From Paracoccus aminophilus JCM 7686 (GTDB taxonomy: Bacteria > Pseudomonadota > Alphaproteobacteria > Rhodobacterales > Rhodobacteraceae), in NCBI RefSeq assembly GCF_000444995.1, contig NC_022041.1:1834001-1898000 (forward strand): DNA of 64,000 nucleotides, read 5' to 3'. Shown here piece after piece: positions 1 through 64,000 of the stretch; within the stretch, counting starts at the first letter, position 1, and the number at the start of each line of letters is the position of its first letter. The translations under genes were made by a program, and so were the position numbers. The notes beneath the pieces are model-generated. The model was not told where the DNA came from and did no database searches. It was given only the letters and a program-made list of their open reading frames with translations.

Positions 1-944
1 GTGAAGCCCCCCGCCCGCTTGGCCAGCCGCTCGATGAACTCGGCATGGATGCTGCGCTCGATCACGAGGCGCGAGCCTGCCGAGCAAATCTGGCCCGAGT
101 TTTCAAAGATCGCGCCGATGACCTGATCCAGCGCCAGATCCAGATCGGCATCGGCGAGCACGATATTCGGCGATTTCCCCCCCAATTCGAGCGTGACCGA
201 GGCGATATTGCGCGCCGCCGCCTGCATGACGTTGATGCCCGTCGTGGTCGAGCCGGTGAAGGTCACATGGTGCACGTCGGGATGGGCGACCAAAGCCGCG
301 CCTGCCGCAACCCCGGTGCCGGTGACGACATTGCACACGCCCGCCGGCAGGCCCGCCTGATGCAGAAGATCCGCCAGCATCAGTGCGGTCATCGGCGTCT
401 GCTCGGCGGGTTTTGCCACCACCGAGCAGCCCGCCGCCAAGGCCGGGGCAAACGAGCGCGCGGCGGTCGAAAGCGGATAGTTCCAGGGAATGATATGGGC
501 GGTGACGCCGACCGGCTCATTCACGGAATAGGACACATAATCCTGCCCCAAGGGGTAAGAGCGCCCCTCGAGCTTATCGCCCGCGCCCGCGTAATATTCA
601 AAGGCGCGCGCGGCACCGCGCACATCGCCCAGAGCCTCGGCAAGGGTCTTGCCGGAATCGAGCACCTCGGCGCGGGCGAAGCGGTCAGCATGGGCACGCA
701 AGGCTTCGGCTACGCGCATCAGGACGCGGCCCCGCTCGGCGGCCGAGGTCTTGGCCCAAAGCGCGCCCGCGCGCTTGGCAGCAGCCACCGCCAAAGCGAT
801 ATCGTCGCTGTCGCCAGCCGCGAATTCCGCATGGGGCTCGGCAATGCCCGGATCAAAGCTTGCCATCATCCGACCCGAGACAGCCGCCTGCCAGCGCCCG
901 TCGATGAAATGCTGGTTCGGCAGGTTCAATGCGTGATTAGCCAT
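1..944 (-). CDS. NAD(P)-dependent aldehyde dehydrogenase, 3' end outside window
   Basis: Oxidises an aldehyde to its acid in the cytoplasm. 314 codons are visible and the gene runs off the left edge, so the C-terminal third is missing. Visible ALDH hallmarks are IPWNYP near residue 153, FTGSTTTG in the cofactor fold near 232, the general-base Glu in ELGGKSP (about E253) and the nucleophile Cys in GQICSAGSR (about C287). The ATG at 944 lies 4 bp after the stop of the upstream racemase-family gene, so the two are almost certainly co-transcribed. Context suggests it finishes oxidation of a sugar-acid or hydroxy-acid product. It resembles the betaine-aldehyde/semialdehyde branch, but the substrate cannot be told from sequence. 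Confidence 0.9.
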   Translation of the reverse strand, partial: MANHALNLPNQHFIDGRWQAAVSGRMMASFDPGIAEPHAEFAAGDSDDIALAVAAAKRAGALWAKTSAAERGRVLMRVAEALRAHADRFARAEVLDSGKTLAEALGDVRGAARAFEYYAGAGDKLEGRSYPLGQDYVSYSVNEPVGVTAHIIPWNYPLSTAARSFAPALAAGCSVVAKPAEQTPMTALMLADLLHQAGLPAGVCNVVTGTGVAAGAALVAHPDVHHVTFTGSTTTGINVMQAAARNIASVTLELGGKSPNIVLADADLDLALDQVIGAIFENSGQICSAGSRLVIERSIHAEFIERLAKRAGGF

Positions 945-948
945 GATC

Positions 949-2052
949 TCACCCGATCTCGCTGACCTGATAGGCCGATTTCGCCAGCCATTCCGGATTG
1001 ATCTCGACGCCCCAGCCCGGACGATCGCTGACCGTGACCTTGCCGCCCTCGACGCCGTAGGGGCAATCGACGAAGAGCCCCTGCTGCCAGGGGTAGTAAT
1101 CCAGACCCTCGATCGAGAATTCGAGATATTTGCCCGCCCCTTCGATCGCACGCAAAAGGTGCATGGTGAAAAGCGTGACCATGCCGAGGTTCGCGGCATG
1201 GGGCGTGATCGGCAGGCCCGCCGCATGGGCCATCTTGCAGACCCGAAGCGTGCGGGAAATGCCGCCGAGATAGAGGATATCGGGCTGGACGATATCGACC
1301 GCACGCATCTCGATCATGTGGCGCCAGGTCGGGATCTCGCAATCCTGCTCGCCGCCCGTGACCGCGATATCAAGCGCATCGGTCACCTGCTTGGTCTGCT
1401 CGAACTCCCAGTAAAGGCAGGGCTCCTCAAAGTGCTCGATCCCGTTGTCTTTCAGGATGCCGCCGACCTCGATGGCGCGTTTGGGGGAAAAGCCGCTGTT
1501 GGCATCGACCAGAAGCGAAGCCTGATCGCCAAGCGCGCGGCGGATGGTCGGGATGATCTCCTCGGTCCGGCCCGGCCATTCATCGATGTCATGGCCATAT
1601 TCAGCGGCCACGCGGAACTTGAACGCGTCAAAGCCCTGCTCGCCCTGCAACCGCTTGAAGCGCTCGGCCTCGGCGGCGGGGGTGATGTCGCGCCGCATCG
1701 AGGAGGCATAGGCGCGCAGGCTCCCCGGCGTGCCGCCGATGAGCGCCGTGACCGGCAGCCCCGCCGCCTTGCCGCGCAGATCCCAGATCGCGGTATCGAG
1801 CCCGCCGAAAGCGCGCTTCATGTAAGAGCCCGGGAATTTATGCTCGCGCTCGATCACCATATCGGTCAGCGCATCGATGTCGTCGAATTCAACACCCAGC
1901 ACATAGGGCGCGACCTGACGGTGCAGAACCTGCGCGGTAATGTCCGAATTATAGGTCGAGACCTGCCCGATGCCCTGCTGGCCGTCCTCGGCGGTGATGC
2001 GGACAAAGCCGATGAACTGGGTCGAGAAGGTCTCGATGCGCTTGATCTTCAC
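949..2052 (-). CDS. Mandelate racemase/muconate lactonizing-family enzyme (enolase superfamily)
   Basis: Probable sugar-acid dehydratase or racemase, 367 aa. Enolase-superfamily metal ligands are recognisable in DANSGF, FEEP and GGEQD, followed by PHAANLG, which supplies the C-terminal His. The position that is usually KxK in the mandelate racemase subgroup reads KFR here, so the first catalytic base is altered. I chose the GTG at 2052 because AAGGA sits 8 nt upstream and the protein then begins VKIKRIETF, as relatives do; the in-frame ATG at 2070 has no ribosome-binding site. It leads the operon with the aldehyde dehydrogenase and is divergent from a MocR regulator, which probably controls it. 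Exact substrate is unknown. Confidence 0.88.
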   Translation of the reverse strand: MKIKRIETFSTQFIGFVRITAEDGQQGIGQVSTYNSDITAQVLHRQVAPYVLGVEFDDIDALTDMVIEREHKFPGSYMKRAFGGLDTAIWDLRGKAAGLPVTALIGGTPGSLRAYASSMRRDITPAAEAERFKRLQGEQGFDAFKFRVAAEYGHDIDEWPGRTEEIIPTIRRALGDQASLLVDANSGFSPKRAIEVGGILKDNGIEHFEEPCLYWEFEQTKQVTDALDIAVTGGEQDCEIPTWRHMIEMRAVDIVQPDILYLGGISRTLRVCKMAHAAGLPITPHAANLGMVTLFTMHLLRAIEGAGKYLEFSIEGLDYYPWQQGLFVDCPYGVEGGKVTVSDRPGWGVEINPEWLAKSAYQVSEIG

Positions 2053-2116
2053 TGTCGTGTTCCTTGACATCAACGGATTGCTGGCTCGAAGACTAGGCCG
2101 CGCGCGCGCCGCTCAA

Positions 2117-2150
2117 TAAGGTCCACTTTCGAAAAAGGCGGAAACCGCTT
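2117..2150. promoter_or_regulatory. Candidate MocR operator (direct repeat)
   Basis: Between the divergent racemase and MocR genes, the minus strand carries AAGCGG (from 2150) and AAGTGG (from 2128), a direct repeat 22 bp apart, or two helical turns. The second copy extends to AAAGTGGACCTTA, which resembles the AAAGTGG core reported for some MocR/PdxR regulators. Assignment to the adjacent regulator is inference. Confidence 0.45.
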
Positions 2151-2234
2151 ATGGGATGCGGCGGGAGAGGCTGGCGGCCCTTCGCGTGCGCGCGAGGATC
2201 ACGTCGGCGCGGAGACGGCGGAAGGGAGGCCAGA

Positions 2235-3734
2235 ATGGTCAAGCGTTCATCAGGAGAGCTGTTGTTCTCGATCACCGTGGACCGGACGCTGGAAACCTCG
2301 GTCACGACCCAGCTTTACAACGCGATCCGCAAGCTCATCACCTCGGGCGATCTGCCGGGCGGCAAGCGCCTGCCCTCCAGCCGGACGCTCTCGACCGAGC
2401 TCGGCCTCTCGCGCACCACCACGATGTCGGCCTTCGAGCGGTTGCAGGCCGAGGGGCTGATCTATTCGATATCGGGCTCGGGCTCGTATATTTCGGAAAT
2501 CGCGCCCGCTGGAAAACCCGAGCAAACCTTGAGCGTTGAGGCCCCGGCGGCGACCGGCCCGACCCGAAGCTCGCTGTCCGCGACCTTGAACGCAGCCAGC
2601 TCGCGCTTTGTCGAGCGCCTGCCCCATCCGCGCGCGCCCCGTGCCTTCGTCACCGGCGTGCCCGATTACAACAGCTTTCCGCTGGCGATCTGGGCGCGGC
2701 TGACCGCCAAGCATCTGCGCGAGGAGCGCGAATATGTGCTGGGCTATTCCGACCCGGAGGGCGATCCGCGCCTGCGCCGCGCCATTGCCGAACATCTGCG
2801 CTCAAACCGTGGCATTTCCTGCGCGCCCGAGCAGATTTTCATCGTCAATGGCGCGCAGCAGGCCTTTGACCTGATCGGGCGGATGCTCATCAACCCCGGC
2901 GACAAGGTCTGGTTTGAAAACCCCGGCGCGATTGGCGCGCGCAACAGCCTGATCGCCTCGGGCGCCGAGCTGGTTCCGGTGCCCGTCGATGCCGAGGGCA
3001 TGCAGGTCGCCGAAGGGCTGCGCCTCGCCCCCGATTTTCGGCTGGCCTTCGTCACCCCCTCGCATCAGCATCCGACCGGGGCCGAGATGAGCATGGCGCG
3101 CCGCGCGGCGCTGCTTCAGGCGGCTTATGACAGCGATGGCTGGATCATCGAGGATGATTACGACGGCGAGTTCCGCTATGACGGCCGCCCGCTGCCGACG
3201 CTGAAAAGCGGCGATACGGCGGATCGGGTGATCTATGTGGGCACGTTTTCGAAAAGCATGTTCCCCTCGCTGCGCTTGGGCTTTTACATCGCGCCGCAAT
3301 CCTTGGTCCCGACCTTCCGCCATCTTTCCCGCGCCTTCCTGCAAGGGGTCTCGCTTGGCATGCAATCGGTGCTGGCGAGCTTTCTCGAAGAGGGCCATTT
3401 CGTCGCCCATATCCGCCGGATGCGCGAGATTTATGCCGAGCGTCACGCCAGTTTCTACGCCGCCGCGCAAGAGCATCTGGACGGGCTTCTCGACATCCGC
3501 CGCTCCTCTGCGGGCTTTCACACGGTCGGCCATTTCGCCTCGCCGCGCATGACCGAGACCGAGGTCGTCGCCGATGCCCGCGCCGCCGGGCTGGTGGTCT
3601 CGGCGCTTGAAAGTTTCGCGATCGGGCCAAGCCTGACGCCCAAGGGGCTGATCCTTGGCGTCACCGCGATCCCGCCCCGCGCGATCCGCGCGGGCGTCGA
3701 GACCTTGGCCCGCGTGCTCGAGCCCTATCGCTAG
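2235..3734 (+). CDS. MocR-family (GntR wHTH + aminotransferase-like) transcriptional regulator
   Basis: Cytoplasmic PLP-binding regulator, 499 aa. Residues about 10-80 are a GntR winged helix (ITSGDLPGGKRLPSSRTLS, then LGLSRTTTMSAFERLQAEG). From about 130 on it is a fold-type I aminotransferase domain with YSDPEGDPRLRRAI, EDDYDGEFRYDG and the PLP-lysine segment GTFSKSMFPSLRLGF. The first ATG in this frame is at 2151, but the ATG at 2235 has GGAAGGGAGG just upstream and gives a normal N-terminus. It is divergent from the racemase/aldehyde dehydrogenase operon and probably controls it through the repeat at 2117-2150. The effector is unknown. Confidence 0.92.
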   Translation: MVKRSSGELLFSITVDRTLETSVTTQLYNAIRKLITSGDLPGGKRLPSSRTLSTELGLSRTTTMSAFERLQAEGLIYSISGSGSYISEIAPAGKPEQTLSVEAPAATGPTRSSLSATLNAASSRFVERLPHPRAPRAFVTGVPDYNSFPLAIWARLTAKHLREEREYVLGYSDPEGDPRLRRAIAEHLRSNRGISCAPEQIFIVNGAQQAFDLIGRMLINPGDKVWFENPGAIGARNSLIASGAELVPVPVDAEGMQVAEGLRLAPDFRLAFVTPSHQHPTGAEMSMARRAALLQAAYDSDGWIIEDDYDGEFRYDGRPLPTLKSGDTADRVIYVGTFSKSMFPSLRLGFYIAPQSLVPTFRHLSRAFLQGVSLGMQSVLASFLEEGHFVAHIRRMREIYAERHASFYAAAQEHLDGLLDIRRSSAGFHTVGHFASPRMTETEVVADARAAGLVVSALESFAIGPSLTPKGLILGVTAIPPRAIRAGVETLARVLEPYR

Positions 3735-3764
3735 CGCCCCGCTATCTCGCGCCCCGGCCTCGCC

Positions 3765-5381
3765 TTAGCGCAGATCCTCCAGCATCATCGCCGCGCCCTT
3801 TTGCGCGACCATGATCGTCGGCGCATTGATATTGCCGGAGGTGACATTGGGGAAAACCGAGGCGTCAATGACGCGCAGCCCCTCGATCCCATGAACGCGC
3901 AGCCGTGCATCGACGACATCGCGCGCAGGATCGGGCCCCATCCGGCAGGTGCAGGAGGCATGGAAGACGCTGCCAGAGCGCGCGCGGATATCGGCGATCA
4001 GCGCCTCTTCGCTTTGCACCTCGCGACCGGGCTGCATCTCGGTCTCGATATATTTTGCAATCGCGGGCTGCTCGGAAATCCGGCGCACCAGCCGCACCCC
4101 GTCGAGCATCTGGTCGATGTCATTCTGGCTCGCCAGATAATTCGGCTCGATCAGCGGCGCGGCATGGGGATCGGCCGCACTGATCTCGATCCGGCCCCGG
4201 CTGTCGGGGCGGCAAGGCTGGACGCCGATGAAAAAGCCCGGGAAGGGATCGGGCATGGTCAGACGCCGCACGCCAGGTTTGGGCTTCGAATAGCTGACCG
4301 GCGAGAAGTAAAGCTGCTGATCCACCCGGTCGAGCCCCGGACGCGAGCGCACGAACCCGCCCGCCTGATTGACGCTGAGCGAGAGCGGCCCATTGCGAAA
4401 CAGCACATAGCGCATCCCGAGCATGATCCGCCCCAGCCACGGGCGCAGCTGCGAGTTCAGCGTCGGCACCTTCGAGCGGAAAAGGTAATCAATGCCGAGA
4501 TGGTCCTGCAAATTGCGCCCAACGCCCGGCATGTCCTTGACCACCGGCTTGCCGAAACGGCGCAAGACCTCGCCCGGACCGACGCCTGAATGCTGCAAGA
4601 GCATCGGCGTCTGAACCGCGCCCGCGCTGAGCACGACCTCGCGCCACGCCCGCGCGGTCTGGATCTGGCCGTTCGTCTCATATTCGACGCCAACCGCGCG
4701 ATTGCCCTCGAAGAGCACGCGCCGCGCCAAAGCCCCCGTCACCACCGTCAGATTGGCCCGCCCCATTGCGGGACGCAGGAAAGCGGTCGCGGTCGAGGCG
4801 CGCACGCCCTTGCGCGCCGAGATCTGATAGACCGACGTGCCCTCCTCCGCCGCGCCATTGTAATCGCGGGTTCGCCGCATCCCGGCCTCTTCGGTCGCAT
4901 CCAGCCAGTCATGGCAGAGCGGATGGACCGAGGGCGTCATATCGGTCACGGCAAGCTCGCCCGATCCGCCGCGATAGTCATCCGCACCACGCTCGAAGCT
5001 CTCGATCGCCTTGAAATGGGGCAGAACATCGTCCCAGCCCCAGCCGGGATTGCCCTCGGCCTTCCAATCGTCGAAATCCTCGCGCTGGCCCCGGACGAAG
5101 ACCATGGCGTTGATCGAGGAAGACCCGCCCAACACCTTGCCGCGCGGCCAGTAGGAATTGCGCCCGCCCAAAGCCTCTTGCGGGCCGGTCTCGAAACGCC
5201 AGTTCACCTTGGGGTTATAGAAGCTGTGGCCATAGCCGATCGGCATCCGGATCATGAAGCGCCGGTCACTGCCGCCCGCCTCCAGCAGCAAGACACGCAG
5301 CTTGCCAGAGGCGCTCAATCGATTGGCCAGAACGCAGCCCGCCGAGCCCGCGCCCACGATGATAATGTCAAATTCGGCCAT
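3765..5381 (-). CDS. GMC-family FAD oxidoreductase (choline/alcohol dehydrogenase-like)
   Basis: Oxidises an alcohol using FAD, 538 aa. The N-terminal dinucleotide fold reads VGAGSAGCVLANRLS, GMC signature 1 is in GRNSYWPRGKVLGGSSSIN, and the active-site His/Asn region is FHASCTCRMG then NVTSGNINAPTIM near the C-terminus. This is close to choline dehydrogenase BetA in length and motifs, but there is no betaine aldehyde dehydrogenase or BetI beside it, so the substrate is open. No signal peptide. GGGGGGAAC precedes the ATG. It lies downstream of the BLUF-like gene on the same strand, separated by a hairpin, and converges on the MocR gene. Confidence 0.9.
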   Translation of the reverse strand: MAEFDIIIVGAGSAGCVLANRLSASGKLRVLLLEAGGSDRRFMIRMPIGYGHSFYNPKVNWRFETGPQEALGGRNSYWPRGKVLGGSSSINAMVFVRGQREDFDDWKAEGNPGWGWDDVLPHFKAIESFERGADDYRGGSGELAVTDMTPSVHPLCHDWLDATEEAGMRRTRDYNGAAEEGTSVYQISARKGVRASTATAFLRPAMGRANLTVVTGALARRVLFEGNRAVGVEYETNGQIQTARAWREVVLSAGAVQTPMLLQHSGVGPGEVLRRFGKPVVKDMPGVGRNLQDHLGIDYLFRSKVPTLNSQLRPWLGRIMLGMRYVLFRNGPLSLSVNQAGGFVRSRPGLDRVDQQLYFSPVSYSKPKPGVRRLTMPDPFPGFFIGVQPCRPDSRGRIEISAADPHAAPLIEPNYLASQNDIDQMLDGVRLVRRISEQPAIAKYIETEMQPGREVQSEEALIADIRARSGSVFHASCTCRMGPDPARDVVDARLRVHGIEGLRVIDASVFPNVTSGNINAPTIMVAQKGAAMMLEDLR

Positions 5382-5473
5382 GTTCCCCCCAAAGCGCGCT
5401 GTGCTTTGGGTCTATTGGATGGCCCCCCCTGTTGGAAGGAGCCGTTCTGGCAAGATCGGGAAGCCACTTCCGC

Positions 5474-5509
5474 GCCTGCGGGCCTTCTGCTTGCGGAAAG
5501 CCCGCAGGC
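5474..5509 (-). terminator. Stem-loop after BLUF-like gene
   Basis: GCCTGCGGGC and GCCCGCAGGC form a perfect 10-bp stem with a 16-nt loop just after the BLUF-like stop codon. There is no clear T tract, so it may be a factor-assisted terminator or an RNA-stabilising hairpin. Confidence 0.45.
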
Positions 5510-5530
5510 AAGGCGCCCGCGCCTGAGTGC

Positions 5531-6025
5531 TCAGCCCCTCTGGCCCGATGCGGTCTTGAGAAAATCGATCAGCGCGCTGCCGGAATTGGGATGAAGCGGC
5601 TTGCTGATCTCATTGGCCCAGTTGAACAGCGACACGCCGTTTGTGGTGGTCGAGCCATGCGACCAGGCCGAAAACACCCGCTGAGTTTGCAGCTTGTTGC
5701 CGTAGATCATCAGCCCGTGATGGCTGCCATGGCAGCGGATCAGGTCGAGCATCATCGAGACCGAGGCCTTCGGCCCTTCGAACCACTGAAACAAGACCTC
5801 GTCTTCGCGATGCAGATAGCCGGTGATGCCGCATCTTTTCACGAGATCCGAATAGTCGCGCAGGATCTGGATTTGTCGCGGCGAGTTTTCGGAAATGCTG
5901 GCATAGCTGCGGTAAAGCACGCTCCAGGTTTCACCGGCACCGATCACTTGACACCCCACAACCGCTGAAAACCGCGCCCTCCGCCTGATTGCGGCATATT
6001 GGAAAAACGCGTTTAAGTTGTGCAT
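5531..6025 (-). CDS. BLUF-domain-like protein (flavin blue-light sensor fold), degenerate
   Basis: 164 aa, one domain. Residues about 38-130 align with BLUF domains: VLYRSYA keeps the flavin-coupled Tyr, LFQWFEG keeps the Gln, and FSAW keeps the Trp. The Asn expected nine residues before the Gly of ITG-x-L is Val here (SDLVKRCGITG), and the usual RDxRH is replaced by CHGSHH. Blue-light photochemistry is therefore doubtful and the domain may be a scaffold or a differently tuned sensor. The ATG at 6025 adds about 25 residues before the domain; a GTG at about 5947 (VIGAGETWS) is an alternative start. No output domain is attached. Confidence 0.75.
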   Translation of the reverse strand: MHNLNAFFQYAAIRRRARFSAVVGCQVIGAGETWSVLYRSYASISENSPRQIQILRDYSDLVKRCGITGYLHREDEVLFQWFEGPKASVSMMLDLIRCHGSHHGLMIYGNKLQTQRVFSAWSHGSTTTNGVSLFNWANEISKPLHPNSGSALIDFLKTASGQRG

Positions 6026-6309
6026 ATTTTACAAAAACGCCTGACCGCTGGCAAGACAAACGCGCAGAAAAAGATCACCCGGCCGGAGCAAGGTCTCCGA
6101 CGCCTTTGTCTCCCTGCTATCTGCGGCTCCTACCATGCCCATGCCGCCGCGCAGCAGGCTACCGATGGTGCCTATCCGCCGCCCGTGCATGTGGGCACGC
6201 AATCCGCCAGCCGCCCGGAACTTGTCCCGGCCCGCGGTGTTCTCATCATGTTCCAAAACCCGCCAGGCAACCTTTGCTTGCGTCCCCCTTGCGCCACGGA
6301 GGCAAATTT

Positions 6310-6738
6310 ATGATTGACCACGTCTATATCTCGGTCACGGATATCGAGAAATCTCTCGCCTTCTATGCCGAGGCTTTGAAGCCGCTCGGTTGGAGCCTCT
6401 TTGGCAAATACGACTCGGCCTCCGGGCCTGCGGACGTGCCCGACCTTCATGGGCTCCGGGACAGCGCCTATGGCAGCGGCACAGAGATCGGATGCAGCAT
6501 CTGGCTGCGCCAGCGCCAGCCGGGCGAAACCGGGCTCTATCTCGGGATTGTCTGCGACAGCAATGAGGCGGTCGATCAGGCCTATGCCGCCGCGCTCAAG
6601 GCAGGCGGCACCGACGAGGGCAAGCCCGCCGACCGGACCTATTTTGCGCCCGGCTATTACGCGGCCAATATCGCCGATTTCGACGGCAACCGGCTGGAAT
6701 TCGTTCATAAGGCCTGGAACCCCAAGCGTCGGAAATAA
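6310..6738 (+). CDS. VOC-family (glyoxalase/bleomycin-resistance fold) protein
   Basis: 142 aa, one vicinal-oxygen-chelate domain. It begins MIDHVYISVTDIEKSLAFY and ends with ANIADFDGNRLEFVHK, the usual beta-alpha-beta-beta-beta halves; His4 and the Glu of RLEFV are at the positions that bind metal in active members. CGGAGG lies 7 bp before the ATG. No operon partner: the next gene starts 155 bp downstream after a hairpin. VOC proteins of this size are lyases, isomerases or drug-binding proteins, and nothing here decides between them. Confidence 0.85.
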   Translation: MIDHVYISVTDIEKSLAFYAEALKPLGWSLFGKYDSASGPADVPDLHGLRDSAYGSGTEIGCSIWLRQRQPGETGLYLGIVCDSNEAVDQAYAAALKAGGTDEGKPADRTYFAPGYYAANIADFDGNRLEFVHKAWNPKRRK

Positions 6739-6751
6739 AACGACATTGCCC

Positions 6752-6771
6752 CGGGCGCAGCCCTGCGCCCG
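6752..6771 (+). terminator. Stem-loop after VOC gene
   Basis: CGGGCGCAG and CTGCGCCCG form a perfect 9-bp stem with a 2-nt centre, 13 bp after the stop codon. No T tract follows. Confidence 0.45.
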
Positions 6772-6893
6772 CGCCTCCCATCGCCATTCGCCCGTTGCAA
6801 CCGGCGGGTGATCTGCTAGAGCCTTCCGCGAAGTCGGCACAAGCCCCGTCACATCGCAGCCGGGCCGCTTCTTGATGGAAGAGCTTGTGAGCG

Positions 6894-7394
6894 ATGGACA
6901 GCCTGCTGACCCGGATCTTTTTGCGCCGACGCAAGTCGCTGATCAGCCGCGCCTTCAGGATCGTGCGCGATCCGGGCGTGGCCGAAGATGTCGCGCAAGA
7001 GGCCTATCTGCGCACCGCGCTCGCGCTTCAATCGCGCCCGATTGCGCAATTGGACGCTTTTCTCAGCCGCACGACCAGCAATCTCGCCATCGACCATCTG
7101 CGCCGCGACCGCCTGCGCGCACCGGGCGCGGCGCAAGACCCCGATGAGATCGCGGCCCCCGCGCCTTCGGTCGATGAGCTGTTGATCCAGCGCGAAAGGC
7201 TGCGCCTGCTTGAAGCTGCGCTCGCCCGCCTGCCGCCGCGTGCGCAGCGGGTCTGGGTGCTCAGCCGGATCGAGAACTGGCCCTATCCGCGCATTGCCAC
7301 CCATCTGGGGGTCTCGGCGAATACGGTCTATAACGACCTGAAACTGGCCATGGCGCAATGTCACGACGCCTTGGCGCGGCTGGATCGCGATTAG
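6894..7394 (+). CDS. ECF sigma factor, FecI-like
   Basis: 166 aa. Region 2 is seen in ISRAFRIVRDPGVAEDVAQEAY and SNLAIDHLRRDRL, and region 4 in LARLPPRAQRVWVLSRIENWPYPRIATHLGVSANTVYNDLK. Length and order match FecI-type sigma factors. It is followed 18 bp later by an anti-sigma FecR homologue and then a TonB-dependent receptor with a signalling domain, the classical surface-signalling arrangement. It should direct RNA polymerase to the receptor promoter once the receptor binds its iron source. No Fur box was identified by eye upstream. Confidence 0.93.
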   Translation: MDSLLTRIFLRRRKSLISRAFRIVRDPGVAEDVAQEAYLRTALALQSRPIAQLDAFLSRTTSNLAIDHLRRDRLRAPGAAQDPDEIAAPAPSVDELLIQRERLRLLEAALARLPPRAQRVWVLSRIENWPYPRIATHLGVSANTVYNDLKLAMAQCHDALARLDRD

Positions 7395-7412
7395 GCGGCG
7401 AGGAGAGTTATT

Positions 7413-8471
7413 GTGAGATTTCCGCGCCTGAACCGTGCCAGAAAAACGCCGTCCCGCCGCGCGCTCGAAAAGGAGCCGATGGGCTCTGTCGGCCCGAATT
7501 TCCGCCATCCCGATCCCGCAACAGATGCGGCACTCGACTGGTGCCTGCGGCTTGAGGCCGCCCCGCTCGACGATGAGGCTGCGCGTGCTTTGCGCGATTG
7601 GCTGGAGGCCGATCCCGCACATGGCGCGCGCCTCGACAGCCTCTTGCGGATGATGGCCAGCCCCGAACTCGCCACGGCCAGCGCGGGCCTTGCGCGCGCC
7701 TTGGCCGCGCCGCGCGCGGCGCGTGATCGTCGCGCGGGCGGTCTTCGGCTGGGTCGGGCGTGCAAGGCAGGGCTTGCATTGGCCGCGATTGCCGCTCTGG
7801 TCGTCGCGCTCAACGCCTTGCCCCATTGGCTGCTCCTCTGGCGGGCTGATCATCTGACCGGCCTTGCCGAACGCGCCGAGATCGCCCTGCCCGATGGCTC
7901 GACGCTGGTGCTCAACGCCCAATCGGCCGTGGCGCTCGATTTCGCCCAAGGCCGCCGCGAGGTCACTCTGCTGGCCGGGGAGGCCTTCTTTCGCGTCCGC
8001 CCCGACCCCGCGCATCCCTTTCTCGTCCATGCCCGCCATGCCGAGACCCGCGTGACCGGCACCGAATTCGCGGTCTCGCGCAGCGGGCCTCTGGACCGCG
8101 TGGTCTTGCGGGAGGGCCGCGTCGAAGTCTCGACGACCGCAGCCGCATCCCCCGCCCAGTCGCTGGCCCCCGGCGAGGCGATCACCGCCAGCGCCTCGGG
8201 CCTCTCGGCGGTGCGCCCGACCGATCCGGCTGCGGATCTGGCGTGGCTCGACGGCCGCATCAGCTTTTCGGATCGCCCGCTGTCCGAGGTGATCGACGCG
8301 CTGCAAAGCTATTCCCCCGAGCGCCTCTTCATCGCCTCGTCGCGGCTGCGGCGATTGCAGGTCAGCGGCAATTTCCGCCTCGATCAGCCCGAGGCCGCGA
8401 TCGAGGCGCTTGCCCTTGCCGCCGGGGCCAATCTGCTGCGCCTGCCGGGCGGGATGTTTATTCTGAATTAA
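7413..8471 (+). CDS. FecR-family anti-sigma/regulatory membrane protein
   Basis: 352 aa. The N-terminal cytoplasmic segment (DAALDWCLRLEAAPLDDE, then RDWLEADPAHGARL) matches the DUF4880 sigma-binding part. A single membrane span lies near residues 112-136 (LALAAIAALVVALNALPHW). The periplasmic FecR domain follows (IALPDGSTLVLNAQSAV, EVTLLAGEAFFRV, TRVTGTEFAV). The C-terminal part (LSEVIDALQSYSPERLFI) resembles the secretin/TonB N-terminal fold that contacts the receptor. GTG at 7413 has GGCGAGGAGAG before it; an ATG 21 codons later is possible. It relays the state of the downstream receptor to the sigma factor. Confidence 0.92.
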   Translation: MRFPRLNRARKTPSRRALEKEPMGSVGPNFRHPDPATDAALDWCLRLEAAPLDDEAARALRDWLEADPAHGARLDSLLRMMASPELATASAGLARALAAPRAARDRRAGGLRLGRACKAGLALAAIAALVVALNALPHWLLLWRADHLTGLAERAEIALPDGSTLVLNAQSAVALDFAQGRREVTLLAGEAFFRVRPDPAHPFLVHARHAETRVTGTEFAVSRSGPLDRVVLREGRVEVSTTAAASPAQSLAPGEAITASASGLSAVRPTDPAADLAWLDGRISFSDRPLSEVIDALQSYSPERLFIASSRLRRLQVSGNFRLDQPEAAIEALALAAGANLLRLPGGMFILN

Positions 8472-8573
8472 AGACTCAACTATTTTTGTGAGATCGCCCG
8501 TCCCCATCCGTCTGTCCTGAAGAAGAGCCGCCACAGCCGCAAAGGCGGGCGTCAGGACAGAGACGAGGATGAG

Positions 8574-11246
8574 ATGATGGCACGGCAAAAGCCTGCAAAA
8601 CCAATGACCAGAACCCGGACCAGCCGGGCAGTTGCACTCCTTTTGACCGGCAGCGTCAGTCTGACCGCGCTGGTCTGGCCCGAAGGCTCGGGCGTGGTCG
8701 CGCAAGAGGCGCAGGGGCTGTCCTTCGACATTCCGGCCCAATCCCTGCCCCGCGCGCTCAACGCTTTCGCGCAGGCGAGCGGTTGGAGTCTCGGCTATTC
8801 GAGCGCAACCGTCTCGGGCAGGCAATCCGCGCCGGTGCAGGGCCGGATGCGGCCCGAGGCGGCTTTGCGCGCGCTGCTGGCCGGAACCGGGCTCGAGCTG
8901 CGCGTAACCGGCCCCGCGACCGCCGCGATCCTGCCCGCCGCCAGCACGACTAGCGCAAACGAGCCCGGCCCAGACGGCGCGATCGTCCTGAACAAGGTCA
9001 CCATCACCGCCGTCGGCGGGACACCGTCGCGCGAGGATCTGTTCCGCGTTCCCGGCTCGGTCGATTATGTCTCGGATGAGGATCTGAACCGGCGCGCGCT
9101 GACCTCGGTCGCCGATCTCTTTCGCACCACCCCCGGCGTGATGACCGGCGACGGGAGGAATTCGGCCGCGATTGATGCCAATATCCGTGGGGTTCAGGGG
9201 ATGAACCGCAATCAGGTGCGGGTGGATGGGATGATTTCGTCGACCCCGAACTATCGCGGCTATTTCGGGGTGGCGAACCGCACCTATGTCGATCCCGATC
9301 TGTTGGCGGGCATGGAGATCACCAAGGGCCAGCCCAATGACGCGGCGGGCGCGGGTGTGATTGGTGGCGCGGTTCGGATGCGCACGATCAATGCCTCGGA
9401 TATCTTGCTCGACGGGCGCGACCGCGGCTTTCGCCTGACGCTTGGCGCGGGCACGAATACGGCCTCTCCGCCTGCCATCGGCACCCGCGACAAGCGCCTC
9501 GACAAGCCCGGCACGCTCAATTTCGGCACGTTCAACGGCAGCCTCGCCTATGCCCAGCGCTTCGGCACAGTCGAGATGGTTGCCGCGCTGAGCCGACGCA
9601 CGCAGGGCAATTACTTCACCGGCAAGCATGGCAAGAACGAGGTCAAGAGCTATCAGATATTCTCGAATGACTGGACGACCTCGGAAATGTCTCCGGTCCC
9701 GCGCGAAAGCGAGGCGCTCAACACCCAGCGCGAAACCGTCTCGGGCCTCTTCAAGCTGCGCGGGGAATGGGGCGACGGTCACAGCGCCGAGCTGGTCTAT
9801 TCGCATTCCGACAGCAAGTTCGGCGAGGTCATGCCGTCGCAGATCACCCGCTTTGGCTGGAATACCGTCGAGCAGCAGGACCCAAACAAAGCCGTGCTGA
9901 ATGGGCTTAACCTGACCTATCGCTGGCAGCCCGAGGGCAATGATCTGATCGATCTCAAGGCCTCGGTCTGGGCCACCCATATGAAGCAGCACACCCGGAC
10001 CGGGCAGGCCTTGGTCTATGATCCGAACGATTATTTCCGGGCGCGCTTCCCGATCTCGTCGGATTATCTGGGGATCGAGCTGCAAAACACATCGCATCTC
10101 GAAACGGGCCTCGGCCCTGTGGATCTGCGCTACGGCGGCTCGTATCTGCGCGAAGAGACCACGCCCAAGCGCGACGATTCCTTCTATATCCCGCCCAATG
10201 GCATCCGCTGGGAGCGCAGCGCCTTCTTTCAGGCCGATTGGCAGGCAGCCGAGCGGCTCAAGCTGCGGGCGGGGCTGCGCTATACGAGCTTTGACACCCG
10301 AGACCGCGTGGGCACCGACACCTATCTTGCCCCGCAGATGCAGGTCTTCTGCGCCTATTACGGCAATTGTAACACCCGGCTGGGCGCAAGCGGCTGGAGC
10401 AAGAATTTCGGGCTTTCCTATGAGCTGAACGACCAGATTCTTGCCTATGCCAATTACGACGAAGGCTATCGCGGCCCGAGCCTGATGGAGGCCGCCGTGC
10501 GCTATGACTGGCTGCCCAATCCCTTCGTGACGCCAGAGCGCAGCAAGAATGTCGAGATCGGCATGAATTATCGCAAAGCTGGACTTCTGCGCGAAGGCGA
10601 TCAGCTGCTTTTCAAGACCAGCTATTTCCGCAACCACATCAAGGACTATATCGTCCGCCAGACGATCAGCACCGACCCGCGCACCGGCCAGCCCTATCCC
10701 GGCGGCACCGGGAGCTTCATTCCCTGGAACATCGGCAAGGCAAAGTTCGAAGGTGTCGAGGCGGCGCTCGATTACGATGCCGGGCGCTGGTTCCTGCGCG
10801 CGGGCGCGACGCGCTATATCCGGGTGAATTACTGCGGGGTCTATCTGTCGAAGAACTTCGCGCCGCAGGTCTTCAACCCGGGCTGCATCGACTACACGCT
10901 GCCCGATGATTATGCGGCCAACCAGATCCCGCCTGCCTATTCGGGCAACCTGACCCTTGGCGCGCGGCTTCTTGACGACAAGCTCACCCTGGGCACGACG
11001 ATCACCCGTGTCGGCGGACGGGCGGCTCCGGCGGGCGAAGGCACCAATGGCTTCCTGCTGCCGCTGCGCCAGTGGAACCCCTATACGACCGTCGATCTCT
11101 TCGCGAGCTACCGTATGAATGAACGGATGGTGATGAATTTCAGCGCTGAAAACGTCACCAACCGCTATTACGTCGATGCGCTGGGATTGGCGGCCCTGCC
11201 CGCTCCGGGCCGGACATTGCATCTGGGGCTGGAAGCGAAGTTCTAG
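8574..11246 (+). CDS. TonB-dependent receptor with N-terminal signalling (STN) domain, heme/hemoglobin-receptor-like
   Basis: 890 aa outer-membrane transporter. A signal peptide ends near residue 44 (GVVAQEA). The STN domain follows at about 48-118 (SFDIPAQSLPRALNAFAQ), then the plug (SVADLFRTTPGVM, NIRGVQGMNRNQVRVDGM) and the beta barrel ending in the terminal Phe of GLEAKF. Barrel motifs YRGP and NPFVTPERSKNVEIG sit where hemophore/hemoglobin receptors have FRAP and NPNL, so a heme-type ligand is my best guess. A ferric siderophore is not excluded. RBS GACGAGGA supports ATG 8574 or 8577. Third gene of the FecI-FecR-receptor set and probably the sigma factor's target. Confidence 0.92.
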   Translation: MMARQKPAKPMTRTRTSRAVALLLTGSVSLTALVWPEGSGVVAQEAQGLSFDIPAQSLPRALNAFAQASGWSLGYSSATVSGRQSAPVQGRMRPEAALRALLAGTGLELRVTGPATAAILPAASTTSANEPGPDGAIVLNKVTITAVGGTPSREDLFRVPGSVDYVSDEDLNRRALTSVADLFRTTPGVMTGDGRNSAAIDANIRGVQGMNRNQVRVDGMISSTPNYRGYFGVANRTYVDPDLLAGMEITKGQPNDAAGAGVIGGAVRMRTINASDILLDGRDRGFRLTLGAGTNTASPPAIGTRDKRLDKPGTLNFGTFNGSLAYAQRFGTVEMVAALSRRTQGNYFTGKHGKNEVKSYQIFSNDWTTSEMSPVPRESEALNTQRETVSGLFKLRGEWGDGHSAELVYSHSDSKFGEVMPSQITRFGWNTVEQQDPNKAVLNGLNLTYRWQPEGNDLIDLKASVWATHMKQHTRTGQALVYDPNDYFRARFPISSDYLGIELQNTSHLETGLGPVDLRYGGSYLREETTPKRDDSFYIPPNGIRWERSAFFQADWQAAERLKLRAGLRYTSFDTRDRVGTDTYLAPQMQVFCAYYGNCNTRLGASGWSKNFGLSYELNDQILAYANYDEGYRGPSLMEAAVRYDWLPNPFVTPERSKNVEIGMNYRKAGLLREGDQLLFKTSYFRNHIKDYIVRQTISTDPRTGQPYPGGTGSFIPWNIGKAKFEGVEAALDYDAGRWFLRAGATRYIRVNYCGVYLSKNFAPQVFNPGCIDYTLPDDYAANQIPPAYSGNLTLGARLLDDKLTLGTTITRVGGRAAPAGEGTNGFLLPLRQWNPYTTVDLFASYRMNERMVMNFSAENVTNRYYVDALGLAALPAPGRTLHLGLEAKF

Positions 11247-11285
11247 GCCTCCGGGCGCCCGCGCCCTCCCTGAGCAATAGAGGCC

Positions 11286-13055
11286 TCAGTAATAGAAATA
11301 GATCCCGATACAGGTGGCGATGCCGATCACGATATTCATCGGCATCCCAACCTTGAGGAAATCGAGGAAGGTGTAATTGCCCGCCGCATAGACCAGCGTA
11401 TTCGTCTGATAGCCAATCGGGGTCGCGAAGCTGGCGCTGCCCGCAAACATCACCGCCACGACCAGAGGCCGCGCGTCATAGCCGACATCATGGGCGAGCG
11501 CGATGGCGATGGGCGTCATGATGACCGCGACCGCGCTGCTTGAAATCAGCTCGGTCAGGGTCGAGGTCAGCAGATAGACGACGATCAGCAGCATCAAGGG
11601 CGAGAGCCCGGCGATATGGGGCGCAAGCCCGCCGACCACCATGTCGATCGCGCCCGACTTCTGTAACCCCACCCCGATGATCAACATGGCATAGATCAGC
11701 ACGAGAATGCTCGCATCGATCGAGCCCCAAGCCTCCTCGGCATCAATGCAGCGCAAGATCAGGATCGCAGCGACGGCAACCATCGCCAGCACCCCGATAT
11801 CCATCACGTCAAACGCCGCCAGAAGCACCACCGCCAACAGCGCGAGCACCGCAATCGGAGCTTTGGATTTGCGAAAGGCCCGCCCGCTCGTGCGCGTGGT
11901 CGAGACCAGAACCCCGCGCTGGTTGATCTCGTCAAGGCTCTCGGGCTTGCCGGCCAGCAGCAGCCGGTCGGCCGGGCGCAGCCGCGAGCTGCGCAGATCC
12001 TCGCCCGCGATATGGTTGTGGCGATGCACGCCCAAAAGCTGGACGCCGGGGATCAGAACCGAGCCGAGATCCTTGACCGCGCGTCCGACCACCGCGTGAT
12101 TGGGCGCCAGCACCGCCTCGATCACCACATCCTTCTTGCCCGGCGCATCCTTGCCGAAAATGCCGATACGGACCTTGTGGTTCTCGGCAAAGGTCAAAAG
12201 CTCCGATGAGGTCGCATTGACGATCACCGCATCCCCCTTGCGCAAGGTCATCGCCTTGAGATCCTCGCGGTAGATCTTGCCCGAGCGGCGCAGCCCGAGA
12301 ACCGCGATCCGCGACAGATCCGAAATCTCGCCGATGGGCCGATCCACGAAATCGCTGGTCTCCTGCACGATGATCTCCGACAGGAACGGCAGCGCCGACA
12401 GATTGGCCTCGCCCGCCTTGTCCTCGCGCCGGGGCAACAGATAGCGGCCAACCAGCGCGAGCATCAGGCAGCCCGAGACGCCCACGATCAGACCGATGGG
12501 CGTGATCTCGAAAATGCCGAAGGGCGCCATCCCGGCCTCCCGCGCGACGCCGTCAACGAGCAGGTTGGTCGAGGTTCCGATCAGCGTCATCGTGCCCGAC
12601 ATGACCGCGACATAAGAGGCCGGGATCAAGAGCAGCGTCGCCGGGATCTCGTAGGTTTTGGCGATCTTCAGGACGATCGGGATCAGGATCAGCACCAAGG
12701 GCGTGTTGTTGATGAACCCGCCTAGAAAAAGCACACCGGTGAAGAGCGCACCGATCGCGACCGCAGGCCTTGGTCCAGACAGGTCAAGGATCTTGTTCAC
12801 GACCTTCTCGATCACCCCCGTACGCACCAAGGCGCCGGTCAGCACGAACATCGCGGCAATCGTCAGGGGCGCGGAGTTCGAAAAGACCGAATAGACCTCT
12901 TGCGGGGTGACAAGCTTGCAGGCCGCGAAAGCCGCAGCACCGGCGGCGGCGACGACCTCGGTCGGGTAGCGCTCGAACAGAAAACCCGCGAAGGTCAAGA
13001 GCATGATGGCGATGGCGACAGCGGCGGAATGGTCAGAGACGAACTGCTGAAACAT
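11286..13055 (-). CDS. SLC13/DASS-family anion transporter with TrkA-C domains
   Basis: 589 aa inner-membrane protein. About five membrane segments precede and six follow a central cytoplasmic stretch (residues about 195-385) that holds two TrkA-C-like repeats (IGEISDLSRIAVLGLRRSG and LGSVLIPGVQLLGVHRHN). The transport core has the duplicated hairpin motifs FINNTPLVLILIPIVLKIA and SSSAVAVIMTPIAIALAHD. This build is typical of sodium-coupled dicarboxylate or sulfate carriers; the anion cannot be named. The frame is open to 13106, but the ATG at 13055 has GAGAGA upstream and gives a normal start. Single-gene unit, converging on the receptor gene. Confidence 0.88.
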   Translation of the reverse strand: MFQQFVSDHSAAVAIAIMLLTFAGFLFERYPTEVVAAAGAAAFAACKLVTPQEVYSVFSNSAPLTIAAMFVLTGALVRTGVIEKVVNKILDLSGPRPAVAIGALFTGVLFLGGFINNTPLVLILIPIVLKIAKTYEIPATLLLIPASYVAVMSGTMTLIGTSTNLLVDGVAREAGMAPFGIFEITPIGLIVGVSGCLMLALVGRYLLPRREDKAGEANLSALPFLSEIIVQETSDFVDRPIGEISDLSRIAVLGLRRSGKIYREDLKAMTLRKGDAVIVNATSSELLTFAENHKVRIGIFGKDAPGKKDVVIEAVLAPNHAVVGRAVKDLGSVLIPGVQLLGVHRHNHIAGEDLRSSRLRPADRLLLAGKPESLDEINQRGVLVSTTRTSGRAFRKSKAPIAVLALLAVVLLAAFDVMDIGVLAMVAVAAILILRCIDAEEAWGSIDASILVLIYAMLIIGVGLQKSGAIDMVVGGLAPHIAGLSPLMLLIVVYLLTSTLTELISSSAVAVIMTPIAIALAHDVGYDARPLVVAVMFAGSASFATPIGYQTNTLVYAAGNYTFLDFLKVGMPMNIVIGIATCIGIYFYY

Positions 13056-13188
13056 GATGCGGATCTCTCGCGGGAAGAATGCCCCCTGTTTTTCGCAACG
13101 CCGCAAAAACTCAAAATGTTTCGTTCCCCTCCCCTCTTTTTAGACAAATCGGATAAAACCATCCAAGTGAACGGCCGCCCAAATGAAA

Positions 13189-13212
13189 GGCCGCCCTGTG
13201 AAAAGGGCGGCC
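13189..13212 (-). terminator. Rho-independent-like terminator for the COG4705 gene
   Basis: Stem GGCCGCCCT/AGGGCGGCC with a 6-nt loop. On the minus strand it is followed by TTTCATTT, and it lies 43 bp after the stop of the gene ending at 13255. Confidence 0.6.
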
Positions 13213-13254
13213 CGGTTGATCAGCGTGAGGGAAGGCGTCTATAGACCCCGCGCC

Positions 13255-14049
13255 TCATTCGGCGCGCGCATTGTCCTCGCGGTCAACGCCCGAAAGCGTC
13301 AGATAGCCGACCAGCGCCAGAATGACCCCAAGGAAGACGAGGCTCGTCGTCGTCGTGCCAAGGCCAAGACCGCCGTTTGGCAGGGGCTGCGACAGGAAGT
13401 CGCCAAAGGAGGCGCCCAGCGGGCGGGTCAGGATATAGGCCAGCCAGAAGGCGGTCACCGCTCCGATGATCCCGGCGCGCCACAGGCCGATGACGACAAG
13501 GATCGCCGCGCCAAAGAGGAAGGTCGAGGGCAGATAGCCAAGCCCGAGCCGCTCGGCCAGCAGATCGCCCGCCGCCGTGCCCAAAGCGAAGGTGAAAAGC
13601 ACCGCGAGCCAATAGAAGCCCTCCCGCGCGGGGGTGTCGATCGAATGGATCGACAGCGTGTGCTCGCGCAGATACCAGACGGCGAACGTCATGATCAAAG
13701 CCACGATGAAGACCGCGGTCGAGACCCCAAGCGGCACGCCGTAGCCATCGCTCAGACTGTCGGTGATCAGCGTGCCGACCACCGAAATCATCGTCACCGC
13801 AAGCCAATAGACCCAAGGCGTATAGCGGTCGGTGCGAAACTGCCAGATCAGGATGGCGACCAGAACCACCGCCATCAGGATCGAGGTCATCTGCAGGCCA
13901 AGACCCATCTTGAAGATCAGGTAATCGGCCCCGGTTTCCCCGACCGTGGTCGCCATGATCTTGATCGCCCAGAAATAGGGCGTGACCTCGGGCACCTTGT
14001 TGAAGCGGATTTGCGGCGTGTCGGCCGTCGCGGCTACGGGATAGGTCAT
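13255..14049 (-). CDS. COG4705-like multi-pass membrane protein, function unknown
   Basis: 264 aa, about seven hydrophobic segments (for example SILMAVVLVAILIW, VFIVALIMTFAVWYL, LVFLGVILALVGYLTL). The start PEVTPYFWAIKIMATTVGETGADYL and the repeated internal GTAAGDLLAE match a family of uncharacterised membrane-anchored proteins that I know as COG4705. The ATG at 14049 follows AGGAGAGC; the frame continues upstream without another RBS. It is divergent from the PepSY gene, and two identical-core dyads lie between them, so it probably responds to the neighbouring two-component system. A role in metal or envelope stress is only a guess from context. Confidence 0.8.
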   Translation of the reverse strand: MTYPVAATADTPQIRFNKVPEVTPYFWAIKIMATTVGETGADYLIFKMGLGLQMTSILMAVVLVAILIWQFRTDRYTPWVYWLAVTMISVVGTLITDSLSDGYGVPLGVSTAVFIVALIMTFAVWYLREHTLSIHSIDTPAREGFYWLAVLFTFALGTAAGDLLAERLGLGYLPSTFLFGAAILVVIGLWRAGIIGAVTAFWLAYILTRPLGASFGDFLSQPLPNGGLGLGTTTTSLVFLGVILALVGYLTLSGVDREDNARAE

Positions 14050-14128
14050 CGCAAGCTCTCCTGCGGCGCGGGAATGCACCAGTCAGGGCCGAGTCTCGGA
14101 CGCCAAGGTGATCGCCAGATCGGGCGGC

Positions 14129-14146
14129 GATTACATTTCCGTAATC
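14129..14146. promoter_or_regulatory. Operator dyad GATTAC-N6-GTAATC, copy 1
   Basis: Perfect 6+6 inverted repeat with a 6-bp centre (ATTTCC), 80 bp upstream of the minus-strand membrane-protein start. The same dyad recurs 62 bp away. Probable binding site of the adjacent OmpR-type regulator, by inference. Confidence 0.6.
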
Positions 14147-14190
14147 TCGGCGGGTGGCGGGCGCTCTGGCGCCGGTCAGGAAGGGGCAAA

Positions 14191-14208
14191 GATTACACAG
14201 ACGTAATC
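14191..14208. promoter_or_regulatory. Operator dyad GATTAC-N6-GTAATC, copy 2
   Basis: Second perfect copy (centre ACAGAC), 85 bp upstream of the PepSY start. The arms are identical to copy 1 while the centres differ, which argues for selection on the arms. Confidence 0.6.
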
Positions 14209-14292
14209 CTGCGGCGATTTTTCTGTCAGCCCGCCACCCCAGTTTTCGATCAGCGACGAGATTTCCATCGTCCGCCACATAGGAGAAACCAG

Positions 14293-14874
14293 ATGAAACG
14301 CACTCTTTCCGTTCTCGGCCTGACCGCAATCGCAAGCCTCGGTGCCATGGTCGGCGGCCAGGTCTGGGCGGCGACAGACAATTCGGCCGAGGTGCAGCAA
14401 TTCCTCAAGGCGCCGCAAACCCTCACCGCGGCCATCCACGCGGCGGAAAGCGCGACCGGCGGCAAGGCCTATGCGGCAGAGTTCGACGACCACAAGGGCA
14501 CCGGGCGCTATGAGGTCAAGACGCTTGCCGGTGATAAGCTGGCCAAGGTCCGGGTCGATGCCACCACGGGCAAGGTGACCGACACCAAGGACAAGGGGCT
14601 GCTTTCGGCCAAGAAAGACAGCGATGCGCTGGATCCGGCCGCGCTCAAGGGCTCGCTTGCCGATCTCGTCGCCAAAGCCGAGACGCTGAGCGGCGGCAAG
14701 GTCATGTCGATCGACCATGAGCGCGAGAATGGCGCCACCACCGTCGAGGTCGAGGTTGCCGCCGCTGACGGCACAGCCAAGACCTTCGCCTTTGACGCCG
14801 CGGGCGACAAGCTCGTGCCGGTGGTCTCTGGCAAGGATGACGCCAAAGAACATGACGAGAAATCCGAAGGCTGA
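14293..14874 (+). CDS. Secreted PepSY-domain protein
   Basis: 193 aa. Signal peptide residues 1-27 (ending QVWAA) direct it to the periplasm. Two PepSY-like repeats follow: LTAAIHAAESATGGKAYAAEF with YEVKTLAGDKLAKVRVDATTGKV, and LADLVAKAETLSGGKVMSIDH with VEVEVAAADGTAKTFAFDA. The tail is charged (KDDAKEHDEKSEG). AGGAGA lies 7 bp before the ATG at 14293. PepSY proteins next to OmpR-type two-component systems are common and often sense or buffer an envelope signal; direct ligand unknown. A stem-loop and 68 bp separate it from the response regulator gene. Confidence 0.88.
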   Translation: MKRTLSVLGLTAIASLGAMVGGQVWAATDNSAEVQQFLKAPQTLTAAIHAAESATGGKAYAAEFDDHKGTGRYEVKTLAGDKLAKVRVDATTGKVTDTKDKGLLSAKKDSDALDPAALKGSLADLVAKAETLSGGKVMSIDHERENGATTVEVEVAAADGTAKTFAFDAAGDKLVPVVSGKDDAKEHDEKSEG

Positions 14875-14888
14875 GGCCAAAGGCTCTT

Positions 14889-14910
14889 GACCGGCCCTTC
14901 GGGGCCGGTC
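14889..14910 (+). terminator. UUCG-type stem-loop between PepSY and response regulator
   Basis: GACCGGCC and GGCCGGTC pair around a CTTCGG loop. No T tract; it may act as an attenuator that lowers expression of the downstream two-component genes or stabilises the PepSY mRNA. Confidence 0.5.
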
Positions 14911-14942
14911 CTGATGGGTCGAGCGGCGCCAAAGGGCAAAGA

Positions 14943-15614
14943 ATGCGGATCCTGATCATCGAAGACGACCCGACCACCGGTGATTTCATCGCCCGGGGGC
15001 TGCGCGAAGAGGGCCATGTCGCTGATCTGTCTCGCAATGGCCGCGACGGACTTTTGGCAGCGCAAAGCGCCGATTTCGACGTGCTGGTCGTCGACCGGAT
15101 GCTGCCGGGCCTTGATGGCCTTGCGCTGGTCCGCACCCTGCGCGCGGCGAAAAACCTGACGCCCGTGATCTTTCTGACCGCGATGGGCGGGATCGACGAC
15201 CGCATCGAAGGGCTGAACGCGGGCGGCGACGACTATCTGGTCAAGCCCTTCGCGTTTGGCGAGCTATCGGCCCGCATTCAGGCCCTCGCCCGCCGCCCGC
15301 AGCTGCGCGACGAGGAAACCGTGCTCTCGGCGGGCGATCTGCGTATGGATCTGATCCGGCGCAAGGTGACGCGCGGCGCGGCGGAAATCGAGTTGCTGCC
15401 GCGGGAATTCGCGCTGCTCGAATGTCTCTTGCGCCGCAAAGGCCGGGTTCAGACCCGGACCATGCTGCTGGAGGCGGTGTGGGATCTGAACTTCGACCCC
15501 CAGACCAATGTCGTCGAAAGCCATGTCTCGCGGCTGCGCGCCAAGGTCGACAAGCCCTTCGAGACCGAGCTCATCCGCACCGTGCGCGGCGCAGGCTACC
15601 GGATCGAGCCGTGA
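14943..15614 (+). CDS. OmpR/PhoB-family response regulator
   Basis: 223 aa. Receiver domain with acidic pocket EDD (residues 7-9), phospho-acceptor D51 in VVDRMLPG and K101 in DDYLVKPF. The C-terminal winged helix (about 125-223) contains LLPREFALLECLLRRKGRVQ and the recognition stretch NVVESHVSRLRAKVD. Its stop overlaps the kinase start codon (GTGA), so the two are translationally coupled. It probably binds the GATTAC-N6-GTAATC dyads about 0.75 kb upstream. Confidence 0.95.
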   Translation: MRILIIEDDPTTGDFIARGLREEGHVADLSRNGRDGLLAAQSADFDVLVVDRMLPGLDGLALVRTLRAAKNLTPVIFLTAMGGIDDRIEGLNAGGDDYLVKPFAFGELSARIQALARRPQLRDEETVLSAGDLRMDLIRRKVTRGAAEIELLPREFALLECLLRRKGRVQTRTMLLEAVWDLNFDPQTNVVESHVSRLRAKVDKPFETELIRTVRGAGYRIEP

Positions 15615-16963
15615 CCCGCTGGCGCGAGGCCCTGCGCGCGACGCCGATGCGGCTCACCCTGCGGTTGGTCGCGCTTTATATCCTGATCAGCGCGCTCTCG
15701 TTTCTGACGACTTGGTGGCTCGCCAGCGAAGCTCTGCTCGACGCCAGCGAAAGCGTGCTCGAACAAGAGCTCGAAGAGCTCGCGGCCTCGGGCGATCCCG
15801 CCGATATTGCGCTCGCGGTGGCCGAGGGGGCGCGCAAGGCTGATCCCGAACACCAAATTCTGCGCTTCGACGGGCCGCAGGGCACGGTCGGCAATTATCT
15901 CGGCCCCCTGCCCGCCGGAGATCTGCGGCAGGTCGATCTCTCGGATAAAGCGGCCGGGGTCGAAGGCAGCTATATCATGCGCAGCACCCGCATTGGCGAG
16001 GGCGTTTTGACCGTCGGTCAGGACACCGATGCCTTTGACGAGCTGCGCGAAGTCTTTGGCAAGGTGCTGTTTTTCACGCTGATCCCGACGGCCGTGCTGC
16101 TTTTGGCGGGCGGGATGGTGATTGCGCTCCGTTCGACCAGCCGGCTCGCGGCGATCGAGACCACGCTCGCCCGTCTCGCGGGCGGCGACCTGACTGCGCG
16201 CCTGCCGAAACTGCCCGGACCCCGCGACGATCTCAGCCGGGTCGGCGCAGGCATCGACCGGCTTGCCGCCGCGCAAGAGGCGTCCGTGGCCGCGCTGAAA
16301 CAGGTCTCGACCGATATCGCCCATGACCTGCGCACCCCGATCCAGCGCCTTGCCGTGCTGCTCGATCAGGGCCTCGCGCGCCCCGAAGGTCCCGACCGCC
16401 GCGATTTCGAAAGCGCGAGCGACGAGGTCCAGAATATCGCCGCGACCTTCGACGCCCTGTTGCGGATCGCTCAGATCGAGGGGGGCGCGAGCCTGCCGGT
16501 GGCGCCGGTCGATCTGAGCGAGCTTTTGCGCGACATTGCCGAACTTTACGAGCCTTCCGCCGCCGAAACCGGCCATGAGCTGCGCCTCGACATCACGGCT
16601 CCGGTCGTGGTGCAGGGCGACCGGCGGCTGCTTGGGCAGGCGATCGTCAATCTTCTGGAAAACGCTTTGCATCATGCGCCGCCCGGTCCCGTGACTTTGG
16701 GCGCAGCGCGATCAGGGGTGGCGGGCGCAAGCCTTTGGGTGGCCGATCACGGACCGGGCATTCCCGGAAGCGAGCGCGACCGCGTGCTGCGGCGGCTCTA
16801 CCGGCTCGACCGCAGCCGCCAGACCCCCGGCAATGGTCTGGGCCTCAGTCTGGTCGCCGCGATCCTGTCGCGCCACGGGGCCGAGCTTGAGCTGACCGAC
16901 AATGCCCCCGGCCTGCGCGCCACCATCCACTTCGCCTCGCCCGAGAACAGCCACGCAAGCTAG
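15611..16963 (+). CDS. Sensor histidine kinase partner of the OmpR-type regulator
   Basis: 450 aa, starting at the GTG that overlaps the regulator stop. Two membrane spans (about residues 16-38 and 153-175) enclose a periplasmic sensor of roughly 115 residues rich in acidic residues. A HAMP segment follows, then the H box (STDIAHDLRTPIQRLA), N box (NLLENALHHAP), G1 (VADHGPGIPG) and G2 (NGLGLSL). All catalytic boxes are intact. The signal may be presented by the PepSY protein encoded upstream; that is inference from gene order. Confidence 0.93.
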   Translation: MTRWREALRATPMRLTLRLVALYILISALSFLTTWWLASEALLDASESVLEQELEELAASGDPADIALAVAEGARKADPEHQILRFDGPQGTVGNYLGPLPAGDLRQVDLSDKAAGVEGSYIMRSTRIGEGVLTVGQDTDAFDELREVFGKVLFFTLIPTAVLLLAGGMVIALRSTSRLAAIETTLARLAGGDLTARLPKLPGPRDDLSRVGAGIDRLAAAQEASVAALKQVSTDIAHDLRTPIQRLAVLLDQGLARPEGPDRRDFESASDEVQNIAATFDALLRIAQIEGGASLPVAPVDLSELLRDIAELYEPSAAETGHELRLDITAPVVVQGDRRLLGQAIVNLLENALHHAPPGPVTLGAARSGVAGASLWVADHGPGIPGSERDRVLRRLYRLDRSRQTPGNGLGLSLVAAILSRHGAELELTDNAPGLRATIHFASPENSHAS

Positions 16964-17036
16964 GCCCGATCCGCCCTATAGCGGCGGTCGCGCGATACCT
17001 GCCGACCTTCCACGGCCCCCTGCGAACGGCAAACAG

Positions 17037-17876
17037 CTAGCCCAGCTCGCCCAGAAGATCGTCGATCACCTCGGCGATCTGATGGGGCTGGACCACGGCC
17101 AGACGGATCAGCTCGTCAAAGCGCCGCCCGAAGAAGCGGATGTAATCGAGATCATTCAGCACCAGATAATTCGTGCCCAGAAACAGCGTCACGCGCTTTT
17201 GTCCGAAGATGGTGAAGGGCGGGGTATAGGTCTCGCTCAGCGTATAGAAATAGATCCGCAGCTTGGGATAAAGCTCGGCGTAAAGCGTGCGGAAATGCGC
17301 AAGCTGGCGGCGCCGGACCGGAAGCGCCAGCCCCTCCCATTTGCCCTCCGCCTTGGCCAGGGTGGTCAGTGCCTGGATCGAGGTGCAGACGTCAAGCTCG
17401 CTGTCCGGGCGGCGCATCAGCGCCAGCCGCGCGCCGAAGGATTGGCTTGCGATATCGAAGGACGCGCCCTGATATTCGAAGCGCAGAACCTCATCGGTCT
17501 TGAGAAAATCCGGGATGCTGTCGGGAACGGTGCGGACGCGGTAGCCCTCGACCTCGGCCAGCCAATGGACGAAATGATCGTCCACCGGCGAGCGGGTGTG
17601 GCGCTGGATCTGCATCACCGATTCGATGATCTCGGTCCCGGTTTCCTTGCGCGTCGAGAGGCCAAGCAGCCAATCGGCCGAGACCTGACAGGAACTGGCG
17701 AGCGCAATCAGCGTCTCGGCCCGCGGCATCCGCGCGCCATCGGCCAGCAAAAGCTGCGAAAGCGTCGAGCGGTCGATCCCCGCCATGCGCGCAAACCCCG
17801 CTTGATTAAGCCCCGAGGCGTCGATCAGCGTCAGAATACGCTCGCGAAAGCCGGTGGCGGCGTCGGATGTGGTCAT
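17037..17876 (-). CDS. XRE-family HTH regulator with long C-terminal domain
   Basis: 279 aa. An XRE helix-turn-helix lies at residues about 10-70 (SGLNQAGFARMAGIDRSTLSQLL). The rest, about 200 residues, is an unrecognised domain with FFGRRFDEL near the end, presumably the sensor. It is divergent from the ammonia-lyase homologue with a 355-bp gap and is the obvious candidate to control it. A second XRE protein of equal length at 47014 has a different C-terminal sequence. CGGGGCG precedes the ATG. Ligand unknown. Confidence 0.85.
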   Translation of the reverse strand: MTTSDAATGFRERILTLIDASGLNQAGFARMAGIDRSTLSQLLLADGARMPRAETLIALASSCQVSADWLLGLSTRKETGTEIIESVMQIQRHTRSPVDDHFVHWLAEVEGYRVRTVPDSIPDFLKTDEVLRFEYQGASFDIASQSFGARLALMRRPDSELDVCTSIQALTTLAKAEGKWEGLALPVRRRQLAHFRTLYAELYPKLRIYFYTLSETYTPPFTIFGQKRVTLFLGTNYLVLNDLDYIRFFGRRFDELIRLAVVQPHQIAEVIDDLLGELG

Positions 17877-18231
17877 AATCGCCCCGAGATGCTCATTTTT
17901 ATCTGCATTGGTGATTATTGTTTACATCGACTTTGCTTTACACACCATCGTTAACACATCGCACATGACGCGCCTTGGCCGGCGGCTTTGCCGCCAATTA
18001 GATTGGCCGCAGAGGGAAGCCGGAGCGGGGAGAAGACGAAGCGCCCAAGCCAAATCCGCCGTGCAGCGAGCGGCGGCACGAGGTCCGGGCAAGCCGAACG
18101 ATCCGCAACGCGCCTGCCGAGCCGGGGCCTTGCCTCAGAGGGCAAGGACAGGCCCGCCCCTTCCCTCAAACCGATCCGATGCCGAGGTTTGAGCTCGCCG
18201 CATCCGCCACCCAAGACATAAGGAACATCCC
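17877..18231. promoter_or_regulatory. Divergent promoter region and 5' leader of the lyase gene
   Basis: The 90 bp next to the XRE gene are AT-rich and contain ACATCG twice, 32 bp apart (17924 and 17956), near TTTACA and GTTAAC words that may be promoter or operator. The following 260 bp are GC-rich with no credible ORF. They hold stem-loops GGCGGC-TTT-GCCGCC (17981-17995) and CCTTGCC-TCAGAG-GGCAAGG (18128-18147), so a long structured mRNA leader is possible. No known riboswitch consensus was recognised. Confidence 0.4.
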
Positions 18232-19770
18232 GTGAAGACTGTAGAAATCGGATCAAAACCGCTCGATCTGGCGGCGCTTCTGGCGATCCTTGACGAGGGC
18301 CCGCAGATTGCGCTGGCCCCCGTCGCCCGCGCCCGCGTGCAGAATGCCCGCGCGGTTGTTGATCGCTATATGACCCGCGACGAGCCGATCTATGGTCTGA
18401 ACACCGGCCTTGGCGGCAATGTCGGCTATCGCATTCCCCAAGACGAGATCGAGGCCTTTCAGGTCAAGATGGTGCGCGGGCGCTGCATTGGCGTCGGCGC
18501 GCCCTTCGGCGAGCGTGCGGGTCGCGCGATGCTGCTCAGCCGGATCACCGGCATGGCGCAGGGCGGATCGGGCGTCTCGCCCGCCGTGCTCGATCTGATG
18601 GTCGCGATGTTCAACGCGGGCATTTCGCCGGTCATTCCGGGCCGGGGCTCGATCGGCGCCGGCGATCTTGGGCTTTGCGCGCATCTGGGCGCGGCGCTGA
18701 TCGGGCTGGGCGACGTCTATGTCCAGGGCGTGAAGACCCCTGCTGCCGAAGCTTTGCGCGCGGCGGGTCTCGCCCCTGCCCGGCTTGGCCCCAAGGACGG
18801 GCTGGCGATCCTGAACGCGAGCGCGGTGTCTTGCGGTTATGCCAGTCTCGTTCTGGCCGAACTCGCCGAGATCCTGATGTCCTCGGTCGCGATTGCCGCG
18901 CTTTCGGGCGAGGGCTATGCCGCCAATCCGCGCATTTTCGACGCAAGGCTGGCCGAGGCGCGCCCGGCAGGCGGTCAGGTTCAGGCGGCGGCGGCCTTCC
19001 GCGCAGCGCTGAAGGACAGCTATCTTTACGATCCGGGTGCGGCGCGCTCGATCCAGGATGCGCTGTGCTTCCGGGTGCTGTCGCAGATCTATGGCCCGGC
19101 CCAGACCAGTTTCGCCGCGACCGTCGCCAGCGTCGAAACCGAGCTCAATGCCGCCGCTGACAATCCACTGGTCATGGCCGAGGATGACTTGATCCTCTCG
19201 ACCGCGAATTTCCACACGCCCGAGATCGCGCTGACCTTCGACACGCTGGCGATTGTGATCACGCAGCTTGCGACCGCCTCGGCCTATCGCACGATCAAGC
19301 TGATGAATGCGCAACTGTCTGGCCTGCCGAAATATCTCTCGCCGCTCGGCGGGGCGTCGAATGGTTACAATTCGATGCAGAAAACCGTCTCGGCCCTGCA
19401 AGGCGAGATCCGGTTGAAAGCCACGCCGGCGAGTCTCGATGCCGTCCCGGTTTCGGAAACCGTCGAGGATCACGCGCCCCAGACCCTGCTGACCATCCGC
19501 AAGCTCGATGAGCAGCTGATGCCGTTGCGGCTGCTCTTTGCCATCGAGGCGCTGGTCGCGGCGCAAGCGGTCGATCTGCGCGGCAAGCCCCGCCTGTCCG
19601 AGCCGACCCGGCTGATCTATGACGCGATCCGCGCCGAGGTGCCGATGCTGGAGGACGACCGTGAAAACGGGCCGGATGCCGACCGCGTCGCCGCGATCCT
19701 TGCGGATGGGGCACTGATGCGGCGTCTGCGCGACAGCCTTGGCGATGACGCGCTCTTTGGCCTGAGCTGA
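18232..19770 (+). CDS. Histidine ammonia-lyase homologue lacking the MIO-forming Ala-Ser-Gly; candidate betaine (ergothionase-like) lyase
   Basis: 512 aa, the usual length of the aromatic amino acid lyase family, starting at a GTG with AAGGAA upstream. Family landmarks are intact: YGLNTGLG (54-61) with the catalytic Tyr, SIQDALCFRVL, AADNPLVM, NFHTPEIAL and ETVEDHAPQ. But the loop that should read GSxGASGDLxPL is GSIGAGDLGLC (139-149), one residue shorter and without Ser, so the MIO electrophile cannot form. Deamination of a free amino acid is therefore unlikely. Ergothionase, which eliminates trimethylamine from ergothioneine, is the known MIO-free member of this fold as I recall. The downstream quaternary-amine transporter fits a betaine substrate. 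Not ordinary HutH; no other hut gene is present. Confidence 0.8.
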   Translation: MKTVEIGSKPLDLAALLAILDEGPQIALAPVARARVQNARAVVDRYMTRDEPIYGLNTGLGGNVGYRIPQDEIEAFQVKMVRGRCIGVGAPFGERAGRAMLLSRITGMAQGGSGVSPAVLDLMVAMFNAGISPVIPGRGSIGAGDLGLCAHLGAALIGLGDVYVQGVKTPAAEALRAAGLAPARLGPKDGLAILNASAVSCGYASLVLAELAEILMSSVAIAALSGEGYAANPRIFDARLAEARPAGGQVQAAAAFRAALKDSYLYDPGAARSIQDALCFRVLSQIYGPAQTSFAATVASVETELNAAADNPLVMAEDDLILSTANFHTPEIALTFDTLAIVITQLATASAYRTIKLMNAQLSGLPKYLSPLGGASNGYNSMQKTVSALQGEIRLKATPASLDAVPVSETVEDHAPQTLLTIRKLDEQLMPLRLLFAIEALVAAQAVDLRGKPRLSEPTRLIYDAIRAEVPMLEDDRENGPDADRVAAILADGALMRRLRDSLGDDALFGLS

Positions 19771-19782
19771 AACTTTCGGACC

Positions 19783-19821
19783 CCATCCTCGGCGAATGTG
19801 ATACGCCATCGCCGAGGATGG
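19783..19821. repeat. Perfect 13-bp inverted repeat between lyase and LysR genes
   Basis: CCATCCTCGGCGA and TCGCCGAGGATGG are separated by 13 nt. The repeat starts 12 bp after the lyase stop and ends 10 bp before the LysR start. It could terminate lyase transcription or serve as the LysR operator; there is no T tract. Confidence 0.55.
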
Positions 19822-19831
19822 ACTTGAACGC

Positions 19832-21016
19832 ATGGATACAGCGACGCTTCTGATCGCGCATCGGGTCATGACCGCGCGAAACATCCGGGGCACGGCGCGC
19901 GCGATGGGCCGCCCGGTCTCGTCGATCGCGGCCGCCATGAACCGGCTCGAAAGCCAGATCTCGGTCCCCCTTTTGCGCAAGGCGGGGACCGGGATCGTGC
20001 TGACTCTGGATGCCGAGCGGCTTTTGCCCCGGATCCAGCAGCTCGCCGCGATCTCGGAGGAAATCATGACGCTTGGCACCCCCGCCCGGCGCGATCTCGG
20101 CGTGACGCTGAATGCGCTCTCGCGCTTTGCCTTTGTCGCCGAGGCGGGCAGCATCCGAGGGGCGGCGAAATCCCTTGGGCTCGGACAGCCGCAGCTTGCC
20201 CGTCAGATGGGGCAGATCGAGACGATTCTCGGCTGCCAACTGCTGACACGCGGCGTCGGTGGCTCGCGCACGACCGATGCCGGAAAGCGCCTGCTGGTGT
20301 TGGCGCGCGCGCTTGAGGCAGGCTGGAATGAGCTCGCCCATGCCGCAGACGGACGCTCGCAGCGCAGCGCGGCGACGATTCGCCTCGGCTCGATCGTGCC
20401 GATGGGACATGAGAGCTTTGTTGCCAGCACGCTTGCGCAATTGGTGATGAACTGGACCAAAGACGCGCCGCGCCAGCCCCTTTTCGTGGCCAGCACCACC
20501 ACCGAAGGGCTGATCGCGGGACTGAAACGCGGCATTTACGACATCGTCCTTTTGAACAGCATTTCGGTGCCAGATGAATTTTACGGCTTCCCGATTGCCA
20601 AAGCGCAGCTTTCTTTGGTTGGACGCAGCGATCTTTTGAAGGGCCAGACGGCACCAAATAATCTTGCGCCCATTTTCGAAAATGCAGTGCTCGCCTTGCC
20701 AAGCCCGCAAAGCGGATTGCGTCAGGTCATCAACAGATATCTGTCCGAGACTTTGAGTGAAACTGAAACAGACCAATTGAATGTGATCGAAGTCGATTCG
20801 ATGCCTGTCATCATCAATATGGTTTTAAATCACAATGTGATTTCCATTCTCCCCTCGGAATCGGTTGCAAAAATCTCTCATGATTTAGGGCAGATCCCAC
20901 TTCCACCAGAGATCGGGCTTCCCTATTGGCTGGTTTGCCAAAGAAATCCGCGAAGCCATCACATTGCCGAAGAGATCATCAAGGCTATCTCCAGATCTGG
21001 CCAACCGACCTCCTAA
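19832..21016 (+). CDS. LysR-family regulator with two tandem HTH domains
   Basis: 394 aa, about 90 longer than normal LysR proteins. Residues 1-70 form one LysR winged helix (RNIRGTARAMGRPVSSIAAAMNRLESQISVPLL in two halves). Residues about 92-160 form a second complete one (AEAGSIRGAAKSLGLGQPQL, then RQMGQIETILGCQLLTR). The effector-binding domain follows from about 185 (IRLGSIVPMGHES). The last 150 codons are visibly more AT-rich than the rest. It lies between the lyase and the transporter operon, on their strand, and probably regulates one or both. Confidence 0.85.
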   Translation: MDTATLLIAHRVMTARNIRGTARAMGRPVSSIAAAMNRLESQISVPLLRKAGTGIVLTLDAERLLPRIQQLAAISEEIMTLGTPARRDLGVTLNALSRFAFVAEAGSIRGAAKSLGLGQPQLARQMGQIETILGCQLLTRGVGGSRTTDAGKRLLVLARALEAGWNELAHAADGRSQRSAATIRLGSIVPMGHESFVASTLAQLVMNWTKDAPRQPLFVASTTTEGLIAGLKRGIYDIVLLNSISVPDEFYGFPIAKAQLSLVGRSDLLKGQTAPNNLAPIFENAVLALPSPQSGLRQVINRYLSETLSETETDQLNVIEVDSMPVIINMVLNHNVISILPSESVAKISHDLGQIPLPPEIGLPYWLVCQRNPRSHHIAEEIIKAISRSGQPTS

Positions 21017-21638
21017 CGAAAGCGCCGCATTCCGCCGCAAACCGGCACCCCGTCGTGATCCGAAGCGCCTCACCAACAGGTTTGGCGGGGGTCCGCCTTT
21101 TGCTCGGTTACACCAGCCGAGAGGACAGTTTTCCCCTCCCTGCCCCCGGAAGATCAAACGCGATCTGCGAGGGCTATGATCTGGAGAAATTTTTTCGAAA
21201 GCATGGCATATCCCAAAAGATGCACATCGGGATATTGGGGTATAGGGGCTTCTCAACACGCAGGTGCTGTGGTCTGTCTTGATGCGTGGAGGAGCTTCGG
21301 AGGACAGCATGCCTTGCAACTTTGCTCTCGTCGGCGCTCAAGACCGGGGTGACGAGCGAAAGGTGTCGCAGCCGCGGACTCAGGCGTGATTGGCGCCAAA
21401 GTCTCGGATTGCAGGACAAATCCAGATCTTGGATCGCGCCGTGTTTTCGCGCAAATCACGGCCTCGCATTTGAAACCTGCGCTATAAGATAAAAGCAAAA
21501 GCCCTGCGATCAAGAGATCGGGATTTTCCGACGAAACCCGCCTCTTTACCGCGCCGCAACCGACACTGGTTAAACGAGCCGTTTTAAAAGAGCTCGCGCC
21601 ATTTGACCGAATAGTCATCAACAGAGGAAGCACAGACG
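21017..21638. other. 622-bp intergenic region, no gene recognised
   Basis: Both strands lack an ORF with normal codon usage or a recognisable protein. Base composition is lower in GC than the surroundings. There is a short hairpin CGATC-AAGA-GATCG (about 21507-21520). The last 100 bp contain GGTTAAACGAGCCGTTTTAAAA, a plausible promoter/operator for the transporter operon starting at 21639. Confidence 0.4.
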
Positions 21639-22526
21639 ATGAAAGCAAAGACAGCCAAGGCCCTGGCCCTTTCTGCCCTGCTCATGACGGGCGCGGCCCT
21701 GCCCGCCGCCGCCGAAACCATCAAGGTCGGCAGCAAAAGCTTTACCGAGCAATTCATCCTTGGCGAGATGTATGCCGCCGTTTTGGAAGACGCCGGTTTC
21801 ACGGTTGATCGCAAGATCAATCTCGGCGGCACCTTGATTGCCCATCAGGCTTTGATCACCGGCCAGATCGACCTTTATCCTGAATATACCAGCACCGGAT
21901 TGGCTGCGGTTAAAAAGGTCAAGGTCACGGGCGACGCGGATCAGGTCTATAACGAGGTCAAGGATTATTACGCCAAGGAATTCAATATCACCTGGCTGGC
22001 CCAATCGGGCGTCAACAACGGCTATGTGCTTTTGGTCCGCGCCGATACCGCAGACAAATATGGGCTGAAGAATGTCTCGGATCTGACCAAGGTCAACGGC
22101 CAGCTGGTCTTTGGCGGCGGGCCCGAGTTCCGTGACCGCGAGGACGGCCTGCCCGGCATCAAGCGCGTCTATGACGTGGACTTCAAGGATTTCAAACAGT
22201 TCGCCAAGCTTGGCCTGCGCTATGACGCGCTGGCTCAGGGCGATATCGACATCACCAACGGCTATACGACCGATTGGCAGGTCGGCACCGACAAGGTGGC
22301 GATGCTTGACGACGACAAGCATCTCTTCCCGCCGTCCTATGTCGCGCCGATCGTGCGCCAAGAGGTGCTCGACAAGAACCCCGAGATCGCCGGTCTTTTG
22401 GAAAAAGTCGGCAGCAATCTCGACAATGCGACCATGCGCGCCCTGAATGCCAAGGTCGAGGTTGACCGCGAAGAGCCCCATGACGTGGCCGTGGCCTTCC
22501 TGAAGGAAAAGGGCCTGATCAAGTAA
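21639..22526 (+). CDS. OpuC/OsmF-type quaternary-amine ABC transporter, periplasmic binding protein
   Basis: 295 aa. Signal peptide 1-25 (LLMTGAALPAAAETI). Family hallmarks are GSKSFTEQFILGEMYA at about 30-45 and YPEYTSTGL at about 85, which define the glycine-betaine/choline/OsmF binding proteins. The pneumococcal ergothioneine receptor EgtU belongs to the same family. RBS AGAGGAAG precedes the ATG. First gene of an operon that includes two permeases and an ATPase, with two metabolic or accessory genes inserted after it. A strong GC hairpin follows its stop. Ligand should be a trimethylammonium or similar cation; which one is not visible. Confidence 0.92.
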   Translation: MKAKTAKALALSALLMTGAALPAAAETIKVGSKSFTEQFILGEMYAAVLEDAGFTVDRKINLGGTLIAHQALITGQIDLYPEYTSTGLAAVKKVKVTGDADQVYNEVKDYYAKEFNITWLAQSGVNNGYVLLVRADTADKYGLKNVSDLTKVNGQLVFGGGPEFRDREDGLPGIKRVYDVDFKDFKQFAKLGLRYDALAQGDIDITNGYTTDWQVGTDKVAMLDDDKHLFPPSYVAPIVRQEVLDKNPEIAGLLEKVGSNLDNATMRALNAKVEVDREEPHDVAVAFLKEKGLIK

Positions 22527-22541
22527 GGCCCCTCTCTGCCC

Positions 22542-22558
22542 GCGCGCGGCCCGCGCGC
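22542..22558 (+). repeat. GC hairpin after binding-protein gene
   Basis: GCGCGCGG and CCGCGCGC flank a single C. Such hairpins after binding-protein genes often protect the upstream mRNA so that the binding protein exceeds the membrane subunits. Confidence 0.45.
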
Positions 22559-22686
22559 CGCACACCATCCCCCGGATCGACCGACATCTGACCGCAGGCG
22601 CTTTTGCGCCGGCGCTCGGATGCCGGTTGCCGCCCGCAGGCCAGCCGCGCGACGCGGCCCCCCGCGTCCATCCAGAAAGAAGAGAC

Positions 22687-23691
22687 ATGCAGGAAATTTG
22701 GATCGATTACATCAATGCCTTGGACACCAAGGCGCTCGCGCTCGACAATGACGAGATCCTGGACGCCGTCACCGCCGCCCTTGTCGCCCAAGGACGCGGC
22801 GAGACCGTGATCGAGCCGCGCGTCCATCTGGTCCCGGAAAGCTCGGACAAGGGCCATTTCAACGTGCTGCGCGGCTATGTGAAGCCGCTCGATTACGCGG
22901 GCGTCAAGGTCGTCGGCGATTTCGTTGACAATTACAAAGTCGGCCTGCCCTCGGAGCTGGCGGTCCTGAACCTCTTTGATCCGCGCACCGGCGTGCCGAA
23001 AGCCATCGTCGATGCGACCGCGATCACCGATATGCGCACCGGCGCGATCACCGCGCTTGGCGCGAAATATCTGGCGCGCAAGGACAGCAAGATCCTTGGC
23101 CATGTCGGCGCGCGCGGCACCTCTTACTGGAACGTGCGCCTGCTCGACCATCTCTTTGATTTCGACGAGATCCGCGTCCACTCGCGCCGCCCCGAAAGCC
23201 GCGAGGGCTTTGCCGCGCGGCTGGAAAAGGACCTCGGCAAGAAGATCATCGTCACCGACAATTGGGAAGATTGCCTGAAAGACGCCGATATTCTGGTCGA
23301 GGCGAGCCGCCTGCCCGAGCCGACGCCGCTGTTGAAAACCAGCTGGGTCAAGAAGGGCGCTTTCGTCGTTCCTTACGGCACGATGAGCGCGCTCGAATTC
23401 GATCTGACCGACATTATGGACAAGGTCGTGGTTGATGATTGGGGCCAATGCGGTCCGGGCCGCCCCTATGGCGCGCTGCGTCGCCATGTCGATGAGGGCA
23501 AGGTCACGGCGGAAAACCTTCATGCCGAGCTGGGCCAGATCGTCTGCGGCGCAAAGCCCGGGCGCGAGAGCGACGCGGAGACCATCCTCTTCTGGCATCG
23601 CGGTCTGAGCAGCACCGATGTGGCGCTCGGCGCGGCGATCGTCGACAAGGCCAAGCGCATGAACATCGGCCAGAAGCTGCGCTTCGCCTGA
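22687..23691 (+). CDS. Ornithine cyclodeaminase/mu-crystallin-family protein
   Basis: 334 aa. N-terminal dimerisation part (ALDNDEILDAVTAAL; EPRVHLVPES), then an NAD(P) Rossmann domain. Its glycine loop reads GHVGARGTSYWNVRLL at about 140 instead of the common GAGxQA. Next come IRVHSRRPESREGFAARL, ADILVEASR and the C-terminal HAELGQIVCG. Members catalyse ornithine cyclisation, imine reduction or amino-acid dehydrogenation. Lying inside a quaternary-amine uptake operon, it probably acts on the imported compound or its product. Start ATG 22687 follows AAGAAGAGAC. The next gene begins 4 bp after its stop. Confidence 0.85.
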   Translation: MQEIWIDYINALDTKALALDNDEILDAVTAALVAQGRGETVIEPRVHLVPESSDKGHFNVLRGYVKPLDYAGVKVVGDFVDNYKVGLPSELAVLNLFDPRTGVPKAIVDATAITDMRTGAITALGAKYLARKDSKILGHVGARGTSYWNVRLLDHLFDFDEIRVHSRRPESREGFAARLEKDLGKKIIVTDNWEDCLKDADILVEASRLPEPTPLLKTSWVKKGAFVVPYGTMSALEFDLTDIMDKVVVDDWGQCGPGRPYGALRRHVDEGKVTAENLHAELGQIVCGAKPGRESDAETILFWHRGLSSTDVALGAAIVDKAKRMNIGQKLRFA

Positions 23692-23695
23692 GCCG

Positions 23696-24508
23696 ATGGA
23701 GCGCCGCCCCCTCATCGCCTCGTCGCGCATGTATAACGTGTCAGAGGGGGTTCGCCCCCTCTGGGATGCGCTCTTTGACTGGCTCGGCGCGCAAGCGCGC
23801 GTGCCGCTGACGATCGTCGCCCATGCCGCCCCCGCACCCCTCTCGGATCTGTGGGAGCGGCCCGATCTGGGCGCGGTCTTCATCTGCGGCTATCCTTTGG
23901 CCAAATGGCAGGGCCCGGCCCGGCCGGAGATCCTGGCAGCCCCGGTCGCGGATGCGCCCTGGGCGATGGAGGGGCCGAATTACGCCAGCCATATCATTGT
24001 CGCGAAGGACGGGCCGATTTCCGATCCGGGCCAGCTTGCCAGCGCGATCTGGGGCTGGACGGTGCGCGATTCGCAATCGGGCTATCACGCCCCCCGCGCC
24101 TTTTACGCCGCGCATTGGCCCGATCACCCGACCCCTTGGACGGTCGGCCCGCTGCTCAATCCGACCGGCGTCATCGAGGCCCTGCGCCGCGGCCGGATCG
24201 AGGTCGGCGCGATTGACGCCTATGCCTATAAGCTTCTCGAACTTCATGAGCCCGAGATGCTGGCCGGGGTCGAGGTGATTGCGACCAGCGCGCCAACGCC
24301 CTGCCCGGTGCTCGCCTGTGCCGAGGCAATCCCCGCCCCGGTGTCGCAGGCCTTGCGAGAGGCGCTCTTGCATGTGCATGACACGCCCGAGGGCCGCGCG
24401 CTGCTGGCGCCGCTAGGCCTTCGCCGCTTTGCCCCTGCCGATCTGGCCGATTACGCCCTGCTGCCCCGGCGCGCCACTGAGACCGATCAGAGGCTCGCGA
24501 TATGGTAA
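23696..24508 (+). CDS. PhnD-like periplasmic-binding-fold protein without signal peptide
   Basis: 270 aa. Fold signatures of the phosphate/phosphonate-type binding proteins are present (LIASSRMYNVSEGVRPLWD at the start, FICGYPLAKWQG, YASHIIVAKDGPISD, WTVRDSQSGYHAPRAFY, NPTGVIEALRRGRIEVGAIDAYAYKLL). The N-terminus lacks any hydrophobic signal, so it is predicted cytoplasmic. It sits 4 bp after the cyclodeaminase-like gene and before the permeases. It could be a cytoplasmic ligand carrier or sensor, or an enzyme that adopted the fold; it is unlikely to be the transporter's own receptor because an OpuC-type receptor is already encoded. Confidence 0.8.
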   Translation: MERRPLIASSRMYNVSEGVRPLWDALFDWLGAQARVPLTIVAHAAPAPLSDLWERPDLGAVFICGYPLAKWQGPARPEILAAPVADAPWAMEGPNYASHIIVAKDGPISDPGQLASAIWGWTVRDSQSGYHAPRAFYAAHWPDHPTPWTVGPLLNPTGVIEALRRGRIEVGAIDAYAYKLLELHEPEMLAGVEVIATSAPTPCPVLACAEAIPAPVSQALREALLHVHDTPEGRALLAPLGLRRFAPADLADYALLPRRATETDQRLAIW

Positions 24509-24569
24509 GGAAGCCCTGTCCCGATGCCCGCCTCTGGGCCGACCCACCGAAAACTGAAAGGAGCGTCTG

Positions 24570-25199
24570 TTGATTTGGGTTCCGAAAAACATTCCCAGAC
24601 TGGTCGATGCCGCGCTCGAGCATTTGTATCTCGTCTTCACCTCGGTCGGACTGGCCCTGATCGTCTCGCTGATCATCGGCATCTGGGCGGCGCGGCGGCC
24701 CAAGGCCTTCACCCCGATCATCCTTGTGACCAGCATTCTCTTTGCCGTCCCGGCGCTGGCGCTGTTTGCCATGCTGATCCCGGTCATGGGCATCGGCTCG
24801 CCCCCCGCGATCTTCGGACTTGCGGCCTATTCGCTGATGATCCTGATCCGGGGCATCGGGCTCGGCTTTCAATCCGTGCCGAAGGATGTCCTCGAGGCCG
24901 CGCATGGCATGGGCTACGGCACCTTGCGCCGGATCTGGGAGGTCGAGCTGCCGCTCGCGCTGCCCTATATCGTCGGCGGCATCCGCATCGCAGTCGTGAC
25001 CTGCATCGGCATTGCGACGGTCGCGGCCTATATCAATGCGGGCGGGATCGGCGTCATCATCTTTCAGGGCATCGACCAGCGTTTCCCCGAAAAGATCATC
25101 GCGGGCGGTCTTTTGACCTCGGCGCTCGCTCTGTCCGCCGATTTCATCCTGACAAGTTGTGAAAAGCTGCTGCGTCGGCGCAGCGGGAGGCAAGCCTGA
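24570..25199 (+). CDS. OpuC/OsmF-type ABC transporter permease 1
   Basis: 209 aa with about five or six membrane helices. The EAA loop is seen in VPKDVLEAAHGMGYGTLRRIWEVELPLALP, given here in one stretch of the cytoplasmic coupling region around residue 115. Start is TTG at 24570 (protein MIWVPKN), supported by AAAGGAG 6 bp upstream. Its stop overlaps the start of the second permease by 1 bp (TGATG). It pairs with that permease to form the membrane channel of the quaternary-amine importer. Confidence 0.9.
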   Translation: MIWVPKNIPRLVDAALEHLYLVFTSVGLALIVSLIIGIWAARRPKAFTPIILVTSILFAVPALALFAMLIPVMGIGSPPAIFGLAAYSLMILIRGIGLGFQSVPKDVLEAAHGMGYGTLRRIWEVELPLALPYIVGGIRIAVVTCIGIATVAAYINAGGIGVIIFQGIDQRFPEKIIAGGLLTSALALSADFILTSCEKLLRRRSGRQA

Positions 25200-25834
25200 T
25201 GGATATTGTTGAAGCCTTCCGCTGGATCGTCGAGAACCACGACGCCTTCTTCACCGCCTTCAACCGGCACCTGCTCATGTGCCTGTTGTCGCTTGGCATT
25301 GCGATCCTGATCGCGATCCCTCTGGGCTTTCTCGTCGCCCGCTCGCCCCGCGCGGCTTTCGTGACCACGAATATCGCAGGCGCGGCACGCTCGATCCCGA
25401 GCCTCGCCATTCTCGCGGCGGCGATGACGATCATGGGGATCGGGCTCTGGCCCTCGGTCATTGCGCTGATCGTGCTGGCGATCCCGCCGCTTCTTCTCAA
25501 CACGATCATCGGCATCCGCGAGGTCGATCCGGCGAGCCTCGATGCCGCCAAGGGAATGGGGCTTGGCCGGTTCGAGACGCTCTGGCAGGTCGAACTGCCG
25601 CTTGCGGTGCCCTCGATCCTTGCCGGCGTGCGCACGGCGGCCATTCAGGTCATCGGCGGCGCGGCTTTGGCCTCTTTCATCGGCGGCGGCGGATTGGGCG
25701 ATTTCATCAATATGGGGATCGCGATCATGGATATGCCCCGGCTTCTGGTCGGCGCCGTCCCGATTGCCCTTCTCGCCATCGCCACCGAACTCGGCTTTGG
25801 CTGGCTTGAACGCCATGCCGCCTATCGTCGCTGA
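25199..25834 (+). CDS. OpuC/OsmF-type ABC transporter permease 2
   Basis: 211 aa, about six membrane helices. The coupling loop reads DPASLDAAKGMGLGRFETLW, and the helices include LLSLGIAILIAIPLGFL and ALASFIGGGGLGDFI, typical of the OpuCB/OpuCD pair. Translation is coupled to permease 1 through a TGATG overlap. The ATPase gene follows 21 bp later. Confidence 0.92.
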   Translation: MDIVEAFRWIVENHDAFFTAFNRHLLMCLLSLGIAILIAIPLGFLVARSPRAAFVTTNIAGAARSIPSLAILAAAMTIMGIGLWPSVIALIVLAIPPLLLNTIIGIREVDPASLDAAKGMGLGRFETLWQVELPLAVPSILAGVRTAAIQVIGGAALASFIGGGGLGDFINMGIAIMDMPRLLVGAVPIALLAIATELGFGWLERHAAYRR

Positions 25835-25855
25835 CAACAGAACACGGGTATTGAG

Positions 25856-26797
25856 ATGATACGACTTGAACATGTCACCAAGATCTTCTCTGGCGCGCCG
25901 CGTCCTGCGGTGAACCAGCTTGACCTCGATATCGAGGCGGGCATGAGCGTGGCGATGATCGGCCCTTCGGGCTGCGGCAAGACCACGACCATGCGCATGG
26001 TCAACTGCCTTGAGACGCCCACGAGCGGCCGGGTTCTGGTCAATGGCAGGAACGTGGCCGAGACCGATCCGCGCCAGCTGCGCCGCACCATCGGCTATGT
26101 GATCCAGCAGGTCGGGCTGTTTCCGCATATGACGATTGCGCGCAATATCGCGACCGTGCCGCGCCTCCTTGGCTGGGACAAGGCGCGGATCGACCGGCGC
26201 ATCGACGAGCTGCTGGAGCTCGTGAGCCTCGATCCCGCGATCATGCGCGACCGGCTGCCCCATCAGCTCTCGGGCGGCCAGCGTCAGCGCGTGGGCTTTG
26301 CCCGCGCCTTGGCCGCCGATCCCGATATCATGCTGATGGACGAGCCCTTCGGCGCGATTGATCCGATCACCCGGATCAAGCTGCAAGACGAGTTCCGTCA
26401 GATCCTCAAGAAGGTCAGCAAGACCGTCGTCATCGTCACCCATGACATCGACGAGGCGATCAAGATGGGCGACCGCATCGCGATCATGAAGGACGGCGAG
26501 CTTCTGCGCTATGACGCGCCCGACGCGATCCTTGCCGATCCGGGCAGTGATTTCGTGCGCGACTTCCTTGGCCCCGACCGCGCGATCAAGCGCTTGAGCC
26601 TGATCAATGTCGCCCGCATCATGACCCCGCCGCGGGCCATGCCGCATGGCGCGTCGATCTCGTCCGAGGCCAATCTGCATCTGGCGCTGTCCTCGATGAT
26701 CGAGCGCAATCTGACGGGGCTCGACGTGACCGCCCCCGATGGCGCGATCATCGGCCATCTTCACCGCGACGCCATTCTGGATTGCCAGACCGCCTGA
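25856..26797 (+). CDS. OpuC-type ABC transporter ATPase
   Basis: 313 aa. Walker A GPSGCGKTT at about 38-46, Q loop in GYVIQQVGLFPHMT, ABC signature LSGGQRQRVGFARALA, Walker B IMLMDEPFGAIDP and the switch His in IVTHDIDEA. After about residue 240 only one partial CBS-like segment remains (ARIMTPPRAMPHGAS to the end), shorter than the tandem CBS regulatory part of OpuA-type ATPases. Ionic-strength gating like that of OpuA is therefore doubtful. Last gene of the transporter operon, followed by a strong terminator. Confidence 0.94.
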   Translation: MIRLEHVTKIFSGAPRPAVNQLDLDIEAGMSVAMIGPSGCGKTTTMRMVNCLETPTSGRVLVNGRNVAETDPRQLRRTIGYVIQQVGLFPHMTIARNIATVPRLLGWDKARIDRRIDELLELVSLDPAIMRDRLPHQLSGGQRQRVGFARALAADPDIMLMDEPFGAIDPITRIKLQDEFRQILKKVSKTVVIVTHDIDEAIKMGDRIAIMKDGELLRYDAPDAILADPGSDFVRDFLGPDRAIKRLSLINVARIMTPPRAMPHGASISSEANLHLALSSMIERNLTGLDVTAPDGAIIGHLHRDAILDCQTA

Positions 26798-26830
26798 GTT
26801 CACCGGCGGATTGAGCGGCTCACCAAATAA

Positions 26831-26864
26831 AAACGCCCGCCAAGCAAATGCTTGTCGGGCGTTT
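26831..26864. terminator. Bidirectional rho-independent terminator
   Basis: A 16-bp stem with one mismatch (AAACGCCCG arm, TGCTTG inner arm) closes a tiny AA loop, with A-rich and T-rich flanks on both sides. It lies between the convergent OpuC-type ATPase gene and the nucleoside hydrolase gene and can serve both. Confidence 0.9.
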
Positions 26865-26890
26865 CTGATGTAGAATCTAAGGAGAGGCGC

Positions 26891-27811
26891 TCACGGATAG
26901 CGATGCAGCGCCTCGACAAAGAGATCCTCGAAAGCCTGCGCATCGACGCCGGTGACGACGGTGCAATTGGGCTGACGTCCGGCGAGATGACGTTCGCTGA
27001 CCGCCGCGAGCACCTGTCCCGCAGCCGGACCGGCCTCGGTCAGGATCGAGACATGCGCCTCGACGCTGGTGAAGATGCTGCGGTCGAGCATCCAGGCAAT
27101 CGCGCTCGGATCATGCAGGCAGGGATCTTTCGAGCCGTAGTTGATCAGCAGATGCGCGACCTCGTCCGCAATCGGCGTGCCGATCTCTTGAACGCGGCGG
27201 ATCATCTCGGCGCTGACCAGAGCCTGACGGGTCACGTCAAGGCCAAGCATGGTGATCGGAATGTCCGCCTCGAAGACGATGGCGGCGGCATGGGGATCGA
27301 CGACAAAGTTGAACTCGCCAAGCGGGGTCGTATTGCCGGGGCAGAAGGCCGCGCCGCCCATCAAGGTGATCGCCTCGATGAAATTCGGCAGCTCCGGGTC
27401 AAGGATCAGCGCCAACGCGAGGTTCGTGAGCGGCCCGGTCGCGCAGATATGCAGCTTGCCCTCGGCCCGCGCGATGCGCGAGATCTCGTTGGCGGCGTGA
27501 CCGCCCGCGAGCTCCATCACTGGCGGCGGCAGCGTGCTGCCCGCCAGCCCGTCGCTGCCATGCATGATCGAGACCCGCCCGCGCGAGGCCATGATCGGAC
27601 GCGCGGCCCCGGCGTAAACCGGGATGTCCTGACGCCCGACCAGTTCGAGAATGCGGCGCGCGTTGTTCAGGCAGGGCGCAAGCCCGACATTGCCCGCAAC
27701 GCAGGTCACGCCGATCATCTCGATCGCATCGCGGCGCCCCAGCGCCAGCAGCATGGCCAGCGCGTCATCCGCACCCGGGTCGCAGTCGTAGAGGAAGCGC
27801 AAAGCGGCCAT
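26891..27811 (-). CDS. Nucleoside hydrolase (IunH family)
   Basis: 306 aa. Hydrolyses the N-glycosidic bond of nucleosides to base and ribose. The calcium-binding N-terminus reads DCDPGADDALAMLLAL, and the ribose/Ca site continues with CATGPLTNLALAL, MGGAAFCPGN, EFNFVVDPHAA and the C-terminal DPSAIAWML. All signature residues are present. It is the last gene of a PotABCD-type transporter operon, its start 2 bp after the ATPase stop. This suggests the transporter brings in a nucleoside or nucleoside-like compound, which is inference. Confidence 0.92.
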   Translation of the reverse strand: MAALRFLYDCDPGADDALAMLLALGRRDAIEMIGVTCVAGNVGLAPCLNNARRILELVGRQDIPVYAGAARPIMASRGRVSIMHGSDGLAGSTLPPPVMELAGGHAANEISRIARAEGKLHICATGPLTNLALALILDPELPNFIEAITLMGGAAFCPGNTTPLGEFNFVVDPHAAAIVFEADIPITMLGLDVTRQALVSAEMIRRVQEIGTPIADEVAHLLINYGSKDPCLHDPSAIAWMLDRSIFTSVEAHVSILTEAGPAAGQVLAAVSERHLAGRQPNCTVVTGVDAQAFEDLFVEALHRYP

Positions 27812-27813
27812 TG

Positions 27814-28914
27814 TCAGTCCTTCAAGAAACGGGCCGCCTCGGGCGCCCAGCCAAAACGCACGGTCTTGCCGACCAGAGGCTCGCCGTCCTGAGCCGGTGC
27901 GCGCAGGATGATCTCCTGCCCGCCCGCATTCAGGATGACGCGCAGTTCCGAGCCGCCATAGACGGTTTCGGTGACCTGCCCCTCATAGGCGCCCTCGCCC
28001 AGAGTAATCGCCTCGGGGCGGATGACAAGCGCGCCCTCGGTGCCGTCAGCAGGCGTCGCGCCATGGATCGGCAGCGCGCCGAAGGGACCGTGAAGCTGAC
28101 CGCCGCGCACCGTGCCGCGAATGATCGACGAGACGCCGATGAAATCCGCGACAAAGAGGTTTTCGGGCGTTTCATACATCGCCTGCGGCGTGCCGAGCTG
28201 GGCAATGCGGCCGTCATTCATCAGGCAGACCCGGTCCGAAAGCGCAAGCGCCTCTTGCTGGTCATGGGTGACGAAGATGATGGTCGCACCGGTCTCGCGG
28301 TGGATGCGCTTGATCTCGATCTGCATGATCTCGCGCAGCTTGGCGTCAAGCGCGCTCAGCGGCTCGTCCATCAGGATGATCGCGGGATCATAGACAAGGC
28401 AGCGGGCCAGAGCGACGCGCTGCTGCTGGCCGCCCGAAAGCTGGGTCGGCAGACGGCCCGCCGCATGAGCAAGGCCCACGGTTTCGAGCGCACGGGCGAC
28501 TTTGGCCGCGATCTCGCTACGCGAAACCTTGCGCATTTTCAGCGCAAAGCCGACGTTTTCGGCAACCGTCATATGCGGGAACAGCGCATAGTTCTGGAAA
28601 ACGACGCCAATGTCGCGCTTGTTCACCGGAGCATGGGTCTGGTCCTTGCCGTCAATGATGACCGAGCCAGCGCTCGGGTCCTGCAGACCGCAGATCAGTT
28701 GCAAAAGCGTGGTCTTGCCAGAGCCCGAAGGCCCAAGCAGCGTCAAAAGCTCGCCCTTGCGCACGTCGAGATCGACGTGATCCAGCGCGGTGGTCTGGCC
28801 ATAGACTTTGGCCAGACCCCGAACCTGAAGCTTGATTTCCGGCGAATGGGGAGAAGCGGCGGACATGGAGGCAGGATTTCCTTTGGTCGCGGGAGTGAGA
28901 ACAGCCGTTTGCAT
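27814..28914 (-). CDS. PotA-type ABC transporter ATPase
   Basis: 366 aa. Walker A GPSGSGKTT, signature LSGGQQQRVALARCL, Walker B IILMDEPLSALDAK, switch IFVTHDQQEAL, then a TOBE domain in the last 100 residues (VIRPEAITLGEG). The group is the spermidine/putrescine, iron and opine branch. The ATG at 28914 follows the permease stop at once; an ATG 16 codons later (28866) has AAAGGAA upstream and may be the true start. Energises the importer with the fused permease encoded before it. Confidence 0.92.
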   Translation of the reverse strand: MQTAVLTPATKGNPASMSAASPHSPEIKLQVRGLAKVYGQTTALDHVDLDVRKGELLTLLGPSGSGKTTLLQLICGLQDPSAGSVIIDGKDQTHAPVNKRDIGVVFQNYALFPHMTVAENVGFALKMRKVSRSEIAAKVARALETVGLAHAAGRLPTQLSGGQQQRVALARCLVYDPAIILMDEPLSALDAKLREIMQIEIKRIHRETGATIIFVTHDQQEALALSDRVCLMNDGRIAQLGTPQAMYETPENLFVADFIGVSSIIRGTVRGGQLHGPFGALPIHGATPADGTEGALVIRPEAITLGEGAYEGQVTETVYGGSELRVILNAGGQEIILRAPAQDGEPLVGKTVRFGWAPEAARFLKD

Positions 28915-28915
28915 C

Positions 28916-30652
28916 TCAGCGCGGCCGTGATTTTTCGGCGATGACGAAGAGAACGGTCACCACGACGATGATGAAGACCGAGGCCGCGGCCAGGGTCGGC
29001 GAAATGCTCAGGATGATGTCATCCCACATCTGCTTGGGCAGCGTCTGCTTGACGCCCGCACCGACGAAAAGCGCGATGGTCAGCTCCTCGAAGGAATGCA
29101 GCAAACCGAAGAGGAAGGCCGCAATCGCGCCGCCGCGCACCAGAGGCACCAGCACCAGACGGATCTGCTGCCACCGGCTTGCGCCAAGCGTCGCTGCCGC
29201 CTGAATGAGACGCCAGTCCACCGCGCGGAAGGTCGTGAGCAGGATGACGAAGACCACCGGGATCGCCGAAAGCGTATGGCCCAGCACGATGCCGGTATTG
29301 GTGGCAATCAGGCCCATTTTCGCGAAAACGTAGAACAAAGCCACGCCGATCACGATATTCGGCACCACCATCGGCAGCATGAACGACAGGAAAATCAGCC
29401 CGCTCGCCTTATGCTTCGAGCGCGCCAGCCCGTAGGCCGCAAAGCCCGCAAGCAGCGTCGCCAGCACCCCGGTCAGGATCGCGACAATGGCAGAGCGCAA
29501 GGTCGCGCCAGTCCATTGCGCCGAGCCGAGATAGGTCTCGAACCAGCGCAGCGAGAAGCTTTTCGGCGGGAACTCAAGGAAGCTCGAGCCTGAGAACGCC
29601 ATCGGCGGGAAGGCAAGAACCGGGATGATCATGATGATGATCACCAGCCAGACGAAGACGGTGAAGGCGCCACGGCCCAGACGGACCGGCAGGACACGGG
29701 CAATCGCATCGCTGATCGCAGCGCCGAGCTCAATGAGGATACCGCCGAAGAAGCCGACGATGCGCCCGCGTTTGACCGCGCCGCCAGATCCCGAAACCGC
29801 CGACATGCCGAAGACCCGGTCATAAAGCGCGATGGTGATCAGCGTCACCGCCAGCAGCAGCGCGGCGAGGGCTCCGGCAAGGCGCAGGTTGAAGAGCTTC
29901 TGGACCTGCGTGATCATCATCTGCCCGATCACGGTTTCATTCGGAGAGCCGAGCAGCGAGGGCGTGATGAAGAAGCCAAGGCCCATCACGAAGATCAGCA
30001 GACCGGCAGCGGCAACGCCCGGCATCGAGAGCGGCAGGAAGACGCGCCAGAAGGCCTGCGGACGGGTCGCGCCAAGGCTCATGGCCGCCGGGACCAGACG
30101 GTTGTCGATGGTCAGCATGGTCGGCAGCATGGTCAGGATCGCGATCGGCAGCATGGCATGGGCCATGCCGAAAACCACCGCGCCGCGACCGTAGAGCAGA
30201 TTAAGCTCGGTCTCGAACCCGATGCCGGTCAGCAATTGCGCGACGATCCCCTTGCGCGCCAAAAGCACGATCCAGGCAAAGTTCTTGAGAAGCGGGCTCA
30301 GCCAGAAGGGCAAGAGCACCAGCCACATCGCCATGCGACGGCGGCGCTCCTCCATCCCGGCAAGCCAAAGCGCGATCGGATAGCCGATGAGCAGGCAGAC
30401 CAGCGTCACCTGCGCCGAGATGACGAATGTGTTGATCAGCACCTTCACGTAAACGCCCGCCGAGAAAAGCTGGCGATAGACCGAAAGGTCGAAGGCGCCC
30501 GTCTTGGGGTCGATGAAGGATTGCCAGATCAGCGCGCCTGCCGGAAGGATCAGCAGCAGCGCCATATAGACAAGGCCGGGAGAGGAAAGCCAAAGGCTGT
30601 CGAACCCGGAACGCTTCCTTACCGGGAAGTTATTGGCGGAAAGATCAGCCAT
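28916..30652 (-). CDS. Fused ABC transporter permease (PotB-PotC-type halves in one protein)
   Basis: 578 aa with about twelve membrane helices in two homologous halves joined near residue 300. Each half has its own coupling loop: VPAAMSLGATRPQAFWRV in the first and IQAAATLGASRWQQIRLV in the second. The first half matches PotB-like and the second PotC-like permeases, which are normally separate genes. Start ATG 30652 has AGGAC upstream; the frame extends 22 codons further without an RBS. It needs no other permease and is flanked by its binding protein and ATPase genes. Confidence 0.92.
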   Translation of the reverse strand: MADLSANNFPVRKRSGFDSLWLSSPGLVYMALLLILPAGALIWQSFIDPKTGAFDLSVYRQLFSAGVYVKVLINTFVISAQVTLVCLLIGYPIALWLAGMEERRRRMAMWLVLLPFWLSPLLKNFAWIVLLARKGIVAQLLTGIGFETELNLLYGRGAVVFGMAHAMLPIAILTMLPTMLTIDNRLVPAAMSLGATRPQAFWRVFLPLSMPGVAAAGLLIFVMGLGFFITPSLLGSPNETVIGQMMITQVQKLFNLRLAGALAALLLAVTLITIALYDRVFGMSAVSGSGGAVKRGRIVGFFGGILIELGAAISDAIARVLPVRLGRGAFTVFVWLVIIIMIIPVLAFPPMAFSGSSFLEFPPKSFSLRWFETYLGSAQWTGATLRSAIVAILTGVLATLLAGFAAYGLARSKHKASGLIFLSFMLPMVVPNIVIGVALFYVFAKMGLIATNTGIVLGHTLSAIPVVFVILLTTFRAVDWRLIQAAATLGASRWQQIRLVLVPLVRGGAIAAFLFGLLHSFEELTIALFVGAGVKQTLPKQMWDDIILSISPTLAAASVFIIVVVTVLFVIAEKSRPR

Positions 30653-30776
30653 GGAAGTCCTGTTCTTTGCAAAAGGTGCCCCGCCGCGCCTGCGCGGCCG
30701 GGCTCCATCTGTCAGCAACTCGGCCCCGCCGAGGCAGGGCCGAAGGGTCGAAGAGATCCGTGCTTGGGCCTAGGGC

Positions 30777-31847
30777 TTAGCTCAGGATCCATTGTTCAAA
30801 GCGCTGGGTCAGCTCGTCCTGATGCTCGGCCCAGAAAGGCGCGCCCAGCAGGGTCAGGCCCTTGATATTGTCCGGCGCGGTCGGCAGCAGCTTGGCTTTT
30901 TCCGGCGGAATGAAGTCATAGGCCTTCATATTGGTCGGACCGCAAGCGAGCGCCGGAGTATAGGCGGCCTGACGCTCGGCATCGAGGCACCATTCGATGA
31001 ATTTGCGCGCGAGATCGGCCTTGTCGGTGTTGCCCGCAATGGTCCAGCCGTCGATGTTGTAAAGACCGCCGTTCCACAGGATGCTCGCCGGCGCGCCTTC
31101 GTCGATCGCGGCTTGCGCACGGGTCGACCAGCTCGACATCAGATCGAGCTCGCCGTCTTTGAGAAGCTGGGTCGCATGGGCGCCCGAGGTCCACCAGATG
31201 TCGATCTTCGACTTGATCTTGTCGAGGCTCGCGAAAGCGCGGTCCACGTCGAGCGGATAGAGCTTGTCGAGCTCGACGCCATCGGCCAGCAGCGCCATCT
31301 CCAGCGTGGTGACCGGGCTGCGCCACAACCCGCGGCGGCCCTTGAAGCCATCGGTGTTCCAGAAATCGGCCCAGCTCGTCGGGACCTCTTTCACGGTGTC
31401 GGTGCGATAGGCCATGGCGAGCGCATAAATCGCGACGCCGACGAAATCGGGCTCGAAGTTGTTCGGGGTGAAATCATCGGGGTTCTTCACCTCGATATTC
31501 ACCGGCAGCATATACTGGTCGCCCATTTGGCGCAGACGCAGAACGTGCTCGGGCGTCATCAGCGCCACGTCGAACAGTTTCGTGTCGGTGTCGATCGCCA
31601 TCTTATATTGCGGGATCGGATCGGGCTCGTTGGTGTTCACCTGGATCGAGACGCCGGTCGCCTCGGTGAAGCTGTCGTAGAAGCCGAGCTTGAAGCCTTC
31701 GTAGAAGGCCCCGCCCATGTCACGGACCGTCAGGACCTCGCCTGCGAAAACGCGCGAACCCTTCAGGATGACCGGCGCCGCAAGGGCAGCCGCGGCCAGC
31801 CCCGTGCTGTTTTTCAAAAACCTGCGGCGCGAAAATTCCGTGCTCAT
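30777..31847 (-). CDS. PotD-type periplasmic binding protein with Tat signal
   Basis: 356 aa. The N-terminus SRRRFLKNSTGLAAAALAA is a Tat signal, so it is exported folded. The mature domain reads VRDMGGAFYEGFKLGFYD, ETVPTSWADFW-like VPTSWADFWNT and GRRGLWRSPVTTLEMAL, then EHQDELTQRFEQWI at the end. The group binds polyamines, opines or other small organic cations. GGAGGATGTGA precedes the ATG. First gene of the operon to the nucleoside hydrolase; the dyad at 31909 is about 60 bp upstream. Confidence 0.9.
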   Translation of the reverse strand: MSTEFSRRRFLKNSTGLAAAALAAPVILKGSRVFAGEVLTVRDMGGAFYEGFKLGFYDSFTEATGVSIQVNTNEPDPIPQYKMAIDTDTKLFDVALMTPEHVLRLRQMGDQYMLPVNIEVKNPDDFTPNNFEPDFVGVAIYALAMAYRTDTVKEVPTSWADFWNTDGFKGRRGLWRSPVTTLEMALLADGVELDKLYPLDVDRAFASLDKIKSKIDIWWTSGAHATQLLKDGELDLMSSWSTRAQAAIDEGAPASILWNGGLYNIDGWTIAGNTDKADLARKFIEWCLDAERQAAYTPALACGPTNMKAYDFIPPEKAKLLPTAPDNIKGLTLLGAPFWAEHQDELTQRFEQWILS

Positions 31848-31908
31848 TCACATCCTCCAGCTGTTGTATGAAGCTTTGTCGGCGCACATTTCCCATCCGA
31901 CTGGCTTC

Positions 31909-31926
31909 GGTAAATTACAATTTTCC
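31909..31926. promoter_or_regulatory. Candidate LysR operator, copy 2 (upstream of PotD-type operon)
   Basis: Contains AAATTACAATTT inside GGT...TTCC, 11 of 12 identical to AAATTACGATTT at 35770-35781 and in the same orientation. AAAT/ATTT arms form a dyad typical of LysR sites. Confidence 0.5.
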
Positions 31927-31965
31927 GTTCATCTGCTTTGGCGCAAGCGAAGCAGATAGCGCCGA

Positions 31966-33132
31966 TCACCGGCAAAAGCGATCCACTGCCGCGCTCAACA
32001 TTGCGTCACAAGCGGCAAGCTGGCTCTCGGCGATGAATTCATCGGGGCGGTGGCCCTGCGCCATATCTCCGGGGCCGCAAACAACCACTGGTAGATCAAG
32101 CGCTTGCGCGAAGAGCCCGGCCTCGGTCCCGAAACTGACCCGACATTCGGGCGTGCCCTGCGGCAGGCAAGCGGCGAAAGCGCGCACGGCCGGGGCCTCG
32201 GGATCGGTGGCGAGACCGGGGTAGCTGCCGGTCTGGATGATCTCCAATCCCGCCTCGGGAAATGCCGCCAGATGGTGCGACAGCGCGTTTTCCCCGGCCT
32301 TTTCGATCCGCGCGGCAAGGGCGCGAGAATCATCTGCGGCCATCATCCGGCATTCCATCAGCATTTCGGCGCGGTCCGGCACCAGGTTGACCACAGTCCC
32401 GGCGGTGAGCTTGCCGACATGGACGGTGGCATATGGGACGGAATAGCCCGCTTCGCGGGGGCCGGTGGCGGCGATCTCGTCTTGCAGGTCGCGCAAAGCC
32501 ACGATGAAGTCACTGGCAACATGCAGCGCGTTCAGCGCAAGCGGCGCCTCGGCGGAATGGCGCGGCGTGCCGCGCGCGGTGACGCTGAAGGCCATCTTGC
32601 CCTTATGGCCCAGACAAAGCCGCATCGAGGTCGGCTCTCCGACCACGATCAGCTCGGGACGGATGCCTTGCGCGGCGATCTCTGCGATCATCGGTCGCAC
32701 ACCGACGCAGCCGATTTCCTCGTCATAAGAGATCGCGAGCCAGAGCGGTTTGGTCAGCGTCGCCGGAGTGGTCCGCTCGACCAGCGCCATAACCGCGGCG
32801 ATGAAGCCCTTCATATCGGTGGTGCCGCGCCCGTAAAGCAGGCCATCCGCGCGGGTCATCGCGAAAGCCGGGCGCGTCCAGTCCTGCCCCGCCACCGGGA
32901 CGACATCGACATGGCCCGAGAGCATCAGCCCGCCCTCCACATCCGGCCCCGGTTCGGGTCCAAGCCGCGCCAGCAGCGAGGTCTTGGTGCCGGTCTGGTC
33001 GGGAAAGCGCTGGCAGATCCCGCCCCGCGCCTCAATCGCGGCCTCAAGCTGGGCGATCAGCGGCAGGTTGGTGTCGGCGCTGATCGTCGGATGGGCGATC
33101 AGCCGTTCAAGCCAGAGTTCGGTGGGGGTCAT
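31966..33132 (-). CDS. ArgE/M20-family amidohydrolase (acetylornithine deacetylase-like)
   Basis: 388 aa. Zinc-dependent amide hydrolase. Metal-site motifs are SGHVDVVP, GRGTTDMKG and the catalytic-Glu pair in SYDEEIGC; the lid domain has GHKGKMAFSV and RGTPRHSAEA. No signal peptide. Canonical ArgE makes ornithine from N-acetylornithine, but this copy lies after RidA and DUF1028 genes beside an import operon, so a catabolic N-acyl substrate is more likely. Probably last gene of the operon starting at 35686. Confidence 0.88.
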   Translation of the reverse strand: MTPTELWLERLIAHPTISADTNLPLIAQLEAAIEARGGICQRFPDQTGTKTSLLARLGPEPGPDVEGGLMLSGHVDVVPVAGQDWTRPAFAMTRADGLLYGRGTTDMKGFIAAVMALVERTTPATLTKPLWLAISYDEEIGCVGVRPMIAEIAAQGIRPELIVVGEPTSMRLCLGHKGKMAFSVTARGTPRHSAEAPLALNALHVASDFIVALRDLQDEIAATGPREAGYSVPYATVHVGKLTAGTVVNLVPDRAEMLMECRMMAADDSRALAARIEKAGENALSHHLAAFPEAGLEIIQTGSYPGLATDPEAPAVRAFAACLPQGTPECRVSFGTEAGLFAQALDLPVVVCGPGDMAQGHRPDEFIAESQLAACDAMLSAAVDRFCR

Positions 33133-33222
33133 GGCGCTGGTGCTCCTGCGCGGGGAAGATGGGGCAAAGACGGGAAAAGGCCCGGATCGCTCCGGGCCTG
33201 AAAACTGTCGCGAAACAGCGGG

Positions 33223-33900
33223 TTATTCGTCGCCCGGCACGCCATAAGACGGCGCGGCAGAGGGGTCGAGCGCGCGGGTGACGTAATCGCGGGCCTGCGG
33301 GCTATAGACCTCCCATGCGCGGGCGACGGCGGCGACGGGACAACCCTCGTCCAGCCAGTCGATGCGCAATTCGGCATAGGGCCAGCTCTCGCGGTCGACG
33401 ATCAACAGCCCGGCCGAGCGCACCGGCCCCGCCTCGCCGCCCGCCGCAATCGCGGCTTGCAGCGCGGCAATCAGGCGATCACCCAAAGCGCCGGAGGTTT
33501 TCTCGAAGGCCGAGACCATGGCAGCGGGCACGCCGTCATGGGCGAGAAGGTTGCCGCCTGCCGCGCAATCGCGCCCGGTGGCCGAGGTCCAGATGCCAAG
33601 CGCCTTAGCGCCGGAATGGACGGCAACGCCGCCTTGCGCATCGACGGCGAGCAATTGGCGATAATCGGGGAAAGCGTCCTCGGTCGCGGCTTTGGCCACG
33701 GCTGCCGCCGCATCCGCGCCCTCTGCCAGTGCCGAAAGCATCAACGGCCCCAGCGCCGGATTGGTGACATTCTGGGTCGAGACCGCGCCGATCCCGGCCT
33801 CGGCCCAAGCGCAGCGGGCGGCCACGGCGGGCGAGGAAGAGGAAATCGCGACGCCGAACTGGCCGGTTTCTGCGCAACGGGCGACGATGGAAAAGGTCAT
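33223..33900 (-). CDS. DUF1028-family protein (Ntn-hydrolase-like)
   Basis: 225 aa. Start MTFSIVARCAETGQFGVAISS is the family signature, followed by AVGSTQN-like GAVSTQNVTNPALG and RQLLAVDAQGGVAVHSG, with RDCAAGGNLLA near 115. The fold is related to Ntn hydrolases, and members are often found with RidA and peptidase or amidase genes. ATG at 33900 has GGAGAG upstream; the frame runs 14 codons further. Enzymatic activity is not established for the family. Lies between RidA and ArgE-like genes. Confidence 0.9.
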   Translation of the reverse strand: MTFSIVARCAETGQFGVAISSSSPAVAARCAWAEAGIGAVSTQNVTNPALGPLMLSALAEGADAAAAVAKAATEDAFPDYRQLLAVDAQGGVAVHSGAKALGIWTSATGRDCAAGGNLLAHDGVPAAMVSAFEKTSGALGDRLIAALQAAIAAGGEAGPVRSAGLLIVDRESWPYAELRIDWLDEGCPVAAVARAWEVYSPQARDYVTRALDPSAAPSYGVPGDE

Positions 33901-33970
33901 GCGGGTCTCTCCAGTCGAAAGGGAAAGGCCGACCGGAGGCACCGGTCAGCCGAGGTTTGAAGGCGGGCGA

Positions 33971-34384
33971 TCAGTCCGGGATGACGGCGGTCGCGTCGAT
34001 CTCGACCAGCCATTCGGGACGCGCCAAGGCGACGACGACCAGCCCGGTGCAGACCGGATGCACGCCGCGGATATAATCGCCCATGGTGCGATAAACCGCC
34101 TCGCGGTGGCGCACATCGGTCAGATAGACCACGAGCTTCGTGACATGCTCCATCTTGCCGCCGCATTCTTCGACCAGCTGGCGGATGTTTTGCATGACCT
34201 TATGGGTCTGCTCGACCGGATCATGGCTCTCGATGTTCTTGGCGGTGTCGAGATCTTGCGGGCACTGGCCGCGCAGGAAGATCGTGGTGCCGCGCGCAAC
34301 GACGGCTTGCGCCAGATCGTTGTCGAGGTTCTGCTCGGGGTAGGTTTCTTTGGTGTTGAACTTACGAATGCGGGTATGTGCCAT
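33971..34384 (-). CDS. RidA/YjgF-family protein
   Basis: 137 aa trimeric-fold protein. IFLRGQCPQDLDTAKN holds the region that binds the substrate carboxylate, the helix reads QNIRQLVEECGG, and the C-terminal motif ALARPEWLVEIDATAVI ends in the conserved Glu-containing strand. In other pathways RidA proteins hydrolyse reactive enamines or imines or act as aminoacrylate deaminases. The preceding flavin monooxygenase may produce such an imine. Between the monooxygenase and DUF1028 genes. Confidence 0.92.
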   Translation of the reverse strand: MAHTRIRKFNTKETYPEQNLDNDLAQAVVARGTTIFLRGQCPQDLDTAKNIESHDPVEQTHKVMQNIRQLVEECGGKMEHVTKLVVYLTDVRHREAVYRTMGDYIRGVHPVCTGLVVVALARPEWLVEIDATAVIPD

Positions 34385-34429
34385 TCACTGTCTCCGTGGG
34401 GTCAGGCAAATTTGAAAGGGGCGGCGCGC

Positions 34430-35686
34430 TTAACCGGCCAGAGCGGGCGCGTAGGACTTGTAGTGATCCTGAATGACGATGTGGTCGGCGACATGGCGCG
34501 CGTCATACCAGACGCCCCAGATAAAGCTGGAGCCACGGCCCGACAGCCAAGGCAGGCCAAGGAAATAGACGCCCGGCTCGGTCGAGACGCCTTGCTTGTG
34601 GCAGGGACGGCCCGCCTCGTCGAAGGCATTGACGCGCAGCCAACTGTAATCCGAGGAAAAGCCCGTGGCCCAGATGATCGTCGTGATACCGGCCTCGGCG
34701 AGATCGAGATCCCGGAGCGGGTTGGTCACGCAATCGACAGCGGGGCCAAGTTCGCGCGCGCCGGGTTCCTCGGGCAGATTGAGCCCATTCGCGGCGATAT
34801 AGGCATCGGCCTCATCGAGCAGCGACAGATAGTTCTCGTCGCCGCGATCGAGGTTCTCGACCAGATCACCCGCGAAGGTGAGCTTGCCATCCGCATAGGG
34901 GCCGGTCTGGCCGACCAGAACCATGCCCTGCGCGGCAAGGCGGCGGAAATCGATGGTCTCGCCCCCACGCGCGCCGCTGACCGCGATGGTCACATGCTGC
35001 GTGCCCGGCGCCTGCACCTGCGCGTCCCATTTGCCCAAAACGCCCAGCCACCAGACGAAATCGCGGCCACGATAAGCGCGCGGCGGGCGGTCATGGGCGC
35101 CGACCGAAAGATAGACCTTGCGGCCCGACCGCATCAGCTCTTCGGCGATCTGCACGCCCGACGAGCCCGCGCCGACGACCATGACCGCACCCTCGTCCAG
35201 CTGGGCCGGATTGCGGTAGTCGCTCGAATGGATCTGCGAGATGCCCTCAAGCGCAGGGACCAGCGGCGGGATATTCGGCTTTTGGAAGGGGCCGGTCGCG
35301 GTCACGACATTCAGCGCCTCGAAACTGCCTGCCGTGGTCTCGACGCGAAAGCCCGGACGGCCCTCCAGACGCTCGACCAAAGTCACCTCGACGCCGCAGC
35401 GCACGGGCGCCTTGAATTTGGCGGCATAGGCTTCGAAATAATCCGCGACCCCTTCTTTCGGGACGAAATCATCGGGGCAGCCCGGAAAGTCGAGGTTCGG
35501 GAAGCTGTCATGCCAAGCCGGGCCATTGGCCACCAGCGAATCCCACCGCATCGAGCGCCAGCGCTCGGCAATCCGCCCGCGCTCGAGCACGATATGCGCG
35601 ACGCCGTTGCGGCTGAGATGTTCGCTGGCCGCGACACCGGCCTGCCCTGCCCCGATGACCAAAGTGTGGATCTTTTCGACTGACAT
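34430..35686 (-). CDS. Flavin-containing monooxygenase-like (CzcO-type) oxidoreductase
   Basis: 418 aa. FAD site VIGAGQAGVAASEHL at the N-terminus, second nucleotide site VMVVGAGSSGVQIAEELM near 170, and the ATGF motif in TTIIWATGFSSDYSWL. This pattern marks class B flavin monooxygenases that oxygenate N or S atoms using NADPH. ATG 35686 has AGGACGG upstream; the frame extends 35 codons further across the operator and is rejected. First gene of FMO-RidA-DUF1028-ArgE, divergent from a LysR gene. N-oxygenation followed by imine hydrolysis would fit the gene set. Confidence 0.9.
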   Translation of the reverse strand: MSVEKIHTLVIGAGQAGVAASEHLSRNGVAHIVLERGRIAERWRSMRWDSLVANGPAWHDSFPNLDFPGCPDDFVPKEGVADYFEAYAAKFKAPVRCGVEVTLVERLEGRPGFRVETTAGSFEALNVVTATGPFQKPNIPPLVPALEGISQIHSSDYRNPAQLDEGAVMVVGAGSSGVQIAEELMRSGRKVYLSVGAHDRPPRAYRGRDFVWWLGVLGKWDAQVQAPGTQHVTIAVSGARGGETIDFRRLAAQGMVLVGQTGPYADGKLTFAGDLVENLDRGDENYLSLLDEADAYIAANGLNLPEEPGARELGPAVDCVTNPLRDLDLAEAGITTIIWATGFSSDYSWLRVNAFDEAGRPCHKQGVSTEPGVYFLGLPWLSGRGSSFIWGVWYDARHVADHIVIQDHYKSYAPALAG

Positions 35687-35766
35687 TCTTCCGTCCTTTG
35701 CTGGCGCGTCGGAAATGGCCAGTCGCCGACGCTGTTCGCTTTCGCTGTAGCGAAGGACTTGCTTTT

Positions 35767-35783
35767 GGAAAATTACGATTTCC
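35767..35783. promoter_or_regulatory. Candidate LysR operator, copy 1 (divergent FMO/LysR promoter)
   Basis: GGAAAATTACGATTTCC, a dyad with AAATTACGATTT core, lies between the divergent monooxygenase (start 35686) and LysR (start 35834) genes. A near-identical core lies at 31912-31923. Confidence 0.55.
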
Positions 35784-35833
35784 TGCAGCACTGATTAGGA
35801 CTAATGGAAGCAGTCACGACCAGAGGGACGGAT

Positions 35834-36781
35834 ATGCGCTTCACGCTTCGACAGATCGAATATTTCATCGCCACTGCCGAATCCGGCTCGATCAAGCTGG
35901 CGTCGGAGCGGATTTCCGTGTCGCAGCCCTCGATCTCGACGGCGATTTCGCAGCTTGAGGTCGAATTGGGCGTCCAGCTTTTCCTGCGCCGCCATGCGCA
36001 AGGGCTGTCACTGACGCCCGCCGGGCAGAAGCTGCTGGCGCAGGCGAAATCGGTGATCGAGCAGGCGCAGAACCTCTATACCGCGGCCTCTGAGGCGACC
36101 GAGCAGATCCGCGGCACGCTCTCGCTTGGCTGCCTCCTGACCTTCGCGCCCATGGTTTTGCCAGAGATCAGCCAGGGCTTCATGGCCGCCTATCCCGGGG
36201 TAAAAATCCGCCCGACCGTCGCCGATCATTCGATCCTGATGACCAAGCTGGAACGCGCAGAGATCGACGCGGCCTTGTCTTACAACCTGACGATTCCCGA
36301 CGGGTTCGAGTTCACGCCTTTGGCCGAATTGCCGCCCTATGCGCAGGTGGCCGAAACCGATCCCCTCGCGAGCCGCGCCGAGGTTGGGCTTGCCGAATTG
36401 GCCGAGCGCGATCTGATCCTGCTCGACCTGCCCCATTCGCGCGACTACTTCCTTGGGCTTTTCGCGGCGGCGGGGCTGACGCCCAATGTCGCGGCGCAGA
36501 TCCAGCATCAAGAGGTGATCCGCACCATGGTCAGCAGCGCCTATGGCTATGCTTTGGCCAATGTCCGGCCACGCAACAAGGCGGCTCTGGACGGGCGCAA
36601 GCTGGTGTCGCTGCCCTTAGCCGGCGAACATAAGGCCATGCATATCGGCCTGATCCGCGTCGGTCAGGCCAGCCACACCCGGCTGACCGGCACCTTCGAG
36701 ACCTATTGCCGCGCGCTCATCAGCGATGGCTATGTGCCGGGCATGGACGGCCCGATCACGCGCGGCTCGGGTCTGGCTTAA
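35834..36781 (+). CDS. LysR-family transcriptional regulator
   Basis: 315 aa. HTH at about residues 3-62 (LRQIEYFIATAESGSIKLAS, SVSQPSISTAISQLEVELG). Effector domain from 90 (GTLSLGCLLTFAPMVLPEI). The frame opens at 35804 but the ATG at 35834 has AGAGGGA before it. Divergent from the FMO operon. It is the likely reader of the AAATTACRATTT dyads and so of the PotD-type operon also. Confidence 0.92.
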   Translation: MRFTLRQIEYFIATAESGSIKLASERISVSQPSISTAISQLEVELGVQLFLRRHAQGLSLTPAGQKLLAQAKSVIEQAQNLYTAASEATEQIRGTLSLGCLLTFAPMVLPEISQGFMAAYPGVKIRPTVADHSILMTKLERAEIDAALSYNLTIPDGFEFTPLAELPPYAQVAETDPLASRAEVGLAELAERDLILLDLPHSRDYFLGLFAAAGLTPNVAAQIQHQEVIRTMVSSAYGYALANVRPRNKAALDGRKLVSLPLAGEHKAMHIGLIRVGQASHTRLTGTFETYCRALISDGYVPGMDGPITRGSGLA

Positions 36782-36793
36782 GCGCAATCGCAC

Positions 36794-37660
36794 TCACCGT
36801 GCGGCCTCGGCCCTGCCTTGCACCAAAGGCTTGCGCGCCATGGCCGCCGAAAGCGCGGCCTGCCAATCCGCCGCAGCGCCCGGGGCGAATTGCAGCATGA
36901 CGGTGATGTCATTCAGCGCGGGCAGCTCGGCGGTTTGGGTGCGAAATCCGGCGGGCAAATCCATATCGACGAAAGGCGCGACGGCCAGACCTTGAGCAAC
37001 AATGCCGCGCAAGGCCTCGATATTCGAGCTGGTATAGGCGATCTCATAGCGCCGCCCGATCCGGTCCAAGGCCTCGAGCGCGCGCTTGCGCATGATGCAG
37101 CCATCGGGAAAGAGCGCGAGCGGCAGAGGATCGGCCCGGTCGATCGCCGCCTGCCCGGCCATGGCCCAGACCACATCGGCGCGACGGATGAAAAGCCCGG
37201 GCTCGTGCTCATCCGCGCACGAGAGAAGCGCGAGGTCGAGCTTTCCCGCCAGAAGCAGCGGGCGCAATTGCTGGCTGGGCAGGCAGTTGAGTTCAAGCCG
37301 CGTTGCGGGAAAGGTCTCGCGGATCATCGCAAGCAGGTCCTGAACCAGCGTCAGATAATCATCCGGCGCCCCGATCCGCAGGCAAGCGGGCACCTCCGCC
37401 TGCGTGGCGCGAATGCGGATATCCTCGCAGATCGTCAGGATCCGGCGGGCATCACTGACCACGCTCGCGCCAAACTCGGTCAACATGAGCCGCCGTCCGA
37501 TCTTTGCGAAAAGCGCGCGACCGAGATCATCCTCGAGCTTGCGCAGCTGCACGCTGACCGCGGCCTCGCTGCGCGCGACGATCTGCGCCGCCCCCTTGCA
37601 GCTTCCGCTGTCGGCAAAGGCCACCAGAGCGCGCAGCTGATCGAAACGCGGCGGGTTCAT
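36794..37660 (-). CDS. LysR-family transcriptional regulator
   Basis: 288 aa. HTH at residues 6-65 (FDQLRALVAFADSGSCKGAA, ARSEAAVSVQLRKLEDDLG), effector-binding domain from 92 (CLRIGAPDDYLTLVQDLLAM). Converges on the preceding LysR gene with 12 bp between them. It is divergent from the DUF1185/EthD operon, whose promoter region (37661-37791) contains an AT-rich TTAAATTAGATTG segment with T-N11-A character. Target is presumably that operon. Confidence 0.9.
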   Translation of the reverse strand: MNPPRFDQLRALVAFADSGSCKGAAQIVARSEAAVSVQLRKLEDDLGRALFAKIGRRLMLTEFGASVVSDARRILTICEDIRIRATQAEVPACLRIGAPDDYLTLVQDLLAMIRETFPATRLELNCLPSQQLRPLLLAGKLDLALLSCADEHEPGLFIRRADVVWAMAGQAAIDRADPLPLALFPDGCIMRKRALEALDRIGRRYEIAYTSSNIEALRGIVAQGLAVAPFVDMDLPAGFRTQTAELPALNDITVMLQFAPGAAADWQAALSAAMARKPLVQGRAEAAR

Positions 37661-37791
37661 CGCATCCTTTCGATTTCCTCAAGTGTTTCCCCAATTAAAT
37701 TAGATTGTCCTGAAAATCAGCGTCCTACAAGCTTCGATGAGGGGCCATGCCAGATCATGGCAACCGGATCGAACCGCAAAAGGAGCGGAAA

Positions 37792-38337
37792 TTGTCGTTG
37801 AAAATCAGAAAGACGATCGCCCATCTCGAAGAGGTCCACCGCGAGCTTGACCGACCGGTCGAAGGCCGCAAGCTGAAAGCCGCCGTGGGCATCATCCTGA
37901 CCAATGAATTCGCCGGACGCTATGTCGAGGACCTGTCGCCCCTGATCGCCGCCGGGGCCGAGGTCGGCGAGGCGCTGGTCACAGAGCTCGCGGCGCTTCT
38001 GGGCGAGCGGATCGCGGAGGTCTCGGCCTATGGCAAGGGCGCGATCGTGGGCGGGCGGGGCGAGCTTGAACATGCCGCAGCGCTCATCCATCCGAAATTC
38101 GGCGCGCCGGTGCGCAAGCGCCTTGGCCGGGGGCCTGCGATCATCCCCTCGACCAAGAAATTCGGCGGGCCGGGCTCCTCGATCACCGTGCCGCTGACCA
38201 ATTGCGACGACATCTGGCAATTCGACGAAATGGATGCGCTCGAGATCACCTGTCCCGACGGGCCGCGCGAGGATGAGCTGTTTCTGGTCCTCGCCGTCGG
38301 CATTGGCGGGCGTCCCCTCAAACGGGTGAAGGTCTGA
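37792..38337 (+). CDS. DUF1185 ('amino acid synthesis') family protein
   Basis: 181 aa. Start taken at TTG 37792 because AAAAGGAGCGG lies 5 bp upstream; the frame opens at 37747 without an RBS. Motifs shared with the family are GAIVGGRGELEHAAALIHPKFGAPVR (seen in two blocks) and PSTKKFGGPGSSITVPLTNCDD. Function is not established; members occur in amide and nitrile degradation clusters. Stop overlaps the next start (TGATG). Confidence 0.82.
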   Translation: MSLKIRKTIAHLEEVHRELDRPVEGRKLKAAVGIILTNEFAGRYVEDLSPLIAAGAEVGEALVTELAALLGERIAEVSAYGKGAIVGGRGELEHAAALIHPKFGAPVRKRLGRGPAIIPSTKKFGGPGSSITVPLTNCDDIWQFDEMDALEITCPDGPREDELFLVLAVGIGGRPLKRVKV

Positions 38338-38639
38338 TGTTCAAGGCGATCATCCTGCTCAAGCGCCGCGACGACCTGCCCGAGGCCCAGTTTCGCGACT
38401 GGTGGCTGAGCGGCCATGCCCCTTTGGTGCGCCAGCTACCGGGCCTGCGCAAGGCCGTCTTCAACCTGCTGCACGAGGCGCCCTATGACGGGGTCTCCGA
38501 GCTCTGGTTCGACAGTCAGGCCGATTTCGAGGCGGCCTATGCCACGGAGGCAGGCAAGGCGGTTGCGGCCGATACGCTCGCCCATGTCTCGGCGCGCATC
38601 CGTATGCTGGCCGAAGAACATGTGATCGTCGGGGCCTGA
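38337..38639 (+). CDS. EthD-domain (dimeric alpha-beta barrel) protein
   Basis: 100 aa. Begins MFKAIILLKRRDDLPEAQFRDWWLSGHAP with the conserved WW-GHAP region, then LPGLRKAV and VSELWF. Members are small enzymes or accessory proteins such as those of ether or lactone degradation. Translationally coupled to the DUF1185 gene by a TGATG overlap, so the two probably act on one substrate. Confidence 0.85.
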   Translation: MFKAIILLKRRDDLPEAQFRDWWLSGHAPLVRQLPGLRKAVFNLLHEAPYDGVSELWFDSQADFEAAYATEAGKAVAADTLAHVSARIRMLAEEHVIVGA

Positions 38640-38757
38640 GCCGCCGCGATCCAAACCTGCGGACTGGATCGGGCCGCGGCCCCTGATCCAGCCCGATCCG
38701 GCCGATGGTCCTGCCGTCCCGTTCAAGCGGCTTGATCCGGCCCCGGCGCAGCCCCGG

Positions 38758-38791
38758 CCCAAGACCGGGGACCGCCCAAGACCGGGGACCG
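38758..38791. repeat. Two 17-bp tandem repeats in an intergenic gap
   Basis: CCCAAGACCGGGGACCG occurs twice head-to-tail and is followed by a partial third unit (CCCAAAG). It lies in the 258-bp gap between the EthD gene and the solute-binding protein gene. The remainder of the gap holds GC-rich inverted segments but no gene. Confidence 0.8.
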
Positions 38792-38897
38792 CCCAAAGCC
38801 GCAGCGCTACGCTGTCGCGCATCACGACCATGAGGCCCAGCCTCATGCAGACTTCATATTGGCTTACTGAAAAATAATGAAAAACAGGGAGACTATG

Positions 38898-39965
38898 ATG
38901 AAGAAGATACTTGCATTCACCACCGCTCTGGCCAGTTTCTCGCTGGCTGCGCAAGCGGAAGAGATCAACGTCGTCTCCTGGGGCGGTGCGATTGCCGCCG
39001 CCCAGATGGAGGCCTGGCACCGCCCCTACATGGCCGAGACCGGGGTCAAGATCAATTCGATCGACGCCGACAACCCGGCCACGCCGATCAAGGCGCAGGT
39101 GGAATCGGGCAATGTCACCACCGATATTGCCGATGTCGAGCCTTCGGATCTGACCCGGCTGTGCGACGAGGGGCTGATCGAACCCCTGCCGATCGACGAG
39201 CTTGCCGACGGGATCGACGGCTCGAAAGCCCGCGCCGATTTCATCGAGGGCGGGCTTTATGACTGCGGCGTCGGCGTGCTGGTCTATTCGACCATGATCG
39301 CCTATCGCACCGATAAAGTGCCCGCGATGGCCTCTTCGGCGGATTTCTTCGACCTCGAAAAGATCCCGGGCAAGCGCGGGCTGCGCAAAGGCGCGAAATT
39401 CGCGCTGGAACTGGCGCTGATGGCCGATGGCGTGCCGCCCGCCGAGGTCTATGCAAAGCTGGCGACCCCGGAAGGCGTCGACCGGGCATTTGCCAAGCTC
39501 GATACGATCAAGAAGGACGTGATCTGGTGGGAGGCCGGGGCCCAGCCGCCGCAGCTTCTGGCCGATGGCGAGGTCGTCATGTCAACCGCCTATAACGGGC
39601 GGATCTTCAATGCAGTGATGGCCGACAAGAGCCCCTTCGCGATCCTGTGGGACAATCAGATCCTCGACTTCAACCTTTACGTCATCCCGAAAGGCGCGCC
39701 GAACAAGGATGCGGCCTGGACATATATCAAATGGATGAGCACAAGCCAGCATCAGGCGGATCTGGCCAAATTCATCAGCTACGGCCCGCCGCGGAAATCC
39801 GCAGCCCCGCTGATCGGGCTTTACAAGGACGGCAAGACCGAAATGGCGGAAAACCTGCCGACCAATCCCGAATATCTCAAGACGGCGCTGACCTCGAATG
39901 TCGAATTCTGGGCCGATCACGACATCGAGCTGACCCAGCGTTTCAACACCTGGCTTTCAAACTGA
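38898..39965 (+). CDS. PotD-type periplasmic binding protein, no transporter genes beside it
   Basis: 355 aa. Signal peptide KKILAFTTALASFSLAAQA, mature start EEINVVSWGGA. The domain includes DIADVEPSDLTRLCDEG, KIPGKRGLRKGAKFALEL and the family ending DIELTQRFNTWL. ATG 38898 (or 38895) is supported by AGGGAGA; the frame opens 7 codons earlier. It probably works with permease and ATPase subunits encoded elsewhere, or with the PotABC-type genes at 27.8-30.7 kb. Confidence 0.9.
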   Translation: MKKILAFTTALASFSLAAQAEEINVVSWGGAIAAAQMEAWHRPYMAETGVKINSIDADNPATPIKAQVESGNVTTDIADVEPSDLTRLCDEGLIEPLPIDELADGIDGSKARADFIEGGLYDCGVGVLVYSTMIAYRTDKVPAMASSADFFDLEKIPGKRGLRKGAKFALELALMADGVPPAEVYAKLATPEGVDRAFAKLDTIKKDVIWWEAGAQPPQLLADGEVVMSTAYNGRIFNAVMADKSPFAILWDNQILDFNLYVIPKGAPNKDAAWTYIKWMSTSQHQADLAKFISYGPPRKSAAPLIGLYKDGKTEMAENLPTNPEYLKTALTSNVEFWADHDIELTQRFNTWLSN

Positions 39966-39988
39966 GCGCTTAGACCGAAGTGAAAGGA

Positions 39989-40023
39989 CCGATGCGCGAC
40001 CCTCCCCTCGGGTCGCGCATCGG
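39989..40023. terminator. Perfect 14-bp stem-loop between convergent genes
   Basis: CCGATGCGCGACCC pairs with GGGTCGCGCATCGG around a 7-nt loop, 24 bp after the binding-protein stop. No T tract on either side. Confidence 0.65.
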
Positions 40024-40076
40024 CAGCCCCGGGCGGCAAGGTGCGCGCGACGCAACCCTGATCGCCGCCCGAGGGA

Positions 40077-41003
40077 TCACAAGATCAGCTTCTCCATCAG
40101 CCGCTTCATTTCGGCAGCGACCGTGAAGCTGTCATCCTGATGCTGGCGGCGCGCGAAGAGCTCGCCGCTCCACCAGCCGACATAGCCCGTCGCCTTGACC
40201 GCATCGACCCAGTCCTGCAGAGGCAACACGCCCTCTCCGGTCGCGACATTGCGCAGCGCGGCCTCATCGGGAAGCCCGCCCGCATGGGCCAGCGAGTCGC
40301 AGACATGGACGCCGTAGAGAATGTCCTTGTCGAGTTTCGCGATCCGCTCCGGCGTATCGCCCGAGACATAGGCATGCCAGAAATCGACCACCATGCGGAT
40401 ATTCGAGCGATCGGCGCGCGAAATCAGCTCGACCTGATCCGAAATCGTATTGAGCGGGCACCAACCCAAAGCCTCAAGATAGACCAGCAGCCCGCGCTCG
40501 GCAGCGAGATCGGCGAGCCGCGCCAGATTGCGCGCGGTGATCGCCATCTGCTCGGCGCGCAGGAGCCCCAAGACGCCCGTATAGCCCTCGACCGGCAGGC
40601 CTTGGCCGTGGCGCTGCACGGTGGCAAGACTGACCGGCCCGGTCAGGACCTGAACGCCCTTCGCCCCGGCAAGCTCGGCCAAGGCAAACAGCGCCTCGGC
40701 ATCGGCGATCAGGCTCGCCTCATCGGTGCCATGGCGCTCGATATCGAGCAGAAAGCCGATGCCCGGGATGGTGAAGGGGCGCAGCCGCGCGGCAAGTTCG
40801 GCCTCGGACCAGCCCGCCGCCAGAAAGGCACGCATCTTGGCCCCCGAGAGCTCGATCCCGTCGTAACCGAGTTCTTGCGCAAGCCGCAGATCCAGCGCCA
40901 TCGGCGCATCCTTGGCAATCAGCGAATGCAGCATGATCTGCTGGCGCCGAGCTTGCGGCTGGGAAGCATTGGGCTGGGGAGCATTGGGCTGGGGGGAATT
41001 CAT
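40077..41003 (-). CDS. Sugar phosphate isomerase/epimerase-like TIM-barrel protein
   Basis: 308 aa. The xylose-isomerase-like TIM barrel is seen in AQELGYDGIELSGAKM, LAELAGAKGVQVLTG, GLLVYLEALGW, IRMVVDFWHAYVSG and LYGVHVCDSLAHAG; the Glu, Asp and His in the strand ends are the usual metal ligands. AAGGAG lies 6 bp before the ATG at 41003, so the odd N-terminal tail (PQPNA repeated, positions 40950-40994) is translated. It faces the GMC gene at 41194 across paired three-box operators, which places it in the 40-57 kb regulon. Could also be an inosose dehydratase-like enzyme. Confidence 0.87.
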   Translation of the reverse strand: MNSPQPNAPQPNASQPQARRQQIMLHSLIAKDAPMALDLRLAQELGYDGIELSGAKMRAFLAAGWSEAELAARLRPFTIPGIGFLLDIERHGTDEASLIADAEALFALAELAGAKGVQVLTGPVSLATVQRHGQGLPVEGYTGVLGLLRAEQMAITARNLARLADLAAERGLLVYLEALGWCPLNTISDQVELISRADRSNIRMVVDFWHAYVSGDTPERIAKLDKDILYGVHVCDSLAHAGGLPDEAALRNVATGEGVLPLQDWVDAVKATGYVGWWSGELFARRQHQDDSFTVAAEMKRLMEKLIL

Positions 41004-41053
41004 CGGCCTCTCCTTCTGGATCCACCAATCATCCCAGCCTCGCGCCCGCGCGG

Positions 41054-41093
41054 CAATTGCGCATCCGCAAGCTTTCCCGCGCAGAGCGGCGCA
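41054..41093 (-). promoter_or_regulatory. Three-box operator, site 2
   Basis: Minus strand: TGCGCCG, N3, TGCGCGG, N13, TGCGCAATTG. Box spacing of 10 and 20 bp is the same as in the other four sites, although boxes 1 and 2 are weaker. Ends 50 bp before the TIM-barrel start codon. Confidence 0.6.
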
Positions 41094-41098
41094 GCCAG

Positions 41099-41138
41099 TG
41101 CGCCAATTTGCGTCAGGACTGTGAGGGTTGCGAAATTG
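41099..41138 (+). promoter_or_regulatory. Three-box operator, site 1
   Basis: TGCGCCA, N3, TGCGTCA, N13, TGCGAAATTG. Ends 55 bp before the GMC start codon at 41194. Lies back to back with site 2. Confidence 0.75.
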
Positions 41139-41193
41139 TCAGCCGCCCCTCTCGCGGCCTTAATCCGGGGCGACAACAGGACGGGAATGCATC

Positions 41194-42780
41194 ATGGAAC
41201 TGGCGGATTATGTGATCGTGGGCGGCGGCTCGACCGGCTGTGTGCTGGCCTCGCGGCTCTCGGAAGACGGCGATGCGCAGGTCATCTTGCTGGAAGAAGG
41301 CCCGCGCGACCGCAATCCCTACATCCATATTCCCGGTGCCTATTACAAAACCGCGCAAGGCCCGCTCCTCAAGCGCTTCCCTTGGGAGCCGACGGATGCG
41401 CAAAACCGCGCCGAGGCCCCGACCATGGTTCAGGCCAGCGTGCTTGGCGGCGGCTCTTCGGTCAATGCGATGATCTATATTCGCGGCAATCCCGACGATT
41501 ACGCCCAATGGGAGGCGCTTGGCGCGACCGGCTGGAGCTATCTCGATGTGTTGCCCTATTTCCGCAAGGCCGAGAACAACAACCGCTTTTGCAACGAGGT
41601 CCATGCGACGGGCGGGCCGCTTGGCGTCTCGGACATCGACCATATCCACCCGCTGACCCGCGCCTGGTTGCAGGCCTGCCAGCAAAAGGGGCTGCCGCTG
41701 AACCCGGATTTCAACTCGGGCGATCAGGCGGGCTGCGGGCTTTACCAGATCACCGCGCAAAACGGCCGCCGCAGCAGCGCGGCCGTGGCCTATCTCAACC
41801 CGGCGCGCAAACGCGAGAACCTCTCGATCCGCACCAAGGCGCGGGTCCTGCGCGTGCTGGTCGAGGGCGGCCGCGCCACCGGGGTCGAGGTCGTGCAGAA
41901 CGGCAAGACCTCGATCATCCGCGCGCGGCGCGAGGTGATCCTCTCAGCCGGGGCGATCAATACGCCGAAACTGCTGATGCTCTCGGGCATCGGCCCCGCC
42001 GCCGAGCTGGAGCGTCACGGCATCAAGGTGGTCCAAGACCTGCCCGGCGTGGGGCAGAACCTTCAGGATCACATCGAGATTTCCTTGGTTTATCAGCTCA
42101 ATGGGCCGCATAGCTACGACAAATACAAGAAGCTGCATTGGAAGGCTTTGGCCGGGCTCGACTATCTGCTGTTCAAGGGCGGACCGGCCTCGTCGAACCT
42201 GATCGAGGGCGGGGCTTTCTGGTGGGCCGATGCCGCCGAGACCCATCCCGATATCCAGTTCTTCATGGTCGTCGGCGCCGGGATCGAGGAAGGGGTCGAG
42301 GCCGTGCCGGGCGGCAATGGCTGCACGGTCAACCTTGGCCAAATCCGCCCGCGCTCGCGCGGAGAGGTCCGCCTGAACAGCGCCGATCCCGCCGATTTCC
42401 CGCGCGTGATCCCGAATTACTTCAAGGATCCCTATGATCTCGAGGCGATCACCGATGGCACGATGTTCGCGATGGAGGTGATGGAGCAGCCCGCGATTTC
42501 GCGCTACGTCGCGCGCCGCCACCTGCCCGAGGCCGGTCCTCTGACCCGCGATGCCGTGCGCCGCTTTTGCCAGACGACCGCCCATGCCGCGCTCCACCCT
42601 GCGGGAACCTGCCGCGCGGGCAGCGATGAGATGTCCGTGGTCGACCCCAAGCTGCGCCTGCACGGGATCGAGGGGCTGCGCGTCGCCGATGCCTCGATCA
42701 TGCCGACGCTGATTTCCGGAAATCCCAATGCGGTTTGCATGGTGATCGGCGAAAAGCTGGCCGATCTGATGCGCGCCTGA
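41194..42780 (+). CDS. GMC-family FAD oxidoreductase
   Basis: 528 aa. FAD fold GGGSTGCVLASRLS, signature 1 in VLGGGSSVNAMIYIRG, signature 2 near GAINTPKLLMLSGIGPA, and the active-site His/Asn pair in ALHPAGTCRAG and SGNPNAVCMV. No signal peptide. It resembles the GMC gene at 3765 more than the one at 55469. Its promoter carries the three-box operator, so it should be expressed together with the ABC transporter and HisD/ThDP genes. Probably oxidises a primary alcohol or polyol intermediate. Confidence 0.92.
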   Translation: MELADYVIVGGGSTGCVLASRLSEDGDAQVILLEEGPRDRNPYIHIPGAYYKTAQGPLLKRFPWEPTDAQNRAEAPTMVQASVLGGGSSVNAMIYIRGNPDDYAQWEALGATGWSYLDVLPYFRKAENNNRFCNEVHATGGPLGVSDIDHIHPLTRAWLQACQQKGLPLNPDFNSGDQAGCGLYQITAQNGRRSSAAVAYLNPARKRENLSIRTKARVLRVLVEGGRATGVEVVQNGKTSIIRARREVILSAGAINTPKLLMLSGIGPAAELERHGIKVVQDLPGVGQNLQDHIEISLVYQLNGPHSYDKYKKLHWKALAGLDYLLFKGGPASSNLIEGGAFWWADAAETHPDIQFFMVVGAGIEEGVEAVPGGNGCTVNLGQIRPRSRGEVRLNSADPADFPRVIPNYFKDPYDLEAITDGTMFAMEVMEQPAISRYVARRHLPEAGPLTRDAVRRFCQTTAHAALHPAGTCRAGSDEMSVVDPKLRLHGIEGLRVADASIMPTLISGNPNAVCMVIGEKLADLMRA

Positions 42781-42797
42781 GCGGGTTTCCGCGCCTT

Positions 42798-42837
42798 TGC
42801 GTCAGACTGCGTCAGGCGATAGAGAGGTGCGAAATCG
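42798..42837 (+). promoter_or_regulatory. Three-box operator, site 3
   Basis: TGCGTCA, N3, TGCGTCA, N13, TGCGAAATCG. Begins 17 bp after the GMC stop and ends 64 bp before the alpha/beta hydrolase start. Confidence 0.75.
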
Positions 42838-42901
42838 CAGGACCTCCCCCTGCCCGCTAGCCTTTCCTTGCGCGGTCTTTCGCGTAAGGAGAGGAGAACA
42901 T

Positions 42902-43780
42902 ATGCAAAAGATATTTCTGTCGCTCGGGCTGATCGGCATCGCCGCCAGCGCGGCCTTTGCCGGCGAAGAGCCTTTGACCATCGAGCGCGGCGACAAAAGG
43001 ATCGCCGCGATTTTGAACCTGCCCGACGGCGTTGAAAACCCGCCGGTCGTGCTGATGATGCACGGCTTTACCGGCAGCAAGAACGAATTCGACATGGCCG
43101 GGGGCAAGACCGGGCTCTTCACCTATATGGCGGGCCAATTGGCCGAGGCCGGGATCGCCTCACTTCGCATTGATTTCACCGGCTCGGGCGAAAGCTCGGG
43201 CGAATGGGCGAAGACCACCTTCACCGGCCAGATCGCGGATGCGGTCGATGCCTTCGATTTCCTTCAGACCCTGCCCAAGGTCGACGGCCATCGCGTCGGC
43301 ATCCTTGGCTATAGTCAGGGCGGCATGGTTGGCGCCCATCTCGCGGGCGCCCGTCCCGAGGCCAATGCGGTCGTGCTCTGGGCGCCGGTGACCAATCCGA
43401 TGGTGACCTATACGACGATCATGGGCGCGGAAAAGATCAAAGAAGGCCTTGCCGCCGCCGAGGATGCGCCGGTGACCGCCGATCTATCCTGGGGTGGGCA
43501 GACGACGCTCAATGGCGCGTTTTTCCATGAATTGCCGCTGGTTTCGGCGGCGGGCGCGATTGCGTCCTATCGCGGTCCCTTGCAGGTGATGGTCGGCGCG
43601 AAGGAAACCATCGTCGCGCCCCAGCCCACCGCCGGTAACCAGCTTCTGCGCTATCACGACGGGCCCGAGCGGCTGGTCTTGCTCGATTCCGATCACGATT
43701 TTGGCGCCGAGACCTCGCCCGATCTGGTCAAGACCGAGCTCGCGCCCAAAACCGTTGAATGGTTCAAGAGCAATCTCTGA
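42902..43780 (+). CDS. Secreted alpha/beta hydrolase
   Basis: 292 aa. Signal peptide 1-20 (SLGLIGIAASAAFAGEE) exports it to the periplasm. Serine nucleophile in GYSQGG, oxyanion loop HGFTGSKNEF, acid and His near HDF in LLDSDHDFGAE. Family members hydrolyse esters, here perhaps releasing a side group from the compound before uptake. ATG 42902 follows AAGGAGAGGAG; the open frame upstream is rejected because it runs across the operator. Own operator at 42798 makes it a separately controlled member of the regulon. Confidence 0.88.
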   Translation: MQKIFLSLGLIGIAASAAFAGEEPLTIERGDKRIAAILNLPDGVENPPVVLMMHGFTGSKNEFDMAGGKTGLFTYMAGQLAEAGIASLRIDFTGSGESSGEWAKTTFTGQIADAVDAFDFLQTLPKVDGHRVGILGYSQGGMVGAHLAGARPEANAVVLWAPVTNPMVTYTTIMGAEKIKEGLAAAEDAPVTADLSWGGQTTLNGAFFHELPLVSAAGAIASYRGPLQVMVGAKETIVAPQPTAGNQLLRYHDGPERLVLLDSDHDFGAETSPDLVKTELAPKTVEWFKSNL

Positions 43781-43786
43781 GCGCGC

Positions 43787-43820
43787 GGTCAGGCCCTTTC
43801 GGGGGCCTGACCTCTTTCTC
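43787..43820. terminator. Terminator between convergent hydrolase and GH3 genes
   Basis: GGTCAGGCCC pairs with GGGCCTGACC around a 6-nt loop and is followed by TCTTTCTCT on the plus strand. Confidence 0.75.
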
Positions 43821-44813
43821 TCAGCCCGCCAACGCGCGCACGCGCGCGGCGGCCTCGGCCAGACGTGCCGCCGAAAGCGTGCCGTCCTCGACCGCCGCCA
43901 CGATCCGGTCGCGAATGGCGGGCAGATGGTTCTCCGCCGACAAAAGCAGCAGATCCGCGCCCGCATTCAGCGCCTCGACCGCCGCTGTCGGCACGTCACG
44001 CTGACCGCGCAACGTCCCGATCGCGTCGAGATCGTCGCTGACGACCAGCCCGGTGAAGCCGAGATCGCGCAGGCTGGCGATGGTTTTCCCAGAGAGCGAG
44101 GAAGGCATGTCGGGATCGAGCGCCGGAACCAGCGCCGGGCCGGTCATCACCGCGCGTCCCCGCGCCTCGATTGCCGCACGGAAGGGCAAAAGTCCGCGCT
44201 CCAGCGCCGCTTTGTCATCGGTGACCGTCGCGATGTCGATGGCCGGATCGCCGTCAATGTCGTGATGGCCGGGATAGTGTTTCGCGACCGAAATGATCCC
44301 TGCCCCTTCGACGCCGCGGATATAGGCCGAGGTGATCCGCGCAACCTCGGCGGGATCGGCGCCAAGGTGACGGCCCTCGAGCCAGGGGTTCGCGCCGCTC
44401 ACCACATCGAGGACCGGCGAGAGAAACATCGAGACCCCGATCTCGCGCGCGGCTTGGGCGACCTCAGCCGACAGCGCCTCGATCTCGGCGTCGGGCATGC
44501 GGTGAAGCGTCGCGCGATCGGGGAATTCCGGGACCAGAGCGTGCAGCCGCGCAATGCCCGCAGGCTCTTGATCGAGCGCGATCAGCGCGCGCCCGGCCCG
44601 GCGGCGGACCTCGCCGATCAGCGCCTTGAGATCATCGGCGGTTTCCGTGGCGCGGCGCGTGTCGGACATGCGGCGCGCAAGATATTCCTCGCGGGTTTCG
44701 CCGATCAATAGCGCGACCCCGCCCTCGTCGAGATAGCGCGCAAGCGGCTCGGTCAGCGTCAGATCGCCAATCGCGGGCAGCAAAACCGCATAGGCATCGG
44801 TTGAAATCGTCAT
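43821..44813 (-). CDS. GH3-family glycosidase (beta-N-acetylhexosaminidase NagZ-like)
   Basis: 330 aa, N-terminal GH3 TIM barrel only. The NagZ signature KH-FPGHGD reads KHYPGHHD near residue 180, and the nucleophile Asp lies in LVVSDDLDAIG near 245. No signal peptide, so cytoplasmic. Start overlaps the lyase stop (ATGA), which makes it the third gene of an operon behind a three-box operator. That placement points to cleavage of an imported glycoside rather than to cell-wall recycling, although a housekeeping NagZ cannot be excluded. Confidence 0.85.
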   Translation of the reverse strand: MTISTDAYAVLLPAIGDLTLTEPLARYLDEGGVALLIGETREEYLARRMSDTRRATETADDLKALIGEVRRRAGRALIALDQEPAGIARLHALVPEFPDRATLHRMPDAEIEALSAEVAQAAREIGVSMFLSPVLDVVSGANPWLEGRHLGADPAEVARITSAYIRGVEGAGIISVAKHYPGHHDIDGDPAIDIATVTDDKAALERGLLPFRAAIEARGRAVMTGPALVPALDPDMPSSLSGKTIASLRDLGFTGLVVSDDLDAIGTLRGQRDVPTAAVEALNAGADLLLLSAENHLPAIRDRIVAAVEDGTLSAARLAEAAARVRALAG

Positions 44814-46189
44814 GTGAGAGGTCCTTTGATGAGATTGGCGCCAAAGCCGCGCTCTTGCAAAAGCGTGGCCAGATCCTCGCCCTCGGCGACGGCTTTGGCG
44901 ATTTCAGTGGCGGGCTCGGTGCCCAGAAGGGCGGCGAGCCCGGCAATCAGCGTCTCGGGCGCGTCCAGATTGGCCGCGCAAGCCGCAGGCGCGGCGGTGA
45001 TCCCCGCGACGCAGCGGGTCGCAAAGAGGCGCGCGGCCTGTTCGATCATGCCAAAGCTCGTCAGCAGACAATGCGCAATCAGCGGCTCGAAGGCATTGCG
45101 CTGCAACTGCCCGGCCTCGGCGGCCATGCCGACCGAGACATCCGCCCCCGCGACATGAAAGGCGACCTGATTGACCATTTCGGGAATGACCGGATTGGAT
45201 TTGCCCGGCACCAAAGGCGAGCCCGGCTGAACCGAAGGCAGCACGATCTCGCCAAAGCCGCCGCGCGGCCCGCTGGAGAGAAGCCGCAGGTCATTCGCAA
45301 TCTTGGCCAAGGTCACGGCAATCCCCCGCAGCATCGAAGAAAACTGCACGAGTTCGGCAGGGTTCCACGCCGCCGAGACCAGATTATCGGCCCGGCGCAG
45401 CGGCAACTCGGTCAGCCGCTGCAATTCGGCGATCACGGCCTCGGCGAAATCGGGCTGAGCGGTCAGCCCGGTCCCGACCATTGTCCCGCCGAGATTGAGC
45501 CCGGAAAGCCCCTGCGAGATCGGCCAGATCCGCGCCGCCTCGGCCCGCAGCGCGGCGGCAAAAGCGCCGAATTCTTCGCCCAAGGTCATCGGCACGGCGT
45601 CTTGCAGATGGGTGCGCCCAAGCTTGAGGATGCCGCCGAACTCCTGCGCCTTGCCGGCAAAAGCCCCCGCAAGCTCCAAGAGCGCGCGCTCTAGCTGCGG
45701 CGCGCCCTGCATCAGCGCGATGCGCAGCGCGGTGCTGTGGACATCGGTCGTCGATTGCGAGCGGTTGACGTCGCGGATCGGGTGGAGATGCTGATACTGG
45801 CCGCAGGCATGGCCCATGAGCTCGAGGCCCCGGTTCGCGATCACCTCATTGAGGTTCATATGCCCCGAGGTGCCGCCGCCGCCCTGAAAGACATCGACCA
45901 GCAGATGGGCCGCGTGCTGGCCCGCCAAAAGCTCGTCGCAGACCCGCCCGATCACCTCGGCCTTGCGCGCAGACAGCTTGCCCAGCCGCTGATTGGCCTG
46001 CGCCGCCGCCTTCTTGATCAGCGCCATCGCGTGGATCAGGGGCGCCAAGGTGCTGATGCGCACCCCCGAGACCGGGAAGTTCTCGAGCGCGCGCAACGTG
46101 CTGATCCCGTAAAGCGCCTCGCCCGGCAATCTGCGACTGCCGAGTTCATCGGTTTCGGTGCGCGTCCAGGAGGAGCCAGCGGAACTCAT
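44810..46189 (-). CDS. Aspartase/fumarase-superfamily lyase
   Basis: 459 aa, length of aspartase. N-terminal TETDELGSRRLPGEALYGIST, second signature TSGHMNLNEVIANR, and the mobile loop signature GSSxMPxKxN, here GSPLVPGKSNPV. The loop keeps the first Ser, Lys and Asn but has Pro and Val where Ser and Met are near-invariant, so a substrate other than aspartate is possible. Lies 6 bp after the uncharacterised gene and overlaps the GH3 gene by 4 bp. Confidence 0.85.
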   Translation of the reverse strand: MSSAGSSWTRTETDELGSRRLPGEALYGISTLRALENFPVSGVRISTLAPLIHAMALIKKAAAQANQRLGKLSARKAEVIGRVCDELLAGQHAAHLLVDVFQGGGGTSGHMNLNEVIANRGLELMGHACGQYQHLHPIRDVNRSQSTTDVHSTALRIALMQGAPQLERALLELAGAFAGKAQEFGGILKLGRTHLQDAVPMTLGEEFGAFAAALRAEAARIWPISQGLSGLNLGGTMVGTGLTAQPDFAEAVIAELQRLTELPLRRADNLVSAAWNPAELVQFSSMLRGIAVTLAKIANDLRLLSSGPRGGFGEIVLPSVQPGSPLVPGKSNPVIPEMVNQVAFHVAGADVSVGMAAEAGQLQRNAFEPLIAHCLLTSFGMIEQAARLFATRCVAGITAAPAACAANLDAPETLIAGLAALLGTEPATEIAKAVAEGEDLATLLQERGFGANLIKGPLT

Positions 46190-46195
46190 CAGCGC

Positions 46196-46891
46196 TTACG
46201 CCTTGGGATGCAGCTCGACCGCAAGCCAGACCGCATCGGTCTGCGCATAATAGCGGTGCCAGGGATAGGTCCACTGGTTCACCCCGGTGACGCGGCAGAA
46301 GGGATCATGCGATGCGCCGATCGGCATCACGACATCCTCGTAAAGCGTCGTCGCATCGCGCTCGGTGAATTTCTGCATCCGTCCGGTGCCGTGGATCTGG
46401 GTATGGACCTCGAGGAAGGGATGCTCGTTGTGGATGAAGCAATCGGTATCGCCGGGCGACCACCACAGATTCAGCTTGAGCTCGAATTCCTGCTCGGCCT
46501 CGGGGATCTTGCGCTCATTCGTGAAGACGAAAGGATCGGTCGTGACCGTGCCGATGCTGTCTTGCGCCGAGATGAACAGCGGCGTGTCGCGCGGAAAGCT
46601 CTTGATGCGATTGCCGAGCCAATCCCAGCCCCGGAACATGCAGCCGCCGAGATTGGTGGGCTGCGTCACCTTGATCAGCGCCGCGCGCTGGCCTTCACGG
46701 ATCACGCCGCCCTTGAGCCAGGTCGATTTCCATGCCGGAATGATCGCAGGATGATCGGCGCCGGTCAGCAGCGGCTCGGGGCTAAGATTGACGACCACCG
46801 CATCCTCGACCGAGAGGTCGCGGGGGTTTTCGACAAGCTGGGCAGTGATGAACTCATCGGCAAAGGCAAGATCGCGGATCTGGTTATACAT
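46196..46891 (-). CDS. Uncharacterised protein, possibly cupin-like
   Basis: 231 aa, no family recognised. The protein is hydrophilic and soluble with no signal peptide. A His/Glu-rich stretch (GDTDCFIHNEHPFLEVHTQIHG, residues about 160-180, quoted from two adjacent blocks) followed by VVMPIGASHDPF recalls metal-binding cupin strands. The frame is open to 46954, but that ATG lies within the operator at 46951-46990, so the ATG at 46891 is preferred. First gene of an operon with the aspartase-family lyase and GH3 enzyme; co-regulation ties it to the transporter and dehydrogenases. Confidence 0.65.
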   Translation of the reverse strand: MYNQIRDLAFADEFITAQLVENPRDLSVEDAVVVNLSPEPLLTGADHPAIIPAWKSTWLKGGVIREGQRAALIKVTQPTNLGGCMFRGWDWLGNRIKSFPRDTPLFISAQDSIGTVTTDPFVFTNERKIPEAEQEFELKLNLWWSPGDTDCFIHNEHPFLEVHTQIHGTGRMQKFTERDATTLYEDVVMPIGASHDPFCRVTGVNQWTYPWHRYYAQTDAVWLAVELHPKA

Positions 46892-46950
46892 GGCAGGCGG
46901 CCCGAGGCTGTTGGATTTCGCCCAAAGACACCATGGAACGCCTGCGCAAA

Positions 46951-46990
46951 CCATTGCGCGATATGTGCAAAACTGACGCAGACTGACGCG
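46951..46990 (-). promoter_or_regulatory. Three-box operator, site 4
   Basis: Minus strand: CGCGTCA, N3, TGCGTCA, N13, CGCGCAATGG. Ends 59 bp before the start of the uncharacterised gene. Confidence 0.7.
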
Positions 46991-47013
46991 GTTTTTGCCC
47001 CGCTGTGCAGGGC

Positions 47014-47853
47014 TCAGGCCGGTTTGATCATATCCGGGCTTTCGCCAAGATATTCGCGCGCCTCTCGGGGGATCGAGGGATCGTTCATGTCGAGCGTCGT
47101 CGTCGCCTGCAACTCGGCCCGGCTCAGAAGCCCCGGGCGGCGGTAATGCAGCACCGCCCGCGTCGAGAAGGGTTGGCGGAACATGGTCGCGGCAACCCCG
47201 CTGACGATGCCGAACATAAAGCGCTTCGAATTGCGCTGGACGCTGGAATAGATGCCGAAGGTGAATTCATTGCGCTGCACCGTCTCGAAGTCGATCGAGA
47301 AGACCCGATCATCAACCGGGAAGGTAAAGCCATGATATTTGAAGATATATTCGGTGCGCGACGGATCATCGTAGCTGGGAAAGCGCTCGATGTAATAATG
47401 GTTCAGGAAATCGCCGTTCTGGAAGATGCAAAAGGCCGAGCGAAGGATCTTGCGCGAATAGATCGAGGAATATTGGTAACGGTCATAGCAGCCGACATAA
47501 TCCCCGATGTCGGTCTTGCCGGACACGGCGACCGTATCGAGAAAGCGCACGACCTGCGGCGCGCGGCGCAGATGGTCCAGCACATCGAAGAAATTGCCGT
47601 CGACCAAGGCGCGGAAATGATCGTGCTCGGCAAAAAGCACCTCGGGGCTCAGGCCAAAGTAATTGGCGATAATGCGGATATTGCCCGACGACGGCATATG
47701 CCGCCCCGAGAGATATTTGTTGAACTGCTGCCGGTTGATCCCGACCTTGCGGCAGATCTGCGAGATCGAGCCCCGCCTTTCGCACAAAAGGCGCAGGTTG
47801 GCCGCAAAAGCGGCGGTGCGGTCCGAGGGGTCGGTTGGCTGAGTCATTCCCAA
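47014..47853 (-). CDS. XRE-family HTH regulator, likely master of the three-box regulon
   Basis: 279 aa. HTH at residues about 16-75 (GSISQICRKVGINRQQFNKYL, then SGRHMPSSGNI). About 200 residues of unrecognised, aromatic-rich sequence follow (DYVGCYDRYQYSSIYSRKIL, FMFGIVSGVAATMFRQ), presumably ligand-binding. It lies in the middle of the regulon, divergent from the ThDP gene. Operator site 5 starts 18 bp from its own start codon, which implies autoregulation. Repressor or activator cannot be decided. Confidence 0.88.
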   Translation of the reverse strand: MGMTQPTDPSDRTAAFAANLRLLCERRGSISQICRKVGINRQQFNKYLSGRHMPSSGNIRIIANYFGLSPEVLFAEHDHFRALVDGNFFDVLDHLRRAPQVVRFLDTVAVSGKTDIGDYVGCYDRYQYSSIYSRKILRSAFCIFQNGDFLNHYYIERFPSYDDPSRTEYIFKYHGFTFPVDDRVFSIDFETVQRNEFTFGIYSSVQRNSKRFMFGIVSGVAATMFRQPFSTRAVLHYRRPGLLSRAELQATTTLDMNDPSIPREAREYLGESPDMIKPA

Positions 47854-47870
47854 AATACCTTCGCAGTAAG

Positions 47871-47910
47871 TGCGTCAGTGTGCGTCACGAATAGCATGGA
47901 TGCGAAATTG
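47871..47910 (+). promoter_or_regulatory. Three-box operator, site 5
   Basis: TGCGTCA, N3, TGCGTCA, N13, TGCGAAATTG, then CG. The cleanest copy. Ends 78 bp before the ThDP gene start and lies against the start of the XRE gene. Confidence 0.8.
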
Positions 47911-47988
47911 CGACAATGCCGTCAAGTGAGCAGCATCCTGAGGACAGAACGCACCTCTCAAGCGGTGCCGAAACCAAGCGGGGAAATC

Positions 47989-49791
47989 ATGAAACTTACG
48001 GGTGGACAAGTCGTAGCGAAGGCGCTCAAGGATTATGGCGTCGAATATGTCGCAGGCGTGCCGGGCCACGGGATCTGGGCGCTGTTCGACGCCTTTCTGC
48101 AAGACGGTTCGGAAATTCCCTTCATTCAGGTGATGCACGAGCAAAGCGCCGTTCATATGGCGGATGGCTATTTCCGCGCCAGCGGCAAGCCAATGGCCTG
48201 CTCGACCTCGGTCGGCCCGGGTGCCGCGAATACGATCATCGGTCTCGCCACCGCTTACTGCGATTCGACCGCTGTCTTCTACGTTTCGGGCTCGCCCCAG
48301 ACCTATATGCAGGGCCACGGCACCATGCAGGAGCTCGAGCGTCAGCAGGACAATGCCTTCCCCCGCATCACCGAGCAGGTGACCAAACGCGCCTGGCAGG
48401 CCAGCTCGACTGCGGTTTTGCCGACGATCATGCACCGCGCCTTCAACGAGATGCTGACCGGCCGTCCGGGCCCGGTTCATGTCGAGGTGCCGATGGATGT
48501 GCAGGTTGACGCGGCCGAAGTCACCATCCATCCGCTGGAAAAGCGCCTGCCCGTCGGCGTGGCCTATCCCGATCCGAAGGCAATCCGCGCTGCGGCAGCC
48601 CTGCTCAAAGGCGCGAAACGCCCGGTCATCGTCGCCGGTGGTGGCGCGATCACCGCGAATGCCTCGAAAGAGCTGACCGCTTTGGCCGAGCGTCTGGGCG
48701 CGGCGGTCTCGATCACCTGGAACGGCAAGGGCGCGATTGCCGAGGACAATCCGCTGTTCATCGGCGCAGTCGGCCAGACCGGCACGACCTGCGGCAACCA
48801 GATCACCGCCTCGGCCGATGTCGTGATCTCGGTCGGTTGCCGCTTCACCGATTGGTCGGCCTCGTCCTATGCCAAAGGTGTGTCCTTCAGCTTCCCGCCC
48901 GCAAAACTCATCCATATCGACCTTGACCCGCGCGAGATCGGCAAGACCTATCCGACCGAGGTCGGCATCGTTTCGGATGCAAAGATCGCGCTGGAAGAGC
49001 TGCTCGCCGCGATTTCCGAGGCCGAGGGCGAGACCCTGCGCGCAGGCAATGCCGCCTTCCACGCCGATGTCGAAAAAGCGAAAGCCGAATGGCGCGCTTT
49101 GGTCGAGCCGCGCGAAACCAGCCGCGAGACCCCCTTCACCTCGCAGCGCCCGCTGGTCGCCTTGCGCAAGGTTCTGCCGCGCGACGGCATCGTCGTTGTC
49201 GGCTCGGGCAACACCCAAGGCGCGGTCAAGCAAAGCTTCCCGGTCTATGAGCCGCGCACGCATCTGACCTCGGGCTCTTACTCGCCGATGGGTTGGGCGG
49301 TTCCGGCAGCCATGGGCGCAAAGCTCGCCTGCCCCGAGAAGAAGGTCGTGGCGATCGTCGGCGACGGGGACTTCATGATGTCGCTGCCCGAAATGGGCAC
49401 GGCGGTGATGAACGGGATCAATGTGGTCTTTCTGGTCCTGAACAACCAAGGCTATATGTCGATCCGCGGTGGGATGCGCAAATTCATGGGCCGCCACATC
49501 GCCTCGGAATTCAACAATCATGCAGGCAATGGCGAGCCCTATTCCGCCGATATTGCAGCCTCGGCCCGCGCCTTTGGCCTTGCCGCCTGGAAGGTCGAAA
49601 AGGACGAGGATCTCGAAGCCGCGCTTCAGGCCGCTTTGGACACCGATGGGCCGACGCTGGTCGAGGTCATCGTGTCGCGCGATGCGGCTGGCCCCTTTGC
49701 GACCGGCTGGTGGGATTTCCCCTCGCCCGCCTATTACGAAAAAGAACAGGCAGCCTATGCCGAGATGCGCGCGAAAGAGCAGATGCTCTGA
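47989..49791 (+). CDS. Thiamine diphosphate-dependent enzyme, acetolactate synthase-like
   Basis: 600 aa. ThDP enzymes of this group join or cleave 2-oxo acids. The activating Glu lies in HEQSAVHMADGY near residue 50. The ThDP/Mg site is GDGDFMMSLPEM with NNQGY about 27 residues after GDG. The central domain reads RPVIVAGGGA. ATG 47989 has GCGGGGA upstream; the frame is open about 1 kb further but that part is antisense to the regulator. It is not a typical IlvB (no IlvN partner) and lacks the signature of sulfoacetaldehyde acetyltransferase. Context suggests a 2-oxo acid derived from the imported compound. Confidence 0.88.
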   Translation: MKLTGGQVVAKALKDYGVEYVAGVPGHGIWALFDAFLQDGSEIPFIQVMHEQSAVHMADGYFRASGKPMACSTSVGPGAANTIIGLATAYCDSTAVFYVSGSPQTYMQGHGTMQELERQQDNAFPRITEQVTKRAWQASSTAVLPTIMHRAFNEMLTGRPGPVHVEVPMDVQVDAAEVTIHPLEKRLPVGVAYPDPKAIRAAAALLKGAKRPVIVAGGGAITANASKELTALAERLGAAVSITWNGKGAIAEDNPLFIGAVGQTGTTCGNQITASADVVISVGCRFTDWSASSYAKGVSFSFPPAKLIHIDLDPREIGKTYPTEVGIVSDAKIALEELLAAISEAEGETLRAGNAAFHADVEKAKAEWRALVEPRETSRETPFTSQRPLVALRKVLPRDGIVVVGSGNTQGAVKQSFPVYEPRTHLTSGSYSPMGWAVPAAMGAKLACPEKKVVAIVGDGDFMMSLPEMGTAVMNGINVVFLVLNNQGYMSIRGGMRKFMGRHIASEFNNHAGNGEPYSADIAASARAFGLAAWKVEKDEDLEAALQAALDTDGPTLVEVIVSRDAAGPFATGWWDFPSPAYYEKEQAAYAEMRAKEQML

Positions 49792-49798
49792 GCCGCAA

Positions 49799-49817
49799 GG
49801 GGCGGCCTGGCCGCCCC
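49799..49817 (+). terminator. Hairpin between ThDP and HisD-like genes
   Basis: GGGGCGGCC and GGCCGCCCC flank a single T. It lies 8 bp after the stop codon and lacks a T tract, so partial termination or mRNA stabilisation is likely. Confidence 0.5.
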
Positions 49818-49891
49818 TGACATCTCCCTTTCTCGATGCCCCAAAACAAATCGGGTGGCCCCTGCGGCGCACCCTTGTGAGGTGATTTGCC

Positions 49892-51208
49892 ATGATCCGG
49901 CATGTGAAGACCCCGCGCCTTCAGCAAGGCGACCAAACCGATGCGACCGTCACCGACGCCGTCAAGAGCCTGCTCGCCCGAGTTGCCGAGGGCGGCGACA
50001 AAGCGGTGCGCGAACTCAGCATCCAGTTCGACGGGCTCGACCGCGAGAGCTACCGTCTGAGCGAGGCCGAAATCGCCGCCTGCATCAACGGTCTGAGCAA
50101 GCAAGAGCGCCACGACCTCGATTTCGCGCAAGAGCAGATCCGCAATTTCGCGCAAGCGCAGCGCGACACCATGCTTGACCTTGAAATCGAGACCCTGCCG
50201 GGCGTCATCCTTGGCCATAAGAATGTCCCGATCCAGAACGTCGGCTGCTATGTGCCGGGCGGGAAATATCCGCTGCTGGCCTCGGCTCATATGACGGTCT
50301 TGACCGCCAAGGTCGCGGGCTGCGAACGCGTCATCACCTGCGCGCCGCCCTTCAAGGGCAAGATCGCCGACAAGATCGTCGCGGCGCAGGCTTTGGCGGG
50401 CGCGGATGAGATCTATTGCCTTGGCGGCGTGCAGGCGATCGCGGCCATGGGCTATGGCACGGAAACGATTGCCCCGGTCGATATGCTGGCCGGTCCCGGC
50501 AATGCCTATGTCGCGGAAGCGAAACGGCTTCTCTTCGGCAAGATCGGCATCGACCTTTTCGCCGGTCCGACCGAGACGCTTGTCATCGCCGATGACAGCG
50601 TCGATGGCGAGATCTGCGCGACCGATCTGCTGGGTCAGGCCGAGCATGGCGTGAACTCGCCCGCCGTGATGATCACCAATTCGGAAAAGCTCGCGAAAGA
50701 CACGCTCGCACAGATCGAGCGGCTGCTCGCGATCCTGCCCACCGCCGAAATCGCCCGCAAATCTTGGGAAGATTACGGCGAGATCATCCTGTGCGACACG
50801 CTCGAGGAAATGGTGGCCGAGGGCGACCGCGTCGCCTCGGAACATGTGCAGGTGATGACCGCCGATCCGGATTATTTCCTGACCAATCTGACGAATTACG
50901 GCGCGCTTTTCCTTGGTGCACGCACCAATGTCGCCTTTGGCGACAAGGTGATTGGCACCAACCACACCCTGCCGACGCTGAAAGCCGCGCGCTATACCGG
51001 CGGCCTCTGGGTCGGCAAGTTCTTGAAAACCTGCACCTATCAGAAGATTTTGACCGATGAGGCCTCGGCACTGATCGGCGGCTATGCCTCGCGGCTCTGC
51101 CATATGGAAGGCTTCGTCGGCCATGCCGAACAGGCCAATATCCGCGTCCGCCGCTACGGCCAGCGCAACATCGCCTATGGCGCCGCGGTCGATGCCGTCG
51201 ATGCCTGA
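49892..51208 (+). CDS. HisD-family NAD-dependent alcohol dehydrogenase (not histidine biosynthesis)
   Basis: 438 aa. Histidinol-dehydrogenase fold with [30 protein letters not shown], zinc ligands Gln and His in [10 protein letters not shown], the catalytic Glu-His in ASEHVQ, TNHTLPT, and the final His in MEGFVGHAE. No other his gene is present, and relatives in similar operons, such as sulfopropanediol dehydrogenase HpsN, oxidise other diols in two steps to acids. GAGGTG precedes the ATG. It probably converts a terminal alcohol to a carboxylate before the ThDP enzyme; the order of steps is inferred. Confidence 0.88.
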
Positions 51209-51275
51209 CCCCCAAAGCCCGAGACGAGCGGAACGCCGCCGGGCCATCTCCCCCCAAACAGACAGGGAAAATCAC

Positions 51276-52529
51276 ATGAAAACGCATGTCTCCGCGCTGA
51301 TCGTCAGCGCCCTCGCTTTGGCTGCGGCCTTGCCCGCGCAGGCCGAAACCAAGATCGAGGTTCTGCATCACTGGGTCTCGGAAAGCGAGGTTGCGGCCTT
51401 GAACACCGTGCGCGAGGCCTTGGCCGCCAAGGGCTATGGCTGGCAGGACAGCGCCGTCGGCGGCATGTCGGGTGGCAATATGCAGCAGGCGCTGCGCTCG
51501 CGGCTCGCCGCAGGCAATCCGCCCGGCGCGATGCAGTTTCTCGGCTGGGAAGGCATCGACTGGTCGGCCGAGGGCGTGATGCGCAACCTCGATGCGCTGG
51601 ATAAGGCCAACAACTGGCAGGCAACCATTCCGCCGCAGGTCCTGCCCTTCGTCAAGAATGGCGATGATCTGATCGCGGTGCCGATCAACATGCACCGCCA
51701 GAACTGGGTCTGGGCCAATAAGGCCGCTTTCGACAAGGCCGGGATCGCGCCGCCGAAGACCTGGGCCGAGCTGATCGCGGATGGCGAAAAGCTGAAAGCC
51801 GCCGGGATCATCCCTCTGGCGACCGGCGACGAGCCTTGGCAGATTCAGGTGATTTTCGACGCCTTGGCCTCGGATGTCGGCGGGCCGGACTTCTACCGCA
51901 AAGCCGTCGTCGAGCTTGATCCCGAGGCGCTCTCTTCGGATAAGATGAAGCAGGTCTTCGACACGTTGCGTCAGGTGCGCGGGCTGGTCGATGACGGCTA
52001 TAACGGCCGCGACTGGGCGGTGGCGACCGGCATGGTCATCGACGGTCAGGCCGCGATGCAGGTCATGGGCGATTGGGCCAAGGGCGAGTTTCTGGCCAAG
52101 GGTCTGAAGCCCGGCGTTGATTTCCTGTGCTTTGCCACGCCCTCCGAGACGCCCTCCTTCCAATTCGTGATCGACAGTTTCGGCATGTTCAAGGTCAAGG
52201 ACCCCGAGATCGCGAAGGCGCAGGACGCTTTGGCCGAGGTCGTGATGGACCCCAAGGTTCAGCATGATTTCAACCTGATCAAGGGCTCGATCCCGGCGCG
52301 CACCGATCTGCCGGTCGACGATTTCGACGATTGCGCGAAACAGGGCTTCAAGGACCGCGCGGTTGCCATCGAGAACGGCGCCATGCTTGGCGGAAGCGCG
52401 CATGGCTTTGCCGCCCAGCCGCAATTCGCCGCCGTCTTTGCCGATGTCGCGAGCCAGTTCTTCGTCAGCAACATGTCCTCGGAGGACGCGGTCAAGATGC
52501 TGGTCGATGGCATCGACAACGCGCGCTGA
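51276..52529 (+). CDS. Sugar-type ABC transporter periplasmic binding protein
   Basis: 417 aa. Signal peptide 1-23 (SALALAAALPAQAET). Mature domain of the carbohydrate family 1 binding proteins: EVLHHWVSESEVAALNTV, LGWEGIDWSAEG, VPINMHRQNWVWANK, MQVMGDWAKGEF, SIPARTDLPVD. Closest in style to glucose/mannose receptors such as GtsA. ATG 51276 has ACAGGGAAA upstream. Followed by a hairpin and then two permeases and an ATPase. The ligand should be a sugar, polyol or glycoside. Confidence 0.93.
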   Translation: MKTHVSALIVSALALAAALPAQAETKIEVLHHWVSESEVAALNTVREALAAKGYGWQDSAVGGMSGGNMQQALRSRLAAGNPPGAMQFLGWEGIDWSAEGVMRNLDALDKANNWQATIPPQVLPFVKNGDDLIAVPINMHRQNWVWANKAAFDKAGIAPPKTWAELIADGEKLKAAGIIPLATGDEPWQIQVIFDALASDVGGPDFYRKAVVELDPEALSSDKMKQVFDTLRQVRGLVDDGYNGRDWAVATGMVIDGQAAMQVMGDWAKGEFLAKGLKPGVDFLCFATPSETPSFQFVIDSFGMFKVKDPEIAKAQDALAEVVMDPKVQHDFNLIKGSIPARTDLPVDDFDDCAKQGFKDRAVAIENGAMLGGSAHGFAAQPQFAAVFADVASQFFVSNMSSEDAVKMLVDGIDNAR

Positions 52530-52540
52530 GCCTCCTCTCA

Positions 52541-52564
52541 CCTGCCGGGCATGGTCCCGGCAGG
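52541..52564 (+). repeat. Hairpin after sugar-binding-protein gene
   Basis: CCTGCCGGG and CCCGGCAGG pair around a 6-nt loop, 11 bp after the stop. It probably sets a higher level of binding protein than of permease. Confidence 0.6.
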
Positions 52565-52592
52565 CCTTCCCCGCTTTCGAAGGTGTTTCGTC

Positions 52593-53489
52593 ATGACCCG
52601 AAAGAAAACGCTCTCCGACCGGCTGGCCGATTGGCTGCCTCGGCTGGTTATGGCGCCAAGCCTCATCGCCATCCTTGTCGGGGTCTATCTTTTCATCGCT
52701 TGGACCGGCTGGATCTCGCTGTCCTCGTCGAAAATGGTCCCGCAATATGATTTCGTCGGGCTCGAGCAATATTACCGGCTTTGGGCCACCCCGCGCTGGC
52801 ATACGGCCGTGGCCAACCTCTTTATCTTCTCGGCGCTTTTTCTGCTTGTCACCATCGCGGTCGGGCTGATCATGGCGATCCTGCTGGACCAGAACATCCG
52901 GGCCGAGGGGGCGCTGCGCGCGATCTATCTTTACCCGATGGCGCTCTCGTTCATCGTCACCGGCACCGCCTGGAAATGGATCTTGAACCCGAACCTCGGC
53001 ATCCAGAAGGTCGTCAATGACCTCGGCTGGACGAGCTTCGTCTTCAACTGGATCACCCAGCCCGATTTCGCGATCTATACGATCGTGATCGCGGCGGTCT
53101 GGCAGAGCTCTGGTTTCGCCATGGCGATCTTTCTGGCCGGGCTGCGCGGCATCGACAATTCGGTGATCAAGGCCGCCCAGATCGAGGGCGCAGGCCTGCC
53201 GCGCATCTATCTCAGCATTATCGTGCCGATGCTGCGGCCTGCCTTCCTCTCGGTCATCGTTCTCTTGAGCTATATCTCGATCAAGAACTTCGACCTTGTT
53301 CTGGCCATGACCAATGGCGGTCCGGGCAGCGCGACCGAAGTGCCCTCGACCTTCATGTTCTCGTCGGTCTTCCGGCGCAACCAGATGGGTGTCGGCGCGG
53401 CCAGCGCGATGATGATGCTGATGACGGTCGCCGCGATCATCGTCCCCTATCTCTATTCCGAGCTGAAGGAGAGCCGCAATGGCCACTGA
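52593..53489 (+). CDS. Sugar ABC transporter permease 1 (MalF-like)
   Basis: 298 aa, six membrane helices (SLIAILVGVYLFIAWTGW, LFLLVTIAVGLIMAILL, AIYLYPMALSFIVTGTAW). The coupling loop reads VIKAAQIEGAGLPRIYLSI. ATG 52593 with GAAGGTG upstream; an earlier in-frame ATG at 52551 lies on the hairpin and is rejected. The stop lies inside the next gene (11-bp overlap). Confidence 0.92.
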   Translation: MTRKKTLSDRLADWLPRLVMAPSLIAILVGVYLFIAWTGWISLSSSKMVPQYDFVGLEQYYRLWATPRWHTAVANLFIFSALFLLVTIAVGLIMAILLDQNIRAEGALRAIYLYPMALSFIVTGTAWKWILNPNLGIQKVVNDLGWTSFVFNWITQPDFAIYTIVIAAVWQSSGFAMAIFLAGLRGIDNSVIKAAQIEGAGLPRIYLSIIVPMLRPAFLSVIVLLSYISIKNFDLVLAMTNGGPGSATEVPSTFMFSSVFRRNQMGVGAASAMMMLMTVAAIIVPYLYSELKESRNGH

Positions 53490-54357
53490 ATATGGCTCTG
53501 CCGCACGGTCGCGCCGGATCGGTCGCTTCGTCATCTATGCCAGCCTGACCGGCCTTGCCGCCTTCTATCTGATGCCGCTTTGGGTGATGATCACCACCTC
53601 GCTGAAGCCGCTGGATGAAATCTATGGCGGCTCCTTCATCGGTATGCCCAAGGTCCTGACCTTCGAGGCCTGGACCAAGGCCTGGAGCCAGGCCTGCGTC
53701 GGTACCGCCTGCACCGGGTTGAAGCCCTATTTCATCAACTCGCTGATCATGGTCATTCCGGCGGTGCTGCTCTCGACCGCCATCGGCGCGCTGAATGGCT
53801 ATGTACTGACGAAATGGCAATTCCGCGGCTCGAACCTCGTCTTCGGCCTGATCCTCTTTGGTTGCTTCCTGCCCTTCCAGGCGGTGATCCTGCCGATGGC
53901 GCAGGTGCTGGGCAAGCTCGGCCTTTCCGGCACGATCCCGGGGTTGGTGCTGGTCCATACCGTCTATGGCATCTGCTTCACGACGATGTTTTTCCGCAAT
54001 TACTTCGTCACCATCCCGAGCGAGCTGACCAAGGCCGCCCAGATCGACGGCGCGGGCTTCTTCCGCATCTTCTTCTCGATCATGCTGCCCGCCGCTTTGC
54101 CGATCATGGTCGTGTCCTGCATCTGGCAATTCACCCAGATCTGGAACGACTTTCTCTTCGGGGTCTCGTTCACGGCAGGCAGCTCGTCGCCGGTGACGGT
54201 CGCGCTCAACAATGTGGTGAACGTCACCATGGGGCGCAAACAATATAACGTCGACATGGCCGCCGCCATGATCGCCGCCCTTCCCACCCTTGTCGTCTAT
54301 GTCGTCGCGGGCCGGTATTTCGTCCGGGGTCTGACGGCTGGCGCAGTGAAAGGCTGA
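53479..54357 (+). CDS. Sugar ABC transporter permease 2 (MalG-like)
   Basis: 292 aa, six helices (IYASLTGLAAFYLMPLWVMI, LIFGC-type IPAVLLSTAIGALNGYVL). Coupling loop ELTKAAQIDGAGFFRIFFSI. Overlaps permease 1 by 11 bp and is followed 6 bp later by the ATPase gene. Confidence 0.92.
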   Translation: MATEYGSAARSRRIGRFVIYASLTGLAAFYLMPLWVMITTSLKPLDEIYGGSFIGMPKVLTFEAWTKAWSQACVGTACTGLKPYFINSLIMVIPAVLLSTAIGALNGYVLTKWQFRGSNLVFGLILFGCFLPFQAVILPMAQVLGKLGLSGTIPGLVLVHTVYGICFTTMFFRNYFVTIPSELTKAAQIDGAGFFRIFFSIMLPAALPIMVVSCIWQFTQIWNDFLFGVSFTAGSSSPVTVALNNVVNVTMGRKQYNVDMAAAMIAALPTLVVYVVAGRYFVRGLTAGAVKG

Positions 54358-54363
54358 CAGCTC

Positions 54364-55461
54364 ATGGCTACTTTGGAAATCGACCGCGTCCGCAAGGCTT
54401 ATGGCAGCATGGAGGTGCTCAAAGAGGTCAGCATCTCGATCGGCAGCGGGGACTTTCTCGTGCTGCTTGGCCCCTCGGGCTGCGGCAAGTCCACGCTTCT
54501 CAACATGATCGCGGGGCTCGAGGATATCTCGGGCGGAGAGATCCGCATCGACGGCGACACCGTCAATGATCTCTCGCCTAAGGATCGCGACATCGCGATG
54601 GTGTTCCAGTCCTATGCGCTTTACCCGACGATGACGGTGCGCCAGAACATCGAATTCGGCATGAAGATCCGCGGCGTGCCCCCGGCCGAGCGCAAGCGCG
54701 CCACCCAAGAAGCCGCCGAGCTCTTGCAGATGGCGCATCTTCTCGACCGCAAGCCCTCGCAGCTTTCGGGCGGGCAACGCCAGCGCGTGGCGATGGGGCG
54801 CGCTTTGGTGCGGCACCCGAAGCTCTTCCTCTTTGACGAGCCGCTTTCGAACCTCGACGCCAAGCTGCGCGTCGATATGCGCACGGAAATCAAGCGGCTG
54901 CATCAGCGCCTTGGCACGACGATCGTCTATGTCACCCATGACCAGATCGAGGCGATGACGCTCGCCACCCGGGTTGCGGTGATGAAGGACGGCATCGTCC
55001 AGCATCTCGACGAGCCGCAGGCGGTCTATGACCGCCCCGCCAATGTCTATGTCGCCCGCTTCGTCGGCTCGCCTGCGATGAACATCATCCCGGGTCGGCT
55101 GGAAGAGGGGCTCTCGGGTCCGGTTCTGGTGCTTGACCAGCCCGATGGCGGACGCTCGCGCATTGCGGGCGTCGCGATCAGCGAGGCGGCCCGCCAGACT
55201 TACGCCGGTCAGCCGGTCCTGGTCGGTATCCGTCCCGAGGGCTTTTCGGTCGAGGTCTCGAACCAGCCAAGCGTGCAGGCTGCGATCGAGGTGGTCGAGC
55301 CGACCGGCCCCGATACGCTGGCGAACTTCACCCTTGGCGGCGTCGAGGTCATCGCCCGCCTTGCCCCGCAGACCGTGCGCGCGGGGGAGGTCGTGCAATT
55401 GGGCGTTGAAACCGCGAAAGTGGTGCTCTTCGACCCGAAAACCGAACTCCGCATCGACTGA
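54364..55461 (+). CDS. Sugar ABC transporter ATPase (MalK/UgpC type)
   Basis: 365 aa. Walker A GPSGCGKST, signature LSGGQRQRVAMGRAL, Walker B LFLFDEPLSNLDAKL, switch YVTHDQIEA. The TOBE/OB regulatory tail from 240 (VGIRPEGFSVEVS) is complete. Seven bases separate its stop from the GMC gene, so it belongs to the same operon. Confidence 0.94.
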   Translation: MATLEIDRVRKAYGSMEVLKEVSISIGSGDFLVLLGPSGCGKSTLLNMIAGLEDISGGEIRIDGDTVNDLSPKDRDIAMVFQSYALYPTMTVRQNIEFGMKIRGVPPAERKRATQEAAELLQMAHLLDRKPSQLSGGQRQRVAMGRALVRHPKLFLFDEPLSNLDAKLRVDMRTEIKRLHQRLGTTIVYVTHDQIEAMTLATRVAVMKDGIVQHLDEPQAVYDRPANVYVARFVGSPAMNIIPGRLEEGLSGPVLVLDQPDGGRSRIAGVAISEAARQTYAGQPVLVGIRPEGFSVEVSNQPSVQAAIEVVEPTGPDTLANFTLGGVEVIARLAPQTVRAGEVVQLGVETAKVVLFDPKTELRID

Positions 55462-55468
55462 GGCCAAT

Positions 55469-57007
55469 ATGAACACCGACTGCGACGTCATCATCATCGG
55501 ATCCGGGATCGGCGGAGCGACGCTTGCCGCAGCCCTTGCTCCCTCGGGCGCAAGCATCCTGATCCTTGAACGTGGCGCCTATTTGCCCGACAGCCCCGAG
55601 GCCCGCGACGATGTCGCGATCTTCGAGCGCGGCCACTATCGCTCCAGCGAGGAATGGCTGGGTGCGGATGGCAAGAGCTTCCTGCCGGGCAATTATTACT
55701 ATGTCGGTGGCAATTCCAAATTCTTCGGCGCGGTGATGTATCGCTACCGCGCCGAGGACTTCCTGCCGCGGCAGCATCTGCGCGGCTCGTCTCCGGGCTG
55801 GGATCTCACCTATGCCGAGATGGAGCCCTGGTATGCCCGGGCAGAGGCGCTGTTTCGCGTGCGCGGAACGGCGTCCGAGGACCCGACCGAGCCTCCCCGG
55901 TCGGGTCCCTATCCTTTCCCGCCGGTCCCCGACGAGCCCGCCCTGCGTCAGGTCCGCGACAGGCTGCGCAAGGCCGGGGTCCATCCCTCGAGCCTGCCCT
56001 TGGCAATCGACATCGAGGCTTGGCTTCAACGCGGCCAGACTGGCTGGGACGGTTTTCCGAATACCGGCACCGGCAAGATCGACGCCGAGGTCGGTCCCTT
56101 GGCCGAGGCGCTCACATATCCCAATGTCCGCCTGATGACCGGCGCGCAGGTGATCCGTCTGGAAACCGATCCGGAGGGCCAGCGCGTCAGCGCCGCGATC
56201 ATCCGCCAGAACGGGCGCGAGACGCGCCTCAGCGCGCGTCATTTCGCCGTGGCGGCGGGGGCGGTCCAATCGGCGGCTTTGCTGCTGCGTTCGGCCAATG
56301 CGGCCCATCCGAAGGGGCTCGCCAACCGCTCGGATCAGCTTGGCCGCAACTTCATGAATCACAACACCAGCGCAATGATTACGATCAACCCGCTGATCCG
56401 AAACGATTCCACCTATCAAAAGACGCTGTGCTTCAACGATTTCTACAATGATGACGCGACGGCCCGGGCACCTTTGGGCAATGTCCAGCTGCTGGGCCGC
56501 ATCACCGGGAATATTCTGAAAGCGCAGGTCCCCGCCCTGCCCCGCGCGCTGGCTCGGGTGATTGCCAATCGCGCCTTTGGCTGGTTCCTGACCAGCGAGG
56601 ACCTGCCCAACCCCGACAGCCGCGTGCTGGTGCGCGGTGACCAGATCGTGGTCGATTGGCAGCGCTCGAACATGGATGCACATCACGCTTTGATCGCGCG
56701 GACCAAGCAGGTCATGCGGCGCGCGGGCTTCCCGTTGGTTCTGGTGCGCACCTTCGGCAACAAGACGACCTCACATCAATGCGGCACCGCGCGGCTTGGC
56801 GCGTCGAGCAAGCATTCCGTGGTGACGCCCGATTGCCGCAGCCACGATCTGCCCAATCTCTGGATCACCGACGCCTCGGTTCTGCCAACCTCGGCGGCCG
56901 TGAACCCCGCCCTGACCATCGCGGCACTTGCCCTGAAGGCCGGAAAAGCCTTGAGCGAGGAGTTACAGCGCATGCCAGGACAGGCTGCGGCGGAAAGCGG
57001 CGCTTGA
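55469..57007 (+). CDS. GMC-family oxidoreductase (gluconate-dehydrogenase/cholesterol-oxidase branch)
   Basis: 512 aa. FAD fold IIGSGIGGATLAAALA, a flavin-proximal segment YYVGGNSKFFGAVMYR, and the C-terminal active-site region SHQCGTARLG then AAVNPALTIAALALKAG. It differs from the two other GMC enzymes in the window, which are choline-dehydrogenase-like. No signal peptide or Tat motif. Start ATG 55469 with TGAGG upstream. Last gene of ThDP-HisD-ABC-GMC; it may oxidise the imported polyol or sugar as the first catabolic step. Confidence 0.9.
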   Translation: MNTDCDVIIIGSGIGGATLAAALAPSGASILILERGAYLPDSPEARDDVAIFERGHYRSSEEWLGADGKSFLPGNYYYVGGNSKFFGAVMYRYRAEDFLPRQHLRGSSPGWDLTYAEMEPWYARAEALFRVRGTASEDPTEPPRSGPYPFPPVPDEPALRQVRDRLRKAGVHPSSLPLAIDIEAWLQRGQTGWDGFPNTGTGKIDAEVGPLAEALTYPNVRLMTGAQVIRLETDPEGQRVSAAIIRQNGRETRLSARHFAVAAGAVQSAALLLRSANAAHPKGLANRSDQLGRNFMNHNTSAMITINPLIRNDSTYQKTLCFNDFYNDDATARAPLGNVQLLGRITGNILKAQVPALPRALARVIANRAFGWFLTSEDLPNPDSRVLVRGDQIVVDWQRSNMDAHHALIARTKQVMRRAGFPLVLVRTFGNKTTSHQCGTARLGASSKHSVVTPDCRSHDLPNLWITDASVLPTSAAVNPALTIAALALKAGKALSEELQRMPGQAAAESGA

Positions 57008-57920
57008 TTTGCAAGGAGGATCTGCTGGGCGGCGAGGACTCGATCTTCCAATTAATCACATAAAATAAACATATTACGGGAAACTTTGTAGCGATCCAAC
57101 GGTCCTAAAAGCGACCGATCTGCCACAGCCAAATTAGGCTTGCTGCAATTCAGGAATGGCGAGATCCCCCCTGTCCATTCTCGCAAAGCAATAGGTAAAG
57201 GTCCGGCACCGCGCTTCGAGAAGATGAAGCCGTGCCGCCTCGGCGGTTAACCCCCGCCGCAGCGCTCCAGCATGGTTCGGGTATTCCTTTCGCCGCTACG
57301 GATGACTCAGGTGGCAAGTTGTATGCCCACCCCTGAGGGTTTCGAGACGCACGATGAGAAAATACCGACTGGGGGCAAACCCAACGCAGCCTGCTGGCAT
57401 TGTGACGAGCTGGCAGTAGCGACGCTGGCACATCCGGGATGTCCCTTCAGCGATGCATCAGGCATGTTCATGACGTCCCGGCGGCGATCTGCAATATTTG
57501 CGACAATGTGGCTGCGATCACTTCCTATGCCGCCCGTCCAAAAACCGTGTAAGGTGGATGTCCTGTGGCTGATTACCCAGTGCTGCCCGGCCGTGCAGAA
57601 ACCCGTTGATCTGGACTGCGGTCACGAGAGGAACGACATGGACGTTCTGACTTGTCACGTGTCTTTCATGCAGTCGTGACCGAAGCCTTTCCGTTATTTG
57701 CGCTGACCGGCGCGGTTTGAACAATCGTCCGGCGCGCGGAGCTTTCACTTCGCGCGAGCCGGGTGGGGGAATTGCGGTGGTCTCGTGAAGGGTAACCCCC
57801 GTTGGGGTGGTCGCCGTCTGCGCTGTCCGATTGTCCGATTGTCCGAGATTAGCTGATTTCCGCAAGTTTCAGGCTGAAATCACACCAATTGTCGACATCC
57901 GCGTGCATGGAGGTAAGGGA
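57008..57920. other. 913-bp region without a recognisable gene; possible decayed insertion or island junction
   Basis: Both strands contain several open frames up to about 135 codons, but none has Rhodobacteraceae-type codon use, an RBS or a recognisable domain. The first 100 bp are AT-rich (AATTAATCACATAAAATAAACATATTA). The right half holds an 8-bp tandem repeat and a stretch of interrupted frames that looks like mutated coding DNA. Gene content and strand change completely across it. An old mobile element is possible, but I cannot show inverted repeats or a transposase. Confidence 0.4.
57824..57847. repeat. 8-bp tandem repeat, three units
   Basis: TGTCCGAT, TGTCCGAT, TGTCCGAG in direct succession inside the non-coding region. 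Confidence 0.85.
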
Positions 57921-58448
57921 TCAGGTGTCGAGCATCTGGCGCAAATTCTGACCAAGCTCTTCCATCCCCTGATCGCCCTCGTGATATTTCACGACCTTGC
58001 CGTCACGTCCAACAATGACCGAAGTCGGCCAATAGCGCACGTTATAGGCCTGCCAGGTCTGATAGCGATTGTCCTGCGCCACCGGATATTCGATCCCGTG
58101 CAGCCTCACCGCCTGTTCTAACGCGCTCAGGTCACGCTCGAACGGGAATTCGGGGGTGTGGACGCCGACAATGACCAGCCCTTTTCCGGCGAGCTCCTTA
58201 TGCCAGCTTGTCAGTGATGGAAGGGTTGAGACGCAGTTCGAACAGCCGAAGGTCCAGAAATCGACCAGCACCACCTTGCCCTGGAGATTGGCCATGGTCA
58301 GCGTATCGCTGTTCAGCCAATTCTCGAGCCCTGCGAATTCCGGGGCAGCTGCGTCCGGCCCCGCTGCTGAGGCCGGACGCAGAAGGGCGGGCATCGCGAG
58401 GCCCGCGACGGCACCTGCCAGAAAATGTCTACGTGATAGAAAAGTCAT
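57921..58448 (-). CDS. TlpA-like thioredoxin-fold protein, Tat-exported
   Basis: 175 aa. N-terminus LSRRHFLAGAVAGLAMPALL is a Tat signal. The thioredoxin fold has VVLVDFWTFGCSNCVSTLP with redox pair C-S-N-C and the cis-Pro loop in YWPTSVIVG. Acts in the periplasm as a thiol reductant or in cytochrome/cuproprotein maturation. GAAGGAG precedes the ATG. It is next to a CcdA-like electron importer, which would keep it reduced. Confidence 0.9.
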   Translation of the reverse strand: MTFLSRRHFLAGAVAGLAMPALLRPASAAGPDAAAPEFAGLENWLNSDTLTMANLQGKVVLVDFWTFGCSNCVSTLPSLTSWHKELAGKGLVIVGVHTPEFPFERDLSALEQAVRLHGIEYPVAQDNRYQTWQAYNVRYWPTSVIVGRDGKVVKYHEGDQGMEELGQNLRQMLDT

Positions 58449-58466
58449 GGTCGCAAACTCCTTCGA

Positions 58467-59162
58467 TCAAAGGCCAACGCGGCCCTTGGGATAAAATGCC
58501 GAGATCTTCGAGATGATTAGGGAGTCATAGCCAAGTGCGATCATCACCGCCGTGCAGACGACCAGCACCCCGAACACGCGCTGCATCTTATGCGTATGCT
58601 TGGACAGCGCGCGAACTCGCGACGAGACGAACTGACCGCCATAGGCAATGACCAGCATCGGCACCCCTGCCCCGATCGAATAGGCCAGAAGCAGCACGAT
58701 CTTGCTGCCCCAATCCGGGCTGGTCGCGACAAAGATCAGGATCGAGGCGAGAACCGGCCCTGCGCAGGGGGCCCAGACCAGACCAAGGCTCGCGCCCAGC
58801 AGGATCGCGCCAAGATTACCCTCGCGTCCGGTGCCACTTTGCTCGGGCAGAAGGCCGGTCAAGCGACCCAGAGCTGCCTCGAACGGGCGCGGCCAAAGCA
58901 GCGCCAGCCCAAGGATGCCAATCGCGATGGCCGCGATAAAGCGCAGATTATAGGCGGTCAGGCCCGCGAGGCTGGTGATCGCGCTGAAGATCAGGGACAC
59001 CGCCGAAAAGGTCAGCACGAAACCCAAGACGATCAGCAGGGGCCGCACCAGCGACCTCTGACCGAAAGATGCGCCCAAGAGGATCGGCAGCATGGGGAGG
59101 ATGCAGGGCGCTGCAATCGTCAGCAGACCTGCGAGGAAGGCAAAACCGATATCAACTGGCAT
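58467..59162 (-). CDS. CcdA/DsbD-like transmembrane thiol-electron transporter
   Basis: 231 aa, six helices. The two redox cysteines are in APCILPMLP (helix 1) and APCAGPVLA (helix 4), as in CcdA. It carries electrons from cytoplasmic thioredoxin to periplasmic partners such as the TlpA-like protein encoded 18 bp downstream. GGAAAGGATG precedes the ATG. Confidence 0.92.
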   Translation of the reverse strand: MPVDIGFAFLAGLLTIAAPCILPMLPILLGASFGQRSLVRPLLIVLGFVLTFSAVSLIFSAITSLAGLTAYNLRFIAAIAIGILGLALLWPRPFEAALGRLTGLLPEQSGTGREGNLGAILLGASLGLVWAPCAGPVLASILIFVATSPDWGSKIVLLLAYSIGAGVPMLVIAYGGQFVSSRVRALSKHTHKMQRVFGVLVVCTAVMIALGYDSLIISKISAFYPKGRVGL

Positions 59163-59195
59163 GGTTCATCCTTTCCGGTCAGAGGCCAGTGCCGC

Positions 59196-59795
59196 TCACA
59201 TCGGGGGCTTTACGCCATTGGATTCGACGATGACCCGATCCGTCTTGAGGCTGCCGTCATCGCCTTTCAGAGCGACGATGAAGACTTCCTTGCCTTTGGC
59301 CAGAAGCGAGGCATCACCCGGACCGAAGGCCACAACGGGCGCGGTCTCGGGCACCTCCATCTTCACAGTCTTGTCCCCGAATTTCATGGTGATCTGGTTC
59401 TCACTGGCACCTTCGGCGACACCGCTGATGGTGGCATTGGTCATCACGCTGTCAGGCGCGGCATCCCAGGGGTGCTGGCCTTGGTTCGCACCCGCCGCAG
59501 CCGCCGGCAGGATCGAGACTTGCAGCGCGGTCAGGCCGCCCGCATCATTGGGAACAGCCGTGGTCGAAACGGCATCGCCGACTGCGATATCGGTGACTTT
59601 GCGTGGAATGATGCTGACAATCTGCAGATTGTCGGGGGTTTTGATATTCAGCGCCTCACCATTGCGCGAAAGCACGGTAAGCTCACCCGGCGCGAAGCTT
59701 TGCACTTCGCCGCGGACCGGCATGGGGCGCGGTTCGGCGAAAGCAGGAACGACAAGGGCAACAGAAAGAAGGGCGGAGGTCAAAAAGGTCTTCAT
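59196..59795 (-). CDS. Secreted DUF5666-like protein
   Basis: 199 aa. Signal peptide 1-20 (SVALVVPAFAEPR). Two OB-fold-like repeats: VRGEVQSFAPGELTVLSRNG with TDIAVGDAVSTT, and NATISGVAEGASENQITMKF with LAKGKEVFIVALKG. No cysteines and no catalytic motif. It may be a metal- or protein-binding partner of the redox pair encoded downstream; the function is unknown. AGGATAGGA precedes the ATG. Confidence 0.75.
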   Translation of the reverse strand: MKTFLTSALLSVALVVPAFAEPRPMPVRGEVQSFAPGELTVLSRNGEALNIKTPDNLQIVSIIPRKVTDIAVGDAVSTTAVPNDAGGLTALQVSILPAAAAGANQGQHPWDAAPDSVMTNATISGVAEGASENQITMKFGDKTVKMEVPETAPVVAFGPGDASLLAKGKEVFIVALKGDDGSLKTDRVIVESNGVKPPM

Positions 59796-59844
59796 TGATA
59801 ATTCCTATCCTGAAGTGGGAGGGTGTGAATCACTCGCTCCGTAT

Positions 59845-59885
59845 GTAGAAAAGCTATATATAGAAACGCTAACTATAAAGCCCTG
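59845..59885 (-). promoter_or_regulatory. Probable promoter/operator of the redox operon
   Basis: AT-rich island in GC-rich DNA with the palindrome CTATATATAG (59854-59863) and the related GCTAACTATA next to it, 59 to 90 bp upstream of the DUF5666-like start. Regulator unknown. Confidence 0.4.
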
Positions 59886-59935
59886 ACTGCTGACATCGGC
59901 GTGATGACGCATGATGTGCGGCGACATCTTGCCGA

Positions 59936-61666
59936 TCACGCGGGAAGCCGGGCCAGAATCGCACGGAGACCAAGCTCGGCCAGAACCTGCATCACCTTCT
60001 CTGCCGAGGCTTCGTCAGCAGGCATGACACGCATCTGATTGTCGACAAAATCAAAGCTTGCCGTCAGACCATGCCCGCCAAGAGCGTCTTGCGCTGCCTT
60101 GGTCGCAGCCCACTGCCGCAGATGCAGACGAGAGACTTTGCCGACGCTGGTCAGGGGGAGTTTCTCGACGACAAGAATGCGGGTCGGTCGCGCCTGCGGG
60201 TCGCTGATCGCATTGCGCAAATGGGCCTCAAGCGCGTCGGTGGCGATGCGCTGACCCGCGCGAGCGGTGAGATACAGCACCGGCACTTCACCCGCATAGC
60301 GGTCGGGCATGGCGACGGCCGCGCTATCGGCAACCCCAGGAAAACTGTTCGCAGCGATCTCGATCTCGGCGGGATCGAGATTGTTGCCCGCACGGATGAT
60401 GACATCCTTCGCGCGCCCCGAGATCGTCACGGTTCCGTCCGCCGCAATGTTCCCGATATCGCCGGTCTCGAACCAGCCTCCGGGCAGAAACCCCTCGGCC
60501 GCGTTTAGTCCGGCATAGCCGCGAAAGACCTGAGGCGCACGAATGCAGATCGTGCCAACTGCGTCGGGTGCGTTCGACACAACTTCCGAGCCAAATGGTC
60601 GCACCCCGGCCTCGACGCCCGAAGCAAGTTGCCCCGCCGTATCATAGTCAGGCGAGGTTCCAAGGCGGGCGGTCGCGATCAGGCCAGCGGCCTCGGTCAT
60701 GCCGTAGATCGTGTGAACCTGCAGCCCGAACTGCTTTTCAAACGCAACCCCTGCCGTCGCGGGCATCGGTGCGCCGCCCGTGGCACAAAAGCGCACAGAG
60801 CTCAGGTCGGCGCCGTTCAAAGGCACGTCCAGCAGCGCCACGAGCGAGCTTGGGATGCCGCCGATGATGGTCGGGCGCAACGTCTGGACGATTTCCCAAT
60901 GGCGAGACAGGACTGCGGGGTTGCGCAGGCCGGTTTCGCTCAGAAGCAGCACCTCTGCGCCCCGGATCAGGGGGCCGAGCGCCAGCAGGTTTGCGCCTGC
61001 GACGTGAAAGAAGGGCAGCGCGTTGACGATCCGCGTCGCCCCGTCCATCTGCCAAGCGTCGGCGATCCCATGAGCTGAGGCCAAGAGGTTCGCATGGGTC
61101 AGCGGCACAACCTTGGATTTGCCTGTCGTGCCCGCCGTATGAAACAGCGCCGCCAGATCGTCCGCCTGCGGGTGCCGCCCCTGCAACTGACCCGAGGGAT
61201 GGGCCGCAATCAGAGCGCGCACCGCGTGCTCGCCGGCCCGCACGCGCCCGGTCGTGACGGTGGCACGCAGGGACGGCACCTGCACCTCGGCCAGTTTTTC
61301 GGCGATCTTCAGGCCGGACTGGTGGCCCGTCACCACGATTTCGGAGCCGACCGCGTTCATGCAATCGGCAATCCCGGCGGCATCGAGGAGGTAATTCACC
61401 GGATGCGCCACGCCTGCCACTTCGGCGGCCAGCAGCGCGATCAGCCCCTCAATGGTCGAGGGGGCCAGGATCGTCACCACGGGGCGGTCATGTCCCGCAA
61501 TCGCACGGAAGGCGTTGGCCAGCGCAATGACCTGCGCCTGAAGTTCCGCATGGGTCACGAAGCTTGGCTGGACGTCGTCAAATTCCAGCTCGGCCAAGTC
61601 GAAAAAGCGGATCGCGCGTGAAGAAGGCGCCGCAACGGCGCGGAGCGCAGAGAGGATGTCAGCCAT
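59936..61666 (-). CDS. Acyl-CoA synthetase/AMP-dependent ligase
   Basis: 576 aa, class I adenylate-forming enzyme. ATP loop FHTAGTTGKSKVVPLTH, aromatic motif YGMTEAAG, hinge GWFETGDIGN and RAKDVIIRAGNN, with the C-terminal catalytic Lys expected in LTSVGKVSRL. Activates a carboxylic acid as a CoA thioester in the cytoplasm. ATG 61666 has GGAGGGGG upstream and overlaps the serine hydrolase stop by 8 bp. Last gene of the OMP-MBL-hydrolase-ligase operon; the acid is probably released by the hydrolases. Confidence 0.92.
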   Translation of the reverse strand: MADILSALRAVAAPSSRAIRFFDLAELEFDDVQPSFVTHAELQAQVIALANAFRAIAGHDRPVVTILAPSTIEGLIALLAAEVAGVAHPVNYLLDAAGIADCMNAVGSEIVVTGHQSGLKIAEKLAEVQVPSLRATVTTGRVRAGEHAVRALIAAHPSGQLQGRHPQADDLAALFHTAGTTGKSKVVPLTHANLLASAHGIADAWQMDGATRIVNALPFFHVAGANLLALGPLIRGAEVLLLSETGLRNPAVLSRHWEIVQTLRPTIIGGIPSSLVALLDVPLNGADLSSVRFCATGGAPMPATAGVAFEKQFGLQVHTIYGMTEAAGLIATARLGTSPDYDTAGQLASGVEAGVRPFGSEVVSNAPDAVGTICIRAPQVFRGYAGLNAAEGFLPGGWFETGDIGNIAADGTVTISGRAKDVIIRAGNNLDPAEIEIAANSFPGVADSAAVAMPDRYAGEVPVLYLTARAGQRIATDALEAHLRNAISDPQARPTRILVVEKLPLTSVGKVSRLHLRQWAATKAAQDALGGHGLTASFDFVDNQMRVMPADEASAEKVMQVLAELGLRAILARLPA

Positions 61667-62942
61667 GATCCCCCTCCCCGGCCAGCGCGCCATAGGTCAC
61701 GTTTCGGAACATGAAGCGCAGATGATTGCGCGCGCTTGGCGCGGCGGCCATGAAGATGGCGATCAACTTTTCCTCGGGGTCGATCGTGAAGGTGGTGCCG
61801 TTGAAGCCCGACCAGTTCACATCGCCTTTGCTGCCTTCGACATAGGCCTCGCCATTGCCAAGACGAACGGCAAAGCCAAGACCGAACCCATAGCCCGGGC
61901 CGGTGAAAGCATCGGGACCGCCGTCCAGCCGCTGTGAATGATCGGAGGTCATCAACCGCACGGTTGCGGGCGAGAGAATGCGTTGGCCGTTCAGCTCACC
62001 CTCATTCAGGATCATGCGACAAAATTGCAGGTAATCCGAAGCTGTCGAAACCAGCCCGCCGCCGCCGCTGAGATAACCGTCGCCGCGCGGCTTCTCGACT
62101 CGCATCCAGCCTTCGGTGAAGGGCTTCATCGGGTCGCCATCGGGCACCTGAGCCAGACGGTGAACATCATCGCCGGAAACCGCAAAGCTGGTTTGGGTCA
62201 TCTGAAGCGGCGTAAAGACGCGGTCCTGCAACACCTGGGAGAGAGGGAGCCCGCTGACCCGTTCCAGAATGAACCCCAACAGGTCGATGCCGACACTGTA
62301 TTCGAAGCGGCTGTTCGGCCGGAAGGCCAGCGGAATTTTCGCAAGCCGGGTCAGCATCTCGGACGCCGTCATGTCGGAACGGATCTGCTCGATATCCGCC
62401 TCGCCATATTGCTTGCGGATCGCCTCGCTCGCGGCGCCAAACATGGCATAGGTAAAACCGCCCGCATGGCGCAGCAGATCATAGACCGTCGGCTGCTGAG
62501 GGGCCGTGACGGGCAGACCGTCCCTGCCATGCACTTTCAGGTCGGCAAGCTCGGGCAGATAGGTCGCAATGGGCTCATCCAACCCGATCAGGCCTTGCTC
62601 GACATAGGTCATGATCGCAACGCTGGTCACCGGCTTGGTCATCGAGGCGATGCGGAACAAATCGTCGGTCGTGGCGGCGCGCGAACCTGCCGCATCACTA
62701 TGGCCATAAGCCTGATGCAGAACGGTCTTTCCGTCCTTTTCGATCATCAGGACACCGCCCATCAGAGTGCCCGCGGCAATCTCGCGTGCCATGAAATCGG
62801 CCATGCGGGTCGTCAGCGTATCGCTCCTCATCTGATCCGCGAAGACGCGAATAGGCAGCGCCGCCATGGCAAGGCCTGCGCCGGTAAGGCGCAGCATGTC
62901 GCGGCGGGCAAGACCCGAACGGCGCGGGAGGGATTGGGTCAT
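61659..62942 (-). CDS. Serine hydrolase of the class C beta-lactamase/esterase fold, Tat-exported
   Basis: 427 aa. Tat signal LARRDMLRLTGAGLAMAALP. Catalytic SxxK in IASMTKPVTS, the Tyr motif in YSVGIDLLG, and a large C-terminal beta sheet with SGFNGTTFTIDPEEKL. EstB-type esterases and D-aminopeptidases share this fold, so beta-lactamase activity is not implied. Start ATG 62942 overlaps the MBL stop (ATGA) and has GGAG 9 bp upstream; an earlier ATG at 62957 lies inside the MBL gene. Confidence 0.9.
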   Translation of the reverse strand: MTQSLPRRSGLARRDMLRLTGAGLAMAALPIRVFADQMRSDTLTTRMADFMAREIAAGTLMGGVLMIEKDGKTVLHQAYGHSDAAGSRAATTDDLFRIASMTKPVTSVAIMTYVEQGLIGLDEPIATYLPELADLKVHGRDGLPVTAPQQPTVYDLLRHAGGFTYAMFGAASEAIRKQYGEADIEQIRSDMTASEMLTRLAKIPLAFRPNSRFEYSVGIDLLGFILERVSGLPLSQVLQDRVFTPLQMTQTSFAVSGDDVHRLAQVPDGDPMKPFTEGWMRVEKPRGDGYLSGGGGLVSTASDYLQFCRMILNEGELNGQRILSPATVRLMTSDHSQRLDGGPDAFTGPGYGFGLGFAVRLGNGEAYVEGSKGDVNWSGFNGTTFTIDPEEKLIAIFMAAAPSARNHLRFMFRNVTYGALAGEGDHG

Positions 62943-63760
62943 TGCAGATTTCTCCATTTGGCACCGTCACGAATGATGCGGCCACTGCGTTCAAGCTGCA
63001 GCAGCTGCGCCTCGATCGTGCGGAGGGCGACCGTGCGGGTGCTGTCGCCAAGATTGCTGTAAAGCGCGGTAACGATGTCTTCGGTCGTTGCCGGTCGCTC
63101 GGCGACCAGATCCCGGATATCGCGCTCGCGCTGATCCATTCGCTCGAGGAGGAAATCGAGGAAACGGCGCGTGTTGCGCACAGCCGGGCCATGGCCGGGC
63201 AGGAACTGGCGGGCGCGCAAGGTAGACAGGCGTTGCAGCCCCTCGCGATAGGCACCGGGGTCGCCTTCGGGGGCGAGGATCGAGGTCGGGGCCCAACCCA
63301 TGACATGATCGCCCGAAAAGATCACCTCATCCATGCGAAAGCAGAGGTGATCGGGCGTATGGCCGGGGGTTGCGATGACAGTCAGGCCCGCAATCTCATC
63401 CCCGTCAGAAAGCTGGTGATCGACGTTGAAGCCGTGATGGGAGGCGCCTTCTGCGCGGGCCGAGGCCACTGGCGCGCCTGTCATCCGCACCAGATCGGCA
63501 ACGCCCGCGCTGTGGTCACGATGGTCATGGGTCAACAAGATCATCGACACAACACCGCCCCCCGCATCAATCAGCGCGCGGGCATGGAGCGCATCGACTG
63601 GGCCGGGGTCGATCACGACCCGCGCCTGCCCGCTTTCGACGACATAGCTGTTTGTTCCGTGATAGGTCATGACGCCGCCATTAGGCGCCACGACCCGTTG
63701 GATCTTCGGGGTGACGCGCGTGGCGCCACCCCGAATGGGTTCGGGTTCACTGATGAACAT
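62939..63760 (-). CDS. MBL-fold metallo-hydrolase (LACTB2-like)
   Basis: 273 aa. Zinc motif THDHRDHS, further ligands in ATPGHTPDH and FSGDH, and GHGPAV for the last His. The last 80 residues form a winged-helix-like tail (TTEDIVTALYSNLGDSTR) as in LACTB2 proteins. No signal peptide. Could hydrolyse a thioester, lactone or nucleic acid; the operon suggests an ester or thioester. GGAGGAACC precedes the ATG. Confidence 0.9.
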   Translation of the reverse strand: MFISEPEPIRGGATRVTPKIQRVVAPNGGVMTYHGTNSYVVESGQARVVIDPGPVDALHARALIDAGGGVVSMILLTHDHRDHSAGVADLVRMTGAPVASARAEGASHHGFNVDHQLSDGDEIAGLTVIATPGHTPDHLCFRMDEVIFSGDHVMGWAPTSILAPEGDPGAYREGLQRLSTLRARQFLPGHGPAVRNTRRFLDFLLERMDQRERDIRDLVAERPATTEDIVTALYSNLGDSTRTVALRTIEAQLLQLERSGRIIRDGAKWRNLQ

Positions 63761-63772
63761 GGTTCCTCCGCT

Positions 63773-64000
63773 TCAGAACCGGCGGCGCAGGCCGATATTG
63801 ATCTCGGTCCTGCCCTTGTCCTTGACGTCGGTCTGGATCGGAAAGCTGCCGAAGCGGGATTCCAGCACACGCCCCTTGAAGCTCAGATCGCCCAGAAGGC
63901 GGGTGTGGCGCAGCTCGGTCGTGATCGACAGGCCTTCGGCCCCCGGCACATCGTAGGAAAAGCCCACCATGAGTTGCGCCGCAGCGGCATTGTCGCTGCT
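63773..64000 (-). CDS. Outer-membrane beta-barrel protein, C-terminal end only
   Basis: 75 codons visible, continuing past the right edge. Alternating strands (GLSITTELRHTRLLGDLSF, GRTEINIGLRRRF) end in Phe, the outer-membrane assembly signal. It precedes the MBL gene by 12 bp on the same strand, so it is probably the first visible gene of that operon. It may be a substrate channel or an opacity-type protein; the missing part would decide. Confidence 0.7.
   Translation of the reverse strand, partial: SSDNAAAAQLMVGFSYDVPGAEGLSITTELRHTRLLGDLSFKGRVLESRFGSFPIQTDVKDKGRTEINIGLRRRF

Follow-up and report, generated by a model that had tools for sequence, protein, structure and literature searches.

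The locus and its operator copies

The window analysed here, 64,000 nucleotides of Paracoccus aminophilus JCM 7686 (contig NC_022041.1, positions 1,834,001 to 1,898,000), carries between 40077 and 57007 an XRE-type regulator gene set among genes for enzymes and a transporter. The features are, with products named from family scans where nothing else is said:

40077–41003, minus: xylose-isomerase-like TIM-barrel protein
41194–42780, plus: GMC oxidoreductase, choline-dehydrogenase-like below the cut-off
42902–43780, plus: alpha/beta hydrolase with its own operator
43821–44813, minus: GH3-type enzyme, N-terminal domain only
44810–46189, minus: aspartase/fumarase-superfamily lyase
46196–46891, minus: U231, without a Pfam or NCBIfam match
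47014–47847, minus: XRE-type regulator, 277 aa counted from ATG, with an N-terminal helix-turn-helix and a predicted all-beta C-terminal domain
47989–49791, plus: ThDP-dependent enzyme (acetolactate-synthase superfamily; short of the cut-off for the 25 listed of 60 matched families)
49892–51208, plus: HisD-family dehydrogenase, closer to solved HpsN than to solved HisD
51276–55461, plus: sugar-type ABC transporter (binding protein by scan; two permeases and ATPase named from annotated relatives)
55469–57007, plus: second GMC oxidoreductase, named after an annotated relative with 80% identity

The regulator belongs to the XRE-type helix-turn-helix proteins by its matches to HTH_31 (31.4 bits, cut-off 27) and HTH_3 (27.2 bits, cut-off 23), while HTH_19 stayed under its cut-off (27.9 vs. 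30.2 bits); within this domain the string INRQQFNKY is invariant across 61 aligned rows. The C-terminal domain matched no Pfam or NCBIfam family, is all-beta in the predicted structure, and the model gave no match passing E 0.001 among solved structures, weak beta-barrel matches being set aside as evidence.

Three boxes recur at five places in front of these genes, and a scan with the relaxed pattern TGCGNCA-N3-TGCGNCA-N13-TGCGNAATNG confirmed all five in the register that the sequence-only reading had assigned to them:

41054–41093, minus: copy before the TIM-barrel gene; 3 mismatches, box 1 TGCGCCG and box 2 TGCGCGG degenerate, box 3 TGCGCAATTG exact
41099–41138, plus: copy before the GMC oxidoreductase; 0 mismatches, -35 TTGTCA, 17-bp spacer, -10 CTTAAT
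42798–42837, plus: copy before the alpha/beta hydrolase; 0 mismatches, -35 TCGCAG, -10 TAGCCT at 17 bp
46951–46990, minus: copy before the U231, aspartase-like and GH3 genes; 2 mismatches, -35 TGGTTT, -10 TGTCTT at 17 bp
47871–47910, plus: copy in the XRE/ThDP divergent region, facing the ThDP operon; 0 mismatches, -35 TTGCGA, -10 CAGCAT at 17 bp

The consensus as originally worded fitted four of the copies at up to three mismatches but missed the one at 41093-, which lies back to back with 41099+ across a 5-bp gap and has higher-scoring counterparts ahead of the related gene in three other loci (L070, L071 and L073, the last from Paracoccus denitrificans, where the XRE orthologue is 88% identical). 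The distance from operator end to start codon, said to be 50–78 bp, measured 50 (41003-), 55 (41194+), 64 (42902+), 59 (46891-) and, counted by hand, 78 bp (47989+). The copy ascribed to the regulator's own promoter does adjoin the XRE gene, starting 23 bp ahead of its start codon, but points the other way, at the ThDP operon; the same arrangement beside an XRE gene is seen at 24 of 108 non-redundant operator sites.

Genome-wide, the relaxed pattern found seven sites at up to three mismatches against none for the reversed control, five of them within the window and the other two at C1:1829210 and C1:2910175, so that the scatter all over the genome that would have spoken against a regulon was not seen. 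Remote aldo/keto reductase and MFS genes are among the units predicted for the regulon in this organism. A 10/21-spaced version of the pattern gave one match in the genome, with 3 mismatches.

Distribution and spacing of the operator

Across the family, the operator with no more than one mismatch occurred in the same 4 of 394 genomes as an orthologue of the XRE protein (E ≤ 1e-40), and hence in 4/4 genomes with the orthologue and 0/390 without it; one species of the same genus had neither. The expected loss of the motif together with the XRE gene therefore holds at this threshold, but not at up to three mismatches, where the relaxed pattern matched 108 of 198 genomes, only 4 of which had the orthologue, and the reversed control about 23 of 198 (counted by eye from the table). 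Because of this background, weak copies are not callable from sequence alone. Such loose matches in many genomes are what chance similarity or a repeat element without operator function would produce, an explanation to which we give next to no credence: the chance expectation of the motif in the window was 0.00 (100 shuffles) and the reversed control found nothing in the genome, the boxes are conserved while the intervals between them hardly are, and both the 4/394 co-occurrence and the comparison of loci with controls (39/39 vs. 0/80) already contradict it.

This comparison covered 80 fetched loci. A site scoring at least 20/24, a value within reach of two complete boxes plus three chance matches in the remaining one, was present in all 39 loci whose XRE protein was at least 36% identical and in 9 of the 41 below 36%, and in 0/80 reversed and 0/80 shuffled loci; under a stricter filter on box 3 a single close locus (L103) was lost. 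Weak cases were a plasmid locus (L153) with an XRE protein 58.8% identical and degenerate sites only (best 14.9, vs. 18 used elsewhere) and L162 (weak sites only, best 20.6). No site of at least 19/24 was found at the plasmid locus L154, whose XRE protein is 30.9% identical, nor within the 13 kb examined around the XRE paralogue in the P. aminophilus genome itself (C1:2946242-2946979; L160). In a tree built from the window and 60 of the 80 loci (61 rows) the operator occurred in 41 of the 42 rows of a clade with 100/100 support and in 3 of the 19 outside it. As the sequence-only reading had anticipated for orthologues, the motif precedes related genes in members of the Alpha-, Beta- and Gammaproteobacteria, and the target families are the same in the three classes.

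The spacing had been described as a rigid 10/20 bp. The 20-bp second interval indeed dominates (98 sites), but relatives less often have 21 bp (15 sites), and other distances from 14 to 27 bp occurred 0–1 times each; at a threshold of 21/24 the classes were 10/20 (84), 10/21 (14) and others (at most 4), with 0 for the reversed control. The odd classes that appeared at 20/24 (10/10, 14; 11/9, 12; 9/11, 11; 13/17, 11; and others) were considered as true variants and rejected, as they combine two complete boxes belonging to a 10/20 site with a chance third box, and labels such as 10.10 in the XRE tree are partly such chance boxes. When exact TGCG rungs were tested separately, related half-sites spaced 10/10 were found adjoining some distant XRE paralogues. 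Base frequencies within the motif are overestimated, as the scoring matrix had been refined on the hits it produced itself.

That the boxes belong to another regulator, to which the XRE gene is merely linked, appears very improbable. Operator and XRE orthologue coincide in the 4 of 394 genomes, the operator follows one XRE clade although gene order and transporters vary among the relatives that bear it, and the 10/10 half-sites lie beside some distant XRE paralogues. The XRE protein of 47014–47847 would have the three boxes as its operator, its subunits most likely arranged in a head-to-tail row along one helix face, with TGCG half-sites at 0, 10 and 30 bp.

Promoter register and mode of regulation

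The analysis of non-redundant sites identified the TTG that ends box 3 as a -35 element, an overlap that is an addition to the observation of the sequence-only reading. A -10 element (consensus NANNNT) follows at a 17-bp spacer in 63 of 104 sites, as compared to 1–12 at spacers of 12–16 and 18–23 bp and to a mean of 5.3 and a maximum of 12 in 1000 shuffles, and its bases lie outside the motif used for site finding. Boxes 1 and 2 are upstream of the -35 and no box covers the -10, which in this genome matches TATAAT at 3–4 of 6 positions. A site overlapping the -35, with the -10 at a fixed distance, is the layout of class II-type activation.

Because the TTG of box 3 forms the -35 with a -10 17 bp further, the XRE protein most likely acts as an activator overlapping the -35. 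Box 3 would supply the -35 of a sigma-70-type promoter, and the bound regulator, placed against RNA polymerase, would turn the promoter on. The converse reading, that the protein binds the boxes as a repressor, covering the -35 and blocking RNA polymerase until a pathway intermediate releases it, would fit the overlap of box 3 with the -35 as well, and many XRE proteins are repressors; we nonetheless judge it unlikely, given that two boxes lie upstream of the -35 and the -10 is left uncovered, that the -10 and the -35 beyond its TTG are weak, as in activator-dependent promoters, and that a repressor would not need a fixed register to the -10. Activation remains the preferred reading and, since the site at 47871–47910 starts so close to the XRE start codon while facing the ThDP operon, the regulator probably keeps its own expression in check as well. 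The signal would most likely be an intermediate of the controlled pathway, bound by the C-terminal beta domain. Taken as a whole, a mechanism with head-to-tail subunits on the XRE protein's operator, class II-type activation, autorepression and a pathway intermediate as signal seems to us quite probable.

Putative pathway and relation to known systems

The enzyme set suggests that a sugar- or polyol-like compound is taken up and degraded oxidatively via keto intermediates, and the ThDP enzyme, the HpsN-like dehydrogenase, the two GMC enzymes, a cupin-like protein, the lyase and the GH3 enzyme likely act in one pathway. For U231, the best structural match of the predicted model was aldos-2-ulose dehydratase (E 2.1e-8, 16% identity, TM 0.64 normalised by query length), which hints at keto-sugar chemistry but does not amount to an assignment.

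The HisD-family protein fits the histidinol dehydrogenase model TIGR00069 (443.5 bits, cut-off 243.8); however, since solved HpsN reached 386.6 bits and the best solved HisD 277.9, this model may not separate HisD from HpsN. In the published account of HpsN, a sulfopropanediol 3-dehydrogenase, His126 marks the enzyme through sulfonate recognition, and the hps cluster for dihydroxypropanesulfonate (DHPS) comprises HpsN, MFS uptake and the regulator HpsR (PMC11382572). In the alignment, Glu318, His319, Asp352 and Lys353 of HpsN are retained and the position of His126 is taken by Leu, the one-residue shift between chain and paper numbering being deduced from Glu318/His319. DHPS catabolism, considered for the HpsN-like enzyme, was rejected as the default reading because the dehydrogenase lacks His126 and because the 277.1 bits of the ThDP enzyme stay under the Xsc cut-off of 676.4. 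Compared with the hps cluster, the locus is similar in that its dehydrogenase is nearest to HpsN among solved structures and that some relatives carry an MFS transporter; it differs in the Leu, in its XRE regulator and in that neither a sulfolactate lyase nor Xsc passed the cut-off among the proteins scanned.

Among better-known regulators, those of OmpR/PhoB-type promoters are winged-helix proteins that use tandem direct repeats overlapping the -35. The present operators resemble these in that half-sites follow each other head to tail at roughly one helix turn, with the final one over the -35, and in the fixed -10 register; they differ in the XRE fold of the regulator, in leaving out a turn from box 2 to box 3, and in that the family scan found no receiver domain. 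Lambda CI at PRM and Rgg/ComR/PlcR are XRE/HTH_3 activators with dyad operators. They share with the present case the XRE helix-turn-helix and a regulator adjoining the -35, whereas the boxes here are direct repeats and the C-terminal beta fold has no Pfam or NCBIfam match. HpsR belongs to a family other than XRE. The operator had been presented as undescribed, in agreement with a limited search of the open-access literature, in which no description of such an operator or gene set was found.

There is about an even chance, in our estimate, that a wider picture holds, in which this XRE clade has its own promoter code: head-to-tail 10-bp TGCG ladders (10/20 and 10/21; in distant paralogues 10/10 or a four-rung 10/10/10) with the last rung doubling as -35. 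In this picture, operators placed back to back would often share a constant offset of 45 bp, letting a single array serve two promoters; the beta-fold sensor would be one not yet described, and the keto-sugar-type catabolic pathway, likewise undescribed, would have travelled together with its operators between Alpha-, Beta- and Gammaproteobacteria.

For P. aminophilus, the regulator most likely switches on genes for the breakdown of a perhaps sugar-like compound. An XRE-type protein apparently uses here direct repeats and a -35 overlap familiar from other regulator folds, and the regulator-operator pair is testable and present in dozens of the fetched loci. The sequence rule is narrow enough for regulon members to be predicted across a whole genome, isolated sites distant from the cluster among them, and it ties the enzymes into one likely pathway, whose substrate may be found through operator-driven expression.

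Operator copies and their spacing

The three-box motif is real, and the system is a predicted XRE-type regulon whose phased direct-repeat operator would be built into the -35 region. The motif was located at all five places where the sequence-only reading had put it; three copies match a relaxed pattern (TGCGNCA-N3-TGCGNCA-N13-box 3) exactly, while those at 46951-46990 (-) and 41054-41093 (-) carry two and three mismatches, respectively. Under the stricter pattern of that reading (up to 3 mismatches), four copies were found in the window against 0.00 expected by chance (100 shuffles). Nor is the motif scattered: with up to 3 mismatches allowed, the whole 4.87 Mb genome matches it seven times and the reversed pattern not once. 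Two sites lie outside the window, with one mismatch each (C1, own-genome coordinates):

C1:1829210-1829249, 149 bp before an aldo/keto reductase gene
C1:2910175-2910214, about 370 bp before an MFS transporter gene

The second distance is unusually long, and a nearer open frame of 123 codons starts at 130 bp; the site is supported by the fact that a relative of the transporter (53 and 51% identical) follows the TIM-barrel gene in the Paracoccus loci L070 and L073. No operator at up to 3 mismatches accompanies the two solute-binding protein genes left of the cluster. Their products (30777-31847 (-) and 38877-39965 (+)) score above the SBP_bac_8 cut-off, the second with weak PotD/PotF matches only.

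The spacing had been described as rigidly 10/20 bp, which largely held. In the window and loci L070-L110 from relatives, with the first interval fixed at 10, the second was 20 at 98 sites, 21 at 15, 19 at one and nothing else over 14-27; with the second fixed at 20, the first was 10 at 98 sites, and 7-9 and 11-14 gave 0-8. Among sites matching at least 21 of 24 box positions (window and L070-L149), 84 were 10/20 and 14 were 10/21, other classes reaching at most four each and the reversed pattern none. Ten of the 11 places having 10/21 spacing with exact rungs lie in Burkholderiales loci.

TGCG-type boxes at 10/10 precede some distant XRE paralogues at six places in L117-L149 (L126, L130, L133, L136, L141, L145; reversed pattern at most one for any spacing), with a fourth rung 10 bp farther out in L126. 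These look like separate regulons sharing the box code.

Promoter register and paired operators

Outside the motif, an A at column 62 and a T at column 66 stand out. They fall at the second and sixth places of a -10 hexamer lying 17 bp beyond a hexamer whose first three bases are the TTG of motif positions 38-40. Both bases occur at this spacer in 63 of 104 non-redundant sites (117 before redundancy removal), compared with 1-12 sites at each other spacer from 12 to 23 and a shuffled mean of 5.3 (maximum 12 in 1000). This register from the TTG places the predicted -35 element within box 3. At all seven own-genome sites the hexamer at the -10 place matches 3-4 of the six TATAAT bases, and such weak core elements, together with an upstream, phased array, suggest that the regulator would be an activator.

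The back-to-back operators 41054-/41099+ share an offset of exactly 45 bp with five other pairs, of which one has a weak partner (14.3); with five further pairs at 71-137 bp, this offset is found in 6 of 11 pairs. Upstream of box 1, at 9 and 19 bp, inverted CGC rungs recur at 22 of 84 sites each (sites not at the XRE start), in part owing to such pairs.

The regulator and its co-occurrence with the operator

47014-47847 (-), XRE regulator gene from its ATG, helix-turn-helix over two Pfam cut-offs

The C-terminal part of the protein matched nothing in Pfam or NCBIfam. Its predicted model (mean pLDDT 82.3, built from 61 sequences) shows the helix-turn-helix, connecting helices and an all-beta domain with one short and eight longer strands, and no solved structure matched it with an E-value of 0.001 or less; the stretch INRQQFNKY is identical in all of 61 aligned rows. 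An own-genome paralogue, 32% identical (L160:6242-6979 (-), C1:2946242-2946979), has no site of the scanned kinds nearby.

The operator had been expected to be kept with the XRE gene and lost without it. Among 394 family genomes, an XRE match reaching E 1e-40 or better was found in four and the operator at up to 1 mismatch in the identical four (reversed, 0), a coincidence which random placement would give with one chance in ~9.9e8 by hand count, the genomes not being independent; one congeneric species lacks both. The co-occurrence test fails when 3 mismatches are allowed, the pattern then matching 108 of 198 genomes vs. about 23 for its reverse (counted from the table); distant XRE matches are themselves common, appearing in 78 of 198 family genomes at E 0.001.

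When loci were retrieved by the XRE protein only and the best 80 of 178 taken, a site scoring at least 20 of 24, reachable by two full boxes plus three chance matches in the third, was present at 39 of 39 loci with identity of at least 36% and at 9 of 41 below it (reversed and shuffled controls, 0 of 80 each); a stricter box-3 filter, 19 of 24, left L103 without a site. In a tree of 61 proteins (60 from these best 80 of 178 loci plus the window), for which some long-branch joins were reported, a clade of 42 (support 100/100) has the site in 41 and the remaining 19 in three. Nine plasmid loci were also taken out of 145 matching records. Eight have a close XRE, and seven of these carry a site scoring at least 18, those of L162 being weak (best 20.6), while L153 has degenerate sites only (best 14.9); no site was found at the ninth, L154 (XRE 30.9%). 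The reading of one regulator and one operator survived the computational checks proposed with it, as a prediction from sequence.

Targets, plasmid carriage and the putative pathway

At 110 of 117 sites an open frame of 80 codons or longer starts 15-200 bp downstream, the largest target groups, named by comparison, being GMC enzymes (17), ThDP enzymes (16), HisD homologues (15) and U231, the protein of 46196-46891 (-) (14). By eye, 33 of the 41 loci L070-L110 carry an HisD homologue and 29 a ThDP homologue. Annotation places the gene cluster on plasmids of Paracoccus, Thalassospira, Shinella, Rhizobium and Ensifer (L150, L151, L152, L153, L164, L165), while an unannotated Sinorhizobium plasmid record (L163) showed the XRE gene and operators only. 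The XRE tree joins Thalassospira to Paracoccus, which suggests transfer.

The HisD homologue (49892-51208 (+)), whose relatives are annotated hisD, scores 386.6 bits with HpsN, sulfopropanediol 3-dehydrogenase, and 277.9 with solved histidinol dehydrogenases, and so is closer to the former; it has Leu, however, in place of the sulfonate-recognition His126 that PMC11382572 gives as the mark of HpsN. Genes annotated hisD among its relatives may be misnamed.

U231 matched nothing in Pfam or NCBIfam; its predicted model (pLDDT 92.7) best resembles aldos-2-ulose dehydratase, then cupin proteins. Given this fold match, the sugar-type ABC transporter, the isomerase-like TIM barrel and the Gfo/Idh genes present in some relatives, our best guess is that the cluster encodes a pathway breaking down a sugar- or polyol-like compound oxidatively, via keto intermediates.
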